The notes under the pieces: model-generated
What the model was told of the DNA's origin: nothing
The model's database searches: none
Seen by the model: only the letters and a program-made list of their open reading frames with translations
Position numbers and translations under genes: made by a program
Source: a virus
Length of the DNA: 32,397 nucleotides
Virus record (IMG/VR): IMGVR_UViG_3300048821_000195
Span: 1-32,397 of that record
Reading direction: 5' to 3' (one strand)
Shown: piece after piece, positions 1 to 32,397 of the stretch
Position numbering within the stretch: position 1 is the stretch's first letter
Layout: every line of letters starts with the position of its first letter

Positions 1-65
1 TATCGCCAGTTGTTATATTCTGGCGAGCTTTCGATTTCGTTGATTCGTTGTTCTTTTGTTTTCAT
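1..65 (-). CDS. Partial cassette gene, open at the left window edge
   Basis: Reading leftward from an ATG at 65, the frame begins MKTKEQRINEIESSPEYNNW and is still open at base 1, so only 21 residues are visible. The ATG lies 25 bases downstream of a GTTAGGC core. The leader, ending ATTAACAACATACGAAAA, matches leaders in front of other cassette genes at 5407, 27271 and 27644. The function is not recognisable. It shows that the left array extends beyond this window. Confidence 0.5.
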   Translation of the reverse strand, partial: MKTKEQRINEIESSPEYNNWR

Positions 66-89
66 TTTTCGTATGTTGTTAATCGCGAT

Positions 90-199
90 GCCTAACAAGT
101 CGCCGGAGCCAATCCCTATTGGCCATCGCAGTTTGTCCGCTACGGGTTTCTGGTTATTGTGCATCGCTAGTGCGGGATGGCTCAGCAGGAGCGTTAGAG
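90..199 (+). repeat. attC-like site L1
   Basis: Outer boxes are GCCTAAC (90-96) and GTTAGAG (193-199). The inner boxes pair GAGCCAATCCC with GGGATGGCTC, leaving one extra A in the left arm. The loop region holds a second small hairpin (GCCAAT/ATTGGC). The 3' end of the 154-1056 gene lies inside this site. Confidence 0.8.
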
Positions 200-1056
200 A
201 GCAAGTGCGGGCGCGATGGGCGCGCGAATAGTTTGAACCGAGCCAGCTTTTGAAGCCCTAGTTTCTCCATCGCGTTTTTTTCGCTCACAGATACGTATTG
301 TTTAGTGAATCCCAAAATGCGCCCGGTTTCCGGGCCGGTCTTGCCGGAGATTCGCAGCATGATTATTTTCCGCTCGTTTTCAGTTAGCGTGCTCAAGAGT
401 TTTTTCACATATTCGCGTTTCTCGTCGGTTGGCTCGTCGGTTGGCTCGTCGGTGTATTCCTGTCCGTTTTCATCCGGCAGGATGTCAGCCAGAGTTGCAT
501 CGCCAGCCACCGGAGTTTCTAGTGCGATTCCATTCCAAAAAAACTCGATGTCTTGAAAATTGACCACCTCACTGCTATTCGCAGAGTTGACGGCAGATAT
601 GGCTTCTTCCCACTTCATGCCATTCTGTGATTTGATTTCTAAACCGAAGCCGAGACGATTGATGTGACGCTCTTTTGAGCGATAGGCGGTATGTGTTTTT
701 TCTCTGAATCGTTTTGTGAAGTTTGCGACACGGCATTTCGGCGCACAGAATTTCGGCACGCGCCCGATTCCTTTTTTATTGAGATAGACAAATTCAGCCC
801 CGCAATGTTGGCATTTGATTTTCTGCGCGGATTTCCTCTCCATTTGGTTGCGTGCATCTATCGCCATTTGTCTCGAGGCTTCGCCGTATTGCTTTACCGG
901 AAAGTGTTTGCGGCGGCTTTTGCCATGCACCCGCTTTTCGGCGATCCAGTAGCCATCATAAAAGAACACGCCTTCGGGGTTGCTCTCTAACAAGACGCCG
1001 GAGCGAATGACGCCTACGCGCTGCTCTTGAATTTGGATGTCTTGGGATGGCGTCAT
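154..1056 (-). CDS. AP2-like / zinc-finger / sigma-70 region 4-like DNA-binding protein
   Basis: This 300-residue protein is by far the largest in the left array. Residues about 30-75 (GVFFYDGYWIAEKRVHGK onward) resemble an AP2-type DNA-binding fold. Residues about 82-118 carry a Cys pattern (CQHC...CAPKC) typical of a small zinc finger beside homing-type AP2 domains. Residues about 225-275 (LTENERKIIMLRISGKTGPETGRIL... read in part) look like the helix-turn-helix of sigma-70 region 4 or a LuxR-type HTH. An acidic TDEP repeat links the parts. The ATG at 1056 overlaps the preceding stop (ATGA) inside attC site L2, so residues about 13-25 are translated from the attC arm. The C-terminus (LLSNAPAEPSRTSDAQ) is translated from site L1. 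A transcription regulator is likely; a homing-endonuclease relative is the alternative. Confidence 0.7.
   Translation of the reverse strand: MTPSQDIQIQEQRVGVIRSGVLLESNPEGVFFYDGYWIAEKRVHGKSRRKHFPVKQYGEASRQMAIDARNQMERKSAQKIKCQHCGAEFVYLNKKGIGRVPKFCAPKCRVANFTKRFREKTHTAYRSKERHINRLGFGLEIKSQNGMKWEEAISAVNSANSSEVVNFQDIEFFWNGIALETPVAGDATLADILPDENGQEYTDEPTDEPTDEKREYVKKLLSTLTENERKIIMLRISGKTGPETGRILGFTKQYVSVSEKNAMEKLGLQKLARFKLFARPSRPHLLSNAPAEPSRTSDAQ
424..453 (-). repeat. 12-bp tandem repeat encoding TDEP
   Basis: Two and a half copies of a 12-base unit (ggctcgtcggtt on the + strand) encode TDEPTDEPTDE in the linker before the HTH segment of the 154-1056 protein. Copy number could vary by slippage. Confidence 0.7.
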
Positions 1057-1077
1057 CGCTCAGCTTTTATGTTAGAC
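985..1077 (+). repeat. attC-like site L2
   Basis: Outer boxes are CTCTAAC (985-991) and GTTAGAC (1071-1077). The inner boxes pair GAGCGAATGACGCC with GGCGTCATCGCTC, with one extra A on the left. The stop of the 1053-1385 gene and the start of the 154-1056 gene (ATGA) sit in the right arm. The left core with 5 flanking bases is complementary to the end of L1 over 12 bp, marking 193-991 as one former circle. Confidence 0.85.
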
Positions 1078-1385
1078 GGCCTGAGCACGTTCTCGGCTAT
1101 TCGCATGGCCTTTGTGTTGTCGCTCCAGTCTCCGTAGGATCTGATGGATGGACACACCGTCTCGCATCGCAGCCGAAGATGGACACACGACAGAAAGAGC
1201 CTTTCCAGAGCTAGGAGTGCGGGTTGCATTTCCTCCATCGCGTGCTTGCGTCCCATGTCATAGTTGCGGTCGCCCTCTTTAGTCACGTCTTCTGGTGTGA
1301 TGGGACGAGGGCCGTCTAACAAGCGAGTGGAGCTAACAGCCCCCGCGCTCTCAGTTTGTTTCGAGTCGTTTTGCATATTGTTCAC
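1053..1385 (-). CDS. Cassette protein of unknown function
   Basis: This is a small soluble protein of 110 residues from GTG 1385, or 107 from ATG 1376. The GTG overlaps the TGA of the upstream small gene (GTGA), which favours it by coupling. Residues about 13-27 (SAGAVSSTRLLDGPRP) are translated from the arm of attC site L3. The body is acidic/helical (MGRKHAMEEMQPALLALERL) with two cysteines. The C-terminus RPSNIKAER is translated from site L2, where the stop overlaps the next start. The function is not recognised; the mixture of attC-encoded ends and a unique middle is typical of this array. Confidence 0.65.
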   Translation of the reverse strand: MNNMQNDSKQTESAGAVSSTRLLDGPRPITPEDVTKEGDRNYDMGRKHAMEEMQPALLALERLFLSCVHLRLRCETVCPSIRSYGDWSDNTKAMRIAENVLRPSNIKAER

Positions 1386-1430
1386 TTTGGGTTGTTCGGC
1401 GGGGGCTGTAGCTCACCCGCAGCGTTAGGC
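1314..1430 (+). repeat. attC-like site L3
   Basis: Outer boxes are GTCTAAC (1314-1320) and GTTAGGC (1424-1430). The inner arms GAGCTAACAGCCCCCGC and GCGGGGGCTGTAGCTC pair over 16 bp with one extra A on the left, the longest inner stem in the array. The left core is complementary to the end of L2 over 11 bp. Confidence 0.85.
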
Positions 1431-1543
1431 GACTTGGGTTCATAGCATTCGCACCCGCATGAATGTTCCGGCCAGTTGTCATGGACACATGATTTGCTCG
1501 TTTCTTGTCGGAATTTATGCCGTTTTACCCGGGCGTGTTTCAC
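1382..1543 (-). CDS. Small Cys-rich cassette protein (53 aa)
   Basis: A GTG at 1543 opens a 53-codon frame through KSCVHDNWPEHSCGCECYEP, then SPNAAGE from the arm of site L3, to a TGA at 1382. The GTG lies inside the 3' end of the 1515-1757 gene (29-base overlap), and the TGA overlaps the GTG of the next gene (GTGA). The four clustered cysteines and the stop/start coupling argue for a real gene. The start is uncertain, since no clear ribosome site is seen. Function unknown; metal binding is possible. Confidence 0.45.
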   Translation of the reverse strand: MKHARVKRHKFRQETSKSCVHDNWPEHSCGCECYEPKSPNAAGELQPPPNNPK

Positions 1544-1757
1544 TCATCGGGAGCGCGCTCGCAGCGATTTCGCGGATGTTTTCTCCAAAGCTGCCTTCGC
1601 AGTCTCGGAACAGCTTAAGGGCTTCGACCATGCGCCGGTTTTCACGTTCGAGTTCGCGGGCGAAGTTAGACGATACCACTTGATCGCAGACCATTGCGTA
1701 GTGGTCGGTTGGCCGAAATTCAGCAGAGTCAGTTCTTGGTGTGTTAGATTTTAGCAT
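1515..1757 (-). CDS. Phage-type small protein (MLKSNTPRTDSAEF family)
   Basis: The protein has 80 residues and starts at ATG 1757. Its opening, SNTPRTDSAEF, followed by a helical segment (SSNFARELERENRRMVEALK) and a C-terminal tail, is a pattern I know from uncharacterised small proteins in phages and prophages. The segment after residue 30 is likely a short coiled coil. It shares its cassette (1430-2080) with the genes on either side. Function unknown. Confidence 0.65.
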   Translation of the reverse strand: MLKSNTPRTDSAEFRPTDHYAMVCDQVVSSNFARELERENRRMVEALKLFRDCEGSFGENIREIAASALPMSETRPGKTA

Positions 1758-1823
1758 ATCGTTTTATTGGTTATTTGACTTGTTTTATAGGTTGCGTAAG
1801 GTTTTTGATTTGCTTATTATTGC

Positions 1824-2057
1824 TTACTTGCTGCCGCCGCGCCGGTTGGTTTTTCTCCTGCTAGGGATCACTGACCGGCGTGGTGTTTTTCGCATTTCAT
1901 CTCTCGCGTTTCGCAGCGCGTGACAGGCGTCGTATAGTTCATCCGCCATCTTGGTGTTTTCCTCCAGTTCGGCAAGCACTGCCAGATCGAAGGCTTTGCG
2001 CGCCGATGCCGTCAGCCACTTCTTTACTTCGGACAGTTTCGTTTCGCTCTTTTTCAT
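1824..2057 (-). CDS. Small charged helical cassette protein
   Basis: The protein has 77 residues from ATG 2057 and is helical and strongly charged (KLSEVKKWLTASARKAFDLA, then ELEENTKMADELYDACHALR), ending in a basic arginine/lysine tail (RRSVIPSRRKTNRRGG). The basic tail suggests nucleic-acid contact, which is inference only. The leader is AT-rich (gatatacgaat before the ATG) without a Shine-Dalgarno sequence, like other cassette genes here. It is the first gene after core GTCTAAC of site L4. Confidence 0.6.
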   Translation of the reverse strand: MKKSETKLSEVKKWLTASARKAFDLAVLAELEENTKMADELYDACHALRNARDEMRKTPRRSVIPSRRKTNRRGGSK

Positions 2058-2079
2058 ATTCGTATATCTATCGTTCGCC

Positions 2080-2189
2080 GTCTAACCAGTCGCCGGAGCC
2101 AACCACGATTGGCGCTTTCCGTGACTCCGCAAGGGTCGTTGGTTGTTGGGTGTCCATAGTTCGTGGTGGCTCAGCTCCGAATGTTAGAC
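2080..2189 (+). repeat. attC-like site L4
   Basis: Outer boxes are GTCTAAC (2080-2086) and GTTAGAC (2183-2189). The inner arms GAGCCAACCACGA and TCGTGGTGGCTC have one extra A on the left, and the loop holds a GCCAA/TTGGC mini-hairpin. The end of the 2171-2356 gene (PSNIRS) is encoded in the right arm. Confidence 0.85.
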
Positions 2190-2356
2190 GGCTTCAAGTT
2201 CGTGCGCTTTTCAAAGTCTGCCACGGTTTCTGATCGGCAAAAGTCATCCGCCATTTTCCGGCGTCTTATTTCGCTCTCACATTCGGCGCAAGGTTTGCAC
2301 TTATTTTGCCAGCCGGGTGCGGCTTTCTCGCAGGTGTGAAGATTGATGTTGCTCAT
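2171..2356 (-). CDS. Small Cys-rich cassette protein
   Basis: The protein has 61 residues from ATG 2356, which overlaps the stop of the upstream gene (ATGA). It contains a zinc-ribbon-like set of cysteines (HTCEK...KCKPCAECE, then FCRSE) in the first 42 residues and a charged helix (SEIRRRKMADDF). The C-terminus LKPSNIRS and the stop come from attC arm L4. It is last of three overlapping genes in cassette 2189-2831. Metal binding is likely; the role is unknown. Confidence 0.65.
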   Translation of the reverse strand: MSNINLHTCEKAAPGWQNKCKPCAECESEIRRRKMADDFCRSETVADFEKRTNLKPSNIRS

Positions 2357-2616
2357 ATTGGTGGTAGTATTTTTACCGCATCGTCAAACTCGACAAGCCA
2401 TTCTTCCATCTTGCCGCCCGTCCTCAAATCATCCCACGTTGCAACGTCTCCGTTCAGATGCAGTCCGGTTACTCCTTGGCTCTGTGCCATCAGTTGGCAG
2501 ACCGCATCAATCCCCTTTCGCAAGATTTCGATCTCGCAATACTTGCAAAGTCCCGGCACCGGAGGATTTTCCGGCGTGCCGACAAAGTTTGTCTCGCATT
2601 TAGTGCATTGGCTCAT
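2353..2616 (-). CDS. Small zinc-ribbon cassette protein
   Basis: The protein has 87 residues from ATG 2616. A CTKC pair at residues 4-7 and a CKYC pair at 24-27 form a plausible zinc ribbon. The following part (GIDAVCQLMAQSQGVTGLHL, then DDLRTGGKMEEWLVEFDDAV) looks like a folded alpha/beta domain. It overlaps both neighbours by four bases (ATGA), so the three genes of this cassette form a translationally coupled mini-operon. I do not recognise the family. Confidence 0.65.
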   Translation of the reverse strand: MSQCTKCETNFVGTPENPPVPGLCKYCEIEILRKGIDAVCQLMAQSQGVTGLHLNGDVATWDDLRTGGKMEEWLVEFDDAVKILPPI

Positions 2617-2915
2617 ATTCGTATCTTTCGTTTTACTCGCGGTTCGTCGGTTTCATACCACAGGTGAGCGTGACCGGCCATGCAGTCGTTGTATTCATCC
2701 ACGGCCATTTCATGCTCGATTTGTTCCTGCCGTGTCCGGCTCGCGTGCTTGGCGCGTGTGCAGATCGGGTCGCATGTGTTTGTCTTCGGATTTTGATTGC
2801 GGACTTTTGCTCCACATATCACACAAAGCCGTCTAACAAATCGCTGCACCGAATGCTGCTTACTCCCGCAGTTTTCGGCGTCCAGCGTTTTTCGATTGTC
2901 AGAGGCTTTGTTCAT
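2613..2915 (-). CDS. Small zinc-finger cassette protein; start uncertain
   Basis: From ATG 2915 the frame has 100 residues, but the first 30 or so are translated from attC site L5. A GTG near residue 32 (VICGAKVRNQNP), just after core GTTAGAC, is an alternative start giving about 69 residues. The core has CVICGAK and later CDPIC, consistent with a degenerate-primase-like or HNH-adjacent zinc finger, then a charged helix (RTRQEQIEHEMAVDEYN). It overlaps the 2353-2616 gene by ATGA. The ATG 2915 itself overlaps the stop of the upstream gene, which supports the long form. Function unknown. Confidence 0.55.
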   Translation of the reverse strand: MNKASDNRKTLDAENCGSKQHSVQRFVRRLCVICGAKVRNQNPKTNTCDPICTRAKHASRTRQEQIEHEMAVDEYNDCMAGHAHLWYETDEPRVKRKIRI

Positions 2916-2960
2916 GGCTTTTGGTTTTTCGGCGCAGCATCGGTGAGCTTGTCGTTAGCC
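2831..2960 (+). repeat. attC-like site L5
   Basis: Outer boxes are GTCTAAC (2831-2837) and GTTAGCC (2954-2960). The inner arms CACCGAATGCTGC and GCAGCATCGGTG pair with one extra A on the left. The usual GAGCC box is replaced by CACCG with a compensating change in the other arm, so pairing rather than sequence is kept. Confidence 0.8.
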
Positions 2961-3187
2961 TGCTTGCGCTTGCAGCTTTCGCAGGTTGGTGTTGCTGTTT
3001 CAGTTTGCCAGAATTTATGACGCTGATTTCCGCATAGCGGCTTACCAGTTCCGTCGTCTATGTGTCGTGCTGCCGAGCGGTTTGGATTCGACCAGCGGCT
3101 TATACCATAGACGCAGGCTAACAAGTCCTCGAAGCCAATCCCTAGCGGAGCGGCCTCGGCAATCGGTAACGTCTGTGTCTGTTTCAT
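2912..3187 (-). CDS. Small zinc-ribbon cassette protein
   Basis: I prefer ATG 3187 (91 residues), which lies in the loop of attC L6; a longer frame to 3349 runs through the whole site. Residues about 15-30 (PLGIGFEDLLACVYG) are translated from the L6 arm. The core (GKPLCGNQRHKFWQ... then TCESCKRK) is a two-knuckle zinc motif widespread in small phage proteins. The stop overlaps the next start (ATGA). It is the only gene of cassette 2954-3122, one of the shortest here. Function unknown. Confidence 0.65.
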   Translation of the reverse strand: MKQTQTLPIAEAAPLGIGFEDLLACVYGISRWSNPNRSAARHIDDGTGKPLCGNQRHKFWQTETATPTCESCKRKQANDKLTDAAPKNQKP

Positions 3188-3223
3188 ATCGTTGGTGCGG
3201 GCTGGCTTGAGTCCGCGTTCTAC
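3116..3223 (+). repeat. attC-like site L6
   Basis: Left box GGCTAAC (3116-3122) and right box GTTCTAC (3217-3223). The inner arms GAAGCCAATCCC and GGGCTGGCTT pair imperfectly. GGCTAAC is complementary to L5 GTTAGCC over 10 bp with flanks. The unusual right core GTTCTAC is matched by GTAGAAC at L7, showing that the core belongs to the cassette. Confidence 0.75.
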
Positions 3224-3444
3224 CGCTTTCCTTCCCACCACCATTGAGGGTGTCCGTATAGTTTTCGGCCCACGTTTAGTTCTTTCGCCGTCGAGCGATT
3301 CATTTGCATCCGGTTGATTCTCCGCGTTCCATCCATCAGGGCATACCAACCGTCTCCACCATATTGCGAGCGCGGTAGAACTAGCCTGCCGGAGCCAACC
3401 GTGGTTGGCCGTCTCTTTGTATTCGCAAGGATTTTTTTAGTCAT
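3220..3444 (-). CDS. Small cassette protein, possible WW-rich C-terminus
   Basis: ATG 3444 gives 74 residues; an upstream frame to 3504 is also open. Residues 13-25 (TTVGSGRLVLPRSQ) are translated from the arm of site L7. The unique part is YGGDGWYALMDGTRRINRMQMNR... and ends GHPQWWWEGKR. The stop lies in the core of site L6. No family is recognised. The basic, aromatic composition suggests a small folded domain or a nucleic-acid contact; this is weak inference. Confidence 0.55.
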   Translation of the reverse strand: MTKKILANTKRRPTTVGSGRLVLPRSQYGGDGWYALMDGTRRINRMQMNRSTAKELNVGRKLYGHPQWWWEGKR

Positions 3445-3485
3445 AAAGTCTCCAGTCCACGGTGGCTCATCAGGCACCGTTAGGC
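3375..3485 (+). repeat. attC-like site L7
   Basis: Left box GTAGAAC (3375-3381) and right box GTTAGGC (3479-3485). The inner arms GAGCCAACCGTGG and CCACGGTGGCTC have one extra A on the left. The non-consensus left core exactly complements L6 GTTCTAC; with flanks the match is 10 bp. Confidence 0.8.
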
Positions 3486-3691
3486 GGATTCGCGCACCAG
3501 TCATTGCAGGCTGATGTTTTGCCAGTTTTGAAGCCGCCGAGTTTGCAGCGCAGATTTTTGTCTTTGGTGTATTTTCCGTAGAAGCCAGAGACGGTTTCAG
3601 TGTCGCACGAAAAGTGAGTGCAGTTCGTGCAGATTTTGATGGGCTTTGCGGTCCATCCTTGTTTCAGTTTTGCATCGGATTGTTTGCTCAT
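3470..3691 (-). CDS. Small Cys-rich phage-type protein
   Basis: The protein has 73 residues from ATG 3691. Cysteines are arranged as CTNCTHFSC (about 22-30), C49 before KLGG, and C62/C66 around ACNDWC. This resembles a family of small Cys-rich proteins common in phages and prophages, with CxNCxxF, a middle Cys and a final Cys-x-x-W. Zinc binding is likely. The last residues PPNGA are translated from attC arm L7. It is the only gene of its cassette, whose ends are complementary over 11 bp. Confidence 0.7.
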   Translation of the reverse strand: MSKQSDAKLKQGWTAKPIKICTNCTHFSCDTETVSGFYGKYTKDKNLRCKLGGFKTGKTSACNDWCANPPNGA

Positions 3692-3726
3692 ATTTTATTT
3701 GTTGATTTTGTTGTGATTGACCATCC

Positions 3727-3825
3727 GCCTAACAGGTCGCCGGAGGCAACCGCCGTTGGCGCTTGCAGTTCCGCTATCGCGGTTCACGTCGCGAGTCGGC
3801 GGTGGCTCAGCTTTCATCGTTCGGC
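3727..3825 (+). repeat. attC-like site L8
   Basis: Outer boxes are GCCTAAC (3727-3733) and GTTCGGC (3819-3825). The inner arms GAGGCAACCGCCG and CGGCGGTGGCTC have one extra A on the left and one mismatch. The loop holds GGCAAC/GTTGGC pairing. Confidence 0.8.
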
Positions 3826-4136
3826 GCTTTGAATTTTGGCCAGTTGTTTTCCGCTACAATCCTGTAATGCTTGGCCTGTTCCGGTGGCAGCGCGTGTGCT
3901 CTGAATCGTTCGACCTCTTGCTCTGTCAACGAGCGCATCGTTACAAAGTTTTTCTGGCCTTCCGACCAGTAGTAGAGCCACCAGCCATCGGTGGTTTTAT
4001 TGACCATGAAGGGCCACGGTCTATCGTCGAGGAACACGAAGCTGCCAGCGCCGAACAAATCACTGGAGGCAATGTCGCTTGCGCCTCCGGTTTTGTCAGC
4101 CGCATCAGTCGTTCCACCATGAGTTGTGATTGCCAT
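3807..4136 (-). CDS. Cassette protein with attC-derived ends
   Basis: ATG 4136 (109 residues) is preceded by AAAGGAAAATAAT, a fair ribosome site; ATG 4160 is the alternative. Residues about 18-32 (GGASDIASSDLFGAGS) are translated from decayed attC site L9, and the last residues APNDES from site L8. The unique centre (FVFLDDRPWPFMVNKTTDGWWLYYWSEGQKNFVTMRSL) resembles a small beta-rich phage protein of unknown function, followed by a helix. The stop is in the L8 arm. It follows the tiny TM gene at 4138-4236 by one base. Confidence 0.65.
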   Translation of the reverse strand: MAITTHGGTTDAADKTGGASDIASSDLFGAGSFVFLDDRPWPFMVNKTTDGWWLYYWSEGQKNFVTMRSLTEQEVERFRAHALPPEQAKHYRIVAENNWPKFKAPNDES

Positions 4137-4175
4137 ATTATTTTCCTTTCGTCGCGCCATGCCTCAGTTCACCGC
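4050..4175 (+). repeat. Decayed attC-like site L9
   Basis: The left arm is clear: GCCGAAC (4050-4056) followed by GGAGGCAATGTCGC, and it complements L8 GTTCGGC over 10 bp with flanks. The right arm is only approximate (GCGCCATGCCTC at about 4155), and no GTTRRRY core stands at the expected spacing. The right boundary is a guess. Confidence 0.5.
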
Positions 4176-4236
4176 CGATTGCCACGATTGATGCGACGAT
4201 CCAGCCCGCGTAGTTTGGTTCACCATTTTCTTTCAT
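4138..4236 (-). CDS. Tiny single-TM peptide (32 aa)
   Basis: ATG 4236 opens 32 codons reading MKENGEPNYAGWIVASIVAI and ending LRHGATKGK. The middle (YAGWIVASIVAIGG) is a plausible membrane segment. The TAA ends one base before the start of the next gene, which is tight operon packing. The gene lies between site L10 and the decayed L9. Very small TM proteins also occur at 11160 and 27054. Function unknown. Confidence 0.4.
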   Translation of the reverse strand: MKENGEPNYAGWIVASIVAIGGELRHGATKGK

Positions 4237-4260
4237 TGTTGTGTGTCTTTCGATTGTGCC

Positions 4261-4369
4261 GCCCAACAACCGCATGGAGCCAATGCGGGTTGGACGTTTT
4301 GTTTTGTTCGTTCAGGCTCCAGATTTTTTCGAGTCGCTAGTCCCGCTTGGCTCAGCAGGGACGTTAGGC
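4261..4369 (+). repeat. attC-like site L10
   Basis: Outer boxes are GCCCAAC (4261-4267) and GTTAGGC (4363-4369). The inner arms GAGCCAATGCGGG and CCCGCTTGGCTC have one extra base on the left. With flanks, the right end complements the left end of L12 over 13 positions with one mismatch, so 4363-4995 was one cassette. Confidence 0.75.
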
Positions 4370-4509
4370 AGCCGGGCGGAGCGTTTAGCTTTGCGGCGAG
4401 CTTTTTGAAGCGCGGCCTGTTGCGCTGGCGTGATTGTCCGTGTGCGCTTCCGCTTCTTCGGGCCTTGCGCGCCCCATCGCTTGAAATCTTCGCTGGTGTA
4501 GGTTTTCAC
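4312..4509 (-). CDS. Small Lys/Arg-rich cassette protein
   Basis: The GTG start at 4509 overlaps the TGA of the upstream gene. The 65 residues are very basic (KKRKRTRTITPAQQAALQKA, then RRKAKRSAR), and the tail (LPNVPAEPSGTSDSKKSGA) is translated from attC site L10. The central 'TITPAQQAALQKARRKAK' is reminiscent of short phage-encoded DNA-binding peptides, but no family is claimed. Confidence 0.55.
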   Translation of the reverse strand: MKTYTSEDFKRWGAQGPKKRKRTRTITPAQQAALQKARRKAKRSARLPNVPAEPSGTSDSKKSGA

Positions 4510-4712
4510 TTGTTCAGGAGTTCGCCAGACCAGATGAAAAGATGATTCAGCTTTCCGGTCTTGTCCTGCCCAAAAGTGTTGATGCAGTGACCCGGAAACT
4601 CATCGTGCAGGCGAGCGGTTTCATTACGCCAGCCGGCCAGAAATGACGGGTCTTGCGCCTCAAACAGTTTTGTTTCGAGTGTGTCGAGATAGATGGTCGG
4701 TGATGTTGTCAT
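4506..4712 (-). CDS. Small cassette protein of unknown function
   Basis: The protein has 68 residues from ATG 4712. It appears soluble and mixed alpha/beta (YLDTLETKLFEAQDPSFLAG, then FPGHCINTFGQDKTGKLNHLF). It ends four bases inside the next gene (GTGA overlap). The AT-rich leader lacks a Shine-Dalgarno sequence. No family recognised. Confidence 0.6.
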   Translation of the reverse strand: MTTSPTIYLDTLETKLFEAQDPSFLAGWRNETARLHDEFPGHCINTFGQDKTGKLNHLFIWSGELLNK

Positions 4713-4806
4713 ATTTTATGTGCGGCAGATCGCCATCCTGCCGCCGATGTTTCGTTAGGACTCTGACAGTCGCGTTGCGAGCGCCGCAGCAAAACTATTT
4801 CATCTC

Positions 4807-4953
4807 TCATCTTCGCCATACCGGACTCACATTGTAGCCGGTAGTCTTTTGATCGAGTCGCCGCATCTGGATTCCAAACGCCTTGGCGTGATCCGCAGAA
4901 CCGTTTTGCTGCTACACCGACACTTTATCATAACCTGGTTTCGACACAAGCAC
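4807..4953 (-). pseudogene. Possible decayed gene with in-frame amber stop
   Basis: From GTG 4953 a frame reads VLVSKPGYDKVSV, hits TAG at 4912-4914, then continues with normal-looking protein (QQNGSADHAKAFGIQMRRLD, then YNVSPVWRR) to a TGA at 4807. The stretch 4713-4988 holds no other open frame. It may be a pseudogene, a recoded amber, or chance. A GTTAGGA at 4754 near its end could be a dead core box. Confidence 0.3.
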
Positions 4954-4988
4954 TATTTCATTTTATTTTCGTGAGTCGCAAACCGGCT

Positions 4989-5099
4989 GTCTAACAACCG
5001 CATGGAGCACAATGCGGCGGACGCTCGGCAGTTCGGATGTTGGTTCAAGATTCACGGTTCTCGTTTTTCGCGCCGCATGGCTCATGCGGAGCGTTCGGC
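4989..5099 (+). repeat. attC-like site L12
   Basis: Outer boxes are GTCTAAC (4989-4995) and GTTCGGC (5093-5099). The inner arms GAGCACAATGCGGCG and CGCCGCATGGCTC have two extra bases on the left. The end of the 5045-5407 gene is translated from it (SPNAPHEP). Confidence 0.75.
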
Positions 5100-5407
5100 G
5101 ACACCCGGCGACGGTTTATTTCGCAGTCCGGATCTGAGCAGTGAGAGCCTTCCGAATCCCACCAGACCACATGGTATCTCGCACCGTCTTTGATGATGTG
5201 CTTTATCGAGCCGTCTGCGTTCACGATTCTTGGCGGGATGTCGTTAGGCATCGCGGCGGCACGCCTTGGATATGATTGATTTGTATATTCCGCCGCCTCG
5301 CGGAAGGCCGAATCGCGGGCATCATTTTGGATTTTTCGGATTTGCTTGGCGAGTATTTGCAGGTGCGGCCATCCATTTTCTGTGCAGATTTGCAGTGTTG
5401 TTTTCAT
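5045..5407 (-). CDS. Fused cassette protein carrying a fossil attC core
   Basis: The protein has 120 residues from ATG 5407. Residues 1-55 (MKTTLQICTENGWPHLQIL..., ending AAAMPND) look like one complete cassette protein with the usual attC-encoded AMPND tail. Residues 56-105 (IPPRIVNADGSIKHIIKDGA..., VVWWDSEGSHCSDPDCEINR) look like a second small protein with a C-x4-C pair. The junction contains GTTAGGC at 5243-5249, a leftover attC core. The simplest reading is that the attC between two cassettes was lost, fusing the reading frames. The leader (gattaacgacatacaaataaa) is shared with other cassettes. Function unknown. Confidence 0.6.
   Translation of the reverse strand: MKTTLQICTENGWPHLQILAKQIRKIQNDARDSAFREAAEYTNQSYPRRAAAMPNDIPPRIVNADGSIKHIIKDGARYHVVWWDSEGSHCSDPDCEINRRRVSPNAPHEPCGAKNENRES
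5243..5249 (+). repeat. Fossil attC core box inside a gene
   Basis: GTTAGGC followed by ATCGC lies in the middle of the 5045-5407 frame. It is complementary in 10 of 12 positions to the core at 5434-5440, as expected for the two ends of one former cassette (5243-5440). No inner boxes remain next to it. Confidence 0.5.
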
Positions 5408-5422
5408 TTTATTTGTATGTCG

Positions 5423-5644
5423 TTAATCGCTCTGCCTAACAAGTCGCTGTTTTCTCAAAGCCCTGAACGCCGCGACGTATTTTGTCTGCCCCATCAGTTT
5501 TGGAGAAAGCCCGCTCCACCAGCGTCGTGAGGTTTTACGAAGCGTGAACATCCGCTGATATTGTCGGCGATATTCCGTCCCGCCAAGCAGCTTGAACGAG
5601 ATTCCAGTTTTATTCGGTCGGCCTATTGGTGGAAGTGTTGTCAT
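5423..5644 (-). CDS. Small basic protein at the array/phage border
   Basis: The protein has 73 residues from ATG 5644 and is strongly basic (RPNKTGISFKLLGGTEYRRQ, then TLRKTSRRWWSGLSPKLMGQ). Its C-terminus RLVRQSD is translated from the half attC at 5434-5450. It sits 25 bases after the DnaC-like gene, so it may be the last true phage gene of the early operon or the first cassette. The composition suggests nucleic-acid binding. No family recognised. Confidence 0.55.
   Translation of the reverse strand: MTTLPPIGRPNKTGISFKLLGGTEYRRQYQRMFTLRKTSRRWWSGLSPKLMGQTKYVAAFRALRKQRLVRQSD
5434..5450 (+). repeat. Half attC at the inner end of the left array
   Basis: GCCTAAC (5434-5440) followed by AAGTCGCTG matches the conserved arm of the full sites, but no GAGCC box or second arm follows; the sequence to the right is coding. 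The same kind of half site (same arm, mirrored) borders the right array at 26650-26673. Confidence 0.6.
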
Positions 5645-5669
5645 ATTCTTTGTTTCGCTAGATGCCCGA

Positions 5670-6338
5670 TTAAAATTGAATCACGTCGCACATTTCCTTG
5701 AGACGCCGCACAAGGGCATCGCCGCGATCTGACGACATTCTCGCAGCCAAAGTATCGCCCGTGTCGTTCAGCGTCGCTAGAATCGGAAGGCCGTTTGAAA
5801 GTCGGTAATCCACAATGGCGAACACCGCAGCCTCAAATGAATCTGTCAGCTTCACCTTGAACACGTCATCAAAGAAAAGAAGCCCACATTTGCAGCGGCA
5901 CTCAATCCAGTCGTTCACGGCGCGGCCTCCACCTTCAAAAATTCCGGCGTATTCAAACCCCGCCAATGCGCCTAAAATCTGAATTGATTTCCCAGTGTTA
6001 AAAACACGCTCGCAAAGCAGCCAAGCACAACGGGATTTCCCTGTGCCTGTTTCCCCGTGAAGCAATAATCCCTTGCGCCCGTAAATCCAAGAAAGAACTT
6101 CCTGCGCCTTTTCCGGCCTTGGAAGCCGGCCAATGTCAGTCTCTTGAAAATCAATCGGACATATCTTTTTCCAACTCGCAACGCGGGAATCACGAAGCTC
6201 TTTTTCCGCCCGCTGTGCGGCCTCGGCGGAATGCTTCTTACAACACTCCGGGCAATAAAACGGGAACTTCGAGAACGTTGGATTGTCCGGCACTTCGGCC
6301 ATGCTGGGACAATTTTCAGTTTTACAATTTTTCTTCAT
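5670..6338 (-). CDS. DnaC-like helicase-loader ATPase
   Basis: This 222-residue AAA+ protein of the DnaC/IstB type would load the host or phage replicative helicase. The N-terminus has a Cys cluster (C5, C10, C29, C32, C33), probably a zinc finger. Walker A is GETGTGKS at 95-102 and Walker B is LLFFDD at 153-158. A sensor-1-like segment (ILATLNDTGD) is at about 186-195, and arginine-rich DRGDALVRRL at about 204-213 supplies the arginine finger region. The length fits phage DnaC proteins. The ribosome site AAGGA stands upstream of ATG 6338. It follows the replication organiser by two bases, the classic organiser-loader pair, and is the last recognisable replication gene of the leftward operon. 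Confidence 0.85.
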   Translation of the reverse strand: MKKNCKTENCPSMAEVPDNPTFSKFPFYCPECCKKHSAEAAQRAEKELRDSRVASWKKICPIDFQETDIGRLPRPEKAQEVLSWIYGRKGLLLHGETGTGKSRCAWLLCERVFNTGKSIQILGALAGFEYAGIFEGGGRAVNDWIECRCKCGLLFFDDVFKVKLTDSFEAAVFAIVDYRLSNGLPILATLNDTGDTLAARMSSDRGDALVRRLKEMCDVIQF

Positions 6339-6340
6339 GG

Positions 6341-7177
6341 TTAAAATCCTTTTTTATGGTCTGGTTTTAATTGCGGCTTTCCGGCTCGACCCTTAACTGG
6401 AGGCGCCATCGGCCTGCCGTCGTTGTTCCACCACTCACGAACGCGGGTTGCGTAGGCTCGCCAATTCGATTTGCCCTTCCACTGATCCTGACAAGCCGCC
6501 CAATACTTGTCTTTGGCATACCACTCGGCGGCGATACCACAATGCGGAGACTGGCAGTATTCCCAAAATTCTTCCCATGAAGGAATTTCAGCGAACGAGC
6601 CAACCGAAGGCGCTGGCGCTGGCGGGGGCGAAGGCGGGGGCGAAGGCGGGGGCGAAGGCGGGGAAGGCAGCAACTTGCTGCGGGTTGCTGCGGGTTGCTG
6701 CGGATTCGGGTTTTTAGGCCATTTTTCACGGGTTCCCTCTCTTATTCGCTCCTCCCACTGTAAAACCTGTAAAACTCGTTTTGTCGGATTTTTCTTCTCT
6801 TGGACATCATAAATTTCAAGTAAAAAAGTTGCTGCAAGTTGCTGCAAAAGTTTTGAAGTTTCTGCGAGCGTCACAGATTCGTCTGGGTGTAGCTGGTTCC
6901 AAACCGCAAAGCATTCACCCCAAAGAACAGCCTCACGCCCATCGTAACGTCCATAATCATCAACCAAAGTCAGGATGCGTATAAAAAGAGATTGGGCGGA
7001 AAACGAAACAGCATTCCACCGCTCGCTGTGCCTTATTCCAGGTCTTAAAAATCGTTGTGGCATAAAAATAGGCCGCTGGCAAAAATCGCACGTTTGGTAG
7101 GTGTGACGCTCTCGAACATGGTCAAGTTGCCAGCGGCCAGAGTTATTTTTAAGAGCGTCACAAAGACACTCTGCCAA
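6341..7177 (-). CDS. Phage replication organiser (DnaD/helix-turn-helix type)
   Basis: The protein has 278 residues. The N-terminus carries zinc-like pairs (C5 and CDFC at about 31-34). Residues about 50-140 (FSAQSLFIRILTLVDDYGRY, then LLQQLAATFLLEIYDV) match the N-terminal domain of phage replication initiators, which read 'any phase of growth' host sites and recruit DnaC. A proline-rich linker (PPSPPPSPPP repeats, about 172-195) leads to a C-terminal Trp-rich domain (WEEFWEYCQ, WYAKDKYW, WRAYATRVREWW). That order (winged helix, linker, Trp-rich end) is common in such organisers. It abuts the DnaC-like gene. I infer origin binding; the origin is not located. Confidence 0.7.
   Translation of the reverse strand: MAECLCDALKNNSGRWQLDHVRERHTYQTCDFCQRPIFMPQRFLRPGIRHSERWNAVSFSAQSLFIRILTLVDDYGRYDGREAVLWGECFAVWNQLHPDESVTLAETSKLLQQLAATFLLEIYDVQEKKNPTKRVLQVLQWEERIREGTREKWPKNPNPQQPAATRSKLLPSPPSPPPSPPPSPPPAPAPSVGSFAEIPSWEEFWEYCQSPHCGIAAEWYAKDKYWAACQDQWKGKSNWRAYATRVREWWNNDGRPMAPPVKGRAGKPQLKPDHKKGF
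6611..6666 (-). repeat. 12-bp tandem repeats encoding PPSP linker
   Basis: Repeated gggggcgaaggc units encode the PPSPPPSPPPSPPP linker of the replication organiser, preceded by short gcgctg units encoding alternating Ala-Pro. A GC-rich slippage-prone stretch. Confidence 0.8.
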
Positions 7178-7204
7178 AGAATTACATTCATTGCAAGAAC
7201 TATT

Positions 7205-7918
7205 TTACGGCGTTAAATCTGGGTTTTCGACCGGCTCGGCGGCAATGTTCAAACTCTGCTGTCTCGCCGGAGGCCCTCCGTTCATTTCGCAAAGCCGCTT
7301 GAATCCGGCGTCCAGGCGCTCACAGAAAGCCAAAATCGTATCTTCGATGACGGCGTTTATTTTTTCGTCGCGCTCGATTGTGGTGACGTAGGCGGGGAAG
7401 TTACGGCGGTAGCTCATAAACTTCCACCATGCGCGGCCCGTGACGAACATGGAGCCATAGACCTGCAAAACGTAATCATCCGGCAGTTTGCCGGCCATCA
7501 GGTATTTGGTGTGAGTTTTCGCTTCGGGGCACTTCAACTCGATTCCCCCCTTGTCGCCTATAAGCCCGTCTGGGCTGCATCCGATTCTCCCGTCATCGGT
7601 AGTGGCGAACCCGCACGGAATGATTTCCTCGTTGAACATGAAGGTGTAATGCGGCTTGGCTTTTTCTTCCAAGATCGAGCCAAATTCCATCTCCGGGGTT
7701 TTCTTCCCCGGCGTCGGCGTGCCAGTCCACCGCTCGGACAGTTTCATGGCAAAATACGACTCGACCATTTCCCCGGTGCGCGGCTTGAAAAGCGGTGTAA
7801 TCAGGTTGCCAAACTCCGACGCTGTTGGAATCCCGGCGCGAGCCATTTCCCACCATGTTGTGTTCTGGACAATCGGCAGTTCAACGCCGTCGTCGTTTTT
7901 GTAGGTTGAAATTTTCAT
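7205..7918 (-). CDS. YqaJ/lambda-type exonuclease
   Basis: The protein has 237 residues from ATG 7918, whose ATGA overlaps the end of the ERF gene; the longer frame upstream is overlap only. It carries the marks of YqaJ/lambda exonucleases: substrate motif GIPTASEFG (29-37), ME-GSILEEKAK around residue 78-88, the metal-binding D117 in CSPDGL, then E127-x-K129 in GIELKCP, and a late Q152...Y segment (VLQVYGSMFVTGRAWW). It would resect 5' ends of double-stranded DNA and pass 3' single strands to the annealing protein upstream. Exonuclease plus ERF makes a complete single-strand-annealing recombination pair. Confidence 0.85.
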   Translation of the reverse strand: MKISTYKNDDGVELPIVQNTTWWEMARAGIPTASEFGNLITPLFKPRTGEMVESYFAMKLSERWTGTPTPGKKTPEMEFGSILEEKAKPHYTFMFNEEIIPCGFATTDDGRIGCSPDGLIGDKGGIELKCPEAKTHTKYLMAGKLPDDYVLQVYGSMFVTGRAWWKFMSYRRNFPAYVTTIERDEKINAVIEDTILAFCERLDAGFKRLCEMNGGPPARQQSLNIAAEPVENPDLTP

Positions 7919-8709
7919 CGCCCCGCCTTCTCTTTCGACGCCAGCAGCCTGTCCATCACTTCGTAATTCACAGCGGGAATTTCCGCGAACGTGGCCGCGC
8001 CCGCCAGTTTCAAAAATGATGGGAGATGACTGTTGACCATCTTGCAACGGTGTTCCAACTCTTCCGCCTGCGCCGCCGTGATCTTCTTGCTGGTGTCACC
8101 CAAATTTCGGGGGTCATCGGATTCTTGGATGCGCGATTTCAGACCGAACATTTTGATGACCAGATGGCGCCATGCGCTCGTGGTCGCGCCGGTGTCGGCG
8201 GCGGTCGCGTCCTTCATGGCGTTGGTGTTGCCCGACCGGACGGAATACTCCCGCGTCTCCTCATGGCCGTCTTGATGAACCAGCGTTATTATTGCCGCCG
8301 TTTTTCCGCCGTCGTCACGCTGGCCAAAGAGCATGGTGAATCCATGCCGCAAAAGCAGCGGATCGAGTTTTGATGCAAGCTCCTTTTCCGAGCAGTAGGT
8401 ATAAGCAACCTTGTCGTTGTTGTTCTTCGCCGCCTTGTCCGCGTAAAAGTCCATGCCAGCGATTTCCTTTTTCAGTTCAAAGAAGGCACGGTTGAACTTC
8501 GCCTTGGCTTCAAAAGCTACCTCCTCCCGGCGCATGGCGATGATTTCCTTGACCACGGCCACATTCTCGGACGTGACTCCTCCGCGAACGGCTGCGTCCA
8601 AGATGTCGAGCGATGACGGATGGCGCGGCGCAGCAACGGGCATCGGATCACGCGATACGGTGGCCAATTCGAGCGTTTCCGGCGGCGGGTTGCTGGTGGT
8701 GGATTTCAT
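7915..8709 (-). CDS. ERF-family single-strand annealing protein
   Basis: The protein has 264 residues. The central part shows the ERF pattern: FNRAFFELKKEIAGMDFYAD (about 82-101), AYTYCSEKELASKLDPLLLR with HGFTMLFG (about 110-140), then VRSGNTNAMKDATAADTGAT and TSAWRHLVIKMFGL (about 165-200), where the known family has a TSYGRRYLL-like segment. It would coat and anneal single-stranded DNA during phage recombination. The ATG 8709 overlaps the preceding tiny gene and its stop overlaps the exonuclease (ATGA), so the three are coupled. Confidence 0.85.
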   Translation of the reverse strand: MKSTTSNPPPETLELATVSRDPMPVAAPRHPSSLDILDAAVRGGVTSENVAVVKEIIAMRREEVAFEAKAKFNRAFFELKKEIAGMDFYADKAAKNNNDKVAYTYCSEKELASKLDPLLLRHGFTMLFGQRDDGGKTAAIITLVHQDGHEETREYSVRSGNTNAMKDATAADTGATTSAWRHLVIKMFGLKSRIQESDDPRNLGDTSKKITAAQAEELEHRCKMVNSHLPSFLKLAGAATFAEIPAVNYEVMDRLLASKEKAGR

Positions 8710-8807
8710 AGGCGGGCGATTTGAGATTCAACCCAGACAGCCAGTTCTTCAATCTTGACGTCAGTTGAATTTACAATTTCAAGTTCAATGGTTTTTGGTT
8801 CGGTCAT
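8706..8807 (-). CDS. 33-residue acidic peptide upstream of ERF gene
   Basis: A clear ribosome site (AAAAGGAAAT) precedes ATG 8807, and the frame MTEPKTIELEIVNSTDVKIE... IARL ends with ATGA overlap onto the ERF start. It reads as a beta-strand followed by an amphipathic helix. The small size, good ribosome site and coupling suggest a real gene, perhaps translation control or a partner for ERF. No family known. Confidence 0.6.
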   Translation of the reverse strand: MTEPKTIELEIVNSTDVKIEELAVWVESQIARL

Positions 8808-8832
8808 ATTTCCTTTTCGTTTGTGGGTTTGG

Positions 8833-9147
8833 TTAAATTGGTGGGGACGGCAGGGACTTGAACCCTGCATTAGCACTTTCGTTGGCGTCCGTTTTACAGA
8901 CGGATTTGCTCGGACTGGATTGTAATTCCAGCTTGCTTCTCGCTGCCGCGTCCCCGACAAAATCATTCTTCGCAACTTCCAGCGATTTTTCCAATTCATC
9001 AAAATCGGATTGCGAAAACTTTTCCACGGCGTCCCATGCCTGGCATTTGTCACAATAGCAGGCGCGTCCATTTTGCAACTGATGCGGCCTGCCCTCGAAA
9101 TACAGCTTGAGCAGCGCGGTGACGAGGTTTGCGGTTTGAGGCGTCAT
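8833..9147 (-). CDS. Small Cys-containing early protein overlapping the tRNA-like gene
   Basis: ATG 9147 opens MTPQTANLVTALLKLYFEGR, then HQLQNGRACYCDKCQAWDAV with a CYCDKC pair, and a charged helix (KFSQSDFDELEKSLEVAKND). The frame stays open to 8833, giving 104 residues, but the last about 45 residues are read through the tRNA-like sequence 8842-8955. The true protein could be shorter by frame disruption, or the tRNA may be cut from the same transcript. The first 60 residues look like a real phage protein; the tail is doubtful. Function unknown. Confidence 0.55.
   Translation of the reverse strand: MTPQTANLVTALLKLYFEGRPHQLQNGRACYCDKCQAWDAVEKFSQSDFDELEKSLEVAKNDFVGDAAARSKLELQSSPSKSVCKTDANESANAGFKSLPSPPI
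8840..8955 (-). tRNA. tRNA-like gene, Tyr-type (GUA) with an extra anticodon-like arm
   Basis: Read leftward from 8955. Acceptor strands are GGGGACG (5') and CGTCCCC (3'), followed by ACC. The T arm is GCAGGG-TTCAAGT-CCCTGC, whose loop is fully canonical although the stem is 6 bp. A hairpin TCCGT-CTGTAAA-ACGGA has the exact tRNA-Tyr anticodon loop (anticodon GTA, T33, A37). Upstream is a second 5-bp hairpin, CTGGA-ATTACAA-TCCAG, also shaped like an anticodon arm (anticodon position TAC). The D region (CAGC/GCTG) shares bases with that arm and lacks a GG in its loop. The body is 114 nt, too long for a normal tRNA-Tyr. It may be a functional odd tRNA, a remnant, or a regulatory mimic. Confidence 0.5.
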
Positions 9148-9164
9148 GGTTTTGTTGTTGTTGA

Positions 9165-9413
9165 CTACGCTAAAAGTTTTTTGGGCGCGAGCGTCTTTTT
9201 TAACAATTCGATGCGATACGGGCCGCGATTGCAGCGCCGCAGAGTGGCGCACGCATCGCACATGAGCCATTCGCGGTGGGTGATTTTATGCGTGACTTTG
9301 CGCGTCCCAACCGACAAGCAGAATTCGCACTTCGGAGACTTTCCGTGCAGTTTATTGAACTGCCTTTTGAAGTGCGCAAAGCTTTTCATTTTCTTGCCGT
9401 TATATTTCATTGA
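9165..9413 (-). CDS. Small zinc-ribbon protein
   Basis: ATG 9413 is preceded by AGAGG at good spacing and gives 82 residues; a GTG at 9521 would extend it into the end of the upstream gene. The body has CEFC and CDAC pairs separated by a His-bearing loop (VTHKITHREWLM), a zinc-ribbon layout seen in small phage HNH-like or regulatory proteins, but no HNH catalytic triad is evident. The C-terminus is basic (IELLKKTLAPKKLLA). Function unknown. Confidence 0.6.
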   Translation of the reverse strand, partial: SMKYNGKKMKSFAHFKRQFNKLHGKSPKCEFCLSVGTRKVTHKITHREWLMCDACATLRRCNRGPYRIELLKKTLAPKKLLA

Positions 9414-9486
9414 CGCCTCTCGTTCCAAAATGTCATTGTCGCCATCGAATTTTCTTTGTCGTAACTCCGTGTGGATTTTAAGTTTG

Positions 9487-9927
9487 TCAAGCAAGTATTT
9501 TTTGGGTTTTCCATTGACCACTTTCCTTCCAAACCAGATGCCAATGGATTTCTTTGTATTGGTGGGCCGCTACTTTCAAATTCTCAAACCCACCTCGAAA
9601 AGCGTGCGGCCCTTTTACTTCCCAAGCCGAATAGGAGCCGTCCAAGAATCCGGTGAAGTCCGGCTTGAACCAAATTCCATTTCCGAGCATAAACCGGATG
9701 GACTGCGGTCGGATAAACTTGATGTCGCCCGGCATTCTTTGCAGAAAAAAGAAAAACTCCATTTCCAGCTTGTTCATCAGCGGCTTTGAATCCTGCCGGA
9801 TGCGGACCCCCGGCGCGGCGTTAGCGGTTTGCGGTTTCAACGCCACCGCGCCGGGAGCCTTTGCCGCCGTCCCTGTGAGTTGGGCGAACTTCGGATGATC
9901 CAAAAGCTGTTGAGTGGTGAATTTCAA
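9487..9927 (-). CDS. DUF1064-like phage nuclease (Holliday-junction/VRR type)
   Basis: This 146-residue frame starts with TTG 9927 behind a GAGG site and overlaps the upstream stop. The C-terminal half matches the DUF1064 pattern: RPQSIRFMLGNGIWFKPDFTG (about 75-95) with the metal Asp of PDF, WEVKGPHAF (about 104-112) with the catalytic E-x-K, then KVAAHQYKEIHWHLVWK (about 119-135). These proteins are small endonuclease-fold enzymes of phage replication and recombination, thought to cut branched DNA. The N-terminal 50 residues (AAKAPGAVALKPQTANAAPG) look like a flexible linker. The neighbours are recombination genes. Confidence 0.75.
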   Translation of the reverse strand: MKFTTQQLLDHPKFAQLTGTAAKAPGAVALKPQTANAAPGVRIRQDSKPLMNKLEMEFFFFLQRMPGDIKFIRPQSIRFMLGNGIWFKPDFTGFLDGSYSAWEVKGPHAFRGGFENLKVAAHQYKEIHWHLVWKESGQWKTQKILA

Positions 9928-10079
9928 ATTTCATCCTCTCGTTCAATGTCCAGTTTTCTGTCCGCCTCGTCCAACTGCCGTTGCAATCGTTCTTCCTCGT
10001 CGTCAGGCTTCGGCTCGTCTTGGCGGTCACGTTGCGCTTGTGCGCGCTGGTAGCTGGCTTTTGATTCGGCGGCGGTCAT
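9924..10079 (-). CDS. Small highly charged helical protein (51 aa)
   Basis: ATG 10079 overlaps the end of the upstream gene (ATGA). The 51 residues are almost all charged or polar (MTAAESKASYQRAQAQRDRQ, then DDEEERLQRQLDEADRKLDI) and form a long predicted helix or coiled coil. The stop overlaps the TTG start of the nuclease gene. The tight overlaps at both ends support it as a real gene. It may be a nuclease partner; this is inference. Confidence 0.6.
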   Translation of the reverse strand: MTAAESKASYQRAQAQRDRQDEPKPDDEEERLQRQLDEADRKLDIEREDEI

Positions 10080-10261
10080 ATCACGGTAGCCTTCCATCCC
10101 TCGCGAAACCGCCTCATTGAAAGCTGGCGCCCGGCAAACTTGGCTGCGGCGTAGGCGCGTTTTTGCTCGTCAATGCCAATAACATAAAAAGTGTCCCCCA
10201 ACGCAGCACGACGAAAAGCCTCATTCAAATCCGAGTTGCCGAATACTTTTGTTCGTTTCAT
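10076..10261 (-). CDS. Small basic early protein (61 aa)
   Basis: ATG 10261 gives 61 residues (KRTKVFGNSDLNEAFRRAAL, then FYVIGIDEQKRAYAAAKFAG, ending RRFREGWKATVI). The fold looks like a small alpha/beta domain with basic patches. It overlaps the next gene by ATGA. A longer frame to 10402 runs through the palindrome at 10334 and lacks support. Function unknown. Confidence 0.6.
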   Translation of the reverse strand: MKRTKVFGNSDLNEAFRRAALGDTFYVIGIDEQKRAYAAAKFAGRQLSMRRFREGWKATVI

Positions 10262-10333
10262 TGGCGTCAAATTATCAAAGGTTGAATCCGAATACAATCT
10301 TTTTCTGAAAGATTCCGCAAATATATTTTGCAT

Positions 10334-10350
10334 TGGACATTCAATGTCCA
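10334..10350. promoter_or_regulatory. 17-bp near-perfect palindrome in an early-operon gap
   Basis: TGGACATT-C-AATGTCCA is an 8-bp perfect inverted repeat around a single base, in the only sizeable gap (10262-10340) between early genes and over the stop of the 10341 gene. The half TTCAATGTCCAG recurs at about 9943. On the - strand a weak promoter-like TTGATAATT follows at about 10272. It may be an operator for an internal promoter; unproven. Confidence 0.35.
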
Positions 10351-10550
10351 GCCCCACATGGCGCGAATGTTGCTCGCTCAATCTGCGCGAACCTAGCCTC
10401 AATAGCCGGGATGGTCACAGATTGCAATTTCCATTTTGGCTCATCGAGGATTGACGGCTCACGTGACCAATCGCGGCGGCTCGGCTCTTCGCGCACTCCG
10501 CAGAATGCGCCGTTTGGCCCGGAGTGAATTTCGGCGTAGATTTTGGTCAT
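10341..10550 (-). CDS. Early protein of unknown function
   Basis: ATG 10550 overlaps the stop of the upstream gene (ATGA) and gives 69 residues: TKIYAEIHSGPNGAFCGVRE, then RRDWSREPSILDEPKWKLQS and a C-terminal helix ending in CGAGH. It looks soluble. No family recognised. It is the last of four tightly overlapping genes (11169 to 10341). Confidence 0.6.
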   Translation of the reverse strand: MTKIYAEIHSGPNGAFCGVREEPSRRDWSREPSILDEPKWKLQSVTIPAIEARFAQIERATFAPCGAGH

Positions 10551-10918
10551 AAGAAAGAAATCTGGCGGGTGTTGGTTTCTGGAATTGCAAAGCCGTTGGC
10601 ACGCAACCATGTCTTTGCGGTTTCAATGCAGGTCAGGCGTAAAATATCAAGTTTGCGCCCTTTTGCGTTTGGCAGCGGAGATTTGATTCTGCCGGTGACT
10701 GTCAACAAGCCAGTGGCGACCAGCGATCCGGTAGCGGCCCCGGCGACGTGCCGGTTGCCCTCTGTAATTTCCCCCGGCAGCGCGGCGGCGGTAAATTCCC
10801 CACCCGCGAGTCCGAACATCAGCAGCGCGGCCTGACACCGGCGCATCCGCTCCGGCCTGAACATCGTCATTGCGACGACCGAGCGCAGGAATGAAGCGTC
10901 AAGTGTGGTTGTGGTCAT
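10547..10918 (-). CDS. Early protein of unknown function (123 aa)
   Basis: ATG 10918 gives 123 residues. The middle (RRCQAALLMFGLAGGEFTAA, GEITEGNRHVAGAATGSLVA) and a late basic segment (SPLPNAKGRKLDILRLTCIE, then WLRANGF) suggest a winged-helix-like DNA-binding fold, where a G-R-x-S/A element would read DNA. This is a weak structural guess. It is coupled at both ends by ATGA overlaps. Confidence 0.6.
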   Translation of the reverse strand: MTTTTLDASFLRSVVAMTMFRPERMRRCQAALLMFGLAGGEFTAAALPGEITEGNRHVAGAATGSLVATGLLTVTGRIKSPLPNAKGRKLDILRLTCIETAKTWLRANGFAIPETNTRQISFL

Positions 10919-11169
10919 GGCTTATTTTCCCCCGCTTCGACCCCAAACTCCAAAGCGCAGCGAGGACAGATTGAATGGGATATTTTATGCCCATGCAGTT
11001 CAAGCCATTTGGCCTCGCTTGAATCGCGCAAGTGCCAGCCGCAAACTGATACCGGCGACGCCGGCGGCAGTTCAAAGCACTCGTTCCCGTCAAGGTAAAG
11101 CGGGATATGCGAACCGTGGCGGAAAATGACGCGGTGGCCTTGAAACTCAATCGCGTTTTTCACCGGCAA
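10915..11169 (-). CDS. Small zinc-binding early protein
   Basis: ATG 11169 gives 84 residues. The N-terminal half is beta-rich (IEFQGHRVIFRHGSHIPLYL). The C-terminal half has C43 (SVCGW) and a CPRC knuckle in the motif ISHSICPRCALEF, common at the end of small phage proteins ('SHGICPECL'). It overlaps both neighbours. Likely a metal-binding accessory protein. Confidence 0.6.
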   Translation of the reverse strand: MPVKNAIEFQGHRVIFRHGSHIPLYLDGNECFELPPASPVSVCGWHLRDSSEAKWLELHGHKISHSICPRCALEFGVEAGENKP

Positions 11170-11309
11170 CCTCCCGCGATAAACGCGAACGCGATCCCCA
11201 CCGCGAACGATAACAGCATAAGCGAAACGACGTAAATTCGCTGCCGGATGATTCTGCGCCGCTCGTCACGCATGAACGGCGATTCGATGAACATTCTGTC
11301 AATTTTCAT
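11160..11309 (-). CDS. Small single-TM early protein (49 aa)
   Basis: ATG 11309 has a good AAGGA site. The sequence MKIDRMFIESPFMRDERRRI is followed by one membrane helix (VVSLMLLSFAVGIAFAFIAG) and ends GGCR. The charged N-terminus before the helix suggests an inside-out orientation. It could be an exclusion or lysis-control protein, but nothing in the sequence decides. It ends 10 bases inside the next gene. Confidence 0.55.
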   Translation of the reverse strand: MKIDRMFIESPFMRDERRRIIRQRIYVVSLMLLSFAVGIAFAFIAGGCR

Positions 11310-11349
11310 TTTGTTCCTTTTGGTTGTTTTGTTTATTTTCCCCACGCAT

Positions 11350-11982
11350 TCAAATTTTGACGAGCCATTCCCGCGCCGGTTGCGGCTGCCTGATTTTCCC
11401 CGCGCTCGTCAAATTCATGCCAGCCACGCGGATGATTGAACCTTTTCCGCATTGGTCACATTTTCCCCCTCTTAACGTCACCTTGCCCCGATCTTCCCCC
11501 GTCTCCGCGTCCTCGATGAACACGGATTGTGTCCCGGCGACATGGCCAGTTACCCGGCACGTCCAGACGCCGCCACGCTTCGCGGCCAGCATCGGCGAGA
11601 AATAAGACGCGTTCCACCCCTTCAAAACGCACCCCTCGCCGCCAGCGTCCAACACCGACCGCAGGAAGGCCGCCCCGCATTCGCTGGACACGCTAGGAAC
11701 GATTTTGATTCCGTTCTCGGCCAAAGTCCCAACCCGGTCATTTAACATGCCCCAGCGGTTAGCCAGCGGCAGGTTTCGGATGTCTTGGCCGGCCACCGCA
11801 ACCAGGTCAAAGGCGTAAATTCCATCGCCGCGAACCTTTTCCGCCGTGATGATAAAATCCTCGACTTGAATGACGGCGAACCCACCATCTTTTTTCTCGG
11901 ACACAATTCCGCCCGCGTGATTCCACTCCCGCAAGGCGGTTTCAACCGGCACGATGATTTTGGTGGGATGATTGATTTTCAT
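11350..11982 (-). CDS. ATP-dependent DNA-ligase-like protein, degenerate
   Basis: The protein has 210 residues and aligns by motif to the adenylation domain of ATP-dependent DNA ligases: motif I is KKDG at about 30-33, with F instead of the usual R two residues on. Motif III is YAFDLVAV followed by GQDIRNLPLANRW (about 56-78). Motif IV is EGCVLKGWN (about 115-123). In motif V the expected K-x-K is replaced (GGVWTCRV). A CDQC pair lies near residue 175, and the OB domain is absent or short. Nick sealing is the family activity; the missing motif V lysines make catalysis doubtful. It lies downstream of the TnpB insertion. Confidence 0.65.
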   Translation of the reverse strand: MKINHPTKIIVPVETALREWNHAGGIVSEKKDGGFAVIQVEDFIITAEKVRGDGIYAFDLVAVAGQDIRNLPLANRWGMLNDRVGTLAENGIKIVPSVSSECGAAFLRSVLDAGGEGCVLKGWNASYFSPMLAAKRGGVWTCRVTGHVAGTQSVFIEDAETGEDRGKVTLRGGKCDQCGKGSIIRVAGMNLTSAGKIRQPQPAREWLVKI

Positions 11983-12003
11983 CAGAGTTTGTGGGTGGAA
12001 ACC

Positions 12004-12019
12004 TCGGCCTTTAGGCCGA
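12004..12019. repeat. Perfect hairpin at TnpB element left end
   Basis: A TCGGCC stem, TTTA loop and GGCCGA stem are followed by cttttc. It may be the subterminal hairpin bound by a TnpA, or act as a terminator on either strand. Confidence 0.6.
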
Positions 12020-13155
12020 CTTTTCGGGTTGATGTTTTAGTGGTTGACGTGTTCAAGGTTTTGAAATACATTGGTTGAAGTGAAACTGACTGTCCAGATT
12101 AAACTGCTGCCAACGCCAATTCAGGCGGATGCCCTGCGTGCCACGTTGGAAACAGTGAACAGCGCCGCCAATCGCCTTTCGCAACTGGCTTGGGACGCGA
12201 AGGAGTTTCGCAGATTCCCGCTCCATAAAACCTACTACCGCCAGATTCGTGACGAGTTCCCGCTGTCCGCTCAAATCGTCTGCCTTCTCAACGCCAAGGT
12301 CGTTGACGCCTACAAGTTGGACAAGAAGGTTCAGCGTGTGTTTCGCAAGCATGGCAGCATTGCTTACGACTCCCGCATCCTCGGCTTGAACCTCGCGGCG
12401 TCCACCATAAGCATCTGGACGCTTGGTGGGCGCGAGAAGATGCCGTTTGTCTGCGGTGAGAAACAACGCGCCCTGCTCGTCTATCCTCGCGGCGAGTCCG
12501 ACCTGATTCTTCGCAAGGGCAAGTGGTTTCTGAATATCACTGTTGACGTGCCGGAGGACAAAGAGATTGAGGCTGTGGATGTTTTGGGTATTGACCTCGG
12601 CATAGCTGAAATCGCGGCGGATTCGGATGGAAACAAATACAGCGGTGCAAAACTGAATAAAGTTCGCCATCGCAACCGCGCTCTTCGCCGCAAGCTTCAA
12701 CGTATCGGCACGAAGTCGGCCAAGCGCTTGTTGAAAAAGCGCAACCGCAAAGAGCAGCGGTTCGCCAAAGACACGAACCACACAATTTCGAGACGCATAG
12801 TCTCTCTCGCCAAACGCACAAATCGAATGGTCGCCGTTGAAGAACTCACCGGCATCAGATCGAGGGTTAGGGCTAGGAAGCGCGAGAGGACAAAGCTGCA
12901 CAGTTGGGCGTTCGCACAGTTGGGTTCCTTTTTGGAATACAAGTGCGCCCGCGCTGGCATTCCGCTGCTGCGGATTGACCCGCGATTTACCAGCCAAGCG
13001 TGCAGTCAGTGCGGTCACACGGAGAAGGCAAACAGGAAGTCGAGAGACAACTTTGTTTGCAAGTCGTGCGGCCATACGTCCCATGCGGATACGAACGGCG
13101 CGGCCAACATCAGGCTGAAAGGCCTGACATTGGCTGGCGCGGGTGCTTTCAACCA
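12004..13155 (+). mobile_element. TnpB-only IS605/IS1341-type insertion
   Basis: A rightward tnpB sits against the leftward early operon and interrupts the 13453 gene. The left side carries a TCGGCC-TTTA-GGCCGA hairpin (12004-12019), typical of IS200/IS605 ends. The right boundary is inferred at about 13155, just after gctttcaac. Beyond it the antisense reading (DLIMDVATKNSRYVRV) continues the broken phage gene. No tnpA is present, so transposition would need help in trans. No target duplication is expected for this family. The boundaries are approximate. Confidence 0.6.
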
Positions 13156-13198
13156 CCCGAACGTAGCGACTATTTTTTGTGGCAACATCCATAATTAG
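12080..13198 (+). CDS. tnpB: TnpB RNA-guided nuclease
   Basis: GTG 12080 (MKLTVQIKLLPTP) gives 372 residues, normal for TnpB; a TTG at 12071 is upstream. RuvC-type catalytic acids are D172 in VLGIDLGI, E254 in VAVEELTGI and D337 in SHADTNGAANI. The zinc finger is C308/C311 and C327/C330. The arginine-rich bridge helix (ALRRKLQRIGTKSAKRLLKK) is present. All catalytic residues are intact. TnpB proteins cut DNA guided by an omega RNA from the 3' end of their element, so the guide here would be the flank from about 13156 (cacccgaacgtagcgac), in the gene it interrupts. The last about 20 codons appear to lie in host sequence. Confidence 0.9.
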   Translation: MKLTVQIKLLPTPIQADALRATLETVNSAANRLSQLAWDAKEFRRFPLHKTYYRQIRDEFPLSAQIVCLLNAKVVDAYKLDKKVQRVFRKHGSIAYDSRILGLNLAASTISIWTLGGREKMPFVCGEKQRALLVYPRGESDLILRKGKWFLNITVDVPEDKEIEAVDVLGIDLGIAEIAADSDGNKYSGAKLNKVRHRNRALRRKLQRIGTKSAKRLLKKRNRKEQRFAKDTNHTISRRIVSLAKRTNRMVAVEELTGIRSRVRARKRERTKLHSWAFAQLGSFLEYKCARAGIPLLRIDPRFTSQACSQCGHTEKANRKSRDNFVCKSCGHTSHADTNGAANIRLKGLTLAGAGAFNHPNVATIFCGNIHN

Positions 13199-13453
13199 GT
13201 CAGTTACAATCCGCATCCATTTAGGGTGCGGTAGTTGAATCAAGCATTCGTGGATGAAGTCAGTCAGGCGCATAGCTTCCCCACACTTCGCCCGCTTGGA
13301 CGCCCATTTGACAAGCCCAAATTCCCCAGGCTCAAGCTCGGCTGATACAAGCTCGCGTCGTTCAAGCGGCACTCCGCAATCGCGGCACACCGGCGATTCA
13401 CCGGATACCCAATCCTTGAACGTGCAGCGCGGGCAGTGATAAAAGTGTTTCAT
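13156..13453 (-). pseudogene. Zinc-finger early gene truncated by TnpB insertion
   Basis: ATG 13453 (ATGA overlap with upstream gene) begins MKHFYHCPRCTFKDWVSGES with CPRC and CRDC pairs, then a helical part (RLTDFIHECLIQLPHPKWMR, IVTDLIMDVATKNSRYVRV). After about residue 99 the frame enters the TnpB antisense strand and stays open by chance to 12053. The original 3' end may be the few codons just before the ligase-like start at 11982 (a TGATG overlap is present there). So the gene is probably broken. Function unknown. Confidence 0.6.
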
Positions 13454-13737
13454 GGGTTCAAAAAATCAAGGGCGCGTTGCGGGATGTAGATTGCCACGCT
13501 TGGCTGGTCAAAATCATCTTCATAGCGCTCCATTGCCGCGTATGTTTGCGACTCCTCAACACCGACCCAGCCGCCTTCGCAGTTGGTTGAGTTTCCGTCA
13601 AAGTTGTCGTTGAATTCCCCCGCCTTTTCTTTTTCAGTGATTGGCGATGCGACATTCAGCGCGAGTTGATTGTGGTGGATGGCACGCTTGAGCAGCGATG
13701 CCAGTTGTTTCGTTTCTGTTTTGGTGAGTTTTTTCAT
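13450..13737 (-). CDS. Early acidic protein (95 aa)
   Basis: ATG 13737 gives 95 residues. The start KKLTKTETKQLASLLKRAIH is helical; the acidic middle (GEFNDNFDGNSTNCEGGWVG) is followed by EESQTYAAMERYEDDFDQPS and a hydrophobic end (VAIYIPQRALDFLNP). The layout suggests a small soluble protein. It overlaps the next gene by ATGA. No family recognised. Confidence 0.6.
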   Translation of the reverse strand: MKKLTKTETKQLASLLKRAIHHNQLALNVASPITEKEKAGEFNDNFDGNSTNCEGGWVGVEESQTYAAMERYEDDFDQPSVAIYIPQRALDFLNP

Positions 13738-13743
13738 GGTGGT

Positions 13744-13797
13744 TTAGTCGGCGTATTCGGCGCGGCGGCGGGCGATGGCGTCGTCAAGGGTTGTCAT
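13744..13797 (-). CDS. Possible 17-residue peptide
   Basis: ATG 13797 reads MTTLDDAIARRRAEYAD and stops at 13744, filling the gap between two early genes. Many phage proteins begin like this, so it may be a real micro-gene or a truncated start. No ribosome site stands out. Confidence 0.25.
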   Translation of the reverse strand: MTTLDDAIARRRAEYAD

Positions 13798-13801
13798 AAA
13801 C

Positions 13802-14095
13802 TTAAAAAGTTGTCATTTCGTTAAACGCGCCATTGTCCAAAATTTCAAAGTGAAATTTCATCTTGTTCCAAAAGTCCAAAAGGCCGCGCAAGCGCGGATC
13901 ATGCTTAATTCCCCGCGCTTGCAATTGCCCGCGCTCAAAGCCGGTGACGATGTAAAAAAACTCCTTTGGCTGAAAGCCGGTTTGATAGCCGCGCGACTCA
14001 TAGTTTTTCCAAAATTCGGCTTGTCCCTTTTCGCCGATAACGCGAGCAATGCACCGGCCATTGCGTAAAACTGATTTTGTTTTCGTGAATCTCAT
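13802..14095 (-). CDS. First gene of the main leftward early operon
   Basis: ATG 14095 gives 97 residues (MRFTKTKSVLRNGRCIARVI, GEKGQAEFWKNYESRGYQTG). The rest is a mixed fold with HDPRLRGLLDFWNKMKFHFE near the end. A longer frame to 14227 would run through the promoter and is rejected. The promoter TTGACT-17-TATTCT lies at 14171-14199, giving a leader of about 70 bases with a hairpin. As the first early gene it may be a host-takeover or regulatory protein, by position only. Confidence 0.65.
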   Translation of the reverse strand: MRFTKTKSVLRNGRCIARVIGEKGQAEFWKNYESRGYQTGFQPKEFFYIVTGFERGQLQARGIKHDPRLRGLLDFWNKMKFHFEILDNGAFNEMTTF

Positions 14096-14139
14096 AATGT
14101 TAGTTTGCTTACTTTGTTCGTTGCGTTTTCTCGCCAGAA

Positions 14140-14162
14140 TCAGCGGATTTATTTCCCGCTGA
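14140..14162. promoter_or_regulatory. 5'-leader hairpin of the early operon
   Basis: TCAGCGG and CCGCTGA form a 7-bp perfect stem with a 9-base loop right at the predicted 5' end of the leftward transcript. It could stabilise the mRNA or be an operator. No T-tract follows in the leftward direction. Confidence 0.45.
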
Positions 14163-14170
14163 CTGCAAAG

Positions 14171-14199
14171 AGAATAAATGCTAGCACGCATTAAGTCAA
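14171..14199 (-). promoter_or_regulatory. Sigma-70 promoter for the leftward early operon
   Basis: On the - strand, TTGACT (14199-14194), a 17-base spacer and TATTCT (14176-14171) form a good match to the consensus, about 70 bases before ATG 14095. Confidence 0.7.
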
Positions 14200-14233
14200 A
14201 AGGAATTGCAAAGTTTATTTTCATCAAAATGGA

Positions 14234-14410
14234 TTAAACCGGGATGGTTGGCACGGCCAATGCTTGCTTGCAATCAGCCTTGGACAATACTTGTCCAACC
14301 CTCGACCAGCGCGCCTTTGCCGCAACACGGCCAATCTCCGACATACGAACCTTGCCGAGCTTCTTTGCTCGCGCAATTCCGCCAAGTGAAGCAAATTGTT
14401 TTACAGTCAT
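14234..14410 (-). CDS. Small KGG/ARAKKLG-type DNA-binding protein, leaderless
   Basis: ATG 14410 gives 58 residues: TVKQFASLGGIARAKKLGKV, then RMSEIGRVAAKARWSRVGQV. The 'GGxARAKKL...SEIGRVAAKARW' pattern belongs to small basic helical proteins (KGG-like) found in plasmids and phages that probably bind nucleic acid. A strong promoter ends only 6 bases before the ATG, so the mRNA is probably leaderless, as for lambda cI from PRM. Its position beside the operator cluster makes a regulator role attractive. The ORF upstream of 14410 (to 14476) is less likely because it overlaps the promoter. Confidence 0.65.
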   Translation of the reverse strand: MTVKQFASLGGIARAKKLGKVRMSEIGRVAAKARWSRVGQVLSKADCKQALAVPTIPV

Positions 14411-14416
14411 CCTCAA

Positions 14417-14445
14417 ATCATACAAGCAAGCACGCCGGTGGTCAA
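14417..14445 (-). promoter_or_regulatory. Sigma-70 promoter giving a leaderless transcript
   Basis: On the - strand, TTGACC (14445-14440), a 17-base spacer and TATGAT (14422-14417) stand directly before ATG 14410. Expected transcription start falls at or one base from the start codon. Confidence 0.7.
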
Positions 14446-14480
14446 GCACTAAATTCACCGGCCAGTCACAAGCCAATTTT

Positions 14481-14637
14481 GTGTTACGATTGATCTATGA
14501 CGTAACACCAGGCTACTGCCCAGAACAAGCCAATTCGCAGTAACACGAAACGTAAAACCAGTAACACCAAATTGGATTTAGACTAATTCTAAATTGGTGT
14601 TACGATTAAATCAGGACGTAACACCAGGCCACTGCCC
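14481..14637. promoter_or_regulatory. Operator/iteron cluster with six GTAACAC heptamers
   Basis: Two 41-base direct repeats (14481-14521 and 14597-14637, 35 of 41 identical) each contain GTGTTACGATT-N7-GACGTAACACC, an inverted pair of GTAACAC. Two more GTAACAC copies, each preceded by CA, lie between (14540, 14561). An ATTTAG-N7-CTAAAT inverted repeat sits at about 14577-14595. The cluster stands in the only long gene-free stretch (14411-14839), between divergent operons, so it is either the lysogeny/early-late operator or a replication origin with iterons. Confidence 0.65.
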
Positions 14638-14784
14638 CGCCGGCAAGGATTCTTTTTGAGCCAGAACCCCCTTTGCAAGTGACGGAACTCGTTCAATTCG
14701 TCATGCGCGAGGTTTTTTTGATGCAATACACGAAATTCCGTTTTCGTCCGTAAGTATGCTTCTGCTTATGTGACGCTACGGGCT

Positions 14785-14817
14785 GTCACGCGTTGCGACA
14801 CGATGCAACGGCGTGAC
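14785..14817. promoter_or_regulatory. 12-bp hairpin upstream of the rightward operon
   Basis: GTCACGC GTTGC pairs with GCAAC G GCGTGAC (one bulged G) around an 8-base loop, 22 bases before ATG 14840. There is no T-tract, so it is not a classical terminator. It may be an operator, an RNA leader structure or an origin hairpin. I could not place a convincing rightward promoter in 14640-14839. Confidence 0.45.
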
Positions 14818-14839
14818 TGTTGACTTGTATTGTATTTAT

Positions 14840-15403
14840 ATGGCATTTGTGAAACTCGACTGCGGGACATTGGACTCAACTTTGTGGCCAGACGTGGACG
14901 CCACAAGAATCTTCTTCGCCGCACTGCTGATGGCCGAGCCTTACGAGTTACGCGAACCAGCTAAGCAAATCAAAGTCAGATCGTTGGAGGAAACCGGTTT
15001 TATCGTTCCCGCTGGTTGGTATGGATTCATTGCGGCTGCTGGTGCTGGAATTGTCAGGCGGGCTTTGATGGAAGAGGAAACCGGTCTTTCAGCATTGGAA
15101 CGGCTGGGCGAGCCGGAGATGGAAAGCCGGACGCCGGACTTTGATGGGCGGCGACTGGTCAGGATAGCGGGCGGATTCATTGCCCTGAACTTCGCCAAAT
15201 ATCGGGAGAAAGACCACACCAGCGCGGAGCGTTCAAGGCGGTATCGTGAGAAAAATCAAGGAAGGCACCGGAGAAAATTGAACACGGGCGACGACGGGAA
15301 GCCGGCGTCTGCGGCTTTCAAGGCGCGCGAGCAGCGGGCGATTGCGGCGGAGAATGCCGGCAATCAGGGATTGGCGGACAAAATCATTGCGGGCGAGGCA
15401 TGA
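14840..15403 (+). CDS. Replication-organiser-like protein
   Basis: ATG 14840 (MAFVKLDCGTLDSTLWPDVD) gives 187 residues; a GTG at 14813 is possible but lies in the hairpin. The pattern 'KLDCGxLDSTLWxDxDA..IFxxALLMAEPYEL' then VRSLEETGFIVPAGWYGFIA and a winged-helix-like DGRRLVRIAGGFIALNFAKY is a recurring family in phages and plasmids, probably DNA-binding replication or regulatory proteins. The C-terminus is basic and helical (AERSRRYREKNQGRHRRKLN). First gene of the rightward unit. The link to replication is inference from the family's neighbours. Confidence 0.65.
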   Translation: MAFVKLDCGTLDSTLWPDVDATRIFFAALLMAEPYELREPAKQIKVRSLEETGFIVPAGWYGFIAAAGAGIVRRALMEEETGLSALERLGEPEMESRTPDFDGRRLVRIAGGFIALNFAKYREKDHTSAERSRRYREKNQGRHRRKLNTGDDGKPASAAFKAREQRAIAAENAGNQGLADKIIAGEA

Positions 15404-15672
15404 GGCACAACCAAAAGTGTGAATGCGGCCAGCCGGCAGTTCACGGTGGAGCGTGTGAATTTTGCTGGTGGTGTCAGACGCAGTTGGTGAAGGGCGGAGA
15501 TATAAAACGCCGGATTCCGTGGCAGCCAAAGCCGGAGGTCAAGCGCGAGGCGGCATGGGGCAGGATGGTGGATTTCGTCCGTCATTTGAAAATATCGCGC
15601 GCGGACTATGAGCGGGACTTCGCGGCGCGACGGTTTGACGCCCTTTTCCAAAAGCCAGCGACGAAGGATTGA
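15400..15672 (+). CDS. Small double zinc-knuckle protein
   Basis: The ATG overlaps the previous stop (ATGA). The 90 residues begin MRHNQKCECGQPAVHGGACE with CEC, C20, CWWC (22-25) forming a zinc ribbon, then a helical region (RMVDFVRHLKISRADYERDF). It resembles small phage zinc proteins upstream of structural genes. Function unknown. Confidence 0.65.
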   Translation: MRHNQKCECGQPAVHGGACEFCWWCQTQLVKGGDIKRRIPWQPKPEVKREAAWGRMVDFVRHLKISRADYERDFAARRFDALFQKPATKD

Positions 15673-15696
15673 GCCTTGACTATCTGCGTTTTGTGA

Positions 15697-16542
15697 ATGC
15701 AACTGACCGCTGTTGTTGACACAACAAATTTGATGAAGGCGCAAACAATCCTGATGCGCCACTCCAATCGCTCGCCCGCTCGGTGCATTAACTCGACGGC
15801 GTATCACGTTATCAGTGATGTGGTAGATGCTGACGGCGGTTTTCCGGTTGTTTCACAATCCACAATTGATTCGGATATGGAGGTAACAGTCACACCGATT
15901 CTGTCAACGCGGGGATCGAGCAGGGGGCAGCCGCTTAAATCTGGCGCGACGGAAATGGAAATCCCGGACATGAGCGCGGCAATGGCGATAACGATTGCCA
16001 GGATGAATCCACAGTCGGCATACAGCCTTTCCACTGGCAATCGTTGGCCGGTGGCATCACAGGGCGGATGGCACGCGATGATTAAAGGATTTGCGAGGGC
16101 ATACGGGGCGCAAAACGCATACTCAATGGCATTGGATGCTATCCGTCCAATCGCGGAGCGCATGGTTCGCGCCCGGCACTCGTCCCCCGGATTCCTTAAA
16201 AAGTCGTGGATTGATTTGAAGGTTGCATTGATTCCGTTCGCAATGGGGCAGTCAAACCCGTTTGGCGGGGGCGGGATGCTGACAAACTACGCGGATGTTT
16301 CACCGGCGAAAGAAGGATCTTCAATGGCTGTTTGCCGCGTATCGAACACATTGGGGACGGGATACCAAACCACGAAAGAGCTTTCTGAAAAATACAATGA
16401 AGCCAATCACCGGATTGCAGAACCACGGTTGCAAGCCGCGATAAGCCGAGAATTTGATTCAAAGATGGCATTGGCGGCAAAGGCAGAATGGGCAAAAGAC
16501 GAGCCGGGATTGGCGGCGTTGGGATTACTGGTAAAGCCGTGA
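15697..16542 (+). CDS. Phage structural protein candidate (281 aa)
   Basis: The protein has 281 residues, with a start MQLTAVVDTTNLMKAQTILM and a middle with repeated short polar stretches (SMALDAIRPIAERMVRARHS, DLKVALIPFAMGQSNPFGGG). The N-terminal 'VVDTTNLMKAQTIL' resembles minor tail or tail-completion proteins that begin V-D-T-x-x, and the residues after 100 are Ala/Met-rich helices. It is the first gene of the structural run, where a head-tail connector or tail terminator would be expected. I do not recognise the family. It is not an obvious terminase, portal or capsid. Confidence 0.5.
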   Translation: MQLTAVVDTTNLMKAQTILMRHSNRSPARCINSTAYHVISDVVDADGGFPVVSQSTIDSDMEVTVTPILSTRGSSRGQPLKSGATEMEIPDMSAAMAITIARMNPQSAYSLSTGNRWPVASQGGWHAMIKGFARAYGAQNAYSMALDAIRPIAERMVRARHSSPGFLKKSWIDLKVALIPFAMGQSNPFGGGGMLTNYADVSPAKEGSSMAVCRVSNTLGTGYQTTKELSEKYNEANHRIAEPRLQAAISREFDSKMALAAKAEWAKDEPGLAALGLLVKP

Positions 16543-16564
16543 CTTTGACTTTCCTTCATTAGCG

Positions 16565-17137
16565 ATGGCCTTTTTCATCAGTCCGGCGACCAAGTTTGAA
16601 CGCGCGATGCGCGCCCTTTTGATTTTGCAAAACAAAGGCGCATGGGACGATTCTTTCATTTCCCTCGATTCCAGAATCCGCGTGCTGCCAAACCGCACGT
16701 TTTCCGTTCGTGGATTCAACCCGACGCGCGGATGGAGGCCGGAGGGTGTCTGCCAGTTGGAAATTCAGCATCACTTCTCCGCCGTTGACCAGCCGAACGA
16801 GGCCGCGAACACGCAGCAAGTTTTGATGGAGAACTACGTTGGCGACACGCTTGACACCCTGAACCTCGGCGGACAGCCGGAAGCAACCGACATGAAGGCA
16901 TTGGCGGACGCAATAACGCAAGCGGGGCGATGGCTGGCGATACCCGGAAGCAACCCGTCGGCGGCAGATTTGGCAATTGTCGCAGCGAATAAAGACATGG
17001 CGAATTTCCGTTGCGATTGGGTTAAATTCTCGACGCCGCTGATCACACGCGGAACCGAAACAGGAACGACCAATTGGGTTGAAATAATCCACCTTTCCGC
17101 GTTTGTCAGCCATGCAAGCGCGGCACTACCAAACTGA
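16565..17137 (+). CDS. Tail-module protein of unknown function (190 aa)
   Basis: The protein has 190 residues (MAFFISPATKFERAMRALLI, then RIRVLPNRTFSVRGFNPTRG). The mostly beta middle (CQLEIQHHFSAVDQPNEAAN) and C-terminal WVEIIHLSAFVSHASAALPN fit a tail terminator or neck protein by size and place, but there is no motif to prove it. It starts 22 bases after its neighbour and ends just before the next gene. Confidence 0.5.
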   Translation: MAFFISPATKFERAMRALLILQNKGAWDDSFISLDSRIRVLPNRTFSVRGFNPTRGWRPEGVCQLEIQHHFSAVDQPNEAANTQQVLMENYVGDTLDTLNLGGQPEATDMKALADAITQAGRWLAIPGSNPSAADLAIVAANKDMANFRCDWVKFSTPLITRGTETGTTNWVEIIHLSAFVSHASAALPN

Positions 17138-17141
17138 TTTT

Positions 17142-17465
17142 ATGACCGAACAACCGTCATCCACTCCGCAACCGGTTCCGGCTACCACCACAAAGGCGCA
17201 GCCGGTATTGCCATCCAATGCGCCACAGTTCGCAAAGCAAAAGCATCCGCTGCGATTCTCCATTTCGGGGAAGCAGCACATGATCAGCCCGCTGAAGGGG
17301 CTGATTTCCGCCATTCCTGAAATCCCCGACGAATACAAGGCATTGCTCCATTCGGAACTGGACAACATTAAAACGAACGCCGCACAAGTGGACTTGCACG
17401 TTGTTGACCATGCAGACGGCGGGATTTCGATTCAGGCTCATATCAAGCCAATCCAGCTTGGTTGA
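17142..17465 (+). CDS. Small tail-module protein with a Pro/Thr-rich start
   Basis: ATG 17142 gives 107 residues; the longer frame to 17103 overlaps the previous gene without support. The first 30 residues are disordered (TEQPSSTPQPVPATTTKAQP). The rest is a compact domain (LRFSISGKQHMISPLKGLIS, AIPEIPDEYKALLHSELDNI, QVDLHVVDHADGGISIQAHI) with a histidine-bearing loop. Function unknown. Confidence 0.5.
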   Translation: MTEQPSSTPQPVPATTTKAQPVLPSNAPQFAKQKHPLRFSISGKQHMISPLKGLISAIPEIPDEYKALLHSELDNIKTNAAQVDLHVVDHADGGISIQAHIKPIQLG

Positions 17466-17504
17466 CGGGTTGACTTTGAAACTTTTACGACCGGCAACAC
17501 GATT

Positions 17505-17891
17505 ATGAAACGCTTTTTACTCATTTTGATTCTGGCGGTGTTTTCGCCCTGCATTCAGGCGTGGGCGGCACCGGTGCTTATCATCGGAACGCTGGCGACA
17601 GTGAACAACACGACCGCCTACAGTTCCACGAACGCCTGTTTTGCCTACAATCCGACATTGCAGCAATTCACCGTTACGCACGGCGCGTTGACGGCAACGA
17701 ATGCGATGGTGTTGAACATTCAGTCCACGCTCGATCAGGTCAACTATGTGACAATTTACACATGGTATCCGTCCACAACGAACGCCGCGACCGAATACAT
17801 CTACGCCGGACAGATTCCGGTGACGAATTACTTCCGCGTCCAATGCGTTACAACCAACAGCGTTCAAGTCGGCGGCAGTTACGGCCAATAA
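17505..17891 (+). CDS. Exported small beta-rich protein
   Basis: The 128 residues begin with a clear signal peptide: MKRFLLILILAVFSPCIQAW followed by an AxA-type cleavage site (WAA). The mature part is Thr/Asn-rich beta sequence (LATVNNTTAYSSTNACFAYN, ATNAMVLNIQSTLDQVNYVT). A signal peptide inside a tail operon is unusual. It may be a lysis, surface or receptor-modifying protein. A Cys follows the hydrophobic core early on (C16), but the context does not look like a clean lipobox. Confidence 0.55.
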   Translation: MKRFLLILILAVFSPCIQAWAAPVLIIGTLATVNNTTAYSSTNACFAYNPTLQQFTVTHGALTATNAMVLNIQSTLDQVNYVTIYTWYPSTTNAATEYIYAGQIPVTNYFRVQCVTTNSVQVGGSYGQ

Positions 17892-17904
17892 TCCAAACAA
17901 AATT

Positions 17905-18075
17905 ATGCCAGATCAAAATGAACAGCTTGCGGAGTTAATCAAGAAATTCCGCGCCCTGAAAACGCATGAGGAAAAGTGCGCGTTTCTGCATCAGCCAGAA
18001 AACTATCCGATTCTTGGCACGATTTACAACTCGATCCACTTTCCGAAGCCCGCAGAAAAACCCACAACCGAATAA
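17905..18075 (+). CDS. 56-residue tail-operon protein
   Basis: ATG 17905 gives MPDQNEQLAELIKKFRALKT, then HEEKCAFLHQPENYPILGTI and ends FPKPAEKPTTE. The codons are regular, and the gene ends three bases before the tube candidate. It is helical at the start, with a Pro-rich end. It may be a small connector or chaperone; no family known. Confidence 0.5.
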   Translation: MPDQNEQLAELIKKFRALKTHEEKCAFLHQPENYPILGTIYNSIHFPKPAEKPTTE

Positions 18076-18078
18076 TTT

Positions 18079-18546
18079 ATGCCTGGCCCATCACCCCTCA
18101 ACATTACGGAACAGCAAGTAGGCGCAATAGCTTATTTGTATGGCATCACCAATTCCGGCACGGCGGTTATGATTGCCGGACTGGACTCGTTTGAATTTGA
18201 TTCCGACGAACTGACAGTTCAATGGGATGAAAAAGCCAACAAGGACACGACCGGCAACATCCAGAATTTCACAAAGACGAATTTCCGGTATGAACGGTCG
18301 CTGAAAATCTTTCCTAGCGGCGCAACGCGCGCGGCGGCGGCTGTGGTTGCCGGAGAAGCCATCACGCTTACGTCGGCGGTCATCGCCAATTATAAGGTGG
18401 CGTCGTTCAACGGAACTTGGCGCGTGAAATCCGGCACGAAGATCAATTTGAAGATGGACGACAACGCTTCGATTGATTTCAACATGGAGCGTTATCTTGA
18501 TGCTGGACAGAATGCGGCACTGACGGGCGCGGCGATTGTCGGTTAA
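18079..18546 (+). CDS. Major tail-tube protein candidate
   Basis: The protein has 155 residues (MPGPSPLNITEQQVGAIAYL, then VMIAGLDSFEFDSDELTVQW). It is nearly all beta with two short helical pieces, the size and composition of a phage tail-tube subunit. The element 'SFEFDSDELTVQWDEKANKD' followed by KTNFRYERSLKIF is typical of tube-like beta domains. It is followed by a strong terminator, as is common after highly expressed tube genes. The assignment rests on position and fold look. Confidence 0.5.
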   Translation: MPGPSPLNITEQQVGAIAYLYGITNSGTAVMIAGLDSFEFDSDELTVQWDEKANKDTTGNIQNFTKTNFRYERSLKIFPSGATRAAAAVVAGEAITLTSAVIANYKVASFNGTWRVKSGTKINLKMDDNASIDFNMERYLDAGQNAALTGAAIVG

Positions 18547-18568
18547 TCGCGGTTTTACAATTTAATAC

Positions 18569-18606
18569 GGCGGCAGCGGAGTTAATCCGGTGCCGCCATC
18601 TTTTTT
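18569..18606 (+). terminator. Rho-independent terminator or attenuator after tube gene
   Basis: GGCGGCA (18569-18575) pairs with TGCCGCC (18591-18597), with an inner CGG/CCG pair, followed by ATC and six Ts. It would cut transcription after the tube candidate and lower the downstream genes. Confidence 0.8.
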
Positions 18607-18609
18607 ACA

Positions 18610-19284
18610 ATGCACGACAACGAATTTTCGACATCATTTCAACCACCAACGACAAAGGTTTTTGGCGTCGTGATGGAAGCGTATGCCATCGGGCATGAGT
18701 TGGCGTTAATCCGGCAAGGAAACCCGATGGCAACCTACACTGAGGCGTCGTTTGCAGAACTGTCCACCGACGCGAAGAAACTTGCGTTGGCGATGGCGGT
18801 TGAAATCTGCGGCAGGGGATTCGGATTTTTCAAGAAGTGGAAATTTGTCATCTCGGAGTTTCGATCCAAACCGGAAGAACTGGCGGCGCAGATAAAAACC
18901 TTCCGCGAGTATCGCGCCGCCGGCAGCCAAGACTTGCCGCTGACGAAGATGCCAAAGCAACACGGCATTCCGTTTCGCTATTACGGCGCTCCGGGATTGG
19001 CGAGCCTCATCAATTACGTCACCGCGCAACACTCATTGCTGATAAAGTCACACTTCAAAGGCTCGCCCCTGAACTTCCCGCTTGGATTGGCTCAAATCCT
19101 TTACACGACGCATTTGGAAACCACCGGGGCGGTGTGGGTGAAGAATCATCAGGAAATGGAGCGCGAGAAACCGCGACCGGAAGGAATGCCGCCGATTGGC
19201 CAGAACGAAAGGGTCTTTGTAGGCGAAGAGGCGGAAAAAGCGTTTGCCGAGGCGGTGGCAAGCGCGAACAAAGGATCTAAATAA
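18610..19284 (+). CDS. Tail assembly chaperone position; 224-aa protein
   Basis: The protein has 224 residues (MHDNEFSTSFQPPTTKVFGV, LALIRQGNPMATYTEASFAE, then KWKFVISEFRSKPEELAAQI). It stands between tube and tape-measure genes, where the tail assembly chaperones are encoded. The helical body, the loop with repeated Pro (PLTKMPKQHGIPFRYYGAPG) and an acidic-basic end (ERVFVGEEAEKAFAEAVASA) fit. I see no slippery sequence that proves a programmed frameshift. The C-terminus ends two bases before the tape measure. Confidence 0.5.
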   Translation: MHDNEFSTSFQPPTTKVFGVVMEAYAIGHELALIRQGNPMATYTEASFAELSTDAKKLALAMAVEICGRGFGFFKKWKFVISEFRSKPEELAAQIKTFREYRAAGSQDLPLTKMPKQHGIPFRYYGAPGLASLINYVTAQHSLLIKSHFKGSPLNFPLGLAQILYTTHLETTGAVWVKNHQEMEREKPRPEGMPPIGQNERVFVGEEAEKAFAEAVASANKGSK

Positions 19285-19286
19285 TC

Positions 19287-21080
19287 ATGGCATCGGCTGT
19301 CACAGTAATTTTCGGCGCAAACTCGACGCAGTTTCAAGCGGAACTTGCGCGGATGCAGGCGATGACGATTTCAAGCAGTCGGCGCATGGGTGCTGCTGCG
19401 GCGGCAGGTCACATGGTTGGCACAACCGGCATCGTAAGGGAATCAGTTGTCATTGGCAGGGAGGCCGCGATGGGGCGCGGAATTGGGAGCATCCTCGCTT
19501 CAGTGGCGCTTTTGGGTCAGTATATTAACAGCGCAGCGCGGGCGTCTCAAGCGGGCGCAACGGCTTCACGTCTGATAGCAGATGCCTATGCTGACGAAGC
19601 GGTGAAAGCTAATTTTGCAGCAGCCGCTGCGTTAAAAAAAGCGGAAGCATCTGCTGTCGCAGCAGAAATGGATGGATTTGAAGATGAAGCGAGTATAGCG
19701 GCGGCAGATGCCAATGCGCTTGAAGCCCAAACAGCAAATGCTGCGGCGGCGGCGTTGACAAGAAAAGCGGAAGCTGCCGCAGCAGATGCTGCCGCACAGG
19801 AGGCAAACGCGGCAGCCACCGCAACGGCTTCTGGTTCAGCAATGGCATCCTTTGCAGCAATGGCGTTACCAGTTGTTATTTTGATGGCGATTGTAGCGGA
19901 GGCGATTGTGATTTTTAGAGAACTCAAAGAAGTTTTCGGACAATCCGCTGAAGCAGAAAAGGAGGCGAAGGATTATGCGCGCGAACATACACTGACAATG
20001 TGGGAGGAAGTCGCGGCGATGGACAAACTAAAAGAGGCGTCATTAAAAACTACTGAAGCCATCCATAAGATGAATGAGGCCAAAGACCGTTCCGTGGAAC
20101 TTGCCAGAGAAGCCATCGAAGCATCCAAGTCCGAATCCGAAGCGCAATCAAAACTTTATGATGCCAACGTCAAAGGTAAGTTGCTGGACATAGAAATCGC
20201 AGAAAAAAAGGGATTGATTACCAGCAAGCAGGCCACCGAGCAAAAATCAGCCATTGAATCTCAAGCAGTGACAGACAAGGCGGCTGCAAAACAGGCGGAA
20301 TTGGACAAAGAAGCCGAGATTGCCAGTGATGCCTCCGCGAAAGCTGAACATGACAAGCTGGTGGCTCAAGCGGAGGCGGCAAGAGCGGGCGACAAAATCA
20401 ATAATTCGCCGGAAGGACAAAAGCGGGTTTTGATGCAGACTTTGGCGGAAAAGGCTTTAGCAGCAGACAAATCGGCGGCGTCCGCAGCACAGAAAAAAGC
20501 GGATGATCACACTACTTTTGCGGCTAATAACTCTCCCTATGGCCGCAAGGTTGCTGCTGAAAGGGCTTTATTGCAAATAAAGGCAGATTCACTTGCCGCC
20601 GCCGCCGCATCATCGCAAATCAGGGTTGATTCAATGAAGAGATTCTTGTCTCCTCAAGAAGCTGCGGCGGTGGATGCGTTGAAAATTGCGGGAGAAAAAA
20701 CGAACGCCGCATCCGCCCTGAAAGAGTCAGCGTCAAAGGCTGCGACCGCTGCGACCACAAACGCGGCAAATTCACCAGCTCAAGTTGCCGCAGAACTAAT
20801 GAACATCACAAAGAAAAATCAACTGGACTTGCTTCCAGGCGGAGACGCCAAAGGTTACTCCCTTAACAGCCAGCAGAAGATTGGCGCATACGCTGCGACG
20901 GCTCCGATTTTATTGCAGCAGTTGAACGAACTGCGCGGGATAAAGGCGAACACCACCCCACACAATCCGCCGTCGAACCATCCGCCCGGAGAGCGCAAGC
21001 CGCAACTTGGAACCAGCCCACATTCAGGCACGACTGCCGGCGGCGGACACTGGAGCGGAGGCGTTGGTGCTGGAGGATAA
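19287..21080 (+). CDS. Tape measure protein
   Basis: The protein has 597 residues and is strikingly Ala/Lys/Glu-rich coiled coil (AAALKKAEASAVAAEMDGFE, then AAAALTRKAEAAAADAAAQE), with one hydrophobic segment (FAAMALPVVILMAIVAEAIV, about 190-210). The C-terminus is flexible (NPPSNHPPGERKPQLGTSPH, ending in a Gly-rich GGGHWSGGVGAGG). This is the expected look of a short tape measure: it sets tail length and threads through the tube. At about 1.5 Angstrom per residue it would give a tail near 90 nm; this uses the general family rule. Confidence 0.8.
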   Translation: MASAVTVIFGANSTQFQAELARMQAMTISSSRRMGAAAAAGHMVGTTGIVRESVVIGREAAMGRGIGSILASVALLGQYINSAARASQAGATASRLIADAYADEAVKANFAAAAALKKAEASAVAAEMDGFEDEASIAAADANALEAQTANAAAAALTRKAEAAAADAAAQEANAAATATASGSAMASFAAMALPVVILMAIVAEAIVIFRELKEVFGQSAEAEKEAKDYAREHTLTMWEEVAAMDKLKEASLKTTEAIHKMNEAKDRSVELAREAIEASKSESEAQSKLYDANVKGKLLDIEIAEKKGLITSKQATEQKSAIESQAVTDKAAAKQAELDKEAEIASDASAKAEHDKLVAQAEAARAGDKINNSPEGQKRVLMQTLAEKALAADKSAASAAQKKADDHTTFAANNSPYGRKVAAERALLQIKADSLAAAAASSQIRVDSMKRFLSPQEAAAVDALKIAGEKTNAASALKESASKAATAATTNAANSPAQVAAELMNITKKNQLDLLPGGDAKGYSLNSQQKIGAYAATAPILLQQLNELRGIKANTTPHNPPSNHPPGERKPQLGTSPHSGTTAGGGHWSGGVGAGG

Positions 21081-21083
21081 TTT

Positions 21084-21950
21084 ATGGCAGGATACTTACA
21101 ATCAGTTGGATTTGAAGGGCTGAATTTCGGCCCGCTGAAAATTGACTATGGCCCGAAGGGGACAACGACGCATTTCACCGCGTCATGTCCGCACATTCAG
21201 TCTTTAATCAATTACTACGACTATATCATCCAGTTTGGCGCGTCAGGAACCTTTCTCGGATGCGACAACGGGATTGACGGCGTAACAGGTGCGGAAGTAA
21301 AAAGCCTTGAAGTGTCAATTCCGGGACTGCCGGGCAATCTCACAAATCTATTGGTTGAGTTATACTTTGATTCGTGGGAACTGCTGACCAACGAAAACAC
21401 CGATTCGATTTTCAATAATCCGCTCATTGTCGGGTCTGGCGGATGGATGAATGCCAATGATAAGGATGTTTTGAGCATTATGGCGACCGAACAGCAAAAA
21501 GTTACAGCCGCTTTAAGTTTGGCCGATACAAATGTCCCGGCCAACGCTCCGCACACAATGCCGACTGACGCCAGATCATTGCAGATAATTCTTGAAATCC
21601 TGAAAGGGCAGTCGGAATTCGGTCGTCCTTCAAAAGTATTGCGGCATACAAGCTATTGCAGTCCCGGCGCACTCTACAATTCGAGCATCGCTTACGAGGA
21701 GTGTATTTACACCCCGCCGCAGTTGTTATCGGAAGTCGGAAGCGGATGGACTTACAACCTGCCGCCGCGCCTTTATTCCGAAATTTCCGCGCAACTAATC
21801 CAGTATGCGCCAGCAACCGAGGCATCGTATTACACGTTCGGCTGGAAAAAAACAATAGGGCGTGAATCTCAACTCGCAAACTTTATGATCGAGCGCGAAG
21901 TTGAGTATTGTTTGGGGCTTTGGAGCAATCTGCGCTACGCGCTTCGTTAA
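21084..21950 (+). CDS. Distal tail (baseplate) protein candidate
   Basis: The protein has 288 residues (MAGYLQSVGFEGLNFGPLKI). Mixed beta sheets (VKSLEVSIPGLPGNLTNLLV) are followed by RPSKVLRHTSYCSPGALYNS and a C-terminal segment (REVEYCLGLWSNLRYALR). It follows the tape measure directly, where the distal tail (Dit) and tail-associated proteins belong. Cys are scattered. The stop overlaps the next start (TAATG). Function by position. Confidence 0.5.
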   Translation: MAGYLQSVGFEGLNFGPLKIDYGPKGTTTHFTASCPHIQSLINYYDYIIQFGASGTFLGCDNGIDGVTGAEVKSLEVSIPGLPGNLTNLLVELYFDSWELLTNENTDSIFNNPLIVGSGGWMNANDKDVLSIMATEQQKVTAALSLADTNVPANAPHTMPTDARSLQIILEILKGQSEFGRPSKVLRHTSYCSPGALYNSSIAYEECIYTPPQLLSEVGSGWTYNLPPRLYSEISAQLIQYAPATEASYYTFGWKKTIGRESQLANFMIEREVEYCLGLWSNLRYALR

Positions 21951-22474
21951 TGAGAAGCTACAACCTACAAAAAGACGGAACCGGAAACGGCGCTGGAAGC
22001 GATTATATCAATCGCATCTTGAAACGCCTTGAGGAGTTGCAGTTTTACGATTCGCAGACAATCGGAGTCGAGCAAACCACGCGAGGGACTCGATTCAACT
22101 TAAAAGCGATTAAATCCGGCGATTCTTCCGGTTTTTCTTGGCAGCAACCAAATCTTGAACTCGACCCGACATTGGCAGTTCCGAAATGGACGTTCGTTTA
22201 TATCTCGCCTTTGAATCCGATTGTGACGACTGGTATGCTGGACTTGGTGACTGGCGAACTGACTTCCGCGCAGCCGGGAACGTGGCAGGCGAAGGTGAAC
22301 ATTCCGGCGCAAGCGGTCAATCCGGCTGGCAAACCGGCGGGGACTTATTTCAACGTGCCGGCGGTTGTCACTCGAGCAGACCAAGCCGTGCCGACCGGGA
22401 CGCCGTTGGAAGGCGACTTGGACTCGGCGATGCTCCTCTGGATTAAATGGCCGGAAACCAATAGCTGCCTGTGA
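21950..22474 (+). CDS. Tail-tip protein of unknown function (174 aa)
   Basis: ATG 21950 overlaps the previous stop. The 174 residues begin MRSYNLQKDGTGNGAGSDYI and contain a helix (NRILKRLEELQFYDSQTIGV) and Pro-rich beta (PAQAVNPAGKPAGTYFNVPA), ending in LLWIKWPETNSCL. It may be a short fibre or adaptor. The stop overlaps the GTG of the 1220-residue protein (GTGA). Confidence 0.5.
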   Translation: MRSYNLQKDGTGNGAGSDYINRILKRLEELQFYDSQTIGVEQTTRGTRFNLKAIKSGDSSGFSWQQPNLELDPTLAVPKWTFVYISPLNPIVTTGMLDLVTGELTSAQPGTWQAKVNIPAQAVNPAGKPAGTYFNVPAVVTRADQAVPTGTPLEGDLDSAMLLWIKWPETNSCL

Positions 22475-25400
22475 ACACACATACACCATATCGCGCACGC
22501 TACAACAATCAGGGCGACGTGTGCATCGAGGGCGACAACTTTTTTCAGCAATACAAGTCCAGCCTTAAATTCGACATCTACGCGCCGAACCTTGACCCGG
22601 TTCCGCAGCCGTGTGATTCAGGCCAGTCGCCAGTGCCGGGCGGATGCGGCACGCGCGGGACTGCTCTTGCAACCGACGCGGGATACAACTGGTCGTCGGC
22701 GTTCTGTCCTGGACTCGGATTGCCCGGTGAGTATTGGCAGTCAGAATCATCCGGTTTTGTGGCGGGCGGCTACGGCGTGACGACGGATATGCTCGCCCTT
22801 CAAAACACCGCGTTCACGAAGGGCGCGAAAGTGGATTTGGGCGAGTGTCACAACTACGCTTTCAAAATTTACGGCGCGACAAAATTCTGGCATGGAAATC
22901 CTGGCTACATCAGAATCAGCGAGTATGCGCTGACGAATTCAGGCAAGGTGACGGGCGTCGCGTTCACGGCGGGGCTGTTGAGTGCTGGCGCGGGGTTCGG
23001 CGCGCTAACTTACGCGGCCATTGACCCGTCCCCGTCACAGGTGAAATATCTCCGAGAAAAATGGGACATATCGCCTTGTAATTTTTCAAACAAAGACGAC
23101 TCCGGCTCGATAGTGGATTCCGAGTCGAGTTCTCTGACGGCGCAAGCCGATGTAAATCCGACCAGCGGAGAAATAACGTTAACTGGAATAGCGTTTACTG
23201 ATGAAGGATTCTTTAGTGTCGACTTTGGGGGACCACTGCCGTCGCCGATTTTGTCAACGCCTGGTGGGGGTGGTGGGGGTGGATTGGCTGCGGTGTGGAA
23301 CGGAATGACCGGAAACATTTTGGGATTTTGTGCCAGCGCAAACTTTAATTCAATGGCCGGATTCTTCGCTTCATTTGAGCATCTTTCCTATGCTAAGAAT
23401 TATCCGACCGCGAGCGTTCTAAACCCGTCAGCCGGAGTCTATGAGCTTCACTACCCGATGGGGGGGGCAGACACGGTGATGGAAACAGTGACACTGGACT
23501 TTAGTGCCGGAACGTTTTCGAGGGTGGTCAATTCCAGCAAAGACTTGAATAATTCTTACTATAATGATGGTATTCAATTTAGCCAAGCTTGCACAGCAAC
23601 GGACACCAGCATAATCTTCGATGTATTAACATCTGCTTTCACAAGCGATGAGCGTTACCCGCTCGCAATAGCTAGCAACACGTTTCACTTCGAGAAAACG
23701 CTTTCCGTTCCTTACAACTTTTCAGGCACCGGCAGCTTGGAGTCCGACCTTGTTAGCCTGAATTCGCTTTGGAGTTTGAACGGCCCGGAGAAATGGCGCA
23801 CGGATTCATTTGGCGGCCTCATGCCCCTTGTCTGCCGTCGAGAAGTTCAAGCCGATGTCAACCCATCGCCGGTAATGCAGGCGGCTTTGCAGACGCTCCC
23901 GAAGTATTCGACTTGGCCTGATGGCCAGCCATATTCATACAGCAACACGGAATTACTTGTGCCGGACATGGCGAATCCCATTTCGGACTTTCTTGGTCGT
24001 GCCCCGTTCACGACGAATTACACCGAAACTCCGGTTCCAGGCTGGACGGTTATACCTGTTGGTCAGTGGTCTCCGACTTACGGCACAACAGGCTGGTTCG
24101 ATCCGGCGGCTTACGCATGGGTCTATCCGACAGGAACGGTCAATGGCTGGGCTGGCGTGCCGAACGCGGCGGCAACTGGATTGCAAAAGCTGATGGACGG
24201 CGCAATTATTGGCGGGCCAAATCCAAGCAGTGCAGGCGCGTATGGCTGGTTTGATTTCTACTACCGCGACCGGCATTTCTGTCAACAAGTTGACGGGGTT
24301 GGAGGCTCGGTGGACATCTACGACTATTACAATTACGGCTTTGGCGGAAATCTGGCGGAGGTTTCTGTTTCGCTTCCCGGCCCGAATGGGTCTTCCTCCG
24401 GCCCGGCGATTTCCGGCCCGACATTTGACGCGCTGCTCCCATCCAATGCGACACACTGGACAGATAATGTGATTGCGATGGACGTTCCTCTGGGCGCAAT
24501 CATTGACTGCGGCTGCTCGAGTGGGGCGAACGGAACGGTGCGAGGAGCGAACGGCGCGGTGACGATGGTCAAATATGCTCGGGTGCGGCTGCCCGTGCCG
24601 AGTTACAATTTCGTCCGGCCTTGTGGCGGCGACCGGACGCTCATTGACGAGGGGAGCGCGCAATGCTTCACGGCAGGGCTGATATTGAACGCTCCGCTGC
24701 CGGACGGCGGAACATTCCCGGTGCTTTCAACGCAGCAGGTTTTGCTTTGGGGAACTGGGAGCGATGGAATTTACACCGGATGCACACAAGCGACAGTGGC
24801 TGGCGTTACAACTTTGACCATCGCCGGAGCAACGAAGATCGCCGACCTTCCGACCGATTACTACCACCCGTTTTGCGGGCTTGACGGCGGCACCAGCGCG
24901 AATCACTTCGCGGCTGGTTTCGCCGGCATCGTGCGGTTCTCCGGGTTGAACGGCAGCAAGGCGGCGGCGGCATTGTGCGGACGGCAGCAGTTCACCTTCA
25001 CGGACAATTCGCTTGTGACGGCGGGAACAGTTGCCGTCGCGTTCAATTCCGCGCAGACAAATCTCCGCGTCGGCGACACGCTGGACTTCTGGGGTGTGAA
25101 CATGGGCGCGCTGCCCGCCAATTGCGCGGTGGTCACGCGCACGGACGACCAGCATTTCATCATCGCGGTTTCGTTCGCGGCGATGGCTGGCGCAATCTGG
25201 GCGACGAGCCACGGCGCGGCGGCGTGGTATTGGAACGACGTTTCACAAAAAATGAATGGGCGGTTTGGCCAGTGGAATGACCAGAACCGTCCGCCATTAT
25301 GGAGCGCGGGAATGACGGTCAATGATGGCGATGTTGTCACCGACTCAAACGGGAATTACCAGACGGCCAGCGGCACCGGAACATGGCCCAAGACGACCGG

Positions 25401-26133
25401 CACGACGGCTCCAACTTGGCTGACGGATTGGAATGGGACGGTGGTTGACAACGGAATCACATGGACGACCCAACTCCGGCTGATTGGTATTTGGAGCGCC
25501 GGTCAGGAGTTCTCGCCGTGTTGCCCGCAAGTAATCGCATTTACGCCGAACAACGACACGGACGCCGGTTGGGTAAAAGAATGGTTCGGCAGCGTTACCG
25601 CCGACAACGTGTTTGGCTCGCGCGCAACTTTGGGCGGCGAATGGGAAATGACCGACCCGATGTCTCAAGGCTGGCTCCAGCCAATACCAACCAATGTTGC
25701 CGACAGCGATGGTGAAACACATACCACGACAGCTTTCGTCTTTTTGGAGGATGACGGAACGAGCCAGCCGGACAGATTGGATTCAAGCTCTGACGAATCT
25801 GGCAACACGACAAATGTCTGGACACTTTACTTTCAACCGCATTCTCGCGTCGAGGCATTGTTTGCCGTGCCGGACGGTTCCGGCGGCAACGGCACGGGCA
25901 TGACGCGCACCGAACCGGCTCCGGCACTGCCTGTGGACTCTCTGGGGCAAGCTGTCGTTTGGCCAGTCATGCAGCAACCCGCCAGTCCCGGCGACTGGAC
26001 TACCAGAGACGCGGCAACCGGTTACGAACTCGTCCTCGATCCCGGCCAGCGTTACGCGAATGAGCTTGCCGCCGGCAGCACGGCGAGGTTTGCAAGGTGG
26101 TATCTGGCACTCACGCTTGGAGGCGGCTGGTGA
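22471..26133 (+). CDS. Large tail-tip / fibre protein (1220 aa)
   Basis: The GTG start overlaps the previous stop (GTGA). The largest protein of the window is beta-rich, Gly/Ser/Thr/Asn-rich, with many paired Cys in the first 700 residues (for example GQSPVPGGCGTRGT, NWSSAFCPGLGLPG). A Gly run (GGGGGG, about residue 267-272) and a central stretch of aromatic, Asn-rich sequence suggest several carbohydrate-binding or beta-helix domains. The last third looks like a repeat of WTTQLRLIGIWSAGQEFSPC-type elements. It would be the host-recognition tip protein. The family is not recognised, and its size compares with central tail-tip/host-specificity proteins of siphophages. Confidence 0.65.
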   Translation: MNTHTPYRARYNNQGDVCIEGDNFFQQYKSSLKFDIYAPNLDPVPQPCDSGQSPVPGGCGTRGTALATDAGYNWSSAFCPGLGLPGEYWQSESSGFVAGGYGVTTDMLALQNTAFTKGAKVDLGECHNYAFKIYGATKFWHGNPGYIRISEYALTNSGKVTGVAFTAGLLSAGAGFGALTYAAIDPSPSQVKYLREKWDISPCNFSNKDDSGSIVDSESSSLTAQADVNPTSGEITLTGIAFTDEGFFSVDFGGPLPSPILSTPGGGGGGGLAAVWNGMTGNILGFCASANFNSMAGFFASFEHLSYAKNYPTASVLNPSAGVYELHYPMGGADTVMETVTLDFSAGTFSRVVNSSKDLNNSYYNDGIQFSQACTATDTSIIFDVLTSAFTSDERYPLAIASNTFHFEKTLSVPYNFSGTGSLESDLVSLNSLWSLNGPEKWRTDSFGGLMPLVCRREVQADVNPSPVMQAALQTLPKYSTWPDGQPYSYSNTELLVPDMANPISDFLGRAPFTTNYTETPVPGWTVIPVGQWSPTYGTTGWFDPAAYAWVYPTGTVNGWAGVPNAAATGLQKLMDGAIIGGPNPSSAGAYGWFDFYYRDRHFCQQVDGVGGSVDIYDYYNYGFGGNLAEVSVSLPGPNGSSSGPAISGPTFDALLPSNATHWTDNVIAMDVPLGAIIDCGCSSGANGTVRGANGAVTMVKYARVRLPVPSYNFVRPCGGDRTLIDEGSAQCFTAGLILNAPLPDGGTFPVLSTQQVLLWGTGSDGIYTGCTQATVAGVTTLTIAGATKIADLPTDYYHPFCGLDGGTSANHFAAGFAGIVRFSGLNGSKAAAALCGRQQFTFTDNSLVTAGTVAVAFNSAQTNLRVGDTLDFWGVNMGALPANCAVVTRTDDQHFIIAVSFAAMAGAIWATSHGAAAWYWNDVSQKMNGRFGQWNDQNRPPLWSAGMTVNDGDVVTDSNGNYQTASGTGTWPKTTGTTAPTWLTDWNGTVVDNGITWTTQLRLIGIWSAGQEFSPCCPQVIAFTPNNDTDAGWVKEWFGSVTADNVFGSRATLGGEWEMTDPMSQGWLQPIPTNVADSDGETHTTTAFVFLEDDGTSQPDRLDSSSDESGNTTNVWTLYFQPHSRVEALFAVPDGSGGNGTGMTRTEPAPALPVDSLGQAVVWPVMQQPASPGDWTTRDAATGYELVLDPGQRYANELAAGSTARFARWYLALTLGGGW

Positions 26134-26360
26134 GTTGCGGCTGTCCAAGCGCGGGCAACGCGATTCGCGGCGCAGCGGCCATTGCCAAGACCGTCGCTGG
26201 CATCGGGCTGGCTCCAAGCGCAGTCATCGCGGCGCGGCGAAAGATTTGCAAATCCTGTGAACACCACGTCCTCGGCGTTTGCGAAATCTGTTTCTGCATC
26301 ATCGCCATAAAGACAGCAAGGGCGGATGAAAGATGCCCAGATGAACCGGCAAAGTGGTGA
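26130..26360 (+). CDS. Small zinc-binding tail-operon protein
   Basis: GTG 26130 overlaps the end of the large protein (TGGTGAG). The 76 residues start SCGCPSAGNAIRGAAAIAKT (Ala-rich helix), then carry six Cys (C40, C43, C51, C54, C56, C69) in CKSCEHHVLGVCEICFC and end ERCPDEPAKW. This C-terminal pattern matches a widespread small phage family that ends 'CPxGKW' and binds metal, found just after tail-tip genes. The stop lies in the stem of the operon terminator. Confidence 0.75.
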   Translation: MSCGCPSAGNAIRGAAAIAKTVAGIGLAPSAVIAARRKICKSCEHHVLGVCEICFCIIAIKTARADERCPDEPAKW

Positions 26361-26377
26361 TTCCTGACCACTTTTTT
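26351..26377 (+). terminator. Rho-independent terminator of the tail operon
   Basis: AAAGTGGT and ACCACTTT form a perfect 8-bp stem with an 8-base loop, followed directly by TTT. It starts inside the last codons of the 26130 gene. It separates tail genes from the right cassette array. Confidence 0.85.
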
Positions 26378-26520
26378 GCCGCCCAATTCTTCGCGTATCC
26401 GCTTCCACCACATTTCCGCCAGAAAACCGGCCATTTTTACGCTCAAATTGGCAAACTTGTTTAGATTCATAGCCTAATCAGAAAACTCTGATTTCCCTTT
26501 AATTCGTCAAAATGACCATT

Positions 26521-26549
26521 TATTTGATTAGGTGAAAACTAATCAAATA
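26521..26549. promoter_or_regulatory. 11-bp perfect palindromic operator
   Basis: TATTTGATTAG and CTAATCAAATA form a perfect 11-bp inverted repeat with 7-base spacing, ending five bases before the -35 box. A smaller repeat (AATCAG/CTGATT) lies at about 26475-26493. It is a likely repressor or activator site for the array promoter. The stretch 26378-26592 holds no other gene I can support. Confidence 0.7.
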
Positions 26550-26553
26550 GCTG

Positions 26554-26582
26554 TTGACATAAGCGTATTTTTAGGATAATTT
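26554..26582 (+). promoter_or_regulatory. Sigma-70 promoter facing the right cassette array
   Basis: A perfect TTGACA (26554-26559), a 17-base spacer and TAATTT (26577-26582, or GATAAT shifted) face the array. It starts right after the tail-operon terminator, so the array has its own transcription, comparable in place to a Pc promoter of an integron. Confidence 0.75.
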
Positions 26583-26649
26583 CAGACCCGAAATGGCAAT
26601 CGTTCAATCACCATCCAACCGCGAAGCGGAACTGCCAGCGCCAACGCGC

Positions 26650-26673
26650 ATTGGCTCCGGCGACTTGTTAGGT
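26650..26673 (-). repeat. Half attC at the inner end of the right array
   Basis: GCATTGGCTCCGGCGACTTGTTAGGT carries the conserved arm and core GTTAGGT (26667-26673), but no matching left arm is found upstream. Its core and flanks complement the core of site R2 over 11 bp, so cassette 26667-27161 has proper ends. A CCGCGAAGCGG hairpin upstream is shared with the loop of site R2. Confidence 0.65.
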
Positions 26674-27051
26674 GGCGTTTTCATCGGTTCTATGACTGTC
26701 TGGGTCGTCTTCTCCGGCGGTATCTCCAAAATAAATGGCTACCGTTTTAGGCAAAACCTTCTCCAACTCCTCCGGCCTGCAATTCTTGAAGTAATGCAAT
26801 CCATATCCGTCAGTGTAACAAATCTTCTGGCGATGCTTGGCTTCGTCGGACTTGGCTCTCGCCATCACTGCTTTGGAAATCGCTTGGATGGACTTGGTGG
26901 CCAAATAAGCGATAATCAAAACCTCATGGCTGCTCAAGCCATCGGTGCGATACATCTCCTCACGCCGAAAACATTTAATGTCCGCAGACTGCAATGCTGC
27001 CTCAATATCTCTGTAATCGTCATCACTTCCGTAAATCTTAACTTCATTCAT
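26668..27051 (-). CDS. Cassette protein of unknown function, opposite orientation
   Basis: The protein has 127 residues from ATG 27051. It is a compact alpha/beta protein (MNEVKIYGSDDDYRDIEAAL, KCFRREEMYRTDGLSSHEVL, IIAYLATKSIQAISKAVMAR) with a C-terminal acidic tail (GDTAGEDDPDSHRTDENAT) ending in the attC core. It lies on the strand opposite to most right-array genes and opposite to the array promoter. It sits back to back with the 27054 TM gene, two bases apart, so the two could be one divergent unit. No family recognised; a defence or toxin-type role is only a guess. Confidence 0.6.
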   Translation of the reverse strand: MNEVKIYGSDDDYRDIEAALQSADIKCFRREEMYRTDGLSSHEVLIIAYLATKSIQAISKAVMARAKSDEAKHRQKICYTDGYGLHYFKNCRPEELEKVLPKTVAIYFGDTAGEDDPDSHRTDENAT

Positions 27052-27053
27052 AT

Positions 27054-27173
27054 ATGGATATAACGCTCATCATTATCTCTGCTCTAATTATCGCTGGCTG
27101 GGCTTGGTCTGACTGGCTCGACCATAAAACTGAAACCCACGACGACCGCACGCCACCTAACGATGAAAGCTGA
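27054..27173 (+). CDS. 39-residue single-TM peptide
   Basis: ATG 27054 gives MDITLIIISALIIAGWAWSD, then WLDHKTETHDDRTPPNDES. The first 18 residues form one membrane helix; the rest is charged and ends in the attC-encoded PPNDES with the TGA in the site R2 arm. It starts beside the divergent 26668-27051 gene in the same cassette. Confidence 0.55.
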   Translation: MDITLIIISALIIAGWAWSDWLDHKTETHDDRTPPNDES

Positions 27174-27253
27174 GCCACGCCCAACCAGAAATCGTGAACC
27201 GCGAAGCGGAACTGCCGCGTCCATTGGGCGTTGGCTCCGGCGACTTGTTAGGC
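27155..27253 (-). repeat. attC-like site R2
   Basis: Outer boxes are ACCTAAC (27155-27161) and GTTAGGC (27247-27253). The inner arms GAGCCACGCCCAA and TTGGGCGTTGGCTC pair with one extra base in the right arm. The loop holds the CCGCGAAGCGG mini-hairpin. Confidence 0.85.
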
Positions 27254-27270
27254 ATCAGCGACATACAAAT

Positions 27271-27528
27271 ATGAAAATGAGAAAGACAAAAACCGAAATA
27301 CTCGCAAGCGCGATGGACGTGCTTGCGCGTGAAATCCAATCCGGCGACGGCGTAGCAAACGCCGCGATAGCCGAAGCTGCTGAACGGCTGCGCGAACTCG
27401 CCGCCGATTCAAAACGGCTCGACTGGCTATGTGCTAACTCGCACATCTGCATAGAAACAATGGACTCATCTGAATATCCAAACACTAGGTCTGCGATAGA
27501 CGCCGCGATGCCTAACGAAAAAAGCTGA
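27271..27528 (+). CDS. Small phage-type helical protein
   Basis: ATG 27271 gives 85 residues: MKMRKTKTEILASAMDVLAR, then AERLRELAADSKRLDWLCAN and SHICIETMD...IDAAMPNEKS. The 'SKRLDWLxANSHICIE...AIDAAM' pattern is a common small phage family of unknown role. The final PNEKS and stop are encoded by attC arm R3. The leader (catcagcgacatacaaat) is shared with other cassettes. Confidence 0.65.
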   Translation: MKMRKTKTEILASAMDVLAREIQSGDGVANAAIAEAAERLRELAADSKRLDWLCANSHICIETMDSSEYPNTRSAIDAAMPNEKS

Positions 27529-27617
27529 GCCACGTGAGAACTAAATCATCCAACAACCCGCGACCTGTCGGCAAAACTGCGGTGGCCAACCACGTTGGCT
27601 CCGGCGACTGGTTAGGC
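27510..27617 (-). repeat. attC-like site R3
   Basis: Outer boxes are GCCTAAC (27510-27516) and GTTAGGC (27611-27617). The inner arms GAGCCACGT and ACGTTGGCTC have one extra A in the right arm, and the loop has GGTGGCCAACCACGTTGG pairing. Confidence 0.85.
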
Positions 27618-27643
27618 ATCAGCGATAACGACATACAAATAAA

Positions 27644-27898
27644 ATGAATACGGACAACTCAAAGCCTGGTGCTGTCAATCTCGCTCCGAGCGGCAGCAAA
27701 ACACTAGACGAAACTTGGTGTGACCCAGACTGCCCACACCTGCAACTGCCGACTGACTGCTCAAAACTGGACGGACGGTGCAAGTCATTAAATGTCGAAC
27801 TCGACTACTACGACTTTTTCTTGGCTGCGTGCAAATATGAAAACGTGGCCGCGATGCCTAACGATGAGTTGAGCCACACGCCGCCGAAAGCCAAATGA
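27644..27898 (+). CDS. Small Cys-rich cassette protein
   Basis: ATG 27644, after the shared leader ATAACGACATACAAATAAA, gives 84 residues. Cysteines at WCDPDCPHLQLPTDC, RCK and ACKY, with CDPDC, suggest a metal site. The C-terminus AMPNDELSHTPPKAK is translated from attC arm R4. The stop overlaps the next start (ATGA at 27895). Confidence 0.6.
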   Translation: MNTDNSKPGAVNLAPSGSKTLDETWCDPDCPHLQLPTDCSKLDGRCKSLNVELDYYDFFLAACKYENVAAMPNDELSHTPPKAK

Positions 27899-27987
27899 TC
27901 ATAAAAAAACCAGCGATGTCCGACGAAACCAGCACGCGCACGAACTGCGAGGGGCAAGGCGTGTTGCGCTCCAACGACTTGTTAGGG
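27856..27987 (-). repeat. attC-like site R4
   Basis: Outer boxes are GCCTAAC (27856-27862) and GTTAGGG (27981-27987). The inner arms GAGCCACACGCC and GGCGTGTTGCGCTC pair imperfectly with extra bases on the right. The left core complements R3 over 10 bp. The radical SAM gene starts in its loop. Confidence 0.75.
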
Positions 27988-29019
27988 CGCGTTTCGTGGG
28001 ACTCACGCATTGGAGTCCTGCCCTGGCCGAAAGACCAAGTGCGCGGCAAGCGAGTGAGACTCACGCATCTCGACGGCAAGCTGCCCAACCTCGCGCTGAT
28101 GAAACTCTCGGCATGGTTCAAGGCAAACGGTGCTGAAGTCTTCTTCTCAAAATCCGTGAGCCGCGAACTTTTTGAGGGTGAATATGACCTCGTGCTTGGC
28201 TCGTCAATCTTCGCGTGGTCGGTGAATGCCCGCGAAATCTTCAAGCAAAACTTCCCTTCCGCCGTCATCGGCGGCACGGGCGCGGAAGACGCGACCAGCT
28301 TGGAGCAATATATCGGCGAAGACGCGACCGAATGCGGCTACTCCATATATCCAAACTTCACGCCGTCGCTCGGCTTCACGCAACGTGGCTGCCGTTTGAA
28401 ATGCTCATTCTGTGTCGTGCCAAAAAAAGAAGGGCGCGTAAAACCGATGAACACCATTGCCGACATTTGGCGCGGCGAGCCTCACCCCAAACAAATAATC
28501 CTGCTCGACAATGACTTCTTCGGGCAACCGGACTGGCGGGCGCGAACCGATGAACTGCAAGCCGGAAACTTTGAAGTGTCGCTGAACCAAGGAATCAATG
28601 TGCGGCTGATCCATGCCGAAGGCGCGGCGGTGCTGGCGAATCTTAAATACCGTGATGACCAATTTAAGGCGAAACGCATCTACACGGCATGGGACAACCG
28701 CAAAGACGAGGACATCTTTCTGCGCGGAATCAAACTGCTGATGGACGCGGGCATCCGCCCGGCAAACATCATGGTCTATTTCCTGTGCGGCTACTGGCCG
28801 GGCGAGACGATGAATGACGTGATGTATCGCTTCAAGACGATGGACGCGATGGGGCTGACGCCATACCCGATGGTGTATGACAACAAGAATCTCGAACTGA
28901 AAAAGTTCCAACGATGGGTGATTCGACGCTACTACCAATTCGTGCCGTGGGAGGACTACGGCAAGCGCCCACCCGAAAAAGACGATGAAAACCAAACAGC
29001 GCTCGCTCTGGCGGGCTAA
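27895..29019 (+). CDS. Radical SAM enzyme with cobalamin-binding-like N-terminus
   Basis: The protein has 374 residues from ATG 27895 (ATGA overlap); ATG 27916 is also possible. Residues about 20-31 (GVLRSNDLLG) are translated from attC arm R4. The segment 50-130 (KRVRLTHLDGKLPNLALMKL, then YDLVLGSSIFAWSV and VIGGTGAED) resembles a B12-binding-like Rossmann domain. The radical SAM cluster motif is C166-x3-C170-x2-C173 in GCRLKCSFC. The rest follows a TIM-barrel order (IILLDNDFF, EVSLNQGINVRL, GYWPGETMNDVM). It would bind a 4Fe-4S cluster and cleave SAM; the substrate is unknown. Similar proteins occur in phage genomes. It is the largest cassette of the right array. Confidence 0.85.
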   Translation: MIIKKPAMSDETSTRTNCEGQGVLRSNDLLGRVSWDSRIGVLPWPKDQVRGKRVRLTHLDGKLPNLALMKLSAWFKANGAEVFFSKSVSRELFEGEYDLVLGSSIFAWSVNAREIFKQNFPSAVIGGTGAEDATSLEQYIGEDATECGYSIYPNFTPSLGFTQRGCRLKCSFCVVPKKEGRVKPMNTIADIWRGEPHPKQIILLDNDFFGQPDWRARTDELQAGNFEVSLNQGINVRLIHAEGAAVLANLKYRDDQFKAKRIYTAWDNRKDEDIFLRGIKLLMDAGIRPANIMVYFLCGYWPGETMNDVMYRFKTMDAMGLTPYPMVYDNKNLELKKFQRWVIRRYYQFVPWEDYGKRPPEKDDENQTALALAG

Positions 29020-29146
29020 CGCGGGAGCTGACCTACAGCCCCGCCGAAAGGAATAAAATGAACGAAAAACCAAATGACATCATGGCTGATGACCTGATAG
29101 AAAAACTGAAGGGCGAGGGGCTGTTAGGTCCGGCGACTTGTTCGGC
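29014..29146 (-). repeat. attC-like site R5
   Basis: Outer boxes are GGCTAAC (29014-29020) and GTTCGGC (29140-29146). The inner arms GACCTACAGCCCC and GGGGCTGTTAGGTC have one extra base on the right. The box GACC replaces GAGCC with a compensating change. The left core does not complement R4 GTTAGGG, so this cassette's ends have diverged. Confidence 0.7.
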
Positions 29147-29477
29147 GCACTGGCCAGACATCGGAAAAGACCCTCTGCAAAACTGGGACACGATGGATCA
29201 AACTCCTGAAGGCTCTCAAAACCGGATGCAGTCAGGGTGCGACATGCAACAAAGCGGCGTGCCAGACCAGACTGCGCTCGTGTGGCGAATAGACATCAAC
29301 CGTGTGAATGGTGAGCTCATCTGGAGACGCGCCGCGATGCAGGGACTAAAAGAGCAAGATGCTAAAATCGCCAAGATGCTCGATGCGCTAAAACGAATCG
29401 CAAACCCAAGGCTATCCTATCGGAAGTGCCGAGAACTCGCCCGTGCTGCCATCGGTGCGCCGAACATTTCAAGCTGA
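29058..29477 (+). CDS. Cassette protein with attC-encoded start and end
   Basis: The protein has 139 residues. ATG 29058 lies in the loop of site R5 behind GAAAGGAATAAA, a fair ribosome site. Residues about 22-35 (EGLLGPATCSAHWPD) are translated from the R5 arm and the last residues APNISS from R6. The centre has a helix rich in Arg/Lys (MQGLKEQDAKIAKMLDALKR, IANPRLSYRKCRELARAAIG). No family recognised. Confidence 0.65.
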   Translation: MNEKPNDIMADDLIEKLKGEGLLGPATCSAHWPDIGKDPLQNWDTMDQTPEGSQNRMQSGCDMQQSGVPDQTALVWRIDINRVNGELIWRRAAMQGLKEQDAKIAKMLDALKRIANPRLSYRKCRELARAAIGAPNISS

Positions 29478-29568
29478 GCCACAGGCGCGAAAACCAATAA
29501 CCGTGAATCTGCAAACCGACATCCAAACTCAAGCGACTCCGCCTGTTGGCTCCGGCGCTTTGTTAGGG
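29459..29568 (-). repeat. attC-like site R6
   Basis: Outer boxes are GCCGAAC (29459-29465) and GTTAGGG (29562-29568). The inner arms GAGCCACAGGCG and CGCCTGTTGGCTC have one extra base on the right. The left core complements R5 GTTCGGC over 11 bp with flanks. Confidence 0.85.
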
Positions 29569-29579
29569 GTCATAACCAT

Positions 29580-30227
29580 GTGACTCTCTACCTCGGCGAC
29601 TGCAAGAAAATCATGCCAACACTTGAAGGCGTGGACGCGCTGGTGTCTGACCCGCCGTATGGGATGCGATACACGCCGGGAGCGAAAAGCAAAAAAAAGA
29701 CGACAACACTCAAAGGCGGCGCAAGAAACCGGATGTGCCTTAAAGTCATCGGCGACCATGAAGACTTCGACCCGTCGCCGCTGCTCAAATATAAAATCGC
29801 CGTCATCTGTGGCGGGCATCACTTCTCGCACCTTCTGCCGCAATCTCGCGGCTGGATCGTCTGGGACAAAAAACCGGGCGGCTATCCGAAGAATGACTTT
29901 TCGGATGTGGATTTGATTTGGACGACGGCGAACAAACCGCAGCGAATGTTCCGGTGGCTGTGGGCTGGTGCGCTGCGCCAAAACGGGCAATGCACGCTGC
30001 ATCTGCATCCGACCGAAAAGCCGATAGAACTGATGGCGTGGGCGATGGAATATGCCGACGTGCCGGAAGGTGGAACGGTGCTAGACCCATACATGGGAAG
30101 TGGCACGACCGGCGTTGCCTGCCTGCGGACTGGCCGAAATTTCGTGGGTATCGAAATAGACCCGGAACACTTCAAGACTGCGTGCGCCCGTCTTGAGGCG
30201 GAATGTAACCAAGGCGCGTTGCTATGA
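29580..30227 (+). CDS. Beta-class DNA methyltransferase
   Basis: The protein has 215 residues. GTG 29580 begins MTLYLGDCKK. The catalytic motif DPPY (24-27) lies at the N-terminus and the SAM-binding DPYMGSGTTG (169-178) at the C-terminus, the beta-class order of N6-adenine or N4-cytosine methyltransferases. HPTEKP (143-148) is the usual motif before it. No endonuclease partner is beside it, so it is probably a solitary, protective or regulatory enzyme. The stop lies close to core CCCTAAC of site R7. The recognition site is unknown. Confidence 0.9.
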   Translation: MTLYLGDCKKIMPTLEGVDALVSDPPYGMRYTPGAKSKKKTTTLKGGARNRMCLKVIGDHEDFDPSPLLKYKIAVICGGHHFSHLLPQSRGWIVWDKKPGGYPKNDFSDVDLIWTTANKPQRMFRWLWAGALRQNGQCTLHLHPTEKPIELMAWAMEYADVPEGGTVLDPYMGSGTTGVACLRTGRNFVGIEIDPEHFKTACARLEAECNQGALL

Positions 30228-30228
30228 C

Positions 30229-30337
30229 CCCTAACGTCGTGCGTGAGCCATCCCGGACTCACGACGTAAAACAACCAGAAACCTGAACGAAAAAAGTGCA
30301 GCGGCCAACCGGGATTGGCTCGACGCACTTGTTAGGC
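30229..30337 (-). repeat. attC-like site R7
   Basis: Outer boxes are CCCTAAC (30229-30235) and GTTAGGC (30331-30337). The inner arms GAGCCATCCCGG and CCGGGATTGGCTC have one extra base on the right. With flanks, the left core complements R6 over 13 bp. Confidence 0.85.
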
Positions 30338-30340
30338 CAC

Positions 30341-30586
30341 ATGAACGAACAACTAAAAAGCTACGCCCGCCGAAGCCTGAAAGATGGTTTGGCTCAACTG
30401 CCTGAAACATGGCATCAAAAATTCAAGCTGATGTATGCCCGCGATGGCGGACGCAGAAGCGTGGAAGAATCTCTAGCCATGCCAATCAATGAAGTGGTGG
30501 ACATGATGCCAGAGGACAAACTCGGCTGGGCTATGTCTCAAGTCGAAAACTCACTGAAAAAACTGGCCGCGACTCATGTGGCCTAA
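30341..30586 (+). CDS. Small charged helical cassette protein
   Basis: ATG 30341 lies three bases after core GTTAGGC and gives 81 residues: MNEQLKSYARRSLKDGLAQL, FKLMYARDGGRRSVEESLAM, then IDEVVDMMPEDKLGWAMSQV-type sequence ending KLAATHVA (the last residues coded in attC R8). It is helical throughout with a mid charged loop, typical of short phage regulatory proteins. Family unknown. Confidence 0.65.
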   Translation: MNEQLKSYARRSLKDGLAQLPETWHQKFKLMYARDGGRRSVEESLAMPINEVVDMMPEDKLGWAMSQVENSLKKLAATHVA

Positions 30587-30680
30587 CGAATCCAAGCTGA
30601 GCCACGGCGGAGGTGAGTCGTGAACCGCGAATGCGGAACCGCAAGCGCCAACCGCCGTTGGCTCCGGCGCATTGTTAGGC
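30581..30680 (-). repeat. attC-like site R8
   Basis: Outer boxes are GCCTAAC (30581-30587) and GTTAGGC (30674-30680). The inner arms GAGCCACGGCGG and CCGCCGTTGGCTC have one extra base on the right, and the loop holds a CCGCGAATGCGG hairpin. With flanks, the left core complements R7 over 14 bp, the longest match. Confidence 0.85.
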
Positions 30681-30703
30681 CACTGGTCGAACTCATAAAT
30701 AAA

Positions 30704-31096
30704 TTATCGAGGTCTGCCGGAAAAATCTGCTGTGAACCCGCACACAGAACACTGCCAAAGCATCGGGTCGCCGCCCATCGGTGGCTGACCAAACATAACC
30801 GGATGGTCGGAACACTGTGGACAATATGGTGTCTTCCCGAAACCGTTCGGCGTGCGCTTCCACAATACGCCCTCGAAATCATGGAAGCCTCCGGCGAATG
30901 GCTGACTATTTTGCGCCAGGGTTTTCAGTTGGAGATTCTCCAATTTAAGCTGCGTGTTCTCCGTTACAAGCAGCGAAAGCTGCTCCGTGAGAATGCGAAG
31001 CTTCGCCGCCTGCAAATCAACCACGTCCTTCTTTAGTCCGGCTGTGCTGCCAATGTTGATTATGTCTTTGGCGATTTCGATGGGATTGATGCTCAT
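30704..31096 (-). CDS. Coiled-coil plus zinc-ribbon cassette protein, opposite orientation
   Basis: ATG 31096 gives 130 residues (133 from 31105). The N-terminal half (DIINIGSTAGLKKDVVDLQA, then LRILTEQLSLLVTENTQLKL) is a leucine-rich coiled coil. The C-terminal half has a zinc ribbon (YCPQCSD...WQCSVCGF). The order, coiled coil then zinc ribbon, recurs in small toxin-like and regulatory proteins. It lies on the strand opposite to the array promoter. The opposite-strand frame 30620-31036 is a shadow. Confidence 0.6.
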   Translation of the reverse strand: MSINPIEIAKDIINIGSTAGLKKDVVDLQAAKLRILTEQLSLLVTENTQLKLENLQLKTLAQNSQPFAGGFHDFEGVLWKRTPNGFGKTPYCPQCSDHPVMFGQPPMGGDPMLWQCSVCGFTADFSGRPR

Positions 31097-31118
31097 AATA
31101 ATCACGATGATGTAAGTG

Positions 31119-31145
31119 GCCTAACATTGTGATAGCCGACCATTC
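31119..31145 (-). repeat. Half attC/attI-like end of the right array
   Basis: Core GCCTAAC (31119-31125) complements R8 over 11 bp with flanks (AGTGGCCTAAC), then ATTGTGATAGCCGACC follows without a second arm. Read on the - strand it is a simple site ending in GTTAGGC next to the integrase gene, the place where an attI would stand. Confidence 0.55.
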
Positions 31146-31170
31146 TGCGAAGTCTAATCCATAAATCTTT

Positions 31171-31479
31171 GTGAATCCGATATTTGCAAAACAGCGCGAA
31201 GCACGTCGTCGTTGGTCATTCAACGCCTGCCGAAAGCACGAGCGCAACCGGATTGACCGCGCCAATGCTTCGTTGGCAGATGAGCCAATCGGCCATGTAT
31301 TCAAACCGCGTCGCAGCCGTCCCGACTTGAAGGTAATTCTTGAACGCAAGGATGGGATGAAAATTCAATTCTCGCTGAATCATTTTTATGGTAAGATCGT
31401 CGGACAAACGGTGAACATGAGTCCGAAACAGTTCGGACGCAGACTCGGCCAAATGTTTCATGTCTGGATGATGGAATAA
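31171..31479 (+). CDS. Small basic protein upstream of the integrase
   Basis: GTG 31171 gives 102 residues; ATG 31354 is an internal alternative (about 41 residues). The first half is Arg-rich (AKQREARRRWSFNACRKHER) and the second half (MKIQFSLNHFYGKIVGQTVN, then MSPKQFGRRLGQMFHVWMME) looks like a small DNA-contact domain. The stop is one base before the integrase start, so the two are co-translated. An excisionase or recombination-direction role is plausible by position only. Confidence 0.5.
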   Translation: MNPIFAKQREARRRWSFNACRKHERNRIDRANASLADEPIGHVFKPRRSRPDLKVILERKDGMKIQFSLNHFYGKIVGQTVNMSPKQFGRRLGQMFHVWMME

Positions 31480-31480
31480 T

Positions 31481-32368
31481 ATGCCCGACTATCTACTAAC
31501 CGAAGAATTGCAGCGCGAGGCGAGACATTGCTTCAAACAGCTTGCCAAAGTGTTTGGCGGCGTATCGGATAATCAGAAATCCCTTCCGATTGCCGTTAAA
31601 GAACATCTGGCGTCCAAAGACATCCGTTCTAACTCGCTGGCAACGCTTAAATCTTCGCTTAAATCCTTTGCCGCATTTTACCCGGACGAAACCGTGCAAT
31701 CCATCACTTGCGAAAAAATTGACGCATGGATGGCCGCCGGCGATTATGCGGCCAAGAGCCGGAAGAATCGGCTGACGAATCTCAAGAGCTTCTTTTCCCG
31801 CTGCGTCAAGCGCGGCCAGATTGAAAAAGACCCGACAATGGGCGTTGAAATACCGATGGTGGATTACAAGCCGCCTCAAATCATGCCGGTTGCGGACGTT
31901 GGGAAATTGCTGCTGGCTTGCCAGAAATCAGACCCCGCGCTGCTTGGTTATCTGGCCTTGATTCTATTTGGCGGACTGCGTTCAAAAGAATCAGCCCGTG
32001 TGAAGCCGGAGAACGTGCATGACGGCATTGTGGACATCGGCGGAGCGGCCACAAAGCTAAATGTGCGGCGATGCTTCCCTATTCAGCCCGTGCTTTCCGA
32101 TTGGTTGGATGTTCCCGGAGTCGAGATTGGAGGCAAGAACATTTACGCCCGGTTTGTGGCATTGCGAAAGCTGGCGGGCGTTGACGTGCCGGACAATGGG
32201 TTGCGCCACACCGCCGTATCATGCTGGCTTCCAATTCTAGGCGCTGAAAAATGCGCGGCCATGCACGGCCATTCTCCATCAATAATGATGAAGCATTATG
32301 CTTCTCTGGTCACAAAAGAAGATGCTGAAAAATACATCGCGTTGAGGCCGGCACCACAAACACCATAA
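31481..32368 (+). CDS. Tyrosine-type site-specific integrase (phage type, not IntI)
   Basis: The protein has 295 residues. A SAM-like N-terminal domain (about 35-110, LKSSLKSFAAFYPDETVQSI) is followed by the catalytic domain with R167 (GGLRSKES), K192 (ATKLNVRRCFPI), N239 in place of the usual His, R242-H243 (GLRHTAVS), H264 (MHGHSP) and Y273 (MMKHYASL). The catalytic tyrosine is intact. The pattern and the ending EKYIALRP match integrases I know from Verrucomicrobiota/Planctomycetota prophages. The extra helix typical of integron integrases is not evident and the length is short for IntI. It would insert the phage into its host; the phage attachment site is not located here. Confidence 0.85.
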   Translation: MPDYLLTEELQREARHCFKQLAKVFGGVSDNQKSLPIAVKEHLASKDIRSNSLATLKSSLKSFAAFYPDETVQSITCEKIDAWMAAGDYAAKSRKNRLTNLKSFFSRCVKRGQIEKDPTMGVEIPMVDYKPPQIMPVADVGKLLLACQKSDPALLGYLALILFGGLRSKESARVKPENVHDGIVDIGGAATKLNVRRCFPIQPVLSDWLDVPGVEIGGKNIYARFVALRKLAGVDVPDNGLRHTAVSCWLPILGAEKCAAMHGHSPSIMMKHYASLVTKEDAEKYIALRPAPQTP

Positions 32369-32397
32369 GCAAATTCAACCGTTCCGAATCCAAAAAG

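Follow-up and report, generated by a model that had tools for sequence, protein, structure and literature searches.

Can a single tRNA-like gene carry two anticodon arms? The question is raised by a locus in a bacterial virus (IMG/VR record IMGVR_UViG_3300048821_000195), of which we analysed a stretch of 32,397 nucleotides, called the window below. The first-pass annotation placed a 114-nt gene at 8840-8955 and described two 5-bp/7-nt hairpins in it, one of them a textbook tRNA-Tyr anticodon arm and the other standing where the D region should lie. The element is real, but it runs on the minus strand, from 8955 to 8839, and is 117 nt long including CCA (Table 1).

Structure and setting of the element

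From 5' to 3', the element consists of GGGGACG, a 16-nt D region, a first hairpin (arm 1), a 45-nt region with a second hairpin (arm 2), the T arm, CGTCCCC, an A, and CCA. The acceptor GGGGACG/CGTCCCC and the T arm with its TTCAAGT loop, both noticed before, were confirmed, with 7/7 acceptor pairs followed by A-CCA; the T stem has 6 bp, not 5, and the stacked acceptor/T helix therefore reaches 13 bp, one more than the usual 12. The D region forms only a rudimentary 2-bp hairpin 5' of arm 1, its loop lacks GG, and position 8 is C, not U. In the fold, an AGCA/TGCT stem (8910-8907 with 8875-8872) encloses arm 2.

The descriptor used in our searches required a 7-bp acceptor, a T arm of at least 5 bp with TTCRA, and a single 5-bp/7-nt hairpin carrying U33 and a purine at position 37. 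Even with only one hairpin asked for, it had no match in 60 Markov-simulated windows. The element folds 3.5 s.d. better than its dinucleotide shuffles (z = -3.5) and ranks first by fold z-score among 1,076 windows of 117 nt on both strands. The simulated windows and this rank rule out a chance origin. In 2.1 Mb of viral loci and 1,173 ARAGORN tRNAs, no distinct example of the architecture was found outside the element and its one copy. Other descriptor matches in the 2.1 Mb overlapped ordinary tRNA genes, mostly bridging two adjacent ones, and further matches were two ordinary tRNA-Ser genes of class II, in which the variable arm forms a 5-bp/7-nt hairpin by coincidence. The variable arm of an ordinary phage tRNA can thus resemble an anticodon arm, as arm 2 does. 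The element is a real tRNA-derived structure, odd in form and an orphan of one virus lineage.

Table 1. Positions of the element, its parts and the neighbouring reading frames in the window
Feature	Position	Strand	Details
Whole tRNA-like element, GGGGACG...CGTCCCC-A-CCA	8839..8955	-	117 nt; fold z -3.5; rank 1 of 1,076 windows
Acceptor stem, 5' strand, GGGGACG	8949..8955	-	7/7 Watson-Crick with 8843-8849; pair probabilities 0.82-1.0
D region, CGGCAGCGAGAAGCAA	8933..8948	-	hairpin of at most 2 bp (8935-8943), pair probability 0.66
Arm 1, G-CTGGA-ATTACAA-TCCAG-T	8914..8932	-	5-6 bp, 7-nt loop; pair probability 0.89-0.99
Oversized variable region	8869..8913	-	45 nt; from the fold and the alignment of model R1 to class II tRNAs
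Arm 2	8886..8904	-	TCCGT-CTGTAAA-ACGGA (8904-8888) or, preferred, CGTCTGT-AAA-ACGGACG (8902-8886)
T arm, GCAGGG-TTCAAGT-CCCTGC	8850..8868	-	6 bp (6/6 pairs); pair probability 0.93-0.98
Acceptor 3' strand CGTCCCC, discriminator A, encoded CCA	8839..8849	-	read from the sequence
ORF through the element	8833..9147	-	104 codons; codon-position GC coding-like only ahead of the element
Next gene	8706..8807	-	33 aa; ATG 31 nt past CCA; internally deleted relative to L122

As had been noted before, the element lies inside an open reading frame on the same strand (9147-8833), of which it forms the 3' part. GC at the three codon positions is 0.56/0.34/0.59 before the element, 0.49/0.56/0.56 within it and 0.57/0.47/0.59 in the phage genes, the first two values coming from short stretches. 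Since the coding pattern is lost at the element, the last part of the ORF probably encodes no protein domain and results from reading through the element. The only relative found for the ORF was in L015, a record of the same phage. Downstream of the 33-aa gene are genes for an ERF-like annealing protein and then a RecE-like exonuclease. The ERF region of L122 matches the window at 98% DNA identity. An early gene of L122 (2880-4004) encodes 374 aa, and a large in-frame internal deletion has reduced it to 33 aa in the window. With its neighbouring gene internally deleted, the slot may be decaying. No promoter of the element's own was evident.

Other features of the window were also recorded. Arrays of attC-like integron cassette sites are present at both contig ends (26617-30680, plus strand; 92-5447, minus strand); the sites are imperfect palindromes of 90-110 nt of the form GCCTAAC...GTTAGGC, and the cassettes include a DNA methyltransferase and a radical-SAM gene. 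In the related phage L128/L251, the attC-like repeats are 92-97% identical, and integrons in phages have been reported (PMC9892861). A tyrosine integrase is encoded at 31481-32368, and the protein encoded at 154-1056 (minus strand) combines an AP2/HNH-like part with a sigma-70 region 4 domain. Between divergent gene blocks, two 47-nt direct repeats (14475-14521 and 14591-14637, 83% alike) contain the inverted motif GTGTTACG...CGTAACAC and look like a putative repressor operator pair. The large late-strand genes at 15697-26133 (plus strand; 597 aa, 1220 aa and others) have no PHROGs or Pfam match, and their sequences suggest an unusually divergent virion module.

Which hairpin is the anticodon arm

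Among the 1,173 phage tRNAs identified by ARAGORN, which served as our reference, the anticodon starts at nt 28-38. In the element, TAC of arm 1 (8924-8922) starts at nt 32 and GTA of arm 2 at nt 59; arm 1 occupies the normal position of an anticodon arm, and arm 2 that of a variable arm. The earlier view that arm 1 takes the place of the D region does not agree with this position, nor with the D hairpin that lies 5' of it. When a model built from the element (R1) was searched elsewhere, its best matches were class II tRNAs (Leu, Sec, and Ser in L022), and the two printed alignments (Leu and Sec) place arm 1 opposite their anticodon arm and the arm-2 region opposite their variable arm. After in-silico shortening of the variable region, ARAGORN in its lenient metazoan-mitochondrial mode called tRNA-Val(tac), whereas its strict mode rejected every shortened form; shortening around arm 2 with arm 1 deleted gave no Tyr call. 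The best alignment of the Rfam tRNA model takes arm 2, not arm 1, as the anticodon arm, but that model penalises the 45-nt insertion.

Folding of arm 2 points in the same direction as its position. As free RNA, its bases prefer CGUCUGU-AAA-ACGGACG (-7.5 kcal/mol), a stem of 7 bp closed by an AAA triloop, over UCCGU-CUGUAAA-ACGGA (-4.6 kcal/mol), and the 5-bp/7-nt register is thus 2.9 kcal/mol worse. In the ensemble of the whole element, the 5/7 pairs of arm 2 have a probability of about 0.035 (about 4%), while those of the 5-bp core of arm 1 reach 0.90-0.99. Two real phage Tyr anticodon arms, folded in the same way as controls, retained their 7-nt anticodon loop. Thermodynamic folding takes no account of modifications and tertiary contacts, which can hold an anticodon loop in its register, and since these may shift it, the evidence for the triloop is strong but not final.

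By these results, arm 1 alone is a stable anticodon arm, and arm 2, taken at first for another one, is more likely a side (variable) arm of excessive size. The triplet at the anticodon position is UAC (Val), and GUA (Tyr) appears only when the variable arm adopts its minority register. The sequence allows both of the 5-bp/7-nt hairpins first described, but the second, being a minority form, was not confirmed as a textbook tRNA-Tyr arm. The description of the element as tRNA-derived and structurally abnormal holds, while that of two anticodon-type arms is weakly supported. For two decoding anticodons there is no support, at least as the main form of the RNA, and our literature search found no report of a tRNA that has two anticodon arms.

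tRNA classes and relatives

The acceptor and T arms of the element are those of a canonical tRNA (RF00005), with 7/7 and 6/6 pairs, TTCAAGT and ACCA. The elbow of a canonical tRNA calls for U8, A14 and G18G19, whereas the element has C at position 8, a D loop without GG and a D stem of at most 2 bp. A low covariance score had been named beforehand as counting against the first interpretation, and the score was low: the Rfam tRNA model gave 15.7 bits, below its gathering cut-off of 29 bits. ARAGORN found no tRNA gene in the element, which at 117 nt is longer than the longest of the 1,173 reference tRNAs (101 nt). A long structured variable arm (45 nt) between the anticodon and T arms is the hallmark by which the element resembles class II. 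It shares the order of its arms with the class II phage tRNAs (Ser, Leu and Tyr; e.g., tRNA-Ser(GCU) in L061 and L226) but differs from them in its 45-nt variable region, UAC, rudimentary D arm and 6-bp T stem. Like bacterial tRNA-Sec, it has a 13-bp acceptor/T helix and a long variable arm. However, tRNA-Sec is built of 8 + 5 bp with a 6-bp D stem and UCA, whereas the element has 7 + 6 bp and neither such a D stem nor that anticodon. tRNA-Sec (RF01852) was rejected on these grounds (7/6 helix, 2-bp D stem, UAC) and by the absence of a match up to E = 10. T-box and tmRNA were dropped as well, because Rfam gave only a tRNA fragment, a menRNA match confined to the T arm and two unrelated weak matches. 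Active tRNAs with altered D arms and with departures from the 7/5 acceptor/T rule do exist, as passages of a review describe (PMC7609411). Unlike the element as first described, no tRNA in those passages has two anticodon arms, and the word 'phage' is absent from the main text of the review. In an 80-kb phage (L061) with 24 tRNAs in the 7.9-kb part examined, we observed another element missed by ARAGORN: a tRNA-Tyr-like structure at 5729-5816 (minus strand) with a CCCTAC/GTAGGG stem around a Tyr anticodon arm, which scored 24.4 bits with the tRNA-Sec model, below the cut-off.

Among the matches listed in the IMG/VR scans, the only other copy of the element is in L015, a record of the same phage that differs at 7 of 6,176 positions (99.9% identical), none of them within the element; DNA-pattern and protein scans gave no further copy among the matches listed, and a scan limited to the element's own spacing found no other copy in 80 of 88 stretches. 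Conservation of both hairpins, whose absence the first-pass annotation had likewise named as counting against its interpretation, could be judged only against this near-identical copy, so that there is a lack of homologues and not a shown loss. The neighbouring ERF-like protein led to 13 more records (one of them, L255, at only 24% identity), and none of the 13 has an Rfam tRNA. Where the flanks could be aligned, the flanking genes were kept and other genes occupied the slot. Distant BLAST searches of GenBank phages and plasmids matched the T arm and CCA end, and only that part of the element, to annotated phage tRNA genes, with E-values that were not significant. Bacterial genomes had no match to one exact pattern of the element and, in a search for the host, none to the neighbouring ERF protein.

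Origin and possible use

The explanation that we favour, with about half of our confidence behind it, is a single phage-encoded, noncanonical class-II-like tRNA gene that would have been gained recently, be released by RNase P and serve as a decoy or supplement. As computed, the architecture comprises the acceptor, a rudimentary D hairpin, arm 1 as the anticodon arm, a 45-nt variable region tipped by the second hairpin, the T arm and CCA. The gene would be a recent gain of the minus-strand early operon, in a variable slot that lies shortly before the ERF/exonuclease recombination genes; the variability of the slot and the absence of the element from relatives were shown by the comparison above. 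It would be co-transcribed with the early operon, and RNase P and 3' processing would probably cut it out because the acceptor/T helix with its TTCAAGT loop and CCA are what RNase P reads. Excision would also leave the recombination mRNA that follows with a new 5' end. UAC of arm 1 would read the valine codons GTA and GTG. As known from tRNA-Sec, a 13-bp helix is unfavourable for elongation with EF-Tu. Lacking G18G19 and U8 and having such a helix, the element is unlikely to be an efficient EF-Tu elongator (compare the passages of PMC7609411). It might instead be an accessory tRNA mimic, perhaps a decoy or a cleavage-resistant supplement against host tRNA-cutting defences. Phage tRNAs rescue phages from tRNA-degrading defences (PMC11555353, PMC13096335, PMC10264068), and by analogy with this documented use, the accessory slot makes such a role the most plausible one. 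The element resembles the phage tRNA-Tyr that acts against retron-Eco7/Septu (T5, T6) in being a tRNA-derived RNA carried by a phage, and the variable loop of tRNA-Tyr is the cut site of that defence (PMC13096335, PMC11555353). Unlike the T5 and T6 genes, which are proper tRNA-Tyr genes, the element has its GUA off the anticodon position, and its role against a defence is putative. The intact helices, in the best-folding window of the phage, argue for this explanation, while the Rfam score, the ARAGORN result, the lack of varied homologues and the lack of a promoter of its own argue against it. No homologue with variation, by which selection on the pairs could be seen, was found in these searches.

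Its main rival, possible though rather doubtful, is a decaying or recombination-scrambled pseudo-tRNA, that is, a class II tRNA (perhaps tRNA-Tyr) that received an insertion, lost its D arm and is now functionless. The missing D arm, U8 and GG, the rejection by both ARAGORN and Rfam, the restriction to a single lineage and the large deletion in the adjacent gene relative to L122 are all consistent with decay. However, decay would be expected to break pairs, and the acceptor, T stem and CCA are intact; moreover, there is no duplication signal between arms 1 and 2. Their similarity is no higher than that of shuffles, which also speaks against the earlier suggestion of a tRNA-tRNA fusion, insofar as it arose by tandem duplication. 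The element is unlikely to be a tRNA-Tyr(GUA) with an inserted hairpin, in which arm 2 would be the true anticodon arm and arm 1, with its linker, would have been inserted into the D region. The loop CTGTAAA is standard for a Tyr anticodon arm, the Rfam tRNA model chose arm 2, and G1-C72 and A73 of the element fit bacterial tRNA-Tyr. Against this, arm 2 rarely adopts the register needed, its GTA lies outside the usual range of anticodon positions, and deletion of arm 1 produced no Tyr call.

Five nucleotides of one 7-nt loop are complementary to five of the other (UUACA/UGUAA; duplex -3.2 kcal/mol), and the next start codon follows shortly after the element. Both facts would suit a regulatory tRNA mimic in which UUACA of arm 1 pairs with UGUAA of arm 2, or arm 1 offers UAC, the Tyr codon, to host tRNA-Tyr; the early operon would then be under the control of the state of this contact. 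We consider such a mimic very unlikely, since U33 and A37 are given in both loops and complementarity of the three anticodon bases is then a 1-in-64 coincidence, the preferred register of arm 2 hides its loop, and there are no homologues to reveal covariation. A little more improbable still is a tRNA whose complementary loops make an intramolecular kissing contact or capture host tRNA-Tyr, so that a switch between a decoding-like and a closed form would control or protect translation during infection. The least probable reading is a relic of an attachment site, or tRNA-dependent lysogeny, in which the phage inserts itself into a host tRNA gene and brings a replacement with it. Phages with this way of life exist (PMC10865867) and the window encodes a tyrosine integrase, but the element is far from that gene, shares no repeat of at least 12 nt with the rest of the window and is not recognisable as a functional tRNA.

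Should the element prove to be no more than a decayed tRNA, its significance would be small. A tRNA-like gene of 117 nt was nevertheless overlooked by ARAGORN and by the Rfam cut-offs, and such elements may be under-counted. Some tRNA-cutting defences are now known to succeed or fail depending on the tRNAs that a phage carries, and phage tRNAs missed by standard tRNA finders would therefore matter.
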